Origin: Ornithodoros turicata
Lineage: Eukaryota; Arthropoda; Arachnida; Ixodida; Argasidae
Direction of reading: 5' to 3'
Length of the DNA: 64,000 bases
Assembly (NCBI RefSeq): GCF_037126465.1
Contig: NC_088202.1
Coordinates: 117,752,123-117,816,122 of the forward strand
The translations under genes and the position numbers were made by a program. Positions 1-64,000 of the stretch are shown here, piece after piece (positions within the stretch are counted from its first letter, which is position 1; each line of letters opens with the position of its first letter). Under the pieces are notes generated by a model. That model was not told where the DNA came from and did no database searches. It saw only the letters and a program-made list of their open reading frames with translations.

Positions 1-602
1 AAGTAATCCCCCTCTGGACAGAAAAGCGAAAGGGCTGAAATTGAGGGCAGCTGGCCTTGGAAAGTGGAACGAAGACACCGTGAATAGAGAGGACTGCGTG
101 GGAGCGTCGTCGCTTCTCACGTAGGGAAAAAGGGCCGCATCCTTTAAAAGCGGCGCGTGACCTGGATTAGAGGAGAGCGTCTGGAGGAGTGAAAGTCGAC
201 GGTTCTACGACAGGGGAGACGGACAGCGGTGACCAAGCCTCACCCTGCAGCCCAGCCTCGGAGACCGACCGGCAGCTCCTGCATCCTGAACCTCCCGAGC
301 CCGACCAGACAGTGTACCTGAATCAGCGTACAACCGGCAGCGGACCCACCTCAGTGAAAGCAGCGTGCGGAACGGCCCCGACACAGTTCAAAAACCAGAT
401 CACCATCGTGGGACGTCGCCCGCTGGATGTAAGTCCAAACGCACGCAGTCCCCAACATAAGGTTAGGTAGCACCGTAAGGCTAGGCAGTGTTTGTAAAAA
501 TAAATTGTTGTCAACCCTGTACCTCTCGTCTGGACTCTTCGTCTCACTCAAAAGCGAACCCGATTTTGTGCGACTACTTCTCCGGAGGCCGCGGTCGTCA
601 CA
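1..602 (+). repeat. 5' LTR of Gypsy element 1 (start cut off)
   Basis: Positions 1-602 align with 12779-13389 at high identity; the match ends at GTCGTCACA, just before the primer-binding-like site. From the solo copy the full LTR should be about 655 bp beginning TGAAGG, so about 44 bases lie outside the window. It contains an AATAAA signal at 499-504. A 93-codon open frame without an ATG (189-470) recurs in the solo LTR. Confidence 0.92.
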
Positions 603-622
603 TTGGTGGCAGCGTTGGTATC
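603..622 (+). other. primer-binding-like site, Gypsy element 1
   Basis: TTGGTGGCAGCGTTGG follows the LTR end directly, where Gypsy elements keep the site that pairs with the 3' end of a tRNA primer. Which tRNA is used was not determined. Confidence 0.55.
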
Positions 623-735
623 CTCGCTTTTGAGTAGTGGTAGAGACAACTATTTCCCTCTACTGCGAGAGACGGGAGTAAGGCGTGCGGCCCTCGGTGA
701 CGAGCTTAGCGACTGAGCGAAGCAGTGTACCAGAC

Positions 736-1606
736 ATGGCAGAGTCTAGCGGGCCTCCCCCTCAGGGAGCGAGCCACAGTATTTTGGCACTGAGCAACCT
801 AATCCCGCAGTTCACCGGTGATGGACAGGGTCCTAAGATCGGTGATGTTCTAGAAATGATAGAACAGGTCTCCAAAATGGGGGGTTGGAAAGACACAGAA
901 GTACTGTGCATGACAAAATTTAAAATGGCAGGCGCTGCGCAGGAATTTGTGTGGCATGATGAGACGGCGAAGGCAGCCGACACCTTTGCGAGACTGAAGG
1001 GAATACTTCTGAAGCGGTTTGACGTTGAGCCGTTCAGCTCAAAAATGCAAAAATTCATGAATGCTTGGCAAAACGCTGATGAAGATGTGCGATCAGACGC
1101 AACGAGAGTGCAGATGTTGGCGCACGCAACGCTTAGTGACATTAATGGCGACACGAGTGTAGAAAAACAGGCACAGGCAAAAACAGGCAATGAGGAAAGA
1201 GCTACTGCAGGATCAGATGTGCTCACAATTCATAAATGGTTTGAGAGATCCTGTTCGCAGATTCGTCTTGTCCCGCTGCCATAAAGACTTTGCCGGAGCG
1301 GTTGATGTCGCCGCGCAAGAAGAAGCCAACGAGGCTTTGAGCTCGGCCGTAGCCCGCGTGAGAATCGTTGAGGATCGCAGAGTAAACGAGGTCAATGAAA
1401 TAGAAGGTCTGAAAGCGAGGCTGGTCGAGCTAGAAAGGCTATTGGTAGCGCAAGAGCGACCGACACAGTATTGTCCGCGTAGGTATCGAGAATCATACAG
1501 CCGGAGATGCTTCAGGTGTGGGCGGGTCGGCCATATAGCTCGGAACTGTGTGGTTCGTGAAGAAACCGAGAATACAGGAGGAAACGTGTTTCCAAAAAAC
1601 GCGTAA
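736..1606 (+). pseudogene. gag: gag of Gypsy element 1 (frameshifted)
   Basis: Structural polyprotein of the retrotransposon, which would package element RNA in cytoplasmic particles. The chosen start is the ATG at 736 (MAESSGPPP). The capsid-like part is open to about 1185, where the frame shifts; the new frame continues to 1606 and ends with a CCHC zinc knuckle (CFRCGRVGHIARNC, about 1527-1568) after a coiled-coil-like, Glu/Arg-rich stretch. The knuckle and position after the LTR identify it. The frameshift lies inside the gene body, so it is probably damage rather than programmed recoding. Confidence 0.85.
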
Positions 1607-1623
1607 AGCCCCCCTCGGGCGCT

Positions 1624-4456
1624 TTGCGAGAAGGGGAGGAACAAGCGGGAAGGGAAAAAGGGAAGCATCGAAAGAGACGCCGTAGGCGGAGGACCCAAAA
1701 GGAGGCCATGCCGGGAGACCGTGGTATTGCCATTATCCGTTATTCGACAGAGAGTAGCCCTGTTGTACCTGCAAAAATTGAGGGACACTGCTTTAAATTT
1801 TTAGTGGATACAGGATCTAGAGCGAGTTTGTTGCGAGAAAGTGCACTAGGCCGAATGAAAGATGCTGAGGGCAACGTTACCCTGCAGTCGGGAAAGCCAA
1901 AGTATCACAAATTTGTTGGCGTGACGGGGCATGACATAGATGTAAGAGGGTGTTTTGTGATGACTGTTTCGTTGGGGTCATTTAGATTTCGACACCCTTT
2001 CTACGTCGTTGCGGATAGTCAGTACCTCCCCGTCGGCGGAATTCTGGGTCAGGATATCCTTTCAAGCAAGAATATAGATGTTCTGACGACAAAGGGTATA
2101 CTCAGGGCAGACAATGAGGATATCCCGATCCTAAATTGGAGTAATCGTCAAGTCACGGTGTCGCAAAATGAAGCTGGAGAGGAAACTGTTATCGCGACCG
2201 TGCGGCTGGATGCGATGTGCAAGATTCCGCCCTTGTCACAAGCAGTTTGCTGGGCTAAATTAACAACGCCAGTTAAGGAAGGAGACATGGGTGCAATCGA
2301 AACAGCAAATCTTGGTGTGCACGGCCTCCACGGTGTTGATGTTTTCGTCAGGGTTTCTGCAAATTCCCGTTTGCCCGTCTGCTTTACAAACTTCACGTTA
2401 CAAGAGTTAACGTTACCTCGGAACAAGAACGTGGCCACCTACACGAAGGCGCGAGATGACATAGCTGTGGAGGTCAGGACGGTGGGGGAAAGTCCACCGT
2501 ATATGACAGATGAAATGATAGATTCCTTGTTCTCAATGTCCCACATTTCCGGCCAGGAACTAGTGCGCCTGCGTGAACTGATCCGAAAACATAGCTCGGC
2601 CTTTGCAAAGGACGACCTCGACTTGGGAAAATGCGATACCATCAAGCATAGGATAGATACCAGTAGCGCCTCCCCAATATACCAACGAGCTTATAGAATT
2701 CAATATTCCCAGCGTGGAGAAATGGACAAACAAGTGAACGAGATGTTGAAGAACGGCATCATAGAGAATTCAAAGTCGCCATGGGGAGCGCCTGCTCTTT
2801 TAGTTGAAAAGCCTGACGGATCATTTCGATTTGTTGTTGATTACCGTAAGTTAAACAGCGTGACCAAAATAGATCCCTATCCACTGCCGAATATACAGGA
2901 AACTTTATCGCAGCTCGGAGCAGCTAAGTATTTCTCGGTAGTGGATATGGCATCGGGGTTCTGGCAAATCGAAATGGATCCACGCGATAAAGAAAAGACG
3001 GCGTTCAATACCACGAGTGGACACTATCAATGGACCCGCATGCCTATGGGCCTGGTGAACAGCCCATCCGTATCCGTATGGCAGCGGACAGCCGATGTCG
3101 TATTGGATGGGTTAATTGGCCAACTTTGCCACGTGTACATGGATGAAATTATTATCTACAGTCCTACTTTCGAACAGCACTTAGAAGACGTCGAGCGGGT
3201 ATTGCGCCGGCTATCGGGTGCTGGTCTAAAACTGAAGCCAAAGAAGTGCCAGTTCCTAAAAGCTGAGGTTAAATATCTGGGACACGTCGTTTCCGCCGAC
3301 GGCGTACGCCCAGATCCCGAGAAAGAGAAAGCAGTAAAGGAGTTTCCGGTGCCCCAGAGTATTAGGGAAGTGAGAGAATTTTTGGGCCTGATTGGGTATT
3401 ACCGTAGGCACATTGAAAACTTTGCTAAAATTGCTAAGCCGCTCACTCGGCTTACATCGAAAAACACAAAATTTGAGTGGAGCAAAGAGGCTCAATCTGC
3501 GTTTGAGGATTTAAAGGAACGACTCGTTCTTGCACCATTGCTAAAATATCCAGACTTTACGAAGCCGTTCATTCTTGCAACAGATGCTTCTCAGTATGCG
3601 GTAGGAGCAGTGCTCTCTCAGCGACACGGCAATATGGAACACCCAGTAGCATTCGCGAGTCGCCAGCTAAATAAAGCAGAGCAGAACTACAGCGCCACTG
3701 AAAAAGAGTGTTTGGCTGCGATTTGGGGAGTGAAACATTTCAGGTGTTATCTGTACGGGCGAAAGTTCAAAATAGTTACAGATTGTCGGCCATTGAACTG
3801 GTTAATGAATATTCGTGACCCAAACTCGCGGTTGGCAAGGTGGAATCTACAAATACAGGAGTACGATTTTGAAATAGAACATAAGTCAGGAAAATTGCAC
3901 GGTAACGCTGATGCCCTAGGTCGTGCCCATACGGCTAATGTCAATCTAGTGAACGATTATGTACCCGTGATTGAATCATTTAGGGTCAAGGAGGAGCAAA
4001 GGAAGGATACCAGTCTTAACGACATCATTCGTAAACTTGAGCGCGACCCTTCCCTGACCGAAAATTACTTGATTGATGACAGCGGTTTGCTACATAGAAA
4101 AGGGAGGCAAAACGGGACGTTCTATCGGAAGAAAGATGAATGCCAGATAGTGGTCCCCAGCGCTAGGGTGCCAGACGTACTAAAAGCTTTTCACAGTGCA
4201 CCATATTCAGGACACTTTGGAACAAAGAAAACGCGCCAAAGAATCGAGCGGAGATATTGGTGGGCGGGTATGAGAAAAGACGTTGGAAATTATTGTTCTA
4301 CTTGCCAGGAGTGTCAACTCAGGAAAACACCGAAGAATGGAAAAAAGCTCCCCTTCAGATCTTTGGGGAGGTCAGTAAGCCATTTGAAAGAACAAGAAGT
4401 GGAATGGATATTGTGGGACCACTACCCGTGACCACTGAAGGGAACCGGTACGTTTT
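1624..4456 (+). pseudogene. pol: pol of Gypsy element 1, 5' part (PR-RT-RNase H-IN start)
   Basis: Polyprotein for protease, reverse transcriptase, RNase H and integrase. Protease has DTGS at about 1807-1818. RT blocks include the VVDYRKLN region (about 2830) and the PYPLPNI region. The polymerase centre at 3136-3147 reads YMDE instead of YxDD. RNase H begins near 3580 (ATDAS) and continues with TEKECLA. Integrase starts with an HHCC zinc finger at about 4190-4320. The frame shifts near 4345, and integrase coding stops at 4456 where the LINE is inserted. The listed 5' limit is an open-frame limit; no convincing ATG was chosen. Coding resumes at 7906. Confidence 0.92.
4447..4456 (+). repeat. 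target-site duplication of nested LINE (left copy)
   Basis: GGTACGTTTT at 4447-4456 is repeated at 7906-7915, bracketing the LINE. It lies in the integrase codons of element 1, and the integrase reading continues on the far side, confirming that the LINE inserted into the older Gypsy element. Confidence 0.85.
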
Positions 4457-4543
4457 ACCGGTATTCTCTCTCTGCTCTCTGATTTTCTTTCGTTTTTCAC
4501 TGACCGAAGGCAAGCTCCTCTCCCAAACTACAGGAGAGAACCC

Positions 4544-5941
4544 ATGACAGGAGGCGGACGGGGTCGCAGGACCCCAGGGGTCCGCGACGCCGAGGAAGCA
4601 CCTGACCCTGGGCGATCAGACCAGACTAGCGCTGGCGACAGGAGCCGCTCCCCGGTAGGGAGACGCTCCAATGGGGAACTTACGCCAGCATCAGGGACAT
4701 CACAAACGGAACTCCTGAACGCCTTCGATGATGAGGAGGTGACGCCCCCACTGGCAGACGGAGACGTGCCCACGTCCATGGATGTTCCGCACGACCCTCC
4801 TTCCCCCCCTAGCTCACCATTCCAAATAGTCACATACAAGAAAAGCCGCCCAAGTGGAATCCCAGTTGTCTTCAAATATGTGGGGGAGTTGGATTCTTTC
4901 TGGAATGTCAACCCCAACTCAATAGCCCATGATGTACTCACCACGACGCAAGAGAAGGTTCTCCACCACCGAATCAACAAACATGGCACCCTCATAGTTC
5001 ACGTCTTGTCGGAGCACTCAGCGCAAGGCCTTCTGAGCCTTAGGTCCGTCGCAGGGATCTCAGTCAAAGCCTCTATCCCACAGTCCTACCTGCGCACTAC
5101 CGGAAGAATCACTGGCGTCCCTCGACGTTACAGCGAGGAACAGCTACTCGAATACTTCTGTTCCAGCGGTGTCACTGAGGTAAAACGGGAACTTGCCTAC
5201 TCTCGAGAGAATGACGGGTCCGCACACACCATCGTCAAGAGTAGCGTACTCCTGACCTTCAAACCTGGCCAGGCGCTACCAGCGGAGATTCCCCTCGGCT
5301 TCACGTACTTCCCCGTGTCGGAATACGTAGACCCGCCAACGCAGTGTTTCAACTGCCAGAAGTTTGGCCACTATGCTCGTGACTGCCGCAGCTCGAAAAG
5401 ATGCAAAGTGTGTTCTGGCCCACATGATCATAAGCAATGTACCTCACGATGTGAGCCCACATGCGCAAACTGTGGCGGCCACCACGCTGCAACGTACCGT
5501 GCCTGTACGGTTGCAAGGGCAGCAACAGCTGCACACCGACGGCGCATGCTCAGTGGAAAATCGCATGCCCCTCCACCCCGTCGCTCCACTAATCTCCACA
5601 CTGCTCACTTTCCGCGCCTATCTGGCTGTTCCGCGACACCCGCACACGCTGATCACGGCCCTTCCAAGTCTTTTGCTTCTGCCGTCAAGCAAGTGCCACA
5701 TATCGCGCGCATCGCGGCCCAGGCCAGTGGACAGCGGACACCAGACCCTAAAATTCCGAAGCCCCGTCTGTTGGAGGGACAAAGCAATACATCTCACACT
5801 GTAGTCGCAATGCTCTTCGCCGCCTTAAGCGCCATCGTCCAGCAGCTTCCAACGGCGGCAGACTTACCTGCAGTTCAAGCTATACTTGCACTGGAACCTC
5901 TCCTCCGTACTGGCTCTTTCCTTACGCCCGATAATGAATAA
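4544..5941 (+). CDS. LINE ORF1, gag-like nucleic-acid-binding protein
   Basis: Intact 465-aa ORF starting at ATG 4544, 87 bases inside the LINE. The N-terminal third is Ser/Pro/Asp-rich and probably disordered. The middle (about residues 90-260) resembles the RNA-recognition region of Jockey/I ORF1 proteins. Three Cys/His knuckles lie at about residues 267-320 (CFNCQKFGHYARDC, CKVCSGPHDHKQC, CANCGGHH...C). It would bind LINE RNA in a ribonucleoprotein. The stop overlaps the ORF2 start, as in related LINEs. No disabling change is seen. Confidence 0.85.
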   Translation: MTGGGRGRRTPGVRDAEEAPDPGRSDQTSAGDRSRSPVGRRSNGELTPASGTSQTELLNAFDDEEVTPPLADGDVPTSMDVPHDPPSPPSSPFQIVTYKKSRPSGIPVVFKYVGELDSFWNVNPNSIAHDVLTTTQEKVLHHRINKHGTLIVHVLSEHSAQGLLSLRSVAGISVKASIPQSYLRTTGRITGVPRRYSEEQLLEYFCSSGVTEVKRELAYSRENDGSAHTIVKSSVLLTFKPGQALPAEIPLGFTYFPVSEYVDPPTQCFNCQKFGHYARDCRSSKRCKVCSGPHDHKQCTSRCEPTCANCGGHHAATYRACTVARAATAAHRRRMLSGKSHAPPPRRSTNLHTAHFPRLSGCSATPAHADHGPSKSFASAVKQVPHIARIAAQASGQRTPDPKIPKPRLLEGQSNTSHTVVAMLFAALSAIVQQLPTAADLPAVQAILALEPLLRTGSFLTPDNE

Positions 5942-7685
5942 TGGTCGGCCTCGCGCCTCAATGGTTCATTATCAATCAACCACGATCTTCCAGTGGAATT
6001 CACGCAGCCTGCAATCGAAGTTGTTTGACTTCCGTCAGTTTGTGTGGCGCCACAAATTCCCTGTGTTATGCATCTCAGAAAGCGGCATTAAGGATGACTT
6101 TCGTCTCTCGAATTACGTGACCTTTGTTTCGGAGCCCCGTGGACAGACCAGCCGTGCTGCGCTCTTTGTCCGTGCCGACCTCCCGGCGATCCAGCGCGAC
6201 CTGCGAACAGTTGGGATCGGCGACTACGTCTGCTGCTCTGTTCGTGTGGGCTCACTTGACGTCACTATAGTCTCACTATATATCCCACCATCGGTCAGAT
6301 ACAACGTGGATGAGCTGGGCTCCATTATAGCTGGCCTCCCCTCGCCTTTCGTGCTCTGCGGGGACTTTAATGCCCACAATGAAGTCTGGGGCAGCATGCG
6401 TACTGACACCAGAGGCCAGCAACTAGCAGACCTCTTCGCGGACAAGAATCTCTGCGTTTTAAACGATGGCTCTCCAACTTTCGTCTAGCCGACTTACCGC
6501 TCTTCTTGTCTTGACCTCACCGTCGCGTCAGCGTCCATCGCTCATCGGCTCCTCTGGAGTGTTGATGCGGACACCCTTGGCAGCGACCACCTACCTGTCC
6601 TGGTCGGCATCCCGCATGGCCGCCGATCTTCCAGCTCGCACTCCGTCAAGCGGACCGACTGGCCACGATTTGCGCGAGTGCTCGAATCTTCCCTTGCATA
6701 TGACGGGCTAAGCAATGCGCAAGACTTCTGTCGCGCTGTGGCCACCGCAACCCAGGAAGCAACCACAGTGCACCGCGTCCCGCTTCAGTTTTCCGCTACA
6801 GACGCGGAATACGAGCGGCTCCGTGCACTCCGGCGACGCGCAGAACGGCGAGCACGGCGCACCCTCCTACTCCATGACCGGCAGGCTGCGAGACGGATTC
6901 AGAAGGCTGTTCAGCGACGCCTCCAGAAACTCACACGGGACCGTTGGCGTAACTTTGCATCGTCCCTATCGCCCCGCACACCTCTGTCTCGTATTTGGGG
7001 TGTGCTTAAAGGCCTTTCGACACCTGTAGCGCAACGCCACCCGTTCCGCTCCTTGTCTCTGGCCACATCACGCACCGAAATTGACGTTGCAGAGGACTTT
7101 TGTGCCCGCCTCACCGCCCTGCCTGCTTCAACTCAAACTGCTACTACTCCGATGCCATCTACCAGCAACACAGTCCTGGACTTACCTTTTACACTAGAGG
7201 AGTTAGACTCTGCCCTATGTGCCTCGCCCCAACATACCTCCCCAGGTGCAGACCAGATCTCATACAAGGCGCTCCAGCACCTTCCGCATATGGGGAAGCA
7301 GCACCTCTTACGATTCTTCAATGACAGTTGGCAGCAGGGGCGAATACCCGAGGAATGGAAATTGGCGATGGTTGTCCCCTTGCTCAAACCCGGCCAGTCG
7401 CCCCATCACCTCGACTCCTTCCGCCCGATAGCCCTTACAAGCTGCGTGGGTAAAACTCAGGAACGAATGATTTTCACCCGTCTCATCTGGCACCTTGAGA
7501 GTGCCCGTTTCTTCCCGGAAATAATGTCTTCTGCACTGCCAGCAGCACATCCCGCAACGGCAAGCCCTCCATCGCCGTCTAATACAGCTGGGCTACAACA
7601 CACTGTCCATGGCCACCCTCCTCGGTCCCGTCCCTCGGCCTACTCAGTGGGCCATCACCACAGCCCTGCTCCGCTTCTTAAATGA
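5934..7685 (+). pseudogene. LINE ORF2, endonuclease-RT (stop and internal deletion)
   Basis: Starts at ATG 5934, overlapping the end of ORF1. The apurinic-type endonuclease shows QWNSRSL near the N-terminus, GDFNAHN near 6361 and SDHLPV near 6575. An in-frame TAG at 6486-6488 interrupts this domain. RT finger blocks follow (PGADQISYKAL, PEEWKLAMVVPLLKPG, FRPIALTSC). After about 7530 the frame and homology break. C-terminal LINE sequence in another frame follows, so the RT palm with its catalytic aspartates is deleted. It cannot supply RT activity. Confidence 0.87.
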
Positions 7686-7905
7686 CTCTGGCCTTGCGTC
7701 TGCCCTCTGACTGGACGTTCTTCGAACTTTCCTTCGTGCCTGTGCTGCACTGCACTGCGTGCCAGTTTTTCTGTCATCTTTTCCTTTCTTTTATTTCTTT
7801 TGTTTCACAGTTCCTTTTTCTTTTCTCTCTCGGAATAGCAAGCTGGCAATAGCCTGGCTGACATTTCCGTTTTCCTTTTCACTATTAAACATATCCCCCC
7901 CCCCC
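7686..7905 (+). other. LINE 3' UTR with poly-C tail
   Basis: Pyrimidine-rich sequence ending ATTAAACATAT followed by a run of C instead of poly-A. Similar ends occur near 48433 and 62748, indicating a family-specific 3' end. Confidence 0.75.
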
Positions 7906-8873
7906 GGTACGTTTTGGTCTTCGTTGACCATCTGACGAGGTTCGCAGAGGCTTACCCGATGAGGGACTAGAAGGCACCTACAGTAGCTAGGATATTTGTG
8001 GAGAATATCGTTATGAGGCATGGCACCTCGCGACAGCTTTTGACAGATCAAGGAACCAATTTCACGTCCAAATTGCTCAATGAGGTGTACCGTTTACTTA
8101 AAATTCAGAATCTACAAACAACTGCATACCATCCAGAAACGAACGGTGCTACGAACGAACGGTTGAACGTCTCAATCAAACGATTAAGGGGCTCTTAACT
8201 CAAATGGTGTCGCATGATCAACGTGATTGGGATCGATCATCTATGGCTCCCGTACGCCATTTTTGCGTACAACGCTGCGGTTCACGAAACCACGAACGAG
8301 ACCCCCTTTTTCCTGTTGTATGGCCGAGACCCTGACTTGCCCCACGAATTGTTAGCATCTCCCCCAGTCTCACATTATGGAGTTCTTGATGACTATAGGA
8401 CTGAGCTAGCGCTTCGTATGCAGAAGTCTCATGAGATCGCCAAAGAAGCCCTCGCAAAATCGGCTAAGACACAAAAGGAAACGTTCGACAGAAAGGCTTC
8501 CAGTTGCGCATTCAAAGTAGGAGATCGTGTCTACCTATAGGTAGCAAGTGCGACACCCGGCCTTTCGCGAAAGCTGCAACCTCGTTGGAAGGGATCATAC
8601 CGAGTGGTGGAAGCCTTGTCACCCGTCACCTTCCGAATACGCAAGCTCTGCAACGGTAGCATGCAAGTAGTGCACGCAAACAGGTTAAAAATTGCTCAGC
8701 AGGGAGACCCGTATCCTGTTTGCAGTGGCTCCGACATCCGCAGCCAGAGCAACGTCATGCCAAATCCACCAGTGTCGTTGTTGCGAGTAGTTACTGATTC
8801 TCAGCGGAGAAGTCGATCAGCTTCAGACTTTGTGCGTGGGAGGAGGCTGAGCGCCTTCGATCATGCCACATGA
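7906..8873 (+). pseudogene. pol: pol of Gypsy element 1, 3' part (integrase)
   Basis: Continues the integrase interrupted at 4456: after the repeated GGTACGTTTT the reading gives the core (VFVDHLTRFAEAYP), then LTDQGTNF and HPETNG with a nearby Glu. A TAG falls at about 7969, the frame shifts twice between 8150 and 8240, and another stop is at 8538-8540. The C-terminal module (about 8570-8700; LQPRWKGSYRV, then VVHANRLK) matches the GPY/F-type domain of Gypsy integrases. The second catalytic Asp and the Glu are visible, but the gene is dead. Confidence 0.88.
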
Positions 8874-9109
8874 GCTGCGCGAGCACAAGCACAGCGGCTG
8901 CTTCAGAGATAGCGGCTATACCAACCGCTAGCAATGACATACCTGAGGAAGTAGCTAATAACTGCGAAGTTATCGAATCTCAGTCATCAGAACCGATTGA
9001 GGGCGTCTCGTCTAGATATCCGCTGAGAAGCAGAGGGATTAAGGTTGACGGCGACGTGTGGAAGTTCTCATACCCAGAGAATGGGACAAAATCTAATACC
9101 CCCAGGTAA
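8870..9109 (+). CDS. small ORF at pol 3' end, element 1
   Basis: A 79-aa frame whose ATG overlaps the upstream TGA (ATGA). It is Ser/Glu-rich and contains YPLRSRG, a motif often found at the C-terminus of Gypsy pol proteins. It may be the last part of pol shifted by one base rather than a separate gene. No signal peptide or transmembrane segment is seen, so it does not look like an envelope gene. Confidence 0.35.
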   Translation: MSCASTSTAAASEIAAIPTASNDIPEEVANNCEVIESQSSEPIEGVSSRYPLRSRGIKVDGDVWKFSYPENGTKSNTPR

Positions 9110-9466
9110 ATTGGCATGGCGTATTATGGATTCCACGTGATGTAAAAAGAGAGATGTTATAGCGTTGATTCTGTACATAGACTTCGTTATGGGATGGTAC
9201 CTGTTTCTGCAAACAGCTAGCATATTGAGGCCGTTTTGGCATTGTACATACTTGCGTGCGTTTGGACTGAAAGCTTGTGATGTGTATATAGAATTACGAC
9301 TGACCACATCGAAGTGACGTGTTATTGTAAAAGAGAACTACTGAACGAAACTTTTGTCTAGCATCGACAAAACCTCCGCTGGACCGGGACTTCGTTGAAC
9401 AGAACATGCTTGTAAGATAGGATAGGTTTTGTTTTTCCTTTGTTAAAGCAAAGAAAAAAAAAAGGG
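9110..9466 (+). other. 3' non-coding end of Gypsy element 1 with polypurine tract
   Basis: AT-rich sequence without ORFs, ending in a purine run (GCAAAG, ten A or more, GGG) at 9448-9466 that fits the plus-strand primer site. The expected LTR start (TGAAGG) does not follow; the sequence passes straight into the 5' flank of the SWIM-YqaJ gene. Confidence 0.55.
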
Positions 9467-9599
9467 TTGGCGAATGTCATGTGCGTAATGTTCCCCCGTT
9501 AAAATCTATAGCTTTGTGGTTCTGCTTGGCCTTTGTTGGGGCTGTGTGCGTGGCTTTCTGGCGCGGCGATGGCCCGCGGCTACGAAGCAGCAATGAGGC

Positions 9600-9706
9600 T
9601 TGTGCGGTGACGTCATGGAAGGCGAGCCCAGTCACGTGACATTGGAAAACATCGGACGGCCCATCCATTTGCCTTCACGGCTTTGGCTCGGTGTCACTGT
9701 GGAGAG
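9600..9706 (+). promoter_or_regulatory. putative promoter of SWIM-YqaJ gene
   Basis: The 107 bases before the ATG contain a palindromic CRE-like site TGACGTCA at 9608-9615 and an E-box CACGTG at 9633-9638. No TATA box is evident. Motif matches only. Confidence 0.35.
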
Positions 9707-11647
9707 ATGGCTCGTTGTAGCGTCTCTATCGCTATTTTCAGCAAAAGCTTCGCGGATAAATCTTGTTTGATATTTGAAGCAAGTGAATTGAGCGATGTTT
9801 CGAGTGACATAATCAAGAATCACCTTCAAAGGAATGGGTTGAGAGTCACGGGCAACAGAAAGGTTTTGGTTCGACGGTAAGTGCGCAGTTTCAAGTTTTG
9901 CAACTCACTGCGTGTGCGTCTTCACGTGTGCATTTGTTTGTTGGTTTGGTAGGTGTCTCGGGAACCTAAATCGTTCAGGCTGCGAAAATGACGAAAACGA
10001 GAGTAGCAGCAGGAACGCTACCATGAGTGACCTCGGTAGTTGCAGGTTCCACACTATCGTCGCGGTGCCACTTCCTCTAGAAAGCTTTACTATGAGTAAC
10101 GTGATGGACTACTTCATCTTCCGCCAGTTGGAGGCTGGTATAGAAGCAGATTATAAAGGTAACACAATTTTTGCAACTTCGTCGTATCGCTTCGCTATAG
10201 CAACAACCTGCTTTGTGTCCAGTGCCAGACGCAGTGCTAAAAGTGTGTCACTTTCCTGTCGCAAACTGTTTTTCAGGCATTAGTGAAAAGTCTGTTCAGT
10301 TGTTTAAAGCAGGACACGTTGCTGACATACAGCATGCTGAACAAGATGATGAGGTGTATGTACGCGCCCAGTGTAAAGCAGAAATGAGAAAAAATGTGGT
10401 GTACAAGTTGTTGCTGTGCTGTGACAAGCGTGGAAAAATCTGTTTTGGCGAATGTAGCTGCAAGGCTGGTGCAAGGCCAGCATCTTGTAAGCACCTAGGT
10501 GCCCTGTGTTATATGCTTGAAGACTATTACAGGTAAATTAAAATGATGTGAGGAGGACACATCACTGTGCATATTTTCTTCTATGAAACAAAAATGCTGG
10601 CATATCCATTGTGACATGTTTTTATGATGCAGGCAGGGACTCCAGATTGCACCTACAGATGTTCTACAGAAATGGCATCAACCTTCTGTCATCAAGATTG
10701 GACCAACGCGTCTGAAGGACATCATGGTTTCGGAAACCGTCAAATATAGGGAATGTGATGTCAGTGTTCCTCGTGTTACAGACAGCGAGTTGCAACAGTT
10801 TGTCCAAGGGATGGGATCCGACACAATGTATGCAAGAAGCTTGTTTGTGCAACACGCTTACTTGGAGCCACCACCAGACAACCTCCCAATGTCAACTGTT
10901 CTACCAGATATTGCTTATCATCCCCAAGAATGTACAACTCAGATCCTCCTGTATTATGCTGAGCATGTTCGGCTTGACCTACAAGAGTGTCAGAGACTTC
11001 AGGAACGTACAAGAGCTCAGTTTTTGTGTCATTTATGGCATGATGAAAGAAAGCTCCGCCTCACAGCATCCAATTTTGGGAGGGTAATTTCTAGGAGAGA
11101 CGATTTCAAGAAACTTGCAGTTGATCTAACTAGTAAAAAAAATATCAGCCACGTTCCAGCTGTACGTCATGGCATTCAGTCTGAGAAAGTGGCAAAACAG
11201 AGACTTTTGGAATATACTAACTCAACAATAATATACGACTGTGGGTTGGTAGTAAATCCAAAGTTTCCTTATCTGGCATGCTCCCCTGATGGTCTTTTGT
11301 ACATTGATGGTGAACCAGCTCTCATTGAATGCAAAGCATTGTATAATGCTAAGGGAAAATCTGTGTCTGAAGCATTGAATGACAGAATGTACCCTTATCT
11401 TGTGAGTAATGGCTCATCACTATCCTTGAAACAGGATCATATGTATTTTTATCAGGTCCAGGGCCAAATGGCTATCACTGGTGTACACCATTGCTTCTTT
11501 GTAGTTATTGCTGACCTCACAAAGGAACCCTTCGTACAAAAAATCAGTTTTGAACCTGATGTGTGGAAGGACATGGTACCCAAGCTGCGGGACTTCTATT
11601 TTATGCACTTCCTTCCACAGGCACTGAGCAGAGGTACCACACAGTAA
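9707..11647 (+). CDS. SWIM zinc finger / YqaJ-type nuclease, 4 exons
   Basis: Exons at 9707-9876, 9953-10158, 10277-10532 and 10633-11647 join in phase across GT-AG introns into 548 aa with no stop. Residues about 30-56 resemble a SAP DNA-binding motif. A SWIM zinc finger, C-x-C-x8-C-x-H, is at 185-198. The C-terminal half is a YqaJ (lambda-exonuclease-like) domain: LRLTASNFG, HG..SE, LACSPDGL with D430, IECKAL with E443 and K445, and QVQGQM at 485-490. D, E-x-K and the Gln motif are the expected catalytic set, so the nuclease looks active. The first ATG fitting the exon is 9707. It probably acts in the nucleus on transposon DNA ends. Introns are 76, 118 and 100 bp. Confidence 0.88.
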
Positions 11648-12013
11648 TGAGTGTGTATTAGCTTCCACCCATGACTCTTCACGTAATGAACAGAAGTGTA
11701 TGTGATATAACATGTAGCCATCTTTTCATAACATGTGTATTCATAACTGACCTGTACATATCATTGAGAAATAAAACAATTCATCTTTGCCATTGTTCAG
11801 GGTACATGAAACCACGTACATAGTAGAATATTATGTAATCGGTTGAGATGTACACATAAGCAGGACACTAAACTCTACTTTCTTTGTGTATCTCTCCTTA
11901 CATTTTTTTTTCTTTTACTGTGGGAACCACACTAGTACAGCATAGAAATAGACTGATGTACCTTTTTGATGCAAAACAATGTAGTTTCAAAGACTGGACA
12001 TAGCGTTTAATAT
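11648..12013. other. 3' UTR zone between convergent genes
   Basis: AT-rich, no ORF. AATAAA at 11770-11775 suits the SWIM-YqaJ transcript, 123 bases after its stop. No clear signal was seen for the opposing transposase transcript. Confidence 0.55.
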
Positions 12014-13421
12014 TCAGCTCACAAGGGGTGCACCAGCATTACATAAAAAAGCACAGATGTAGAACACTTCTTCCGCTTCGTATAGCAGCTTGATGTCAAT
12101 AGGTTTTGCAAAATACTTGAATGTCTTTATGCGACCTATTGCCCTCTCAACATGGATTCTATTGTGTGCGACATTTCGTGTTTGTAGCACCTCCCTATGT
12201 GTCAGCTGAGGACGACCGTCCATAAATGGAGGGGTCACCACAGTTATCGTTTTTCCATTAACTGTAAAGGATCCCGAGAACCCACGATCAGCAAGGACAA
12301 GGTCGTTTTCTTCTAGCTGCTGCAGCACTCCACAATTCTGAAGGAGGTATTTGTCAGATGTACTACCTCCATATAGGTCTGACACAAAAGAGATTGCTCC
12401 ATTTGGTGTTATTCCAACTAAAGCTTTCAACGTATTACTGTTCTTGTAGTGAGACCACGTCTGTTGTTGTGCAGTAGGATTTGATGGCTGTTGGATCTCG
12501 ATTTCTGTGCAGTCTATGATCACTCTACACTGTGGGAAGCTTCGAATAAATGAAATGGGCATTGTCTTATCAACCACACTTCTCTCAGGCCATAAGTTAA
12601 TTGTTTTTAACCTCTTGTACACTCGGGTTATCCAGTATGCAAGAATCCTAGATATAGTTGACCTGTCTACCAGGAAACGTTGTGAGAGATCATAATGTGT
12701 GCACCCAGTTCTGAGCCTGCAGAAAGAGGCACGTTGAAGGTCGCCACCGGATTTCGTCCAGTTGGGAAACAAAGCCCAAAGTAATCCCCCTCTGGACAGA
12801 AAAGCGAAAGGGCTGAAATCGAGGGCAACTGGCCTTGGAAAGTGGAACGGAGACATCGTGAACAGAGAGGACTGCGTGGGAGCGTCGTCGCTTCTCACGT
12901 AGGGAAAAAGGGACGCATCCTTTAAAAGCGGCGCGTGACCTGGATTAGGGGAGAGCGTCTGGAGGAGTGAAAGTCGACGGTTCTACGACAGGGGAGACGG
13001 ACAGCGGTGACCAAGCCTCACCCTGCAGCCCAGCCTCGGAGACCGACCGGCAGCTCCCGCATCCTGAACCTCCCGAGCCCGACCAGACAGTGTACCTGAA
13101 TCAGCGTACAACCGGCAGCGGACCCACCTCAGCAGTGAAAGCAGCGTGCGGAACGGCCCCGACACAGTTCAAGAGCCACTCTACGATCACCATCGTGGGA
13201 CGTCGCCCGCTGGATGTAAGTCCAAACGCACGCAGTCCCCAACATAAGGTTAGGTAGTACCGTAAGGCTAGACAGTGTTTGTAGAAATAAATTGTTGTCA
13301 ACCCTGTACCTCTCGTCTGGACTCTTCGTCTCACTCAAAAGCGAACCCGATTTTGTGCGACTACCTCTCCGGAGGCCGCGGTCGTCACAACGTAGAAGGA
13401 ACCCTTCTTCGCCAGTGTTCA
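12014..13421 (-). pseudogene. DDE transposase (ISL2EU type), split by a solo LTR
   Basis: The - strand frame from 12734 to 12014 encodes about 240 aa: a helix-turn-helix-like segment (DLSQRFLVDRSTISRI) and a DDE core with Asp at 12512-12514 (IIDCTE), Asp at 12287-12289 (LADRGF) and Glu at 12146-12148 (HVERAIGRIK). The frame also runs open into the LTR, but those residues are not native. Beyond the LTR, 13421-13394 continues the family pattern in the same frame, next to a possible splice acceptor (GTGCAG) at 13422-13427. Upstream exons, possibly including a THAP domain, were not found. The core triad is intact; the insertion is the only lesion seen. Confidence 0.85.
12735..13389 (+). repeat. 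solo LTR of Gypsy element 1 family
   Basis: 655-bp LTR starting TGAAGG and ending TCACA, matching 1-602. It is flanked by ACGT at 12731-12734 and 13390-13393, a 4-bp target duplication normal for Gypsy. AATAAA is at 13286-13291. No internal region remains, so the element was lost by LTR-LTR recombination. It lies in the coding region of the DDE transposase. Confidence 0.92.
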
Positions 13422-13509
13422 CTGCACAGACGTCTCATAAGGGTACCAATTGCTTGCTTCGCGTCCGCTTGGGTGCGACCAGCTCTACATATCGCATACT
13501 ACGCGACTG

Positions 13510-14017
13510 TTTTAAAGGAGCATGGGAGTGACATTTAACTTGACTCGAAACCCTGCTTCATCTGTGAAGCTGTCCACAAGGTCTGTGAAGCTGGCTTCAT
13601 CTGTGAAGCTGTCCACCCACCATGCAAAATACTTTCGATCTGCGGCGTAATGTCACTGCGCAATACACTTAACAAAAGACGGCAGTCGCGGCGCGTGACG
13701 TAGAAGCTGCTCGGTGCCTTTTTTCTTTGTTTTTTCATCTCGGCTCGCGCGCCGCTTATACATGTTTCAGCTGTGCCCTTGGACGTCACTGGTCACGTGC
13801 CGTAGCCCGTGATACGTCACGCCATCTCCGGCTTCGCTTCGGCGCTCTTCGGATGTGGAGAGCACTCTTGGAGAGTTGTGCGGAACAGAGCCTTGCGCGT
13901 GCTCTCTGGGTTGCCTGCGCTCATCGTTCTTTCGCAGCAGCTTATTTTATTTGTTGTAGAAGACGTTGCAGCGAAAAACTAAAAATATTTTTGGGGTCAC
14001 TTCCATGTTCCTTTAAG
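13510..14017. mobile_element. possible small TIR element
   Basis: The ends at 13510-13531 and 13996-14017 are inverted repeats of about 22 bases with three mismatches (core AAAGGA-CATGG-AGTGAC). No transposase and no clear target duplication. The interior has CRE-like sites (GACGTCAC at 13782) and a short direct repeat at 13553-13611. Confidence 0.45.
13553..13611. repeat. short direct repeat with palindromic core
   Basis: GCTTCATCTGTGAAGCTGTC occurs twice (from 13553 and from 13588). Each unit contains the palindromic core GCTTCATCTGTGAAGC. Confidence 0.6.
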
Positions 14018-15074
14018 GTGATGACAAAATAATACTCAGAGTGTGCCCTCCATGCTGTCCTTGGTTCACCTCCGTGTAACGATACGTCATCTACGGAAAT
14101 GATTTTTGGGGAGTCTGTTATTTGAGAATCCCGGCAGGCACGTCTTGCGTTCAGACATACGAATAACCTTACATACGTTATAGGCAGAAGAAACGAAGCA
14201 AAAACGAGACAGATATTAACACGCATGGGGTATATCACCTCAAATTCCTCAGTACCGAAGAAATAGGGCTACAAAAACAGGAAAGCATGGAGAGAGCGGT
14301 GTGCACCAGCTCCAGCAACGTGACGTTCAACGTCTAAGGCGTTTGTGTGGCACTTCACAAGCTACCCGTGTCACTCTGCACCATGCACAGCATGTATACC
14401 TTAACAAAACTATCCTGAACGTATGTCCCAAAGCCATCGCCAACTCTATCTGAAGTCAGTCCCTCGATCGCAAACAGATCGAGCGAAAACAGCCAGGTAC
14501 ATAAGTCACAATAGAAAACGTCAGCGCTAATCCCGGTGCTCACGCCTGGGAAATCTCCGAGGTCGATAGAATCATTCCGTCCTATATGCCCCAGAAGCTG
14601 TTTGTGCAAAATAGTTGAGCCACTGCGGTACTGAACTGACTACTGTTGGAACTCATAGGAATGCCATGAACTACAATGTGGACTTGGTGTCATGCACGCT
14701 AGAAGAAAGGCACGTGGGTTGTTCAAGGTGGCAGTTTTTCTAGATATGACAGTGTCACGACACGACACGACGCCAGCCACGTATGCATGTAAGGACCATG
14801 CTTCATCAGAAAATAATCCGTGGCCGCGTGTTAAAGTGGATCACAGAGTGCTTTGCTTTATTAACGTCATGGGTTTTGTTTGGAGTCTCATAGCCAGCGA
14901 GGACGGCTATAGATGTAAACAAGTAAAATGATCAGTTGACTAAAACAGTAGAAGTATTTTAAGGTGGCGCACTCGACAGACAATCGAGATATGTTCGGTT
15001 CGATCTCCGTCGCTCCCTGGCTTTTTCGACGACTGCCATATTTCAGCGGCACGTTTACGTTCGTTTCGTGCGGC
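14018..15074. other. non-coding, no recognised feature
   Basis: Only short unsupported ORFs; no domain, TIR or known repeat was seen. Confidence 0.5.
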
Positions 15075-15570
15075 AATTCCGGCTCTTTCTCCCCTTCCTC
15101 TGAGCGCAGCATCGGGTGTCCGCGCGAGCGACATCTCGTCCGCGGAAGAGAGCATACACCAAGGAGATATCGCTGGCAAAACAGAAGTATCCCAACGAGT
15201 ATCGGCTCTTATCATCACTTTGTTTGTGTCTGTTTGACAACATGTTTATTTTTTAAATTCTATTTTCGCGCCACGAAGCAACTGTGGCTATGAGCGGCGT
15301 ACAGACCTGGACAGATGAAGCAAGGACAGCAGGAAGGAGTGCGGGCAGGGGGGTTAATATGCGATCTGGGCCGACACCAGTGGGAACTGTGCCGACAGTG
15401 ACAAATTGTAACTTGACAGTATGTTGAAAAGTAACGAGTTACTTTTATGAGTGTTTACTATTCTACTCAAAAACGTTTTAAAATTGAGCGTTTACTACTC
15501 TGTACGAAGTTACTTTTTTGCGTGGTATTCAGCAACTTAGCTTAAATACCTTTTTTGGAGTAACTTGTAC
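15075..15570 (+). repeat. interspersed repeat R, copy A
   Basis: Resembles 34505-35147 in the same orientation: a shared block around GCGCGAGCGACAT and TATCCCAACGA, then a tail with GTAACTT/GTTACT motifs and TGGTATTCAG. Copy A is interrupted by a SINE fragment. Probably an old non-autonomous DNA transposon; class unknown. Confidence 0.55.
15308..15405 (-). repeat. tRNA-derived SINE fragment (tick type)
   Basis: The complement has the 3' body of the SINE at 32948-33225 (CCGACACAGTTCC-like block, AGGACGCAT-like block, CACTCCTTCCTGCTGTCC). The tRNA-like head is missing. Confidence 0.65.
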
Positions 15571-17240
15571 AAGCCTTCAAAGTATCACAGTGTCTGGCAA
15601 AACTTTTATTAGTGTCAACCAGGAGGCTGCGAATGGGTGGGACGTGCAACCAGTTTTTAAGAATAAAGCTAATGAAAATATCAGAATAAATAAAACTATC
15701 TCCACGAACGGCCCATGCGTGCAGTTCCAGCCGCCGGATTTGCGTATCATTTATGTCATTTCATCAACATTAGGGTCGTCACGACCGTTCTTGGGCACCA
15801 ATAAAACATTATTATTATTATTATTAATCTGTCCGTCGGTTTGTCAGTAGAGAGATCCGGCTGCCCATCTGCTTTTCATCTAAACGAGAGGAAGTAAACA
15901 GCCGTAACCGACAGTTGGTCTTGTATATCACGGTCGCGTGCGTGCTTTCTGAGAAGCACACGCCATGTGTCGTTTGTACGTTTGTCCACGCTCAGTCTTT
16001 TTAAGCATAGAGTTCCTGGAATATATATTTGCATTGAAGATTGCCTGAATATTTCTCGAAGATTCAGGAGAAGGATGTCATGTTCATAACAAGCAGGAGT
16101 CACGTCTGAAGAAAAAAAAAATAAAAAAAAAATAACGGGGAGTTGCCCTTTTAAGAGCGACATTTTCTGTAGTTCTGGGCCCGTGTGCCACAAAATCAGC
16201 TATGCAACTGTTTAAGCGCGTTCAGCGTCCATAAGCTTCGTTATCTCCAAGCACGTTCCTCTGCACATGTTTAAAAAGTTGAGTTTAAGTTCGAGTTTGA
16301 ATATATATATAAAAACGGGAAAAGAATGAATTCGTAGCATTTTTTAGAAATTATTTTCGGATCCTACCACACTTTATTTTGAAACGAGCCCTGCTATAGA
16401 GAACTGCGTGACTATGCTGCACCCACACACCGTGAAGGACGTTGTTTTCCATACAAAAGTAAGACATTGCAGTGTCGAAGTCATTATCGTAGTATCATTT
16501 TTTTTATTTTTTTTTTTACTTGAAGGAGTTGGCTATTGCCGTATACCTAGTTATTTTAACTTACACTTTTCTACTAACGGCTTGCACGCACATCAGTTTT
16601 CCTATATTTTCGCAACCAGTGCATACTTTTCTTTGCATTTCCCGTACGGTGAGCCCACCGTATCATCAGGGTTCTTAGTACTTCTCTTTTTTCGCACACA
16701 GGTTCAAGCGCGAAATTATATCCCTTTCCGATATCCTTTTCTTCTATTCTGCTTGGTATGGCAGGAAACTATCGTGGTGCATGGCATCTACATTGCATTT
16801 TCTGGAGACGCTTCCTCTTTACCTAACAATATCGTACCACAAGGCAGTGACAACGATTCACACCACAGTCTCCAGATTTTTAAATATAATTACATGGCGG
16901 CTCTCGCCCACAGAGTGATTTTCCATGGCCAAAATGTTGTAGACCACCACACATTCCTTGACTGAGACACTAACATCACCTGGTCAAAGGCCAAGTGTCT
17001 ACTTCCTTTTGTCACATGAACAGCATACTTGCGAGCACTCATTGTAAAAAAATAAGAAAGAAAAGAAATAAATAAAGAAATCACTGGACGAATACGATAG
17101 CCCGTAATACGATATTTTAGCGCAGTTGTTGAGGTTGAGTTATACACCACTCTTGTTATTTGTATTTTCTTCGCAAACTTTATTCAGGTCCCAGTCCTAT
17201 CACAGTTCTTGATGGTCATGAGCGTGTTTTATTGGGCTTA
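15571..17240. other. non-coding with simple repeats
   Basis: Holds (ATT)n at about 15810-15826 after AATAAA, a possible LINE tail, plus A-rich and T-rich runs near 16115 and 16500. No gene supported. Confidence 0.5.
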
Positions 17241-18059
17241 TACAGACTGTCCCAGCTAAATGCGAACATATTTTTAAAAACATATACATCAGTTTTTCGG
17301 AAATGAAATCAATTCCAATATAGCATAAGCTGAAGGGCACTCCTTAGGAGGGCACTAGCAACCTCCTAAGACAATGTCTTTATGAACTGTCAATAATTAA
17401 CTTTAAGAGCTACGAAGTTCTCCCAATGAGAACATCTGTTCCTTTCGGTCACCTGATATCATAGCCGTTTTCAGAACAAATATCCGTTCGGTAGATCGTC
17501 CGCAAAAAATTCGTGAAGAAAAGCCGTTTTTTTATTTATTTTGTTCATTGTGCATCTTCGGAGACGCGTCTTTCTTTCACCCCCCAATGTGAAAGGGTCC
17601 AGTGAGCACAATGTCGCCTCTTGCATCCTTGAAAAAGCTTAGAAGAAAACAGAAAATGCAACCCAAGATAAGGGCAGTTCCGATAGCGTCACCCGATACA
17701 TTTGTTTTTCTTTCGTTTCCGCAAGTTAGAGCTCACCTTCGACGCATGAGGCGGCACTGTGATCCTTCACCCTCGCACACTGGGGGTGAAGGAAAGACGC
17801 GTCTCCGAAGATGCGCAATGAACAAACAAACAAAAAGACGGTTTCCTTCACGATTTTTTTGCGGATGATCTACCGAACGGATTGTTGTTCTGAAAACGGC
17901 TACGATATCAGGTGACCGAAAGGGATAGATGTTCTCATTGGGACAACTTCGTAGTTTTTATAATTGAAAAGTTAATTATTGAAAGTGAATTAAGACATTG
18001 TCTTAGGAGAGCCCTTCAGCATATGCTATATTGCAATTGATTTCATCTCGGAAAAAGTG

Positions 18060-19440
18060 ATATATATATATATATATACTCATTGAACGATGCGACAGCA
18101 CCAGAGGACACGTGTTTCGCCGTGTTTGCGGCTCGTCGGCCCTGGGTAGCTGCGCATCGTTCGGGATTGGCAAACCAGGGGTCACTCAGCGAGCGATATA
18201 CACCTGGGAGGGTGACTGAGCACTCCTCAATGCCACAGTGCAAGCCAGTGAATTATAAAGAGGGGGGAAAAACCATTAAAAAAATAAGTAAATGATGCTA
18301 GACGTGTTTGAAATTCAAACTTACAGATTAAAATGGCTTCTATGGCAGCACGTAGAAAAACAGATACTCATTGAACGATGCGACAGCACCAGAGGACACG
18401 TGTTTCGCCGTGTTTGCGGCTCGTCGGCCCTGGGTAGCTGCGCATAGTTCGGGATTGGCAAACCAGGGGTCACTCAGCGAGCGATATACACCTGGGAGGG
18501 TGACTGAGCACTCCTCAATGCCACAGTGCAAGCCAGTGAATTATAAAGAGGGGGGAAAGCCATTAAAAAAATAAGTAAATGATGCTAGACGTGTTTGAAA
18601 TTCAAACTTACAGATTAAAATGGCTTCTATGGCAGCACGTAGAGAAACAGATACTCATTGAACGATGCGACAGCACCAGAGGACACGTGTTGCTTTCCCC
18701 CCACGGCTTTCCACACGGCTTTCCCCCCTCTTTATAATTCACTGGCTTGCACTGTGACATTGAGGAGTGCTCAGTCACCCTCCCAGGTGTATATCGCTCG
18801 CTGAGTGACCCCTGGTTTGCCAATCCCGAACGATGCGCAGCTACCCAGGACCGACGAGCCGCAAACACGGCGAAACACGTGTCCTCTGGTGCTGTCGCAT
18901 CGTTCAATGAGTATCTGTTTCTCTACGTGCTGCCATAGAAGCCATTTTAATCTGTAAGTTTGAATTTGAAACACGTCTAGCATCATTTACTTATTTTTTT
19001 AATGGCTTTCCCCCCTCTTTATAATTCACGGGCTTGCACTGTGGCATTGAGGAGTGCTCAGTCACCCTCCCAGGTGTATATCGCTCGCTGAGTGACCCCT
19101 GGTTTGCCAATCCCGAACGATGCGCAGCTACCCAGGGCCGACGAGCCGCAAACACGGCGAAACACGTGTCCTCTGGTGCTGTCGCATCGTTCAATGAGTA
19201 TCTGTTTCTCTACGTGCTGCCATAGAAGCCATATTAATCTGTAAGTTTGAATTTCAAACACGTCTAGCATCATTTACTTATTTTTTAATGGCTTTTCCCC
19301 CCTCTTTATATATGTATATATATATATAACGATGCGCAGCTACCCAGGGCCGACGAGCCGCAAACACGGCGAAACACGTGTCCTCTGGTGATGTCGCATC
19401 GTTCAATGAGTATATATATATATATATATATATATTCATC
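18060..19440. repeat. 288-bp repeat family, direct and inverted copies
   Basis: Units starting ACTCATTGAACGATGCG occur at 18078, 18366 and 18653 (spacing 288 and 287, third truncated). Inverted units end CAATGAGTAT near 18914, 19201 and 19411. The cluster is a large inverted repeat centred near 18700. Further partial units lie at 19322-19410 and 19541-19617. Each unit carries GAACGATGCG and, about 80 bases later, its complement CGCATCGTTC. Flanks are (TA)n. No coding potential; the repeated open frames merely reflect repetition. Confidence 0.88.
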
Positions 19441-19645
19441 GATTTTTAAGTTTTAATAAACCCTTTTTTTGTTACTTCCCCTACTTTCGTCTTCTGTCTC
19501 CCATTTATTTCAACTATATATATATATATATATAGATACTCATTGAACGATGCGACAGCACCAGAGGACACGTGTTTCGCCGTGTTTGCGGCTCGTCGGC
19601 CCTGGGTAGCTGCGCCATATATACTTTTTTTCGAACATATTTTTT

Positions 19646-19682
<37 letters not shown>
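19410..19682. repeat. (TA)n tracts with partial 288-bp unit
   Basis: (TA)n at about 19411-19436, 19516-19535 and 19649-19681 bracket a unique stretch and a truncated unit at 19541-19617. Confidence 0.8.
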
Positions 19683-19683
<1 letters not shown>

Positions 19684-19719
19684 AAAAAATATGTTCGCAT
19701 TTAGCTGGGTCACCCTGTA

Positions 19720-20342
19720 TAGGCAGAAACCGCGGACCGAGCTTGGCTCATTCTACTGCTCTCGTAGCACCCTCTTTCTTCACTTTCCTCCTCGCCCCCT
19801 CTTTGCTTACGCCGTGCCACCCTTCTTCGCTTTCCTCCTCGCACCCTCTTCACTCTCTTCGTGCCACACCCACCGTACGCTGCCCTGCGGCTTTCCTCCT
19901 CACGCTCTCCCGTTGTTTCATTCTTCGCTTCGCTCCTCTATCGCTCTGCCGGTTACAACGGTGACGCAGCTCAAACCAGCGACGGGCGCCTGAGAGCTGC
20001 GCTTTAAAGGGATAGTGGCATGGAGCAACCCGCTTCGGGAGATATCACGTTCGATTACCCATAGCTTGAAATGTGAGCCTACAAATTATGCCGCAAAAAA
20101 TCTGCATTGTTATCGAGAAAATTAATTTTCAGATAATCATATCCGTATTCTCAACACAAAAGTCAGCTGGCAACAACAGCTATCAGTTACGTTCTGCGGA
20201 ATCTCAGCTGATTGGTTGTTTGAGAGGCCCCGGACGGTGCCGGAGCAGACGACGTACGGCTAGTGTTCCCGCGTCTGCTTCTGTCCTGATTCCGAAGCTT
20301 CAAAGTGTTCCTAATTCCTGTACGCGGCATTTTTTGTCTAGG
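19720..20342. other. pyrimidine-rich non-coding stretch
   Basis: 19740-19940 is strongly C/T-rich on + with recurring CTTTCCTCCTCGC blocks. No gene recognised. TTTTTTGTCTAG at 20331-20342 could be a splice acceptor for the THAP exon. Confidence 0.45.
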
Positions 20343-20712
20343 ATGCCGGATGATAATGTCTGCAGTGTGCCTTACTGCAAGAACACCTCAATGAGGAATC
20401 CGAACATTTCGTTTTACCATACCCAAGACGACGATGTACGCAGCGAAAGTGGTAACCTACGATTGCGTGCTATCATTACTGATTGCCCCAACTTTGCACT
20501 TTGGTGCGTGCTATCAACCGTGGGATAAAACTGAAAACAGCGTCTCGTGTATGTTCGATGCACTCCTCAGACGACGCGTACGTAGTACGACGTAGTGATA
20601 TCTTCAAAGCAAGACTGAGCGTGCCACCGACAAAGGAGAAATGAAAAAGTCGCTAAAAGTCGATGTTGTGCCGCCCGTCTTTTTATGACTCCTGTGGAGA
20701 AGATATACGAAG
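20343..20712 (+). pseudogene. THAP zinc-finger exon (frameshifted)
   Basis: Starts at ATG 20343 with MPDDNVCSVPYCKN, the N-terminal C2 half of a THAP (C2CH) DNA-binding domain. The second half (AINRGIKLKTASRVCSMH, then the Tyr-bearing segment) lies in another frame from about 20506. GCGTGCTATCA occurs at 20465-20475 and 20506-20516, so a 41-bp insertion between direct repeats explains the frame change. A later VDVVPPVF segment fits the domain end after a further shift. AAG-GTAAGA at 20710-20718 is a strong splice donor. THAP domains occur in transposases and host regulators; which one is unknown. Confidence 0.65.
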
Positions 20713-22251
20713 GTAAGATTACTGTACATTTGTGGCCGCTTACGTTCACGAGATAAAGATGACGTAGCGTTGAAGTAATATAGTAGCGCTGTAAACTTGT
20801 GTTATTGCTTTATTTTGCGTTCAGAATGAAATCCATGCATATTCCAAGCACCTCGATGGACATTCGCGCTTGTGACACAATGACAGGTATAAGCATTAGA
20901 CTTTCTGCAGTACATGAGTTCGAGGTTTTGTGGACACTAACTGAATTGAAACTTACCGGTAGTTATGATACTGAGCCATTGACAGGAGTACTTTGACGCG
21001 GTCACTCCCAGTTGCCGTTTTCGTTTCCCGGCGCATGAAATCATTATTTTACGCCTCTTATTTTCGTTTTCTAGTGTATATTTAGTTGTAGCACTCGACC
21101 AAACTGTAAGCCAGTCTGGATTTCTCAGCACAATTGTGTCACATCAGTAGCGACATGAAAAAGCAAAGCAAGTGCACAGGACAACACAAACAGCAGTTTC
21201 TGACCTCCAATTTGCTTGTGACTTATGTCATATCAATTACATTATGCCAGTGCTTTCTTTCACAGCTGCTCAGACTAGCTTCACTCAACGCCTCAAGGCA
21301 GTCTGGCTTGAGTCTCAATCCTTCCTGTGCACTCTCCCTAATATCGCATCAGCTCAGTGCCTTGTTAATTTATGGCACAAAGGACACCTGTACAGAGGTG
21401 CTGCAACTGGAAACAACTGCTACTCACAACACATCAGCACTGCACAGTGTTGAGCAGCGGCTTCCGTATCTACATACTTGATACCGCTGTACCATCTGAA
21501 GGGTAAGCTGTACAGACTTCATAAATGTTTGATGATACAGATATGCAAGAAAAAAGTCTCAAGAGCAGAATGTGCAGGCATGCCTAATATAGGATATTTA
21601 TCATGCATCATTCCATATTTGTTCAATTTCCCATGTCCAGCACATGTCACCCAATGGACATAACCTTTCACCTGTCTGATGTGAGTGAAGGGGGTGACAC
21701 TGATCTGAAAGCTCAGAAATTTAGTATTCTAATAATTTCAAGGGTACAAATCTACCATTGTGAGGGTGCACTGAAGCCAGTGGGGAGCACTGCAATATGA
21801 GTACATCACACAATTTTGCATGTCAGCCACCTGCTTTTCACCTCTGCAGCCTCCCCACTCTCCAAAGCAATAAATAAATAAATAAATAAAAATAAAAAAC
21901 ACCTCTGCAGTCGTAGAGCTCGTCCCCGTCATATCATACTAGGTGTGGTGACAATTCTCAGAGATCACTTCACGTGGTGCTTTGTGCCACCCCCAGTTTT
22001 TTTCATGAGTATGGTAGTGTTGTTTCATGGAATCTAGTATCTGGATCACCATTTAAGTGTAATACATTGTGTTTCTCAGGGATGAGTATGCCACACCTCG
22101 TTCTCGGCCTGCAGAATTCCTGCGAACAAGCCAAATGTAAGCCTGTGCATTGCTTAGTCAACATCAGACCAGGTTCTCTAAACACTATCCCATAGTTCAA
22201 AACTTGTGAAAGGGCCTGTTATCTTAACTGGTGAATTTTTTTTTATGTCAG
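20713..22251. other. non-coding, possible introns of THAP gene
   Basis: Acceptor-like sites and short open segments occur (20825-20886; 22080-22136 with TTTCTCAG before and GTAAGC after) but none has a recognisable domain. (AATA)n at about 21870-21892. Confidence 0.35.
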
Positions 22252-22448
22252 TCCAGTAAAAACATAATGGGCCGCCTACCGTTCGTGGAAAACCTTCAGC
22301 AATTGGACGATGACTCAGAGAGACTAGAGAGGCACAAACTCAGGCCTTTCTCCTGTGTCCTCGTCCAATCGCTGAAGTTACCAGGAATGGATATGTACCA
22401 ACTACCTCGCATGGCTACCTTGGCTGCCTGCCACACATACCGACCCTC
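22252..22448 (+). CDS. candidate internal exon, function unknown
   Basis: A 197-bp open segment preceded by a pyrimidine-rich acceptor (TTTTTTTTTATGTCAG) and followed by GTAAGC. The reading is unremarkable protein (for example LPFVENLQQLDDDSERLERH). No family recognised. It could belong to the THAP-containing gene, or be chance. Confidence 0.3.
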
Positions 22449-22973
22449 GTAAGCACTCTTTGCAGCATAAGCTGATAATAACGCCCACGATACTCTATAC
22501 GTCACATACGTAGCCCTGAAACTAAACAAAAATAGAGAAAAGGGCAAATTTTGAAAAGAAATTAGTGCACATTATTTCACAGAAGCTGTTTTATTGTAAG
22601 ATGTAACAAAATGATCTCACTGGTAAACTTGAGGAACACTAGTATGGGAAACACCGACATCCACAAAAAGAGCAGCATAACATGCTCATTCTACACTGAA
22701 ACTCTACCATTTCTACATGAATAGACACATTGGCATAAAAATGCATACTGTGATATCCACACATATAGCAATGGCTAACAATGATTTGACCGCGGATCAT
22801 TGTGTTCATCTCATACTAAAGTAATGCAGAAGACATAACATTCAGGCTAGCTGGTTATATATGGTCGAAGAAAACCCAGAGACAGAGGAAGACGCAATAC
22901 CTTTGTATTGTGTTCAGTACTGTCTCGAGGGTTTTCTTCCACCATACCAAAGTAACGTGACGAGGGAGAGGAA

Positions 22974-22976
<3 letters not shown>
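22449..22976. other. non-coding with a hairpin
   Basis: No gene. 22859-22946 is an imperfect inverted repeat (TATGGTCGAAGAAAACCC pairing with GGGTTTTCTTCCACCATA), then the sequence enters (TA)n. Confidence 0.5.
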
Positions 22977-23021
<45 letters not shown>

Positions 23022-23439
23022 TCATTGAACGATGCGACAGCACCAGAGGACACGTGTTTCGCCGTGTTTGCGGCTCGTCGGCCCTGGGTAGCTGCGCATC
23101 GTTCGGGATTGGCAAACCAGGGGTCACTCAGCGAGCGATATACACCTGGGAGGGTGACTGAGCACTCCTCAATGCCACAGTGTGAGGAGTGCTCAGTCAC
23201 CCTCCGAGGTGTATATCGCTCGCTGAGTGACCCCTGGTTTGCCAATCCCGAACGATGCGCAGCTACCCAGGGCCGACGAGCCGCAAACACGGCGAAACAC
23301 GTGTCCTCTGGTGCTGTCGCATCGTTCAATGAGTATCTGTTTCTCTACGTGCAGCCATAGAAGCCATTTTAATCTGTAAGTTTGAAATTCAAACACGTCT
23401 AGCATCATTTACTTATTTTTTAATGGCTTTTCCCCCTCT

Positions 23440-23463
<24 letters not shown>
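22977..23463. repeat. (TA)n and inverted 288-bp-family copies
   Basis: (TA)n at 22977-23020, a direct partial unit to about 23180, an inverted unit to about 23440, and (TA)n again at 23442-23463. The junction near 23181 (CCACAGTGTGAGGAGTG) marks the inversion centre. Same family and flanks as 18060-19440. Confidence 0.85.
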
Positions 23464-23471
<8 letters not shown>

Positions 23472-23989
23472 TAATCAGCCTACTCAAAGTGAAAAGGTTT
23501 TGTGGATTTGCTTGAGTAACTGGGCGTTACACTCATTCATGACGAGTGCTAATGCTCTTGTCACAACAAGAGACGAACACGAAACTCAGCTGTGCGAGTT
23601 TCAATACTGTGGGTATCAGTTCAACAGTAATTTTAATACTGACAACAAAAAAGAAACAGTGTACATTATATTGCGCCACGTCCATAAATAATTTTTGAAA
23701 AAATCTTTCTGGGAACAGCATCACGAAGGATACTGCCCCGACGTCTGTTTTAGGTCGTGCATTCAAAGACACAGCCCACCCGGGGGCAGACCGAGTTGTC
23801 AAAGGGCCGTTCTCAAATACATAAATCACTGGCTCCCCTTTGCCTTCCTCCACCACGTATGTGGATTTAAAATAAAACCAGGGCTCAAATAATTAGTCTT
23901 CCAAAAGGGAAAGAACACAAGCGAGCTGATGCAACGCAGCAACGCACACACAATATTGTGGCAACATTTGGGTAACGTTTTCACTACAT
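23464..23989. other. non-coding, no recognised feature
   Basis: Short ORFs only. Confidence 0.45.
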
Positions 23990-24502
23990 TATGACAGTGT
24001 TACAGCCATATTTCTTTACCACAACACAGCATTTAGGCGACAGTTATGTAACGTTCCTACAACACTGTAAAGCGTTACATCTCTATTTGTTGAACACACC
24101 CCAGGTAGCACCGAATGGTATGGCAACATTTCATCAATACCTGCCCCGAACTACTATCGTGCATCAACTTTCGAGTGCCCTCACGTTCTCTGAGGTCTCA
24201 TCTTCTTTTCTATCCTCACTCTTTTGCAAAGCTTCATCCAATCAATCGTTTACAACTAATGTTTAACTCCGCCTTACAACACCATGACATCGACATTTTC
24301 GCTCCTTCTCGTGATTTTCTTACTAGTATTAGTGCCATTGTTTCTATTTAACTTCGTTTGTTTCACCGTTAACCTTGTTGGCTTTTTGTATATTTTACTT
24401 TTTGTTCACATGTATAATATAACCTTATGTGGTGCACCAATTAGTAGACCCTAGTGGTTGTTTTTGGGTACCATAACAAAAATAAAGTTATTATTATTAT
24501 CA
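23990..24502 (+). repeat. probable LINE 3' end with (TTA)n tail
   Basis: A degenerate open stretch resembling the end of a LINE ORF2 is followed by an AT-rich UTR, an AATAAA-like signal (AAAATAAAG) and a (TTA)n tail at about 24487-24501. 5'-truncated; clade not determined. Confidence 0.4.
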
Positions 24503-24696
24503 ATGTCATACTGCGACATTGCCCAAACGTCGCTAACATCATTTGCAACATTCATTTGTAACGCTCGAGCAACGTGTACGTAAACAACATTGCAGTACCG
24601 TATGTACACATTTTTCAATGCGTGACTTCACTTGAATAATTTGCCTTGCACACGACATGATGCAATGTACAAACAATGTTTTTTGTTTTTGTGTAG

Positions 24697-24854
24697 GCTA
24701 TACACAGGTGCTGGGTCTCATACGGTGGTGTCCTACGTTCAAGATCACTAACGAAGCTCCGGACGTTGAAGTGCTCCCTGCTCGTGGATGTGGTGGCAAA
24801 CTGATTCTTGCAGAAGCTGTGAAGCAACAGAGTGAAGTAGGATCAAACGAATGA
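24697..24854 (+). CDS. candidate terminal exon, function unknown
   Basis: After TTTTTGTTTTTGTGTAG, an open frame encodes about 51 aa (YTQVLGLIRWCPTFKITN and on, ending SEVGSNE) to TGA at 24852. No domain recognised. Possibly the last exon of the gene starting with the THAP exon; weak evidence. Confidence 0.25.
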
Positions 24855-25798
24855 CACAAAAAAAAAGAAGAGGAAATGTATTGTCTAAGCATCGACAACC
24901 GATTGCATTTAACCCTCCTTGCACGCGTTCCATAAGTGAAGAGTTCAACGCTGCTGACCCACCCGTGTGTGCCACCCGGGTGTGCCTACCACCACAGCTA
25001 TTCAAAACGGCCCTTTTCAGGCAACCCCACACTTCTACAAGGAGATAGCACTGCAAGAAGAACCCAAGTGCATTCAGTTAAGCTTTGTGGCTGTCTGTTC
25101 TTTGTTGGATACCTGCATTTTCACTACAACTATGAAAGAAGTCACAGTAGTGACAGCCCACTTGAGTGCTGCAGTTGCAGAAGTATTTTGGCTTCGATTT
25201 CCCGTTTTGGTCTCAGCAAGTAGAAATTTCCCAACAGCATCTATAGTGACCTAATATGTTTCTATCCCAATAAATGGTACATCCTCAGACAACATATTAC
25301 TCAATTAGGTATGCGCACCGAAGGTAGGTATGGATCAAGGGAAGTAAAAGGCAGATAAGCACATCTGAGAAACTAGAATGTGAATGTGCAAAATTTCATT
25401 TTTCCTGAACGTCAAGGTTTGCACAAGGACGGTTTTGAGTAGGACCTGTTAGGAGATATATCTCTGTGAAATTAAGCTGGCATTTCTGTTTTGTTGCTTA
25501 CACACCGACCATTGGAGCTGCACTATTTTAATTTGTCCTCCCCGGCTTCAACAAAATTACTCCTGCACAGTTTCACAAGGCTGAAGATTTTCATAACTCC
25601 TTCTATTGTGTAGATGCTGCATACAATACATTTACATAACATAACACTTTCTATAATGGTTGAAATACTAGCATAAAATTTGGACTGTCCTGTAGATTAC
25701 TCTTAATTCAAGGAAATACGTACCACTTGGAATAAAGCTTGGAAAGAGACGTGTCAGATCCCTACAGCTTTGAATTTGTTTTCTGGCTTCTTCATTAA
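24855..25798. other. non-coding, no recognised feature
   Basis: Contains overlapping short ORFs without domains. ATTAA at 25794-25798 may be a mutated target duplication (ATTAT beyond 30020) of Gypsy element 2. Confidence 0.45.
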
Positions 25799-25903
25799 TG
25801 TAATGTTCCACACGGGAGACACCTTGCCTCCAGCCTCGAACACGGGAACGTTAACTTTATTGTTTTCCTCGCAACCTCTCCTCTTCGTCTTCTGCCCACT
25901 ACA
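25799..25903 (-). repeat. 3' LTR of Gypsy element 2
   Basis: 105 bp, TGTAATGTTCC to CCCACTACA on +. Identical to 29916-30020 except C/A at about 25849. Exceptionally short for a Gypsy LTR. Confidence 0.93.
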
Positions 25904-25919
25904 TACCCCCCCTTTCGGT
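25904..25919 (-). other. polypurine tract, Gypsy element 2
   Basis: On the - strand the run CCGAAAGGGGGGGTA directly precedes the 3' LTR and serves as plus-strand primer site in this family. It abuts the pol stop codon. Confidence 0.75.
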
Positions 25920-28893
25920 TAACCGTCCCTCCGCGGACGGTACGGGATGACGTTTCCAATGGTCGCCATTTCATCGGTCCCTCGTGGTCCTTTATAGCCC
26001 ACGGCTTTTAGGATGCCTTCCTGGTGCATCGTTTTCCACACTTTGTATGGACCCTCGAAGCTTGCTTGGGTTTCCTTGGTCCCTCGTCTTACAAGGACCT
26101 CGTCACCAACTTGGATTGAGGGTATCTTAGTATTCCTGTGTTTGTCGAAGTTTTCTTTCATCTTCTTGCGATACTTGTCAATAGCTTCTGGGGATCGGCG
26201 CCGCACTTCTAGGTGGACATGATCGGTTATGCGGAGTCGTTCATCCGCAGGGAACAACGCGGGAGTGTTGAATACCGCAAAATGGGGGCTACATCCCAGC
26301 GCTGTGGTGTGAGACCTATTGTGATGCCTGACTGCCGCTTCTAGAGCACATTTCCACCCTCCCTGGAACCGGGGATACATTGCGATGTATAGCTTTAAGT
26401 CCATGGTGGTCCTCTCCGCGAGACCGTTGGCCGCTGAGTGGTACGGTGTTGTTGTGCGTAACTGTACCCCTCGTTGCTGAGCCCAGGCTCGCAGCCGGTG
26501 ACTCCTGAACGCTGGTCCATTGTCCGAGATTATGATCTTCGTGTCCCGAAACATGTCGCGTTCCAGCAGCTTGATTACACATTCGGCGTTTTCTCTCCCT
26601 GCGCGCGCGGCCGCCATTCGCGTGCACTGATCGACCGCTACGAGAAACGCTTGCGTTCGAGCAACTCCTTCCCCTTTCTTCCTTAACTCTGCGAAATCCA
26701 GGTGGAAGGTCTCAAACGGTACCAGAGAATGATGAGGCAAAATCATGCTGTCGCTGGTTGGACGATATTTTGCCTTATGTAGCTGGCAAACGGGACAAGA
26801 TGCTACGTATTTGCTTATATCTAACTTCATATTGGCCCACGTGAATCTTTTGGAAATCTTGTTATATGTTCGCCAAAAGCCATCGTGGCCGCCGGAATCC
26901 GGGCTGTCGTGGTACATTTCTAACACAGTGCGTATCCGTGTGTCAGGCACGTGCAACCTTCCGTTTTGGGGTTGGAAATCCTCTGATCCTTCCCACAATT
27001 TGGTGTGGTTTATGGGCTCCGCAGAATTGTCCAGAGGCATGCTCAAACGCGAGATGGCGTCGGCGTCCGTTAAGTACGAGGCGTTCCGATGGACGGCTTT
27101 GAAATCGAGCTCCTGTAGTTCACAAATCCATCGTGCGATCCTGCCTTTTGGTTCGGACGAAGTCAGCAAGTATGACAGAGCTTGATTGTCAGTGAAGAGA
27201 GTGAATCGCCTCCCCTCGATATATGGGCGGAAATACCTCGCTGCAAGGAGTACTGCGAGTGCTTCCTTCTCTGTTGTGGTGTAATTTAGTTCACAGTCGG
27301 AAAAGATGTGTGAATGGTACCCGATGACGCTTAACTGCTGTCCCATGGGATTTTCCTTTCGTCGTTGGTACAATATGGCCCATGTGGCGTAGTGCGACGC
27401 GTCCGTCTTGAGTTCGAAATGTAATGAGAAGTCAGGTAACGACAAGACAGGGTCTGATGAGATCCGTCGTACCAGTTCTCTGTAAGCCCGCTCGCATTCC
27501 TCTCCCCAGACGAACGGTACGTCTTTGCGTGTCAGCAGCGTGAGGCACCTTGTTAGACCGGCGTATCCCGGGATGAACGCCCTGAAACGTCCGGCCAGCC
27601 CCAAGAATACCCGCAAAGAGTGTATGTCCTGCGGCTTTTGGAGGCAAGCGATGCGGTCAACTGATTCTTGTTTGGTAGTCTTGGTGTTGCCGTCTAACAC
27701 TCGTCCCAGGAAGACAACCTTCTCTTTGAAAAACACACTCTTTTTGAAATTGATCTTCATATTCGTTTTGGATAGGGCTTCTAGGACATTGGTGAGGTGC
27801 ACCTGGTGGTCAGCTTCCGACCTGGAGTAGATGATGACGTCGTCTATATATACAGCGCAAAAGGCACGCAGTGGCCGAAGCACATCATCCATTATTTTCT
27901 GGAACCAGGCCCCTGAGTTTTTCTAGCCGAAGGGCAACCGGTTGTATTCGGAAAGGTCGAAGGGTGTGATAAAGGCTGTGTACATCTTGTATTCCTCTTG
28001 TAGCGGTATTTGCCAGTAACCTTTCTGTAGGTCGATACAGGAGAATACGTTGCAGCCGCCGGTGCTGTCTATAATCTCGTCAATGTTCGGCATAGGATAT
28101 GGGAACAAGTCTGTCTGCTGGTTAATGAGTCTGAAGTCGGTGCACAGCCTGTAGGTACCGTTTGCCTTCGGCGCTATGGTTATGGGCGACGCGAAGGGTG
28201 ACGTAGATGGTCTTATAATATTTGCATCCAGCATGGACTGTAATTCTGTTCGCAGCCATTCCTTTCTTTCTCTCGAAAGAGGATATGGCTTTCGTCGGAT
28301 GACAGTGGTGTCCCGCAACTTGAATGGAATCGCAAATCCGGAGATGGGTGGGGGGCAGCTGCGTAGGCACCTCAATTCCGTATACATGGTTACGACATCC
28401 TGCGCACACTTCGGCAGCCTCTGAGCACGGGTGTGTGTCAGTTCTGCGTGCCTCAGCTCCTCCGATACGGCAACGTGGTCGTCCCAGTACAGATTGAGGT
28501 GCATCGCCTTCATATGGGGCCGAGAGAGAAGGAAGTCGTACTCTGCCCCGTCCACCACAAGTGCTTCTGGCTCTATCGCGTGTCCTTTGTATTCAACCTT
28601 CACCTTTGTCCATTCGTTTATTGTCCTTTTGGACCCGTCGTAGGCTTGCACTTGTACCGGCCGCCCAGCTGAAATTTCATCGGTATTTGTCACTCTTCTG
28701 TTGATAATGCTGATGCTCGCACCAGTGTCCACCAGTGCATCAACTGGTTTTCCATTGAGCAGCACGGGGATGAACAGTAAGGTTTGGTTGAGTAAAAACA
28801 CAGTCTCCTTTTCTGCTTCCGGGCGAGACTGCCAACCCGCGTTTATTCGTGTTTTGAGTCCGCCGCTGTTGTATGCTGAGACCAATCCCGATT
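25919..28893 (-). pseudogene. pol: pol of Gypsy element 2 (one in-frame TAG)
   Basis: Retroelement polyprotein of about 990 codons. Protease has DTGA near 28718-28729. RT includes YRLCTDFRLIN, the PYPMPNID block and an intact YIDD centre near 27840-27852. A TAG at 27923-27925 replaces the residue after LPFG, normally Leu or Met in the family. RNase H follows (TDASHYA, TTTEKEA, FTDNQAL), then integrase with an HHCC finger (HDSPDSGGHDG ... CPVCQLH), Asp in LDFAEL, Asp in SDNGPAF and Glu in LAERT. The frame is otherwise open to TAA at 25919. It overlaps the end of gag in the -1 frame, suggesting recoding, but no standard slippery heptamer was found. Confidence 0.93.
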
Positions 28894-29886
28894 AGCGTCG
28901 TAGGCCTCGGGTGATTTCTCACCCACGAAGTTGGTGGCTGCTGCCGGGTGTCGCGATGTCCACGGGTTACGTGGATTCGGTGGTCGAGGATCAGGTGGAG
29001 TCCGGTTGCAGGTGTGATCATCGTTATTGCTGGGCCGGTCCACGGTTAGGTCTTTGAAGCATGACAAAAGCTCCAGCACGGTCTTTGGCCCCCGACCCTG
29101 GACTTGCTTCTGCAGGTCACGGCTTAATCCATGTATTATTAACGGAACCACGGACGTTTCTGGCAGGTTGCTATCGGCCGTCTGTAGGAGTCTGTGTTTT
29201 TCATAAAAGTACTGCAGAGCGCTCCCCGAACGGTACTTGTAGAAAATCGCCCGGTCCCACCGTTCGACCGCATTTTCCTGGAAGGCGCCCAGGAAGCTCA
29301 GCTTACATTGGTCCCATGTTTCCTTGACGTTCGCAGTGACTCTCAGGTCAAACCAGCTTTTGGCCATCTTGCTTAGGTAGGAACGAAGGTTCGTTATCTT
29401 TTCGTCGTCGGTGGTCCAGCCATTCTTCCCACAGGCGTACTCGTACAAGTCCACCGAGGCCTGCGGACTCGTGGAACACCCGTCAAATACCTCTGGATCC
29501 ACCAGCTCACCGCGGGGCTTAGAGCTTGCAATCGCGGCGGCCATTCCTCGTAATAGCTCGAGTTGCTGCGCGGACTGTTGCTGTTGTAAGGAGATCATCC
29601 TTAATAGAAGCTCTTGTGTGCCATCGTGCGACGACGGACTCGCGACTGGGCCGCGCGAAGTGGCGTCCCCAATCCAGGCCTGGAAATCATTTAATTTCAT
29701 ATTCACCTTGACGCTACCTTTAAGTAATATCTCGTCGACACTCCTCCTACTTCTTGTGATAACATACTGTGCCAGCTCTGGTGTGCTGATGGCTTCTGGC
29801 AGCAGTATAGGGTCCTCACCGTCTATCTGGTACCGATCGACGAGTAGACTATCCCCCGAAGGCTTCACATAAAACTCAATCCACAT
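28843..29886 (-). CDS. gag: gag of Gypsy element 2
   Basis: Capsid precursor of 347 aa from the ATG at 29886, 29 bp after the LTR; an open frame extends upstream into the LTR only with a GTG start. The central and C-terminal parts carry a retrotransposon gag pattern (SWFDLRV, WDQCKLSFLGAFQ, IHGLSRDLQKQV). There is no CCHC zinc knuckle, unlike element 1. It ends at TAA within the pol overlap. It appears intact. Confidence 0.85.
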   Translation of the reverse strand: MWIEFYVKPSGDSLLVDRYQIDGEDPILLPEAISTPELAQYVITRSRRSVDEILLKGSVKVNMKLNDFQAWIGDATSRGPVASPSSHDGTQELLLRMISLQQQQSAQQLELLRGMAAAIASSKPRGELVDPEVFDGCSTSPQASVDLYEYACGKNGWTTDDEKITNLRSYLSKMAKSWFDLRVTANVKETWDQCKLSFLGAFQENAVERWDRAIFYKYRSGSALQYFYEKHRLLQTADSNLPETSVVPLIIHGLSRDLQKQVQGRGPKTVLELLSCFKDLTVDRPSNNDDHTCNRTPPDPRPPNPRNPWTSRHPAAATNFVGEKSPEAYDANRDWSQHTTAADSKHE

Positions 29887-29895
29887 CTCCTTCGT

Positions 29896-29915
29896 ATCCT
29901 GTCGACCGCGCCAAA
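29896..29915 (-). other. primer-binding-like site, Gypsy element 2
   Basis: The - strand sequence directly after the 5' LTR reads TTTGGCGCGGTCGACAGG. Its place suits the tRNA primer site; the tRNA was not identified. Confidence 0.5.
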
Positions 29916-30020
29916 TGTAATGTTCCACACGGGAGACACCTTGCCTCCAGCCTCGAACACGGGAAAGTTAACTTTATTGTTTTCCTCGCAACCTCTCCTC
30001 TTCGTCTTCTGCCCACTACA
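29916..30020 (-). repeat. 5' LTR of Gypsy element 2
   Basis: 105-bp LTR matching 25799-25903 with one difference, so the insertion is recent. The promoter and poly(A) functions must fit in this short sequence. Confidence 0.93.
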
Positions 30021-32098
30021 ATTATCTTGATTGTCAAAACATTATATTGTCTGCCATGCAGTAATAGCTATTTGTGGTTTGAACCAGACTCTTTTCCCCG
30101 TCAGGAACTGAACGCAGCTTGTCTGTCTCGACTATCAAGTTTGAATCACATTAACTTGCATGTGACAGCACAGCATGCGAACTATTCAGGTTGTGAAATT
30201 CCAAGGGGACTGGACTCTTGCCTCATGTTCACTGCCATTCACGTCGACATCAGACCCTGTGGCGAAGGGCTGCAAATGATTACGGCACTGCGAGTTAAGA
30301 ACCCGCCTAGACCTGTGCAGTTTGTTGGTTTAGTTTTATGTCTCTGGTGCCACCCTTTCTCGTTGATACATGCTTAATTTTTACGGCAGCAATGAAAGTA
30401 GTTGCATCAGTGATATTACACTTGATCCAGCCCAATATCGTAACTCTAGAAATATCTCTTACATCCTAGGTGGAGCTTTGCGATTTCAGAATGCTTAAAT
30501 TTGCCAACAGCTCAAATGTAATGCCAACGGAGATTCAAGAGGTTATGTTAAACTTAGCTAAATATCAAACAACCAATAACTCCGGAAAAAGGTGCTTACG
30601 CTACGCTAAAATTCTAACTTGGATCCTTTGGATTTCCCTTTTCCGTTTCCTCCTGATTTCTTACTTGTTTGTGTTGTTTATGTATATGGCCTGCCTCGAC
30701 TAATTCCCGTTATTTACGTCGTGTACATTAGCTAACTATGCGCTTCAAAACATGGGAATATGCGAACCACAGTTCGATTGGGGTACGTCCGCAGACTTAT
30801 CTAGGTGACTGCAAAACCAATTTACAGCGGGCCAGGAGTGAGTAACGTACATTGTGGTCCTGTTAAATATGACTACTGTTGAACAAGAAAGCACACATAC
30901 CTGTTTGCATGAATGAACGATGTCACCATCCGTCAAACGTGGGCACACTCCGCGAGCGAAGTGATCAGTTTACAAAGGGTTAGCTTACAAATTGTTAAAA
31001 CTGTGTGCTTGTCCTGTTGGTGTCGAGTTATAACTGGAAGCGCTGAGATAAATACACAGAGACACCCACAAAAGATTCTCCAAGCGGCGCACTGGCGTTT
31101 TTGCCGCTGGTCGGTGTGTGCTCGTGTCGGCGTACGCGTTTAACTCTGCGATTCCAGTTACGAAGTATTCTACCAGCGTCAGCAAATGATGCGTCGATCT
31201 TCCATAATAATTTATACAGCATGGCACGAAAGAGATTCCACAATTCTGCCCGGCAAAACATCGACACAACGGGAATCTCGATGCAAAGCGGAAGCGGTCG
31301 TCTTCCGTGTCTGGCAATTGGTTCCTCCGCCTGGAATGCCGTGTGAGCGTTTTGTGGGCGAGAAACTTCCGTTTCACCGTCGTCTGCTCTGGCTGCACGT
31401 TTGTTCAAATTGCGTGCAAAGTATGACGTTGTCTGAAGTGAAATTTTCGCCGTCGTGAATATTGTCGGCCCCTTTAAGAGATATGTGTTACGTTTTAGTG
31501 TGTTGAAGTGAGGACGACGAAAGCTTGGTTAACTCGACTGTTATTACAACGAGATATGTGACTCGGAAAAGAAAAGCGAGGACACAGTCGTTGCATTCTG
31601 CTGCCTCACAATGTGCTGCGAAGGCGAAGTAGAGGAACTGTGCCCGTGTTTCACCTTTTCTAACGCTTCTCTCAGTTTTCCTCTACAGTGAAGTACCAGC
31701 TTGCCTGCACCCTATCTTTGATCTCACTAGAGAAGTTTAATTTTATTTGTTACCAGTTGTGCAAGGAGTGAGCATTCCGCTCTTCATTATGTACCAGCTG
31801 ACATTTCTAGAGGTCAAAGGCTTTAGACTTCACACTTAAGTGAAAGCTTTGCCCCCACTCATAGAGCTTTCAATGAAACATAAGCTCTCTCATTCAACGA
31901 AAGTTGCATCGCGTCGAGCTGTTCTGCATAACCAATAAGTAAATTAACTTGCCGGGATTACTTCGTAAGCATATCGAAAGTCCACCCTGATTGAAATGAA
32001 CAGGCTGTATGAACGTGATGGGAATTGATGTTTTGCGGCTGGAACACATAGAAAGGACAAATACATACAAAGCCTCAAGTGCCTAAGAAATTAACGAC
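30021..32098. other. non-coding, no recognised feature
   Basis: Several unsupported ORFs on both strands around 31000-31450, with no domain or splice pattern worth calling. Remaining sequence is AT-rich. Confidence 0.45.
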
Positions 32099-32160
32099 GA
32101 AAGAAGGAAGTCACTGAAAAGGTTACAGCTGGATAACCTTTTCAGTGACTTTCTTCTTTC
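32099..32160. repeat. 62-bp near-perfect hairpin
   Basis: Arms of 27 bases with one mismatch (AAGTCACTGAAAAGGTTA core) around an 8-base loop. No terminal features of a known element. Confidence 0.85.
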
Positions 32161-32947
32161 ATTATAGGCTGTATGAACTCTGGCATACAGTGCATTTGCG
32201 CTTTCAGGCGACTTCGTTTCGAGGATTCTCAGCAGCTCCTGATATAGACAGAATTTTAAGAGAACAAATCATGTTACATAGTGGCAGCTGGTGCCATGAC
32301 TGCACACTTTGGCGAACATAACATCGGTCAATTTGATGCGGTGGCCGAAATTTGACAGTTTACCCTAAATACATATAACTGCACAATCATTTAAATAATT
32401 GCTTGTGAATTCCCTTCTAATGGGCATCATCTGAAACGTTAGTTACTCTTGTTGCCTAAGTTGCATATGTACCTAACCAACTTGAGTACCTGGGTACTCA
32501 AGTTACTCTACCTCTGAAATTAGTGTGGGGCGCATCGGCAAACCCGATGATAGGTTGCCTTGGGCCTCGTGCATCATCATCCAATGTATGTGTGTGTGTG
32601 TGTGGCCTCGTGCAGGAAAACGAGTTTCGCCAGTAAACGCGTTCACCTCTTGATGGAGTCACTGCACTCTCTGGTGCGCATTTCTGAACACCTGGCGGAG
32701 TGTAATAGCGGCACGCTTTATCGCACGCCGCTTCTTGGCATAATCGGCGGCACGTCGCTTTCGTTCCCCATTTTTGGTGGCCACGTCTGCATCTGCTGCA
32801 GCAGCAGCATCTCCGGCACATCTGCGAACTCTTACGCGCTCCGCGGCACACCGCCTACTCTATAACTTTGCGGCGTTTGTGTTGCCAGACGACGTGGACG
32901 ACATCGCGTGAGACACGCTGTGCAGACATTGGGTGACCAGTGGCAAG
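32161..32947. other. non-coding, no recognised feature
   Basis: (GT)n-like stretch near 32586-32602; GTTACTC/GAGTAC motifs near 32440-32515 resemble the ends of repeat R. Confidence 0.4.
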
Positions 32948-33225
32948 CCACGGTGGGTAAAAGCGTTCGCTCGCTGGTGGTAACGAAGGTCATGAAGAAT
33001 ATCAAGAGGGGGTGGGGGTTCGAATCCTACCACCGGCTGTGCTGTCTAAGGTTTTCCCTTGATTTTCTGGCAGATTTTTCAGTCGAATGTCGACACAGTT
33101 CCCCGTGAAGTCAGCCCAAGATGCGCACCAGACCCTTGTCCCCCACTCCTTCCTACTGTCCTGTTTTCATCTGTCTAGATCCGTACGCGATCATACCCAT
33201 GGTGGCTTCGTGGCTCTAACACTTA
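32948..33225 (+). repeat. tRNA-derived SINE (tick type), longest copy
   Basis: A degenerate tRNA-like head (to about 33045) has a B-box-like GGGTTCGAATCC near 33016. The body then runs through CCACCGGCTGTGCTGTCT, TGTCGACACAGTTCCCC and CCCCCACTCCTTCCTACTG. The body resembles tRNA-derived SINEs known from ticks, such as Ruka; this was not checked against a database. Related fragments lie at 15308, 52246 and 53120. Transcribed by RNA polymerase III in the family. Confidence 0.75.
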
Positions 33226-34504
33226 AGGACTGTTTCATATAGCTGCGCGCTAATATAGCGCTACAAAACAGCGTGCGAAAACAGCGCTCACTGTTATCGG
33301 ACGGTTCACACTTGCAATGCGGCGTTAGTGCTATAATTTAGCGTAGTTCGGTGGTCGTTTCCGGTCTCTCCCGTCACGGCGCCTCCGGAGTTGGACAGCA
33401 TGCGAACGAACAAGTTCGATCAACTGACTGAGGGAAAAATTACCAGACATTTTGGATGACGGACCCGCCGGTTCCTATGCGGTCGCCGTGCCGTGAAATG
33501 CGAAAGCAAAACAACTCCACGACTTCCGCGTCGTCATCGCTGAGGGGCCTTCTCATTGGCACACACGAATGTATGGCTAATAGTAGTGCTGAAAAGGTTG
33601 ACACGAGCTCAACTCAAGAAAGCCGGAAAGTGCTAATTTTTAGCGGTTTGGAGCACGGCGAGGAGGAAAATATCGTGCTATTTTCTGTCGCTATATAGCA
33701 AATCGCTATAAGTCGCAACAGGCCTTTAATCAAAGGAGCAGACCTTGAAGAGTTTTAGCACATCGGAAGTGCTCTACGGCAACTATACGATGAAAAAAGC
33801 TGCGAAATTCTTCCAAGATCGGCAACGTGCTGTGAGCCACATGAAAGCAATCAGGCGCTTGGCGTATCATATTTTCGGAAATTTTATCGTAAAGACCTTC
33901 CAGTCTACTAAATCTCTTCCGATCCTTCTAAACCTCCGTACTGCACCGGTGTCGCGACGAGGAAACAAACGAAGGGGAGCAGCGTGACGCGATGCGGGCA
34001 CGTGGGCCACAAAAGTGGTTAAAGAAATTATATGACATTTAATACTTTTGTGAGTGACTTGATATCTTACAAACACTTTTAAAACTCAGTATTTAGGGTC
34101 TTAAATTAAATATTTTTGACAGTAACTTCACTCATTTCCGAAGTTACTCCTAAGATACTCATTTCTTTTAGATCGGAAGGTCAAGAAGAAGATTAACTGC
34201 GTATGTTTTCGGTGGGCGCAATGCCACCTACCTATGCATACATTTCATCTTATATATTCTGGCGCACCCCTGTCATCCTGCGGCGTAGCCTTAGGTTGAG
34301 TGGATACGCGGGGCAACGTGTTGGCCTGAAAGGCATTCTTGTGAATGCTCGGGGTCTGTCGAAATCAGGGAAGACTAACTGTAATAACTTCATGGAGTAA
34401 TAGGGAGCTAGGACGGCTGTAAATGTTAATACTTGAAATGAACGGATGATTAAAACAGCAGGTGTAGTTCGAGGAGGCTTTCTCCATTACGTTCGTTTTA
34501 TATG
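33226..34504. other. non-coding, no recognised gene
   Basis: Short ORFs only. 34035-34180 holds AGTAACTT and GTTACTC motifs that look like an inverted relative of the repeat R tail. Confidence 0.4.
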
Positions 34505-35147
34505 GCTCTTTCTCCTCTTCTGGACACAGCATCGTGTATCTGCGCGAGCGACATTACCGGGTGAGACGTCTACGAAGGAAACCATGTACCAAGAAGACAT
34601 GGCGGGAAAACGAAGAGTATCCCAACGACATCTTTTTCTTTTTTTGCTTTGTTTTGTGTGAATTGGTTTGGTCGCAGTTTCCCAAATTGTAACTTGATAC
34701 TACCTTGAAAATAACGCGTTACGTTTTTGAGTATATAGTAGTTAGTTAGTTAGTTAATAAAGTAGCAAATAAAGTAAACCTTGGAGCTTTCAGCAACCCA
34801 CCATGGGTGCTACCTGCTCCATTGCAAGAGCTTTATAGCTGTTACACACTTTGGATCACCCTCAAAATCCTCACAGCAATCAAAACAAATCACAGCGGGA
34901 TCCCTCACATTCTCACGGGCACTCAATCAATAGAGCGGGAAAACAATATCGCACACTACAGGTCTACAAAATACGGTGTCAGCAGTTCACACCAACATGG
35001 AGTTCGCACTTAGTGTTCACAACGCAGTATTTAGTATTCTACTCAAATACATTCCGAGGTTGAGTATTTCGTACTCTCCTCAGTTAGATTTCTGCCTGGT
35101 ATTCAGTAACTTAACTTAAATACTTTTTGCGAGTGTCTTGTACATGT
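34505..35147 (+). repeat. interspersed repeat R, copy B
   Basis: Second copy of the repeat at 15075-15570, sharing GCGCGAGCGACAT, the TATCCCAACGA block and the TGGTATTCAGTAACTTA tail. It contains extra sequence (about 34730-35040), including a (TTAG)n stretch near 34738-34753. Confidence 0.55.
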
Positions 35148-36952
35148 CACGGTTCGAACCATGGCCGGAACCATGATGGTCCGTCCTGCCATATTTGTTC
35201 GATATAATATATCCTAACCTCTTCCAGCAGAATCTATTCGCCATTGGAGGCAACATGTTCGTTGAGTGTGAGGAGAAACAGAAAACATAAGGGACGACAC
35301 TTCTCCTGTTCGGTGCTTTTTTTTCTCTCTCTCTTCTATTTTCCCTGGGATTCATGGAATATAAGTACGTAAAGCCAGGTTGCTTGCCTCCTCGCATAGG
35401 ATTGTCGCATTCTACTCTGTAATAGACTTTGGGTACATATCATATTAGGACATTAAAGATTACTGTACCGGTATTACGCGTTGAGCTATTTGTCAATGTG
35501 GCTTGTTTGGTGTTATTATGTCAGTGCGTCATTTAACGGAATGTGACAGGCTATTGTCTTTGCTTCGTTGCTTCGTACTTTAAAAGCAATAAAAACACCC
35601 GTGCCCGAAAACAAACAAAAAGACGGCACAACGCACAGACACCGTGTTTGTTCCTTCCCTTGCGTGATATCTTCTGCATGCCATTTTGTGCAATATGGTT
35701 TTTAATGCAAGGGAAAACAAGTCCATTCCGTTATATAATACCCCTTTCGCGGGCCCTTAAAGTGAAAATAAGTAAAATGGCAGAGCTGAGAGCTTATCAG
35801 CATGGATGTGGAAACATATCGTCTGCAAGCGACATTGGTCATCCCTTCAAAACTGTGTAGCAGTCAAAGTGTGCGTACATTGCTGCACTGCTGCACCAGG
35901 ATGTTCAACTGACACTCCCCACATGGACTGCCTGTGGTGAGAAGGAGGTGTCCAATCGTAAAGGGTTAAGCAAAACTTCGTACGTGGTAAATGTAGAGTA
36001 GCAAAAAAACATCTCGGTGACAAGGCGTTCCGTACTGTCAGAACGGTCTATCATAGAGTACAAAACGCAAGCTCCGCAGCCGCCAGGAAACTCTTGGGTC
36101 AAACGACATGCTCATATCAGAATAAAGTAGGTGAATGCAGACACAAAAATAATTTATATCTTTCTCCGAGGTGCTCTGCCGCTTCACGCAGTGTCCAAGC
36201 GTCTGCCACAACTATGAAAAAAAAAAAAAAAAACTGCCACGCGATACAATACTATAACCTCGGTGCACATGTCTTTATCTATTTCTTGACACTTTTCTGA
36301 ATTCTTTTTGTAGCACTACTCTCACTTTTTATCTAGCACGGCAGCTGTCAGTTTGCCAAAGCAGTTTCTAAATTCAGCACGCAGCTCTTCGTAGCCTTGT
36401 GCAGCGCTGTGAAACAGAATTAATGAAAGTGTCAAGAATACAACATAAAAACCAGTACCCTGAAGTGTCTCGTTGTATAGTCTTCTTCAGGATTGTGGTG
36501 GGCAAGCATAATCACAACGGGAAGCGGCACATCCCCGGAGGAGGATATCTTTTCTGGGATGCGAAGAATAGCAGAGGAGAGGAGAGTATTCCCCTGCGTC
36601 TCCGATGTGCCTTTGTATCTTTACGTAACTCATTCGTTCGCCCATTAAGTTCCATGTACCTTGAACAGAGACAACAAGAAGGCATTACCTCCGGCGTCCA
36701 AGCTTATCGCCAAACACCGTGAAATGGCTGATGTTCCGATATTGTGACCCACAGGTTCCAGGCGAAATTTCCCAATGTTTATAACTAATCAAAGTTTGTA
36801 AAATCCTCATGCGCACAACGTGCCAAGACGTCTGTGCGGGTGTTTCTATGCAGGTTAGTGTGACTGGGCACTCATTGCAAGCATAGGCTATTACCGAAGG
36901 ATGGGTGTCAACAAACACCCAGACCGTCTTCCGGACTGCTAACTACCGTTAA
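35148..36952. other. non-coding, no recognised gene
   Basis: Contains an A-run near 36216-36232. No ORF with a recognisable domain, no TIR pair. Confidence 0.45.
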
Positions 36953-36954
36953 TA

Positions 36955-37165
36955 CAGGGTGTTCAAAATTAAGCTTTCACGAGCGCTACGCAAATACAGC
37001 GATGACAGGAAACCTGATGATAACTTTACGCTACTTGTGTAAGAAACAGGTGCTGCTAATTATGTAGCACCTGTTTCTTACTCAAGAAACAGAAAAATAG
37101 CATCAGTTTTGCTTTTGTTCGGCTATTTATAAAGTGCTAGTGAAAGCTTAATTTTTAACGCCCTG
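36955..37165. mobile_element. 211-bp TA-flanked MITE, copy 1
   Basis: Starts CAGGGTGTTCAAAATTAAGC after TA, ends with the inverted GCTTAATTTTTAACGCCCTG before TA. A central hairpin (AAGAAACAGGTGCTGCTAAT and its inverse) lies near 37041-37082. Copy 2 at 38901-39111 is very similar and the same length. No coding capacity; probably mobilised by a Tc1/mariner transposase. Confidence 0.85.
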
Positions 37166-37355
37166 TAGAATTCAGCCAAGACACTTCTTTCGGATGGTGG
37201 GACCAGTATGGTCCCCCAAACGTCAAGCTTTTAGTTGTTTTTAATGTTGTAGTGCCAGAGTGCGTTTTTACCAAAACATGAAACCTCCCCGCCTTTGGAC
37301 TATATTCAAGGCCGAAGGATAGAACGAGCGTAGAAATGCGGGGTACTTGGTAACT

Positions 37356-37464
37356 GTACATAATGATACACGGAACGCAGCCAGGGACACGAACGAGAGC
37401 CAGCAGTTCGTTTGTGCACTTCCTCGTCCGTGTCCCTGGCTGCGTTCCGTGTATCATTATGTAC
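37356..37464. repeat. hairpin with perfect 36-bp arms
   Basis: 37356-37391 and 37429-37464 are exact inverted repeats (GTACATAATGATACACGG start), with a 37-base spacer. Not linked to a known family. Confidence 0.9.
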
Positions 37465-37766
37465 GAAGGATGGAAGCCGATTGTATGTTTCGATGATCAT
37501 GGCGTCTAGGCCACCGACTGTTCTGTGTACATACGGGTATTTTGAAAACAGACTGAAGTCTACGGAGTAAGCTACTGAAGAATGCTGGATATTGTAAATA
37601 CTTCGATGTCATTATTAGAAAATATCTAATATTGGATATCCATATTAAACATATGTGTACTAAAGCTTCTCGACGACCTCGGATGTGAAAAGGAAATTTC
37701 GTGTTGCAGGAAAGAAGGAAGTTAACAGCATATAAATCATTGGATCCTCCTTGGAATACGTATATA

Positions 37767-38891
37767 CAGGGTGTTTCATTTAAGAGTGACCCCTAGTTAT
37801 TTTAAAAAATGCACTTGAGATAAAAAAATATAAACCTTCTGCGTCATACTTGTGAAGGTTTTTGCCGCCCAAACAGGTGGTTTCCATCAGTGTACCTCAT
37901 TAATTTGTCTAATTAGCTTAATTGAACTCAAAAATCCCCAAGGAAAGGCAACGTTTTTCTGCGCTAATTAGAAAGCCCATGGCCACACCACCATTTCAGT
38001 CACAATTACAGGATCTTTCACGATCTTTCCACAAAAATTTGACACCCGAAAACACGTAAAAACTGCACGAAAAACCATCGCTCATCAAGGCGCGCTCGTT
38101 CAAGTTGCCAAGCCTAAAGTATAGGGAGGAGCAAAGGACAACACAGGAAACAGCACATAACATCCGATGTCGGTGATTATCGGTAACTGATGGCTGCGAA
38201 CAGATAAGCTCGCGAAGACAAAATGCGTGACTGGGCCGGTCCCCACCCTCCCTTTTTTTTCCTATTTCTCTCATGCTGTTTCCATTGCGCACCCCTGCAT
38301 CTCAAGGACCATTGGCGCTTCTTTCATGTGCCTCTTCCTTTTGTGCGACGTATAGCGTTGCGCAACCAGACGACGGGAGTTCGAGTTGGACTTGCACATA
38401 ACTTCATTTTCATATTTCACATCTCATGCTTCTCGTGTAATGGGGTAGGGTACTGCTCTCAAGCGGTGAATCACCCCAGGCCATAGTCATGATTTAGTTG
38501 TTGTTGTTGTTCCACTGCGCAGTGGGAGTGTCTTCGGGCCTCGCCGATAGCGTCGCCACTGATAAAATCCGAAAACGGGCTTGCAGAGATGGCAAGTTTT
38601 TGGGTGTCGAATTTTTGTGGAAAGATCTTGAAAGATCCTGTAATTGTGACTGAAATGGGGAGTTGTGGCCATGCCTTTCTAATTAGCAAAAAAAAAAAAA
38701 AAAACGCTACCATTCTTTGGCAATTTTTTGAGTTCAATTAAGCTAATTAGACAAATTAATGAGGTACACTGATGGAAACCGCATGTTTGAGCGGCAAAAA
38801 CCTTCACCACAAGTATAACGCAGAACGTTTCTAATTTTTTTTCTCAAATACATTTTTTAATAATTAGGGGCCACTCTTAAGTGAAACACCC
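37767..38891. mobile_element. foldback element D
   Basis: The left arm from 37767 (CAGGGTGTTTCATTTAAG after TA) to about 38055 pairs with about 38595-38891; the right terminus lacks the final TG. The middle contains no transposase. MITE copy 2 starts 10 bases after it. Confidence 0.8.
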
Positions 38892-38900
38892 ATATATATA

Positions 38901-39111
38901 CAGGGTGTTCAAAATTAAGCTTTCACGAGCGCTATGCAAACACAGCGATGACAGGAAACCGGATGATAACTTTACGCTACTTGTGTAAGAAACAGGTGCT
39001 GCTAATTACGTAGCACCTGTTTCTTACTCAAGGAACAGAAAAAATAGCACCAGTTTTCTTTTATTCGCCTATTTATAAAGTGCTAGCGAAAGCTTAATTT
39101 TGAACACCCTG
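38901..39111. mobile_element. 211-bp TA-flanked MITE, copy 2
   Basis: Near-identical in sequence and equal in length to copy 1, starting CAGGGTGTTCAAAATTAAGC and ending AATTTTGAACACCCTG, with TA on both sides. Confidence 0.88.
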
Positions 39112-39878
39112 TATATATGTGTATGTATCAGCAGTCAAGGATCAATAAAATAGCACGCTGTCCGAAAATATAACAAATGTAAAGGTCTACTGCACGGTCC
39201 ATATTTTCCAGTTGCAGAAGGACTCCCTCGGTAACATACATATATCCACAAATACATTTAGATATTTAAAATGAATGACTAAGCTGCAAAATCTTTGTTT
39301 CGTTTGGAGGGTGACCTCTCCTTGGATGGTCTCCAAAAATTTTAGGTTCAGCACAAAAAAAAAGAAAGAAAGAAAGAAAGAAAGAAAGAAGAGATGAACG
39401 GGAGAAAACAGTATCTTGGTACTGTTCCTTGAAGTCGTTACTGCGGGATGGGAAAACGAAGCGCCCTGTAGTCGGTACGAGTACGTCATGAAGATCGCTT
39501 AAAATGATTGGATTCTAGAGTATACGCCAGCAAAAGACATCGCTAACAATGGAATTTATTATATTTCATGAATGTTCTGATACGCGTATGACCTTATATT
39601 ACTCGGAGCTCGAACCGAGCCAAATGTGTGAACCTGACCCCGAACCGAACCCGTGGACTTTTCGATTCTGGTCAGGATGTTGTTTATTCCTCATGTAGAT
39701 ACTACAAGGCAGACATAACTACATTGTCGTATTCACACTTGTATGCATTACCACGTTATATTAAATTTTCCTCCAACAACTACATTAAGACACTCACAGT
39801 CGGATAAACCTACGGAAACCAGTAAAACAGGGAAACCACTTGTCGGTTCTACAGTCTGGTTGAGGGGTTGTGAGGCTA
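39112..39878. other. non-coding with (GAAA)n
   Basis: Simple repeat of GAAA at about 39354-39391; otherwise no feature recognised. Confidence 0.55.
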
Positions 39879-40862
39879 CACAGTAAATCATTTTGCCCAA
39901 AAAAGGTCTATTCTTATAAAAACACCATTTTCTATTCCGCAAAGGGTGCAAGAAGAGCGTTACTAAAGGTGTAATATCGACATACACCACGTTTTATCCA
40001 ATGTCGATCATTAAGGGTGTAAAAACTGTAAAATGGGGTGTTGAAACAGGTGTTTACCGTCTAATACACCTTTTTTACACCCCATTTGAATTGGGAATAT
40101 GGTGTTAAAATTTGTGTTTTACTTCGTGAGAGAAAAATTATGCTGGTTTTACAGCTCCCTCAGCAAGTATTCACATTATAGACGATGACCTAAGTTAAAA
40201 ACACAGTATTTTACAGGGAAGGATGTTAGGTATTTAGTTTCACTCGTTGCAAGCGTGTGTGTTAATTGCAAAAACGCATTCCCGTCACCGTTACAAACGT
40301 TTCCCGCCCCACCACATGTAACGAACGTGCCCCAACAAATTGTATTTCAGTATATGATCCATCCGAAACGTCAATATACGCTACTGAGGTTGCCCGAGGT
40401 CTCTTCAAGCCTCGGCACTCACGCTGGTCCCACAGTGTTACCAAGCTAACGAGGCGTGCCTGCGAAGCATTGAGCTCCGGTTTAGGTTTTACGATGGAAC
40501 CACGGCTGGAAGTCTGCCGTGTTCAGGGTTGTGTTTGCCGTAGAAGCAAGAACGTCGAACTGTATGTCTCGGCCACTGGTCTCGGCATAGTGCCGCAGAA
40601 GCTTCTATTACACTAGCTAATTGCGAGGGAATATTTGCCAGCAAACAATTCCATCATAAAAGGTGCTTTCAATTGAATACTCCCCTTTTAAGGATGTTTT
40701 TTTGTTTTGAAACGCCCATTGTAACAGTGTTTTATTAGGAATGCACTTAAGTGAAGGGTGTATTCGAAAACATCCATCATTTGAGTGTAAAGGCAACACC
40801 AAAAAGGTGTGCGCCATGGGACAAGCCATTCACACCAAAAAAGTGTAAATAGTTTTACTGTG
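39879..40862. mobile_element. GGTGT-rich TIR element 1 (non-autonomous)
   Basis: Begins CACAGTAAA and ends with the inverse TTTACTGTG, flanked by TA (39877-39878 and 40863-40864). Both subterminal regions repeat GGTGT/ACACC. 984 bp, no transposase. Resembles 44286-45767. The CAC start and short duplication leave the superfamily open (CACTA-like or another). Confidence 0.72.
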
Positions 40863-40864
40863 TA

Positions 40865-41271
40865 GTCATGAGTTTAAAGCATTTGAAGGTGAGGCACAGT
40901 GGGGCCCTCCCTGGAAATGAGATCATGAGTTGAAGGAGGTAAAGTGACCATGTTCGCGACGGCCAGCGTTGCTTTGACTACCAAGTGACGATTTGGAAAA
41001 CATCGAGAGCAGGTCCAAGAGCGCGTCCGGCAGAGGAAGCGGTACATGTTTGTCTGGTTTTTAGACATAATGCAGAAAACAAAGAATGTATCGAAATCGT
41101 AAAGAGTTATGTTGTTGCACTCCTAGCTGCTTCTCACCTGGTGGAAGTACCCTACGCTGTCCTTTAATAATTTTCTAATCAAAAAGAACGGAACGGAACT
41201 CTCGCATTTTATCCCATCGCACGGGTTTCCTGATCATCTCATGTTACCATGAATCTTTCTTCTTTAAAACA
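40865..41271. other. non-coding, no recognised feature
   Basis: One 60-codon ORF without a domain. Confidence 0.4.
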
Positions 41272-41400
41272 TTTGTGGCTTACGTAGCGAGACAACCATG
41301 ATCATTGGGCAACGCCACAGTGGTCGGATTGTGGATCAATTTTCGCCACATAAGGGTCCATTAACGCGCACTGAAACCTGAGCACACAGCGTAGCGTATT
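41272..41400 (-). repeat. SINE body fragment (second family)
   Basis: Resembles the body of the SINE at 43793-44060 (GTAGCGAGACAACC, GCCACAGTGGTC, GGTCCATTAACGCGC); the tRNA-like head is absent. Confidence 0.55.
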
Positions 41401-41842
41401 TAATGTCTCTTGCGTAAATAATATATCTCTGCCGCAGACTGAGTAGACATTATAGTACTGCAATACGGAGTATCACAAGAATCTCGTCACTTCTCTACAC
41501 CTGGTAATACAGAACGAGGAACCGATATTTCTTTGCAGGCGCTGACATGATACCACACGCTTATCAACAAATGACTCGCAAAGATAAAGTATAACACTAA
41601 GTTGTACGAAAACAATACCAAGAACGATGCAGAAAAGTACTTCACTTTGCCAGAGCATCATTTCGTATGTTAAAATGCACGTGGTATTACGGCAAGGCGA
41701 AGCATCAGATATACGCATGCGTGCCACGGCCTTTCAAAATATGTATTGTTCATACACCTTTGACAAACAATCACAGAGTTCTGCAAACATCACTGGGTTA
41801 CAGCTAATGTCATATGAGCATATATATATATGAGCATATATA
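41401..41842. other. non-coding, no recognised feature
   Basis: Ends in a short (TA)n before foldback B. Confidence 0.4.
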
Positions 41843-42719
41843 CAGGGAGTCCCAGAAAACGTGTCATTGAATTATAATAAAAGAACTACGCCACCTAGAA
41901 TCATGCGGTCAACAGCATTTGTTCTTATTAGGTTTTTGCCACCTCCTAATGTGAATGTCATGTACTCCAAGTTTAATTATGTAAATAATTGCGAACTGAA
42001 CTCGGAAATTTGCCAAGTAAAGGTCACTTTTTTACCCCACCAATATGAAGTGCGTGCCGAATTCACTCAAATTCATGATAATTCACAGTGATACTCACGA
42101 GCTATCCCATCGGAGAAAATAGCCGAATATCATGCTTTTCGGAGCACCGGACCATAGCGCGCGATGACTTTCTGAGCGCAATCGCTCTCAGTGCGACGAA
42201 AGGAGGTTCCGAAGCCTGCCCACAGAGTGATAGTAGAAAAAGTAACAGTTCCTAAAATTGGGAGAGGGAATGCATTATCCCAGCGAAAGTCGGACGTGAT
42301 AAGCCGTGCCTGTTTTATCGCTTTCTGCGATGTCGGGGAGGGCTGGGTTTCCAAGCTCCTTTCGTCGGACTGACAAAGATTGCGCTGAAAAATTCATCGT
42401 GCGCTATTCTTTGCGACCTCCGTAGAGCATGATGTTCGGCTATTTTTTCCGATGGGATAGCTTCTGAATATCCCTATCAATTATCATTAATTTGACTAAA
42501 TTAGACACGTTCTTCACATTGGTGGGGTAAAAAAGTGACCTTTACTAGGCAAATTTCCGACTTAAGCTCGCAAAAATTTACATAATTAAACTTACGTTAC
42601 ACGACATTCACACGAGGGGGTGGCAAAAACCCAGTAAGAACAAATGCCATTGACCGCATGACTCTAGGTGGTGTAGTTTTTTTATTATAATTCAATGGCA
42701 CGTTTTCTGGGACACCCTG
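41843..42719. mobile_element. foldback element B
   Basis: Starts CAGGGAGTCCCAGAAAACG after TA and ends GGGACACCCTG before TA. Arms of about 340 bp (41843-42185 and 42385-42719) are diverged inverted repeats; no coding capacity. A single right-arm copy lies at 53868-54028. Confidence 0.85.
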
Positions 42720-42721
42720 TA

Positions 42722-43365
42722 GGTACACATGGAACGATGCGGCAGCACCAGAGGACACGTGTTTCGCCGTGTTTGCGGCTCGTCAGCCCTGGGTAGTTGC
42801 GCATCGTTCCGAATTGGCAAACCAGGGGTCACTCAGGGGCAAACCAGGGGGGTGAGTCACCCCTGGTTTGCAAATTCGGAACGATGCGCAGCTACCCAGG
42901 GCTGACGAGCCGCAAACACGGCGAAACACGTGTCCTCTGGTGTTGCCGCATCGTTCCATGTGTATCTGTTTCTCTGCGTGCAGCCATAGAAGCCATGTTA
43001 ATCTGTAAGTTTGAATTTCAAACACGTCTAGTATCATTTATTTGTTTCTTTAATGGCTTTTTTTTCCTGCATTGTAATTCACTGGCTTGCACTGTAGCAT
43101 TGAGGAGTGCTCAGTCACCCTCCCAGATGTATATCGCTCGCGGAGTGACCCCTGGTTTGCCAATTCGGAACGATGCGCAGCTACCCAGGGCTGACGAGCC
43201 GCAAACACGGCGAAACACGTGTCCTCTGGTGCTGCCGCATCGTTCCATGTGTATCTGTTTCTCTGCGTGCAGCCATAGAAGCCATATTAATCTGTAAGTT
43301 TGAATTTCAAACACGTCTAGTATCATTTATTTGTTTCTTTAATTGCTTTTTTCCTGCATTATGAG
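42722..43365. repeat. 288-bp-family copies, diverged subtype
   Basis: One short direct unit (from about 42731), an inversion at about 42835-42855, then two inverted units ending about 42965 and 43253. Sequence differs from the 18-kb cluster at fixed positions (ATGGAACGATGCGGCAGC for TTGAACGATGCGACAGC). It abuts the right end of foldback B. Confidence 0.82.
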
Positions 43366-43792
43366 CATATATATATATACATCATCACACCAAACAAGAA
43401 ATTCGCTCTATAGCTTTTGCAAACACCCATGTGAACATTAACTTGTGCATTACATTTTCTTTCTTTTTTTTTGTGATTACTTGCGTCAAAGTTCCGAAAA
43501 TAAATACCTAACTTCTGGAGAAACTACACTCTAAAGGAGCCTTTGTTCCCTTGCAACACTCACATGTAAATACTACGGGACAATCGGAGGAGCAACCCAA
43601 AAATAGCATTGCTTGCAGATAACTAGTCCACAGTACATAACATATGCTATGTACAAGGATAGAATGACTAAAATGCAAGCGAGCTGGCGATTAAACAGCT
43701 CTGTTTGAGACTTTGTCCGTGTGTGTCTATTTCGTACATCTCTTGTCTCGGGGTGTTTAACAATATGAGACATGCTATGTGACCCTTCATTA
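43366..43792. other. non-coding, no recognised feature
   Basis: AT-rich; nothing supported. Confidence 0.4.
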
Positions 43793-44060
43793 ATAATAAT
43801 AATTGGGTGTTTACGTCGCGAGACAACTGAGATCATGAGTGTCGCCACAGCGGTCTGTGTGTGGATTGCTTGTTGCCCACCTGAAGGTTCTTTAACGTGC
43901 GATGAAAGCTCACCACACGGCACCCCGTACCTCGTGGAAGACGACGTGTCTAAGCTACTTGCACCTGCCACCAAGTTGCTGGCGTCCTCGGCCGGGTTCG
44001 AAGCCGCGATCTCGGGATCAGAAGCCGAGCACGCTACCGATTGAGCCACCAAGGCCGGTC
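43793..44060 (-). repeat. tRNA-derived SINE, second family, full-length-like
   Basis: Read on -, it starts with a tRNA-like head with A-box TGGCTCAATCGG and B-box-like GCTTCGAACCC, then a body of about 190 bp, and ends in (ATT)n at 43793-43803. The (ATT)n end suggests it uses a LINE with a similar tail. The body has a fragment relative at 41272-41400. Confidence 0.8.
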
Positions 44061-44939
44061 TGTGACCCTTCACAGGCAGCTAATCCCTGCTTTGCCTTCC
44101 TTTCATTTCCAATCCCCCATTTGTTCGCTCGACTCCCGACGGTTGCAAAGAAACTCCGACGATGGAAGCTTTCTGCCTACTTCTCAGTTGCACTGCACAG
44201 TATGAGACGGCCCGCAGTCAAACTTAATTCCGCTTGCATGAGTCATCTCAATTTGTGCGCAATAAAAACTGAAATAGAGTCCCCACACTCTAAAAAATAA
44301 AACTCATTTTCAGGTGTAATTGAGGTGTATTTGGGGTGTATCAAGTGCTCTACTCCCTTATTACACCCGAAGGAAAAGAATACACCGTGTTTTTGGTGTC
44401 AAAGGGGTGTAATATGTATATGTCCCGCTGTGCAGGGTGTAATTTCGAGAATCGGTGTGAAGAAGGTGTAGTGGCCATCAAGGTTCTAACGTTTCGCTAC
44501 GACAGGTCTTGCAACAGCGTGCTGTTTACTCTGTGTTCTCGAGCTATGGCGGTTGGAGTTATAGTTGTGGTAGTTTTCGTGTTCTTTGGGCAGGTCGTTT
44601 GTTGAACTACAGGTCATTTGGCCATCTGAGTTTAGTATGACACTGCAAAGATTACGGTTCCGGGTCTCGAACGGAGGCAAGCAACGGCTGCGCCGTGCCC
44701 ATCGGATCGAGTAACTTGTCCGAGCGGCTCGCTGCATCGTGCTCTTTGGTAAGTGTTGTCGGTGTATCTTGTCTTGTTGATTGAGATGTGCCTTTGAAGC
44801 GGGTATTTTCAGATTATGCTTGAACCTTAAGAGCAATGCATGGATTAGATCAGAGAAAAGTGCGCGTCGCGTTGTAACGATCACATGTGGCCGTTAGGCA
44901 AAGTTAAGAGGTGCACGTAACAAACGCAGTTGGTGCAGT

Positions 44940-45045
44940 TGGTGGTAGAAAGTGAAGCAGCTGGCAATAGTCAACGACTCAGGAGGCAAGGGGTAGCAGG
45001 AAACGAAACCACAAGGCCATAGCCCTCTGATTTCCGGTCAGATGT
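44940..45045 (-). repeat. tRNA-like SINE unit, inverted copy
   Basis: The complement shows an anticodon-arm-like hairpin (TCTGA, loop CCGGAAA, TCAGA) and a body that matches 45180-45215 in reverse. Diverged partner of the unit at 45107. Confidence 0.55.
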
Positions 45046-45106
45046 GCTGAGTCAGTGGCTCTGCGTGTCTTCTGAACAAGGCCCTGGCGAGTTGGTATGT
45101 TGGCGA

Positions 45107-45215
45107 TGTCGGCATGGTGTAATTGGAAGTACACTTGACCAGAAATCAGAGAGGTATGAGTTCGAGTCTCGTTACCGACACTTCGCTGACTCTTTACCGA
45201 TTGCCTTACTTTCTA
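45107..45215 (+). repeat. tRNA-like SINE unit, direct copy
   Basis: 45107-45180 is exactly tRNA-sized (74 nt). Acceptor stem TGTCGGC/CCGACA pairs at six positions. D stem GTGT/ACAC and T arm ATGAG-TTCGAGT-CTCGT pair fully. The anticodon arm is weakened and position 33 is C, so it is a SINE head or pseudo-tRNA. Body follows to about 45215. Confidence 0.6.
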
Positions 45216-45767
45216 TCTTGATCTGCTTGCGTGTTGACGAGGGCTGTGTTTCTGTAGTCTTAATTCTCCTCTAGCCTCATCCATCTGCGTAACTATCATG
45301 TAATTTGTGGTTCGTCCTTAATGCGATGAAGGCATTTCACAGTTCATTTTTTTTACTACACAGGCAGGACTTCTCTTGGCCTCACCTTAATACCTTCATC
45401 TTCCTCTCTATGTTGGTCGATACTTTTACATTTTGTATTGTGCGGTGACTATGCAATCCTTATTGCAGTGCGTCCAGTGTACTATATGTAATCCAAATAA
45501 ATAATATACCTGTTATTTCGCCTGGTGTGTTTCTGTTAACCTCGGCATAACACCCTTACTGAAGGGTGCTGCCTTGCCTGGGGGGTGTAGACATGCACCA
45601 AAAAGGGAGGCAGTTAGGGTACCGCTGAATTACACCAAAAGAGGTGTTCAGAGGACACCCTTTCTGAGGAGTGTAGTTTTGCCAGAGGGTGTGCATATAC
45701 ACCAAAAAGGGAGTCAGTTAGGGTATCGTCAAATTACATCCAAAAAGGAGTTATATTTTTTAGAGTG

Positions 45768-46860
45768 CAGGATAAACACTGAAGCACCTATGCTCGCTTG
45801 GCTCGGGAGACCTGTTTTCATCCGCCATCTTGTAAGTTTGGTGGTGGATACAAAGTACAGATGCCACTCGGCTGTGTTCACAGATGGTTCGTCTCCGTCG
45901 GATGGCTCCTCCGCTGCCTTTGTCATACCGGACCACTCACAATCATGTGGGTTTCGCCCGTCACATCGCACTTTGTCGACCTCTACGGAGCTGTATGCCA
46001 TCTTGCTATATCTAAAGTCTGTCTTGAACTGCCCTCCTCGCTCCTGGGTGATATACACTGCCTCAAAATCAGTCCTGCAATGTGCAGGAAGCATGGGCAT
46101 CCGCGGCTCTTTGGCCTCGGTGGTAGTTGGTGTCCTGACGGCGCCCTGTTCTTGGCGAACAGGGACACCGGTTGACCCTACTGTGGGTTCCCGGCCATAC
46201 TGCCATTCAGGGCAACGAGGCAGATTTGGCGGCGGCTGCGGCCCACCGTATCTCCAGAGCCGTGCCTATTATCCTCTCCAACGGAGATAGACGCCTCTAC
46301 TTGTCTGCGTTAGAGTCACCGTTGTCCCGCCAGCAATGGCTCCATGACATCACTCAATGGTCACTCCTCCATGCAGCTGACCCGTCATTATCATTTAAGA
46401 TGCCAAGTGGCTTCCCTCGCAGCTTTACGTCACTTTAGCCGCTAAAGTGACGTAAAGCTGCGAGTCGTATACGACTCAACGTCGCTTTCACCCCTGTGTT
46501 CCGGGTTAAGTTGTGTTACTGTAACACGGCGCTGTGCCCAACTTACCACAACCCAGCTACGATCCTCCGTATCATCGTGGACTGTGACCGGTACACATGT
46601 GAACTCCGGGTGTTTAGACGCCAACTTGAGCTCCTTGACCATAGACCATTCAGCTTGTCCAAAGTACTTGGCCCATGGAGCTCCCCTGCGCATCAGTGCC
46701 GGGCTCTTCGCTCCCTTTTTGCTTTTATGCAAGCCTCTGAACTCCTCGAAGAGCTCTGAACAGAACTCCGACCTGTCGTCGCTTCGTTCACCATAATTCA
46801 CCCTCTCATATTAACCGCTGTGAAGCGGGGGAGGGTCCTGTGGCTACCCCGGGGAAACAT
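45768..46860 (+). pseudogene. LINE 3' end with RNase H and C-terminal zinc region
   Basis: 5'-truncated Jockey/I-group ORF2. RNase H shows FTDGSS, STELYAI and, after a frameshift near 46100, WVPGHTAIQGNEAD. The third acidic residue is Ala in YTASKS where Asp is expected. Further frames give the conserved tail with CPTYHNPATILRI and KVLGPWSSPAHQCRAL, ending near 46758. A perfect palindrome interrupts the coding at 46417-46463. 3' UTR continues past 46800. Inactive. Confidence 0.82.
46417..46463. repeat. perfect 47-bp palindrome inside LINE coding
   Basis: Two exact 23-bp arms (TCGCAGCTTTACGTCACTTT start) around one base. A second 16-bp palindrome, GAGTCGTATACGACTC, overlaps the end. Confidence 0.92.
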
Positions 46861-46984
46861 CCCATGTCATCATCACTTCTTCTTCATTTATTGTTGTTGT
46901 TGTTCGTGGTGGTGGTGCACACCTGTAGTTCATTGGAATCACGAATAAGTGGGGTCTAAGGGTAAGTAAAAGAGAGGATCTGTA

Positions 46985-48000
46985 CTCCTGAGGTTGATGT
47001 GCCCAGAACGAACGAAGGCCCGCGTTCCTGGACCTTCGTTAGCCCTTCGAAAAGGAAACCGACGTCTGCTTTACGAAATATTCTTCGGCTGCTCCTATCA
47101 CCTCCGAGTCCTCCGAGAATATCTTACCTTTCAAACCTTTTCAGGTTTAGAAACAAAAAAATAGTCCGATGGGACAAGATCTGGCGAGTACTGGCGAGCA
47201 CGTCGCATGTTCAATGAATTCAACTTGCAGGTCCTTCAGAACCTGCATTGTCTTGCTTTGAGAGCCGGTGCATTGTCCTGCAAAAGGAGAACGCCTTTCC
47301 ATAGCTTCCGCGCCATTTTTCTTTCAAGGACACCTCTAACCGACCGAGCAAGCTACAGTAGTATGCTGCATTAACCGTTTCACCCTTCTGGAGATTCATG
47401 GAGAATCATCAAAACACCTTCCGTGTGCCAGAAGACATTAGCCATGACCTTTCCCACTGTTCGTTGCGCCTTGAATTTCTTCGGCCTCGGAGTCCTCACG
47501 TTTCTTCAATAGTAACAAGTTCCTCTAGAAAAGTGCCACAAGAACGATCAAACTGCTGCATAACAAGCTTCAAGGCATCCATTGGGCCTTGTTTCTCATC
47601 GGCATTCAAACATTTCGGCACCCACTTCGCAGACAGCTTCCGCATACCCAACGCTCCATGAAATACAAACCCAATGCGTTTTCTACATATGCAAAACGTC
47701 TCCGCAGTTGACTTAGCCGGGATTCGCAAACCTGCCAAAATGAGGTAATGGAAATGATCAACAATATAGGACATTGACACTGTTGGTCCTGATCTCCCTG
47801 ATCTTACGGCGTTTTCGGTGTCGAAATCCCTATGCTGAAAGTCGGGGCACCACAACTTCACGGCTGAGTATGATGGATAATCGTCGCTTAAGTTTGCGTC
47901 ATACACTCACACTTTTCCCTTGGCGTTTTCGGCTAAACTACGGCAACGACACTCCTACCAGCGGCAACAGCGGGGAGGTGGCCTACTCGAGCTGCGGTGC
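46985..48000 (-). pseudogene. mariner transposase, old copy
   Basis: On -, 47906-47496 gives an open mariner-like segment (DDYPSYSAVKLW, RRISAK-type and LGMRKLSAKWVPKCLN blocks). Degraded frames to about 46985 keep VLLLQDNAP, AAEEYF and similar signatures. Several frameshifts and stops; terminal repeats not identified. It lies between the LINE end at 46.8 kb and the LINE tail at 48.4 kb. The family is distinct from the copy at 58703. Confidence 0.78.
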
Positions 48001-48169
48001 ACAGACGTTTCTCTGGCCACTCTGCTCCGCCCAGTACGACATCCAACACAGAGGTCCGTGACAAAAGCAGCTTTGACGTTCCTCAGCCTCATGTCCCATG
48101 AACAGCCTGTGAACTCAACTCCTCATTCTTCAGTGCCTGACTCTCACCTCTCAATTTCAACGCATTAAC

Positions 48170-48446
48170 CTCATATTTTTTAAGTAATATTTTACTTTAA
48201 TCCATCTCATCCTTCTTTCACCGTTTGTTAGTCATCTTTTTTTTTAGGTCATCTTTCTCTTTAATCTATCTCATTCTTCTTTCACCGTTTGTTAGTTTAT
48301 CCTTTATTCCCTAATTACTTTCTTTTTATTTATTTTATTCTTATTTATTTTCTTTTGTCTTTACGGAATGTCAAGCCGACGTCCTGTTTGTCTGACCTTT
48401 CCTCTTTTTTTTCTTATTCTAATAAATATATCCCCCCCCCCCCAGC
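48170..48446 (+). repeat. LINE 3' tail with poly-C end
   Basis: A T/C-rich UTR ends CTAATAAATATAT plus a C run at about 48432-48444, like the nested LINE end at 7886-7905. An internal direct repeat (CATCTTTCTC... and ...TTCTTTCACCGTTTGTTAGT) occurs at about 48210 and 48270. 5' part absent or unrecognised. Confidence 0.6.
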
Positions 48447-49441
48447 AAATATTAGTTGAACAACCTACAACTTCCCGCCATACTACAACTTCTAACTTCT
48501 TCTTCATCGCGCTCTTTGTGAGTACGATTATAGTACGACGACGAGATCACGTTCGATATATGTGGAAGTGGCGCGGGCCGATAACTTTTCAGCATCACAC
48601 ACATGGGCCGTCGTGTATCCGCAAACCGCGCAACGTCAACTGATCTTCTTCTTGAGGTCACAGAGAAGGAGGCTTATTTTAACTCTTTCTCAGCATGTGT
48701 TTTAATCGCGCTGGAGTAACCAGTCTCAAAACGTGGGCCATATTCGTGTGGTGTGTCATCCTCTGCGTTTACCGTTAGTCTGCATTGCCTGGTATGCACA
48801 TCTCATCAACCCATCCGTTCTCCAAGGTACAGTCGGGACGCTGCCCACGTTTGTAAGGCCACCGTGACCAATCGTTACTTTACGTATTCCCCTCCTGCTG
48901 GTGCTCAGACTCCGACGGCGCTTTCCACTATATATTTCCATCGAACGGTACGACTGCAATCAGAGTATATCAGCAACTGGCTCAACAATACACATAAATC
49001 GTTTAGAATATTCTGCAGTTTCCAGTGTCTTCGATTTGTGGCGCACAGAAAAAAAAAAAAGTGTATCGGTTATAAACGGTTAGTATTGGTTAAGCAAACG
49101 TGCTTTTGTGGATGTGGCACCGACACCTGACTTATCCACACACGAAAGAATAGAGACTTGTAAATGTAAAGAACAAAGAAAAAGTTTCGCTAGGCCCCAC
49201 AGTACTAAGGTATTTTCTTTTTCTTTTTCCCGAACTTTCATGTATCCTATCGTTGGATCCCTTGTCATTCAATATTTAGGTAGTATGCTCTAGCAAATAA
49301 AACAAAAAAGAGAAGACGAATACGTTTTCCTTGGTAAAAATACAAGCCACACACAAAGCTCCCACAGCATGTTTGATACAATATCCTCCATCCTATCCCC
49401 ACCTGCAGAAAGAAAAAACGCTCTCGGATGTTAGTTCGTTG
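48447..49441. other. non-coding, no recognised gene
   Basis: Short ORFs without domains. 49434-49441 is the left target duplication of the hAT-like element. Confidence 0.45.
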
Positions 49442-50385
49442 CAGTGATGGGCAAAGTACCTCAAAATGTACTTCAAGTGAACAACAAAGTACTATAGGCG
49501 AAGTACTTCAAGTACTCGTAAAGTACACTGCCAATTTAATTTGTATCACGTTGCGTTTCACTCTTTAGTAGTTATGTCTTGCTTTTTTTTACAAACACCA
49601 AACAAACTTTTAGCATTCTTGGCAAATTCTATGAAGCCATAAAGTGATAACCCGTGAATATGAATTGAATCAGATGGCATAATTTGCAGTTACATTTCCA
49701 CAGGCAATCAGACAGCTGTGCTGTGATTATGCCAAATAGTATTATATCCTGACTGATCCACGATCACGCGCTTAGTGTGGTATTCCGGAAGTAATCTTCG
49801 GATACAACAGGCTAGGAAATTTCAGGGGAAAAAAGCACGAGCCAGCATAGATTGTAGATTTCTGGGCATTCCTCGTTTGTTTTTGAAATACAACATGTTT
49901 AATAAAGAATATTGAAAACAAAATAAAAACGACGAAGCACAATGTAAGCCTAATTTTTATACGACTGTGATCCGCAGCAATGTAATTCATGTGATCGATT
50001 AATTTTCTTCAGCAAACATGCTCCTTAAAAGCACAAAAATCGTTTTTGGTAAAATGTAAGACTGGGACTGTTGATACTGCATCCCACTAAAAGCGCTTAA
50101 ATGATGGCAAAATAACGAAGGCACACAATATCGCTATCTGTATGTTTTCGTTTTCTTGTAGTCATTTTAGCGCTTTTAGTAGGGTGCATTTTTTAATACT
50201 TTTTCATGATTTTTTGCCTGGACTCCAAGGTTGGGTACTTGAGTACTTGATGGGAAAGTACTGGGAAAAAAGTACTACAAGTACGGAACAAAGTACACGA
50301 TTTGAAATGTACTGGAAAGTGAAGTATAAGTACTCAGAAATGTACTTAACGTAGTAATTGGTACTTCAAGTACTTCCCATCACTG
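49442..50385. mobile_element. non-autonomous hAT-like element
   Basis: Ends CAGTGATGGGCAAAGTAC and its inverse GTACTTCCCATCACTG. It is flanked by a perfect 8-bp duplication GTTCGTTG (49434-49441 and 50386-50393), which is the hAT signature. Both subterminal 150-bp regions repeat AAGTAC/GTACTT many times. 944 bp, no transposase ORF. Confidence 0.92.
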
Positions 50386-50393
50386 GTTCGTTG

Positions 50394-51906
50394 TGAGTTG
50401 TCGTGCCTCGATGAGACTCTTTGCAGTTTGCGGTTTCCGTAACTGCGAACCCACAGCACTGTAGACGTTAAACAGTCTTCTGGATTCGCATTTAAGTTTC
50501 CCGCCATGCGTAACGTACGCAGAGAAATGACTTGCGACATTTGCAAGGGTACCACAGTGTGGAATCTGAATCAAAGGACGCGACAACTGCGAGCAGGTAT
50601 GAGCACTTTCGGTACAACGCTCGCGTAGCAAAAGTACGGGTAACTATTCTATGCAGTCCGGTGTCAGTACAAACTAAAGCATACTGAACACAAATTAGCG
50701 TATTGCACACAATCATGTGAACTCACCAAGCTTCTCAGAACGCATATATCCAAAGGCAACACACGTCTCGCTGACGCATTGCAGAAAGAGCGACCAGAAC
50801 AGCGGGAACAAGGTTCGATAGCAGGACACCATGGAGGGGCTCAGTGAGTACGAAAGCACACGGACCAAAGACTGCCGAATTAGCCTGTGCCACGGCGTCA
50901 AGTGGCCCTCACCAAACTGGCCCAACAGCGGAAGGGGACGAGGGGAAAAATCAAAACAGCGATGTCGTATTCGTCGCTATAATAATAACAATGGGCAAGA
51001 CCCAGTTGCGCAGTCGAGATCTGGCATGGGAATGAGTGATCAACGTAAATACCGGGCGATCAGACTGAGTTGCTCGATTTAAGCGAGAGTTTGGGAGGGA
51101 GATATGTATGCAATATCTATAGAGACGTATGCGTATTTGTGTGTGTATGTTTCCTGAGGTTACGGCCATTAGTTTTGGGACGCCGGGAAACGACAGATGG
51201 CGGTGAGGTTATTATTAAGGGTCGCATGAATTGATTATCAAGCGAGAATGATCAGAAAGAGAGAAGATTATCGAGACAAGACGTGCAGAAAATGACGTAG
51301 AAGGGAGGAGGAGTGAAACGTTCGCATTAAGGGCACACGCGCTTTTCTTTTTCCCACTCTATACGGCATAATAAAAATTGCTCGGTTGGTGGAACTCTCT
51401 TCGTAGTTTTTCGCTTTCTGCATCCGTATTTACATAATAGTGATGGCCTGCGTTTTAATTTTGATGGCTTCTATACACTGATTTCGAGGAATATTCATTT
51501 CCATACTTCGCTCTTAACGAATGAGAAAACGGGGAAGTAATGAAGAAAAGGGGGACATCTCGATCTCTGCAGTTAATTTTTGAGCCTAACGATATATTAA
51601 TGATACCGCGTGCAATATATTATCGGATTCCAGAATTCTCCTTTTATGAAATTATTTCTTTTAAAGAATATTGTGAATCGCAAGAAGCATTTTTCGAACC
51701 TAATCTTATGAAATGTATATTACTTAGATATTTAATACGGGAAGAATGAATAGTGTTGCAGTGAGGCATTTGCTATATACATGATCGAGGTTGCTATATT
51801 CTATGTGTCATTCTCTCTCCTCACACTCGAGAGGCGTAAATTATCTTTATGACGCGTTATGCAAACCCACTTGCATAACACATCAATATTCAATTTTCTA
51901 CATCGC
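50394..51906. other. non-coding, no recognised feature
   Basis: Short ORFs only; no repeats matched elsewhere in the window. Confidence 0.45.
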
Positions 51907-52000
51907 TAAATGCTCAAATTGCTGCAATGAAGACGCTCAAATTTTATTACAATGTTGTAACAAAATTTGAACGTCTTCATTGCATCAATTTGAGCATTTA
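51907..52000. repeat. 94-bp hairpin (MITE-like)
   Basis: TAAATGCTCAAATTG at the left pairs with CAATTTGAGCATTTA at the right; the arms continue through the AATGAAGACG / CGTCTTCATT block with few mismatches to a short loop. Confidence 0.88.
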
Positions 52001-52245
52001 ACGGTTCAATGCTGTTCAACATAGGTAACGAAATACTCAAGAAGCGAGCATTCGTTATATTAATGCTTTAGACTTACCTTGATAACTGGCTATGTTATAT
52101 GTCACATCTGTAATGCTGAGTGCGAATGAATTCACCCACCCATAGCCGCTAATTGATTCCTCCCAATGTATTTGCGTGGTTTTGCGCATGCTATGCTCTG
52201 CACAGTCATGAATAGTATATCAAACAACAACAGAAGCGTATGCTT
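52001..52245. other. non-coding spacer
   Basis: No feature recognised. Confidence 0.4.
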
Positions 52246-52432
52246 CTCGCAGAGGGGGTATTATGCGTCCTGGGCCGACTTCACATGGAACTGTGCCGAG
52301 ATTTGTCTTAAAGAAATCCCAGGCAAACCGCAGAGAACACACAGCCGGCGCCTGGATTCGAACCCGGGTCACCTTCCAGTCTCGGCGTGGAATGCCTTCA
52401 TCGTAGCCACTGTGTGACGGGAGCTGGTTGTT
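52246..52432 (-). repeat. tRNA-derived SINE (tick type)
   Basis: The complement has B-box GGGTTCGAATCC (near 52360), then GCGCCGGCTGTG and the body with CCGACTTCACATGG-type block. Same family as 32948-33225; the 5' tRNA-like part is present. Confidence 0.72.
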
Positions 52433-53119
52433 ACCTTCACTATATGTGTAACGGCTCGATAATAATAATATATATGGATAATAATAATAATAATAATAAT
52501 AACAATGGATGAATAATCAGACGTTACTTGCTGTCGCTGTCTGATGTACAGGCAGTCAAGAGTCACAATAAGACCTGTGCTTTCGGCGTAACAGGCACCT
52601 GTAGATGCGACAGTCTCGTAGATGGAAGGCTTCACACTTTGGAACGTTCAAAAAGTCCAACAGACTTCAAGTTTCTCCGTTAACGATACGCTGTAACGAA
52701 GAGGGCGCAAACATTAATGAAACTTGAAGGCGATGAAAATGAAGGCGATGCTCTACCTCATAGCTGGAAGTAATTTGGTGAAAACTATAAAATGAACTTC
52801 ACAGCTAGAACCAAAGCCCTAAATATTGTCCAGAAAGGCATAAAGTTCCTTTACGAAAATGCGCCGATAAGCTGGATATGACCCTGGGAAAAGTACTTTT
52901 GTGATACATAGAGGTACATAGATAGAGAGCACTCCTCAAAGTTTAGTAACTAAACTGAGGGAGTACGTACTCCATATTATACAAATCACTATAATGACGC
53001 CATCTCTGAGCATTGAGCCCACCTATCGCGACCAGTATTCTAGCTAACCAGTGGTTGTGGTAGTGGCAGTACTGAGAGAGCTCGCCGTTATCGGCCTCAC
53101 AAAGGTGGGCTACGTCCCG
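52433..53119. other. non-coding with (ATA)n
   Basis: (ATA)n at about 52460-52505. No gene supported. Confidence 0.5.
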
Positions 53120-53245
53120 ACTAACGCCCTGAGGGGAATGTGCATCCTGGGCCGACTTCTAAGGGAACTGTGCCGACATATGTATGACACCGTCTCAGGA
53201 AAGCCCAGAAAACCCCCGAGACAGCACAACCGGCACCAGTAAAAC
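53120..53245 (-). repeat. tRNA-derived SINE fragment (tick type)
   Basis: The complement matches the SINE body (CCGGTTGTGCTGTCT, GGGTTTTCTGGGC, TGTCGGCACAGTTCC, CCCAGGATGCAC). The tRNA head is lost. Confidence 0.72.
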
Positions 53246-53867
53246 GACGTTGAGACGCATCCGGCGAATTAACGCAGCGACGCAGCATGGCAGTAGAGGG
53301 CTTCTTTCGTACCATGCTATAAAAAATGTTTCGAAGGATCTCAGGAGGAACCTGGACCCGTCTAGAACGTAGCTAGCGTAGCAGAAGTATCATATTGAAA
53401 TTAAATCACTGCATAGTGAATCTTCATTCGCGTTGAACTCATTGTTTTTGCCTGCGGTAATTGACATTATGCTAGTGGACGGCGTGACGCCTTCCGTGAA
53501 GTCGGGGGTGACGTCATTGAATATGAGACAATTGCATGCTTGAAAGAACCCTGGTCCGGGCTACAAGCCTGGGAAACAAGGAAGGATAGTCTTGACACTG
53601 TTCACTGGTTCCTGCAGACACGAAGGTCATTTTTAACTGATCGCATTTATCTTCCTCCTTTATGTACCTCATTGTATGTTTATGAAGGTGATCTTATTTA
53701 ATTGTCCGATGTTCTTTGCCTCTTGTCTCTGCTGGGAAGCAAATTTCCACGACTGTCACAATTCCTATTTTCGTTCTTCCATGCATTGTGATAAGAGAGG
53801 CAGAACGTTATGAGTTGTTCAAACGTTCCGTCTTGAGAATATTTTCCGTATGCGTTTTTTTCGAGTT
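53246..53867. other. non-coding, no recognised feature
   Basis: Nothing supported. Confidence 0.4.
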
Positions 53868-54028
53868 CAGTTCGCAAAAGTTAAGTTAGCTTAAAGAACT
53901 TAATTTAGATGACATTCACATCAGGAAGTGACAAAAGCCTGTTAGGAACAAATGCCATTGACCGCATCATTCTAGATGGCGTAGTCTTTTTTAATATAAC
54001 TCAATGACATATTTTCTGGGACACCCTG
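53868..54028. repeat. single arm of foldback B family
   Basis: Matches the right arm of 41843-42719 (AATGCCATTGACCGCAT, then TTTCTGGGACACCCTG) and is followed by TA. The opposite arm is absent. Confidence 0.75.
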
Positions 54029-54226
54029 TATATTGCTTGATTTCGTATCGTTTGTTTTTTTTTTCGTATCGATTTCGTGATTGCGGATATCGCTTGATTA
54101 TTCAGCAACACTGAAGGGACGAATTGCTTGGAGTATTAACTCGATCGCCATCAAGATAACGTCAGCGTTTCTTCCGCAGTGCTACACCGATGCTCTTCTG
54201 GCTCTTTCGCAATACATACTCCATAT

Positions 54227-54632
54227 ATGATAGTAACGAAAATCTCCAACCAAGTTACAGGACGGGGATACCCGACGTTTCGGAGCCAGTTCGGCTAATT
54301 CCTCAGGGGTGACTATAGTAGCCGTTGGCCGCAGCGGAGGCCGCTGACGTATACGCTGGGTAACGCTCCAACAGATCGGTTAAGGTAACCCTTCTCCTTA
54401 AGGCTCCTTACCGATACCTTAACCGATCTGTTGGAGCATTACCCAGCGTATACGTCAGTGGCCTCCGTCACGTGACTGAAAAACAATCCGGCGAATCACG
54501 AAATTCGAACCACGGCAAGAACGCTGCTGCCAACGGCCACTACAGTCACCCCTGAGGAAGGAGCCGAACTGGCTCCGAAACGGCGGGTATCCCCGTCCTG
54601 TAACTTGGTTGGAGATTTTCGTTAGTATCATA
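54227..54632. mobile_element. 406-bp full-length foldback element G
   Basis: From TATGATAGTAACGAAAATCT to the inverse AGATTTTCGTTAGTATCATA, the entire sequence is one inverted repeat of about 200-bp arms meeting near 54430. Contains no ORF of interest. Different ends from the CAGGGTGT group. Confidence 0.85.
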
Positions 54633-55599
54633 GTTCTCACCCAACCAGACACACTTGTGTCGAATATGTTCACTTTCAAATACTTCATATAACATCCTGG
54701 TAGGGACCTTACTCTGACGTTCATGAAACAAGAACATAATGAAAGAACTAGGAAACTATATTTTATTGCACGTTCAAACCTGTACATGTACAGATTCGTT
54801 TTAAGTCCTTCAATCTGTATCTGTACCCCTGTATCAGCAGTTTACACATGTGCACTCCTTATCTAGTCGAATTTGGTTATGACAAAAAAAAAAAAAACAA
54901 AAAAAAACGGAACACCAATTAGTGTGAGAAGGCATTAAAATGTACAACGCAATATTAAAATAATTTTCTTCTCTTATGTCCTCCGGTTGACGACCGCAGG
55001 ACATATGCAAATGACCACTACTAGAAGCTCTTGTGATGACAGTTTGTGGATCGCCTCCGGACATCCCATCACGCATGAGGACGTGATGACACTTTGAGGG
55101 CGTCCTGAGGACCATGGGTGTTCTTGGGGTAGTGAGTCACCATTGTATTCCTTTCATATGTTTCACGAGGTAGAACAGTCTACATGCATTTTATATTTAT
55201 GACTAGTATAGAGCTTACCTGCTTCTATTTAGCTGAGTGGTCGCCATAATATAAGAGCGTGATAGCTAATAAATGCTGTAATTGTTATTATGTGCGCGGT
55301 GGTGATCTCGCAATGTCTGGTTGTGTTTTTTAATTGCTGGAACCATAATGCCAGTTGCAAACCAAATAGCGCCAGACTGTGGAAATTGCAAAATTATTAC
55401 GGAGGCGTCGCAATTAACTCGGCAAACCGCGATACCGGAGAGACACAGCCGACAGAACAAGCAGAGGCAGATTTCAAACAACGGGAGGCAGATTTCAAAA
55501 TTCCATGCTTTGTTAAAGGTTCCCGCATATTCTCAGATACTGAGTTCTCTGCGTCCTTGCAATATAGGAGAAGGGGGGTGGCGGAGGAGCATTATTCGC
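54633..55599. other. non-coding, partly LINE flank
   Basis: A-rich run near 54883-54907. From about 55290 the sequence may be the degraded 5' part of the CR1-like LINE, but frames are scrambled. Confidence 0.4.
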
Positions 55600-58545
55600 A
55601 AAGACATGTCTGAGAGCTGAAAAACTCGATTCCTTTTCTGAGTGCACTGCTGATTATGAAGTGTTATGTGTACAATCACAATCACTTTTATTTACGGTCT
55701 TATACAGGCCCCCATCGGGTAACACAAATGAGCTAATGAATTATCTTGAACGGTTGTTTCTGTTTTGTAATGTAAACAGCTACCGGCTGTTTATAGGAGG
55801 CGACATTAACATAAATCTTTTTGACAACACCAGGCAGAGTTTGAGCTTCCAGTATATGGTCAATTCATATGGTTTCTCAAATATCATTAATACGCCCACT
55901 CGAATAACGCAAACTTCATCAGCGCTGTTAGATCTTTTTTATTACAAATGAAGATATGTCTCTCTTGAAAGGAGGCGCTACAGTCTCTGACATAAGTGAT
56001 CATTTACCTATATTCCTGTTTGTTGATAACTCTTGTAACGTACCCATACCTAAGGATAACCTTTTATATCAATCCATAAATGACAGTGCATTGGATAGTT
56101 TTCGAGAAGCTATCAGTAATATAAACTGGGATTTCATTTATTCTGAAGTCACGATAGACGGCGCATATGATGCTTTTCTAAACAAATTTAGTAATACCTA
56201 TAAAGCTCACTTTCTGTGCAAGACCAGAAAAAAATAGAGTACAATCAGAAAGCCCTGGATTACTTCTTCCCATATCCAGAAGATGCGTAAGAGAGATTTC
56301 CTGTTTTTGATTTGCCTGTTTGAAGTTTTTGAAAATACGCGACCCACAAAAACTACGGGATTTCAAGAAGTTCCGAAACAAATTAAAGGCTGAGCTTCGT
56401 GGCGCTAGGGACGCATATTACCGACAACTGTTTGATGACTCTTGTTTAAGTAACTCTCGTGTTCTATGGAGAAGGATCGATTCTGTGTTGCATCGTAGGA
56501 ACATCACGCCACCGATTATGGAGCTCGAAGTGAATGGTGTTGTGCTATCTGGAAGTGCTCTAGCTGATCATTTCAATCAACATTTTGTAGGTATTGCCAC
56601 AGATACTCGGCCGCAATCAATCTCTGCACCGGACGTTGGCTTTGTGAATGACTCCTTTTTTCTGAGTCCAGTAAATGACAATGAAGTCTACTCCATATTA
56701 TGTGGCTTGCGTAATAGCAAAAGGAGTGAAATTTTTGATATCCAGGTAGCACCTGTGAAGTATGTTGCCGACCTAATCGCACCCATACTTACTCATATAT
56801 TTAACAGATGCTTATCAAATGGCGAATTTCCACGTAGTATGCAAATAGCAAACGTGATAGTCCTGTTCAAAGGCGGAGACCGAGGTAACTTGGGAAATTA
56901 TAGGCCGATATTGTTGTTGCCTATTTTCCCAAAGGTTCTAGAACAGGTTATTTTTTTACAGCTCGATTCCTTTATTACCAAGTTTTCTATAATAATGGAC
57001 TTTCAATACGGCTTTCGTAACGGGCGCTCCACGGAGCTCGCACTTCTCAAACAAAAAGAAATTATATTAAATGACCTAGAGAAGAAAAAGAATTACATTC
57101 GCAGTTTATGTTGATTTTCGAAAGGCCTTTGATTCATTAAATCATACAGTCCTGTTGCAGAAACTATATCGTTATGGCATACGTGGAGTAGCTCTTTCCC
57201 TATTGAAATCCTATCTCGCTTTTCGACAACAGTCAGTAGAGATCGACAGTAAATTATCTTCTCCCCTTCATGTATCTCCTGGTGTACTCAGGGTAGCATT
57301 CTTGGGCCTCTCCTGTTCAATATTTACATAAACGATTTTTTTTTTTTTTTTACGGTCACAGATCCCAATGAAATCGTTCATCGAGCCAACGAAGTGCTTT
57401 TATCTTTAGCTAACTGGGCCGACAATAATTGCTTGCACATAAATAGCAAGAAAACGAAAACTGTACTTTTTCGACCAAAGCAAAAGCAAATTTCATTGAA
57501 CGTTCCTTTGAAAATAGGAAACTCAGAAATTGAAATCGTAAGTGACATTAAAATACTTGGTGTGCATTTCTCGTGTCATATGAGCTGGGACGTGCACGTC
57601 AGGGAACTTTCCACTAAGCTATCCCGAGTATCTGGGATTTTATGGCAGTTTAGGTCTACACTTCCAACTCTTGTCAAACAAAAGTTATATAACGCCCTTT
57701 TTTTCTTACACCTTTGTTATGGTCATTTAGTGTGGGGAACCACAAGTAAAACCAATACTATCTAGAATTCAAAAGAGGGCGGTACGCGCTATTTCCAATG
57801 AAACCTTCCTGGCACACTCACAGACGCTGTTACGACGACTAGGCATTGTATCCGTTAAATACTTCTACGAATATAGGGCCATTACCCTGCTAAAACTCTC
57901 TGATGATCAACTTCTTCGTCAACTATACACTATGTCACAACTTTAGAAACATACTAAGGCTCTTCAAACCCGTGCCAGGGAAGCCTGGAAGGTACCCCGT
58001 TAACACAATATGGGTCGCACATGCTACGCCACCAGCTGCCGTTCCTCCTAAACAAGCATGGGGAAATCTTTGTAAATCAGGAATTCAAAAACATCACAAA
58101 CAGGCGTCTCCGGTTGTACTGGGTGAAAACATGCAAGCATAAACAGTTACGATGTCATAGTACTTTAAATTAATTAATTAATTTAATTTAATTCAAAAAA
58201 TTGTAGCAAATTTTGTGCGATTTTCCTTTTACTCAGTGACCTGTATTGAATACTTCTGTTTTATCATTTTTTCTTTTCACTATTCTTTTGTGCCATATTT
58301 GTACTTACTACAGAAAGTTTATGTTTACGAGAATATGTAGCATATGTAATGTGTGTTTGATTCTTGTGCATTATTTATCTGTACTGTGTACTGCATACTT
58401 GTGTACTGTAAATTGTATTTCTGCATAGTGCTGCCTAGTGTCAGTGCGGCCCCCAGATGCCCTCAAGCTACTTTGTTGTAGCTTTTTTTCCGGGGCCACC
58501 GCCATCTTTTGTTACATGGAAACGAAAAAAAAAAAAATATGTGGG
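55600..58545 (+). pseudogene. CR1-like LINE ORF2, broken
   Basis: 5'-truncated non-LTR element. Endonuclease part shows TVLYRPPSGN, GGDINI and ISDHLPI (55680-56010). RT part at 56320-57114 has VIVLFKGGDRGNLGNYRPI and FQYGFRNGRSTE; after a frameshift, VDFRKAFDSLNH and SPGVLRVAFLG-type blocks follow. A T-run near 57337-57350 replaces the segment that should hold the catalytic YADD/FADD motif. The later C-terminal frame is open at 57394-57765. The AT-rich UTR ends in an A-run near 58526-58540 after GGGGCCACCGCCATC. Stops and frameshifts make it inactive. Confidence 0.85.
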
Positions 58546-58702
58546 CGCCCCCATACGACTGACACCAATTAAAGTGCAAGGCCTTAGCTGCATTACTGAA
58601 CGGAGCTCTCGTGTTAATTATTTAGCCTGTTTGCAGAAGTTGTTCAACATTTAATTGAACACGTTTCACGAGGCAATGTCTAAGGCACGTGCGAGGATTA
58701 TA

Positions 58703-59642
58703 CGAGGGGCGTTCAAGTCAAACCGGGACTTTTCATTTTTCGCAAAAGTAAAATGAACTTACAGGCGAGAAATCAGTTTTATTTTTCAACGTAATCTCCA
58801 GCTGCACTAATGCACTTGTCCCAGCGTTTTACGAGGTTTTGGATGCCAGCAGTGTAGAAATCCTTACCGTCGCGTAGCAGCCATGATCGGACCGCATTCT
58901 TGACCTCGTCGTCGCAGCTGAAGTGGCGGCCCCCAAGGAACGCCTTCAGTGGCCCGAAGAGATGGAAATCGCTGAGGGCGAGGTCTGGACTGTAAGGGGG
59001 ATGTGGCAGCAACTCCCAGCCAAGTTTCATTAAGGTGCGTGTCGTGAGATGCGCGGTATGCGGGCGTGCATTGTCCTGTAGGAGGAGGATTCCTTTAGTG
59101 ATGAGGCCCGGCCGCTTCTGCTTCAGCGCCTTATGCACACCCCTGAAAACCTGGCAGTAATATGGCCTATTGATGGTTGTACCACTGGGCAGAAAATCAA
59201 CATGAACAAAGCCAGCCCTGTTCCAGAAAACCGTGGAAAAACGTTGGATGTTCTCAGAAACTCTGACACTGGGCTCTGAGCCGCGCCGGCCGGGATCGTC
59301 CTGCACTGACGTACGGCCGTCTCGGAACCGTTTGCCCCACTCAAACGCATTGCTGGGGCTACGTGTATCCTGGCCATACTGAGCCTGAAGTCTTCTAGGA
59401 ATTTCAGATGACTTTACGCCTGCAGTGACGAGAAACTTCATGAGTATTCGCTGTTCGATGTGTGCGCTCACCTCGTTGTCGGCCATCTTGTCCAGCACGT
59501 GTCTTCTGTTTTGCACAAACTTTGGACCACCACGTGGTGAACGCGGAGGCCTGTCGCGTGTGAAAATGACGAAAAAGAAGTAGCGCGAGCCATTTGTACA
59601 CTCAGGAGACAGAAAGTCCCGGTTTGACTTGAACACCCCTCG
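58703..59642 (-). mobile_element. mariner transposon, internally deleted
   Basis: 940 bp with terminal inverted repeats of about 30 bp starting CGAGGGGCGTTCAAGTCAAA (left) and the inverse ending TGACTTGAACACCCCTCG (right). Flanking TA at 58701-58702 and 59643-59644 is the mariner target duplication. Shorter than the usual 1.3 kb; an internal deletion removed part of the transposase. Confidence 0.93.
58779..59486 (-). pseudogene. mariner transposase, in-frame internal deletion
   Basis: 235 aa from the ATG at 59486 (MADNEVSAHIEQ); the open frame extends further upstream without need. The N-terminal paired-type DNA-binding region (about 1-75) is followed directly, near residue 78, by the VFWNRAGFVHVDFLPSGTT block, so about 100 residues with the first catalytic Asp are missing. 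D138 (LLLQDNARPH) and D173 (LALSDFHLF) keep the exact 34-residue spacing of DD34D. The frame is open throughout, so the deletion is in frame. The protein could bind DNA but not catalyse transposition. Confidence 0.92.
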
Positions 59643-59646
59643 TATA

Positions 59647-60549
59647 CAGGGTGTTTCAAAAAACGTGTCATTCGGACTTTATAGAAAAACGGGGCGACGG
59701 AAAAATGCGGGGTAAACGGCATTTGTGTGGCAACTGAATTTGCCATCTTGCAAAAATATTTTAATTTGATTTTAATTAAAATAAATTGGATTTCTTTAAT
59801 TGAACTCCGAAATTTCACAAGTCAACCTAACGTTTTTTTTTTTTTTTTTTACAGAATTAGAGAGCCCGTAGCGAACTTAGTCAGGACCACCAAGAAATCC
59901 GTTCGATATTGCATAGGGAATTGCCCAAAAAAAGTCCCGAAGTTGAGGCTTCAGAGTTTCGGGTATTCAACAGCGCACCAAATCAGTCACAAAGATGCGT
60001 GGAGGGCAGGACATGTTCCTGCCCCCATGAAGCTAGAACAGTTTATCGCCGGACCGGCGTGCAGCACAAGACGCGCCGATAACAAGGCGGGTGACATTCC
60101 ACCATACGTTGATAAGCGGCAAACAAAAATGATTCCGCCGCTTTTTTCCCGCCCTGTTTTTTTTTTCTTTTCGACCTTCTATCTTTCAAGGGGGCAGGCG
60201 CAAGTCTTCCTCTCCACGAATCTTTGCGTCTGATTTCGTGCGCCGTTGAATACCCGAAACTTTGAAGCCTCAATTTCGGGACTTTTTTTGGGCAGTTCCA
60301 TTTGCAATATCGAGCGGATTTCCTGGTGGATCTGACTAAGTTCGCTACGGGCTCTCTAATTCTGTAAAAAAAAAACGTTAGGTTGACTTGGGAAATGTTG
60401 GAGTTCAATTAAAGAAATTCAATTTATTTTAATTAAAATCAAATAAAAATATTTTTGCAAGATGGCAAATTCAGTTGCCACACAAATGCCGTTTACCCCG
60501 TATTTTTCCGTCGCCCCGTTTTTTTATAAGGTCCGAATGAAACACCCTG
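59647..60549. mobile_element. foldback element F
   Basis: Starts CAGGGTGTTTCAAAAAACG after TA, ends GAATGAAACACCCTG before TA. Arms 59647-59965 and 60236-60549 are inverted repeats with small indels; the spacer is about 270 bp. It begins two bases after the mariner duplication. Confidence 0.87.
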
Positions 60550-60551
60550 TA

Positions 60552-62516
60552 TACTTATAAGATGTCGAGATTGTTTAAATCATTAATGATTGTCTGTGCG
60601 TGTTCTACAATACCTCCCGGTATAATCAACTGCAGTAGCTACGGTATGAGCGCATTTTCGTTTCATTTTTCTTTACATACTTGTATTCCCATATCCATCG
60701 TCACCATCACGTTCTTCACTCGGAAGCGAAGCATAGCGAAAGAGGAAACATGCGGTGGTTTGATGACAGCGTAGTACCAAGCAGGAAAAAGATGTATACG
60801 CGTATTAAGGAGCAGCACACCAGGCAAATTATGACTTTTAAAGAGAACGCTTCATTGGCATTATACACGGGGAAAATATTCCTCTATTAAAGTAATAGCC
60901 TTACAGGGTGCGCCAACGTCGGCAGCCTTGTTGGTCCGTCCGTAACAGTTGTGGAGATAGATGAAGAGTGGACGGAATGTCATAAGATGATCCGCTTGTG
61001 GTGACTACGATGCAACTGCGATTCGGCAGAGCGAAATCGCGGAGAAGTGAGTTTCACTGAAATTTGGAATGTTTACCTGAACGCACGGGTGAAGAACGTT
61101 TCTTGAATGTTCTGCTTGCTTCGAAGACGGGAAAGTGCGATTTATTGTTATCGCCCAAAGTTCCACTGAATAGTACGAAATTGCTGTTATTATTTCTCAG
61201 CGCGGGGAGAGACAGCGAAGAAGCAGCTCATTTTTGCTTCTATTCCGAACGTTTGAGTTCTTCTAAACAAACATCTGCTCTTGTGGCTCTGCGCAGGTTT
61301 CGTCTGGGAGTCGAGAAGCGATAAGGTATTATCGCAGAACGATATGGTTTTCCGGGGAAACGCTGTGACGCTCCTCCAGCGAATACAACGATGGAGGTTT
61401 AGACTACTACTTCTCAGCTTTGGTGGTGGTTCGTTGTCTCTTTGGTCAAATACGAAAGCGTAGGCTAAGCATGCGCTGTGGGCACGGGCGTGCAGTGAGG
61501 TGAATTATTCACCCAGAGCTAAATAGGACATTCGAATGGTAGCACATCAAACACAGTCGTGGAGAAGTGTCGAATGCGCTTCTCATAGATGGCGAATCGG
61601 CCGGCATTGTGTTAGTACGAGAGAGACCGTCACAGCCACACGTATCGGACACCTCTACAAGATAGACTCCCACAACCTGCGAATACAGGATAGAGGAAAT
61701 AAAAGAAGCGTAAGGTTAGGACTTTCCATCTCCCATTAGCGCCGTCGCGGCAGGCTGCTATCTCTTCATTACTCTGATCACTCCTGCGCACATTTGCTAT
61801 ATAGCGCTTCCCGTTGGGAGACATTTTCTTCGGAGCGCCGAAAAATAAAGCCACACGCCCTAAGTGTTCCTCACGCGCCGTCTCATACCGAAGCTACGGA
61901 GGACGCGACTGGGGAATATCCTGAACGTTTGCGCAAACGGGCCCTGTAGTGGCAATACATGGTGGGCCTAGACTGTGAGCTCGAATCGCAACGTTACTAC
62001 CCCGTACCATGATGGAAAGCAACTGTTCAGAGGCTGAAACACACAGACAGAGGTGCCTACAACATGAAGAATTACACGTACAGTGGCCATATACACGAAG
62101 TAGCACGAGACGACTTTTTATGCAAGCCTGATTCCCATGATGTACGCAAAGCTGTGCAGAGATTAGGGGGTACGTTTGTTTTTGTTTGTTTGTTTGTTTC
62201 TATCACTGAATGGGATCTATGCACCAAGGCGGTGTGACATCTTAAGTGCGTTCGCGCTACTGTTTATTTGACTCCTCCTCGTCGTCTTTCGGTGCCGCGC
62301 TTACAAGACAGTGTGATATTTGAACATACTTTGACGTACAAAAAGAAAACAATTCTTATATTTACGTGGCATTTCACAACACTGTTCATGAAAAGGCATT
62401 GGTTATATGAATGTTCTTGCGAATTCAATGCATGAATGTTATTGAAAGGTAAGCAAAAAATAAAGTTAATAAGAAAGATTAAATCGGGAGAATTGTCGGA
62501 AGCACATCATGAAGAA
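60552..62516. other. non-coding, no recognised gene
   Basis: Short ORFs only; (TTTG)n at about 62175-62200. No repeat matched elsewhere in the window. Confidence 0.45.
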
Positions 62517-62605
62517 TGAAGCCTGCGCGTGGGCAACACAAAAGGGACAGACACACTGCAGCTGCCGTGTGTCTGTCGCTTCTGTGTTGCCCACGATCAG
62601 GCTTC
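62517..62605. repeat. 89-bp imperfect hairpin
   Basis: GAAGCCTG and GTGGGCAACACA on the left pair with TGTGTTGCCCAC and CAGGCTTC on the right; GACAGACACAC pairs with GTGTGTCTGTC around CTGCAG. A few mismatches. Confidence 0.85.
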
Positions 62606-62639
62606 GTTGTTCACAGATTTCGTCCACCAGCTTGCCTTG

Positions 62640-62757
62640 CGTCTACGCCATTTTATGGGAAGAACACGTGTGCTTTTGTGGTAGAAGTGTGGAAGAACTA
62701 CGTGTGGAAGAACATTTCCCTCCTATTTTTTTATATAATAAACATATCCCCCCCCTC
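62640..62757 (+). repeat. LINE 3' end with poly-C tail
   Basis: Ends TATAATAAACATAT plus a C run (about 62748-62755), the same terminal pattern as 7886-7905 and 48420-48444. Only the last part of a UTR is recognisable. Confidence 0.5.
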
Positions 62758-64000
62758 CACGTCTGTTGCGAAACTCACAACCTGTACGACCGTAACAAGC
62801 TCTTTACGTATTGCATGCACATGAAGGTGGCACAGTGAAAATCTTTATGGACTTTGCATTCAAATTCTGACAATTTTGCGTCTGTCAATCCCCGTCTGAA
62901 ATGGTAGAGGAAAAACAAAATAGGGAACGCGACACAAGACAAATGAAGGTTTCTGCAGTTTCAGTGGCTGCGCGCGCCTCCACTATTCATCATGACAAGT
63001 AACGATTCCGTTCACATTGAACACTGGAGGACATTTCCTTTTAGCTCTTTTGTCGTTTCTGTTCCATAGAAAAGAGGCGTGTACGTTCACGCGAACGTGT
63101 TCTCGGATGAATGCGTCAATACGGCTTTCTTTTCATCGATCCTTTTTTTACCTTCTGCGCGCAGCCCTATCGCATTCGCGCTGAGTTCCCTTTTCTGTTA
63201 GTATTTCGCAGGAAAGTGTGGCACGTCTGAATGCATACATCTAAGTGCTGAGGAAATCATTTGTCGTTTTCCACCGCAACGAGCTCTAGCCCTTTCAGAT
63301 AAAGCTTGAAGCGGAGGTAATGTAACAATTCTCTTCCCACGCGCTGCTGGAATTCAACGATCCCTCCGTCAATAGGAAGATGGCTGAATGAAATGTCGTT
63401 AAAGCGAAGTGTTTTGCTTCTTTCCTAACAGGGTCGGCGGCTGCAACTTTGCGGGTTGAACAAATATTTTTTTGCACAGGTATGTGTTGCGCATTCCAGA
63501 GACGTCTCCTAATCAATCTAGCAGCAGCATTTGGATGCGTGACTCTGACATCTGGAAGTCCTACATCGCCGAGAATACTCAGGTAACGCACGTTGTACGG
63601 CCCAGCAGCGATAAGGACATCTTTAAATGAAGAACTGTGGGGAACTTTGCAAAGGGACATATCGCGATCACCGGGTGCTCATGTGCCCACGCCTATACCG
63701 GCGTCGTGTTCACGACATTATGTTGTGTCCGGGAAGTTATAGGGGTGGGGATTTTCTCGTTCTTTTGCTAGGCGCCAAGTCGCCCTCTTCCTCCCTAACT
63801 GTATTCACTCACATCGACGTTAGTGAAAATGGAGACATTAGGGAAGGTCCGAAATCTGGTGCAGATGTATTTTGTACAGACTGGCAAACTACAAGAAGCG
63901 TACTGCATCTTCTCTCTCACTATGTCTTACATCGTTACAAACGTGGAAGATGACGGCTATGCTCGCACTATCAGGTACTTTGTACGCAGAAAAGAGGGGT
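62758..64000. other. non-coding, no recognised feature
   Basis: Two ORFs of 108-121 codons near 63300-63950 have no domain or codon signal that supports a gene. Confidence 0.45.

Follow-up and report, generated by a model that had tools for sequence, protein, structure and literature searches.

A right-truncated ISL2EU copy with an open YqaJ nuclease frame, nested in a retrotransposon LTR of Ornithodoros turicata

A stretch of 64,000 nucleotides from Ornithodoros turicata (NC_088202.1, positions 117,752,123 to 117,816,122, assembly GCF_037126465.1), here called the window, carries an open, predicted spliced gene for a YqaJ nuclease next to a DDE transposase gene. The locus raises the question whether the two genes form a complete transposon, why the nuclease frame is open, and what such a nuclease could do in transposition. 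An earlier note, made from the letters alone, had described an intact two-gene ISL2EU-type transposon at 9467-13421. The reading that we favour instead, with a probability of about 0.9, is that of a right-truncated ISL2EU copy nested in an LTR of a Ty3-type retrotransposon, both as anatomy and as history of the locus.

In the main text of PMC4482050 the ISL2EU group of PHIS (PIF/Harbinger-ISL2EU-Spy) is described by its A|AT|T target, a THAP-HTH-DDE transposase together with a YqaJ protein, an average length of about 4840 bp, and terminal inverted repeats (TIRs) of 6-259 bp usually starting with GG. The function of the second open reading frame is called unknown there, in agreement with the earlier note, which had regarded the role of the nuclease as poorly understood.

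Self-comparison of the window shows that 1-602 is repeated at 12779-13389 with 96% identity. A frame at 1561-4428 holds aspartyl protease, RT, RNase H and integrase zinc-binding domains, and the integrase C-terminal domain is found at 8541-8873. The features of the retrotransposon LTRs and of the ISL2EU copy are the following, where the forward strand is the direction of the nuclease gene.

1..602, forward strand: remainder of the 5' LTR of the Ty3-type retrotransposon; the LTR begins ~190 bases before the window, in L017
9480..9594, forward strand: left piece of the 3' LTR; 116/117 bases from 9478 equal the element's own 5' LTR
9593..9594, forward strand: left AT of the target-site duplication (target A|AT|T), with no counterpart on the right
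9595..12721, forward strand: ISL2EU copy truncated on the right, of which 3127 bp remain from ~4.33 kb, by comparison with the sister copy C97 and the empty LTR site
9595..9651, forward strand: left TIR, ~57 bp, starting GAGGCTTGTG, an inverse match to the right TIR of C97
12720..12722, no strand: deletion junction, where ISL2EU is joined to the LTR at a shared CA
12722..13389, forward strand: right piece of the 3' LTR, ending TCACA; 644/670 columns equal the 5' LTR

Most LTR copies elsewhere in the genome align from 9480, and the 5' LTR likewise places the LTR start at about this position; the ISL2EU copy therefore lies inside the LTR and not the reverse. On the same ground we rejected the idea that a solo LTR had inserted into the transposase gene and duplicated ACGT. 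The sequence past 13389 happens to read in frame with the transposase, which is due to chance. No clear target duplication of the retrotransposon was seen. The stretch 13512-14016 is a short element of its own, with inverted ends of 21 bp.

In the 5' LTR of the same retrotransposon the empty site is GCAGC-AATT-CCAGG; the corresponding letters at the insertion are GCAGC-AAT-GAGGCTTGTG. All 13 other LTR places examined, the 5' LTR included, are unoccupied at this site, which reads AATT in 10, AGTT in 2 and GATT in 1. Because uninterrupted LTR copies without the insert exist, the ISL2EU copy, which starts at 9595 in the target A|AT|T, is younger than the retrotransposon. The 778 bases compared between the 5' and 3' LTRs include 18 substitutions, about 1.2% per copy, and this divergence, as estimated from the LTR pair, is an upper limit on the age of the ISL2EU insertion. 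A fairly recent insertion, later than that of the retrotransposon, is thus supported by the sequence comparisons. The window copy is clear unoccupied-site evidence for ISL2EU integration into AATT.

The sister copy lies on contig C97 of the same genome and is here called C97. It is 4327 bp long, with flanks GTTAAT and ATTCAC and two TIRs of 57 bp that are identical in 47/62 columns. Its conceptual transposase has 463 residues (other acceptor choices give other lengths) and matches the Pfam domains THAP (1e-17), HTH_Tnp_4 (4.2e-13) and DDE_Tnp_4 (4.7e-45). The window copy aligns to bases 1-3136 of C97 with 98.5% identity, and its left TIR matches the inverted right TIR of C97 at 81% over 58 columns. 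Comparison with C97 and the LTR shows a loss of 1191 bp of ISL2EU, 18 bp of LTR and a single AT at the junction. The window copy has neither a right TIR nor residues 1-228 of the transposase, and the THAP domain is gone as well. A right TIR was sought near 13421-13509 and none was found there; the left TIR is the one place in the window to which the right end of C97 aligns. The search for terminal repeats and a target duplication that had been proposed thus gave the left TIR and the left AT (9593-9651), the right counterparts of both being missing. These alignments show the insertion site, the limits of the copy, the order of insertion and the missing right part, as far as sequence can. A complete or nearly complete two-gene element at 9467-13421 had in its favour that both domains are present, that the triad is intact and that the genes lie tail to tail, but it is scarcely credible against flanks that are two pieces of one LTR, and, if the assembly is right here, it is wrong because the copy, compared with C97, lacks the right TIR and half of the transposase with its THAP domain and 228 residues.

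The history of the locus would be as follows. A Ty3-type retrotransposon inserted; an ISL2EU element, whose full-length form is that of C97 (4327 bp, 57-bp TIRs, and two genes in tail-to-tail order, one for a THAP-HTH-DDE transposase and one for a spliced YqaJ nuclease with a SWIM-like finger), then inserted by cut-and-paste at AATT of the 3' LTR with duplication of AT; and presumably one later deletion of ~1.2 kb, at a microhomology of 2 bp, took the right TIR and the 5' half of the transposase gene. With one end and half of the transposase gene gone, the window copy should no longer be able to transpose.

What is left of the transposase is a single feature.

12014..12721, reverse strand: 3' part of the DDE transposase gene, the last 235 of C97's 463 residues

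In this remnant DDE_Tnp_4 is whole and the greater part of HTH_Tnp_4 is kept, whereas the start, the THAP domain and the first part are lost. With Pfam the frame matches DDE_Tnp_4 (E 6.6e-46), and its HTH_Tnp_4 match begins at profile position 13. The open reading frame has 322 residues, of which the first 87 come from antisense LTR and the other 235 from the transposase. Its triad (D157, D232, E279) is present, and the description of a DDE transposase with intact triad, tail to tail with the nuclease, was correct.

The nuclease gene is predicted to consist of four exons.

9707..9876, forward strand: exon 1, with a weak SAP-like stretch at residues 37-57
9953..10158, forward strand: exon 2; a GT donor follows the matching residues in L014 and L016
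10277..10532, forward strand: exon 3, with the SWIM-like C-x-C-x8-C-x-H from residue 185
10633..11647, forward strand: exon 4, up to and including the stop; holds the nuclease domain

All introns are GT-AG, and the joined exons encode 548 residues. Within the ranges tried, four splice combinations give an open frame (559, 550, 548 and 539 aa). We prefer the predicted 548-aa form because of its TTTTTCAG acceptor; the 559-aa form is also possible. The same splice sites are kept in C97, and donors or acceptors lie at matching places in some, though not all, of the introns inspected in the relatives L013, L014 and L016. The in-phase joining of four exons, the finger motif and the catalytic set, all three claimed before, were recovered. 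The 548-aa protein matches Pfam YqaJ (PF09588) at E 1.9e-12, and D430, E443, K445 and Q485 occupy columns invariant across 15 aligned sequences. The protein has the conserved D...E-x-K together with the lambda-exonuclease (YqaJ) fold. It differs from lambda exonuclease and LHK-Exo (18% and 24% identity in two alignments) by an additional N-terminal part with the finger motif, and in being encoded by a eukaryotic transposon.

Pfam SWIM (PF04434) gives no match at E<=1 in the 548-aa protein, with the motif present; the relatives L035 and P0013 score 0.009 and 0.0036, both below the Pfam cut-off, and P0002, P0005 and P0010 carry the finger motif and give no Pfam SWIM match. Pfam SAP (PF02037) scores E 0.029 in the window nuclease and 0.0067 in P0010, both below the cut-off, and was found in none of the other relatives scanned.

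The linkage of the two genes was followed in ten loci (C97, L008, L011, L013, L014, L015, L016, L033, L034, L035), which are mostly best matches and not a random sample. In seven of these the YqaJ gene is seen in the sequence to lie tail to tail with a DDE_Tnp_4-type transposase gene, so that the linkage expected earlier is real in most of the loci examined. The other three comprise L008, which at 3.7 kb is too short to tell and shows no transposase within that stretch, L034, which is of another kind, and L033 (C2:12245253), where only a 304-bp match to the left end is present. Both ends, in the form AAT-GAGG...CCTC-ATT, are found in C97, L013 and L014; the TIR pairs of these relatives are weaker, with 34/62 identical columns in L013 and 39/62 in L014. 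A second end of L015 at 7849 was dropped as a chance match (18/60 columns).

The assignment to ISL2EU made by the earlier note is upheld on these grounds. The AT duplication in A|AT|T is seen at the LTR site AATT, in the C97 flanks and at the ends of L013 and L014; the THAP, HTH and DDE parts are present at family level in the conceptual C97 protein; the second open reading frame with a YqaJ exonuclease domain is the window nuclease; and the 57-bp TIRs of C97, of which the window has the left one only, fall within 6-259 bp. The ends seen start with GAGG and not GG, where GG is the usual and not a strict mark of the group. Compared with the group as given in PMC4482050, the AT in A|AT|T, the THAP/HTH/DDE transposase, the YqaJ second gene and the length of 4.3 kb agree, whereas the GAGG start, the truncation of the window copy, the SWIM-like finger and the SAP-like stretch differ; the terms SWIM and SAP are absent from the main text of that paper. 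The teleost ISL2EU elements (PMC9179366) are alike in having two open reading frames, with HTH or THAP accompanying the DDE transposase and an alkaline exonuclease domain of the YqaJ kind, and differ in their hosts. SWIM and SAP domains go unmentioned in the main text of PMC9179366, whose authors, writing in 2022, were aware of no demonstration that ISL2EU elements are active. PIF/Harbinger shares a related DDE transposase and the two-gene layout, but its second gene is Myb/SANT and its target duplication TWA, in place of YqaJ and AT here (PMC4482050).

The open nuclease frame had been taken as a possible sign of recent activity or retained function. C97 is the only full-length member of the window family found, and its nuclease has a stop at codon 65; because of this stop, no copy with both genes open was seen among the family copies examined. 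A third copy (C3) is full of lesions. Decay in the window and in C97 is reciprocal: the window has an open nuclease and a cut transposase, C97 an open transposase and a stopped nuclease. The two copies differ at 14/773 noncoding sites, 15/1647 nuclease sites and 8/707 transposase sites, and the 13 gap columns all fall in noncoding sequence. The nuclease has a dS of 0.026 and a dN of 0.0046 (dN/dS 0.18), from 9 silent changes and 6 replacements, the C97 stop being one of the 6 (one-sided binomial P 0.0012); by this sequence comparison it shows purifying selection between the two copies, which probably acted while the lineages were mobile. The retained transposase has 4 silent and 4 replacement changes (P 0.09), too few to show selection.

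Simulation without selection after insertion, over a divergence range of 0.3% to 1.16%, left the nuclease frame open in 12-82% of cases (12-57% with indels and 47-82% without). The open frame is therefore no evidence of use, and under this model youth alone can explain it; if the oldest age with indels holds, it is somewhat lucky. Of the earlier reading, the recent insertion stands, and retained function is not needed. One could still suppose that the window nuclease is kept by selection for use by the host or in trans, e.g. to supply copies with a broken nuclease such as C97, as the open frame beside the stopped one of the sister, the reciprocal decay and the dN/dS of 0.18 would allow. We consider this very unlikely, given that the frame is so often open without selection over the ages tried, that the dN/dS spans a time when both lineages were probably still mobile, and that the element is without one end and lies within an interrupted retrotransposon. 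We infer that the frame is open from youth and not from use; the window copy itself is an ordinary young, broken member of a known group.

As for the family, the transposase would bind the TIRs via THAP and HTH and then cut and join them, and the nuclease would be tethered to DNA or to the transposase via its N-terminal modules. As a lambda-type 5'-3' exonuclease it could act on the donor-site break, the resection leading to repair that copies the element back from the sister or homologue. Such a role of the YqaJ protein in favouring copy-back is proposed because of the fold alone, and we hold it to be possible, at somewhat below even odds. The Myb-like protein of Harbinger is thought to serve targeting or nuclear import. 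In the same style the YqaJ protein might mainly be a DNA-binding helper for targeting or import, with dispensable nuclease activity, to which the weak SAP-like score and the SWIM-like motif of the N-terminal part would be suited. We find this rather unlikely, as all 15 aligned sequences agree in the four catalytic residues checked, as THAP and HTH are already provided by the transposase, and as YqaJ in L034, from the same genome, is joined to a Mutator-like transposase domain with no Pfam SWIM match at E<=1.

This second element type gives a hint that the nuclease may serve transposition directly. The genome holds at least 120 YqaJ matches (119 of 1627 candidates scored), and a stop-free frame of 640 residues is present in 46 of the matches listed. 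In L034 this frame holds the second half of the Mutator-like transposase domain PF20700 joined to YqaJ, the first half being in the preceding frame; only two joins of the frames, with weak splice sites, gave an open frame. The two examined, L034 and L036, have 99.6% identity across 5727 columns and differ in their left flanks; their left end was found and the right end is beyond the sequence compared. Among 39 protein homologues a finger motif of the C-x-C-x(n)-C-x-H kind is present in 14, PF20700 in 10, and both together in none, as if these were alternative tethers of the nuclease to a transposase. It is a tentative and rather doubtful generalisation that YqaJ nucleases work directly in eukaryotic cut-and-paste transposition, having been adopted by unrelated transposases as a SWIM-bearing partner (ISL2EU) or as a fused C-terminal domain (Mutator-like). 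Among the papers listed for such proteins none appeared, judged by title and the opening of the abstract, to deal with a SWIM-YqaJ or YqaJ-Mutator-like protein in a eukaryotic transposon. An IMG/VR scan for relatives of exon 4 gave 6 pattern matches with none confirmed, and a plasmid scan with the 490-aa relative gave two weak bacterial matches only. With a full-length sister copy and near-identical Mutator-YqaJ elements in one genome, the role of YqaJ in transposition becomes testable. A further type, with a stop-free frame of 490 residues, accounts for 6 of the at least 120 matches listed; the two members examined, L035 and L037, are 99.5% identical up to both ends of the sequence compared, and in L035 a DDE_Tnp_4 gene lies tail to tail with the YqaJ gene.

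The Ty3-type retrotransposon carries a second nested insertion, at window 4439-7682. The frames in this interval split the pol region of the retrotransposon, with the integrase zinc-binding part on one side (frame end 4428) and the integrase C-terminus on the other (8541-8873). The inserted sequence is probably a non-LTR element and comprises:

4439-5938, frame with a CCHC zinc knuckle
6489-7682, endonuclease-RT-type match, below cut-off

A clear target duplication of 4-6 bp around the retrotransposon was not found when the left flank, in the locus left of the window (L017), was compared with 13390-13400. The flanking bases are ACACA ahead of the 5' LTR and ACGTA past the 3' LTR, and one flank may therefore be rearranged. 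A short way to the right of the retrotransposon lies a MITE-like element of about 505 bp (13512-14016), whose inverted ends span 21 bp (TTAAAGGAGCATGGGAGTGAC).

Elsewhere in the genome, a 640-residue stop-free frame was present in 46 of the 120 YqaJ matches listed, from a total of at least 120. Two of these 46 loci were examined, each having a Mutator-like transposase domain joined to YqaJ:

C1:67413001-67420000, locus L034
C2:628001-634600, locus L036

As the two copies are 99.6% identical, the element looks recently active.

The window also holds other repeats and mobile elements:

18060-19615, 22996-23463 and 42720-43382, dispersed repeat arranged both directly and in inverted order, the first region including a 287-bp tandem unit (18717-19310)
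25922-29967, minus strand, further retrotransposon, three frames of which give matches of gag, protease, RT and integrase type
58782-59678, minus strand, Transposase_1 (mariner-type) remnant
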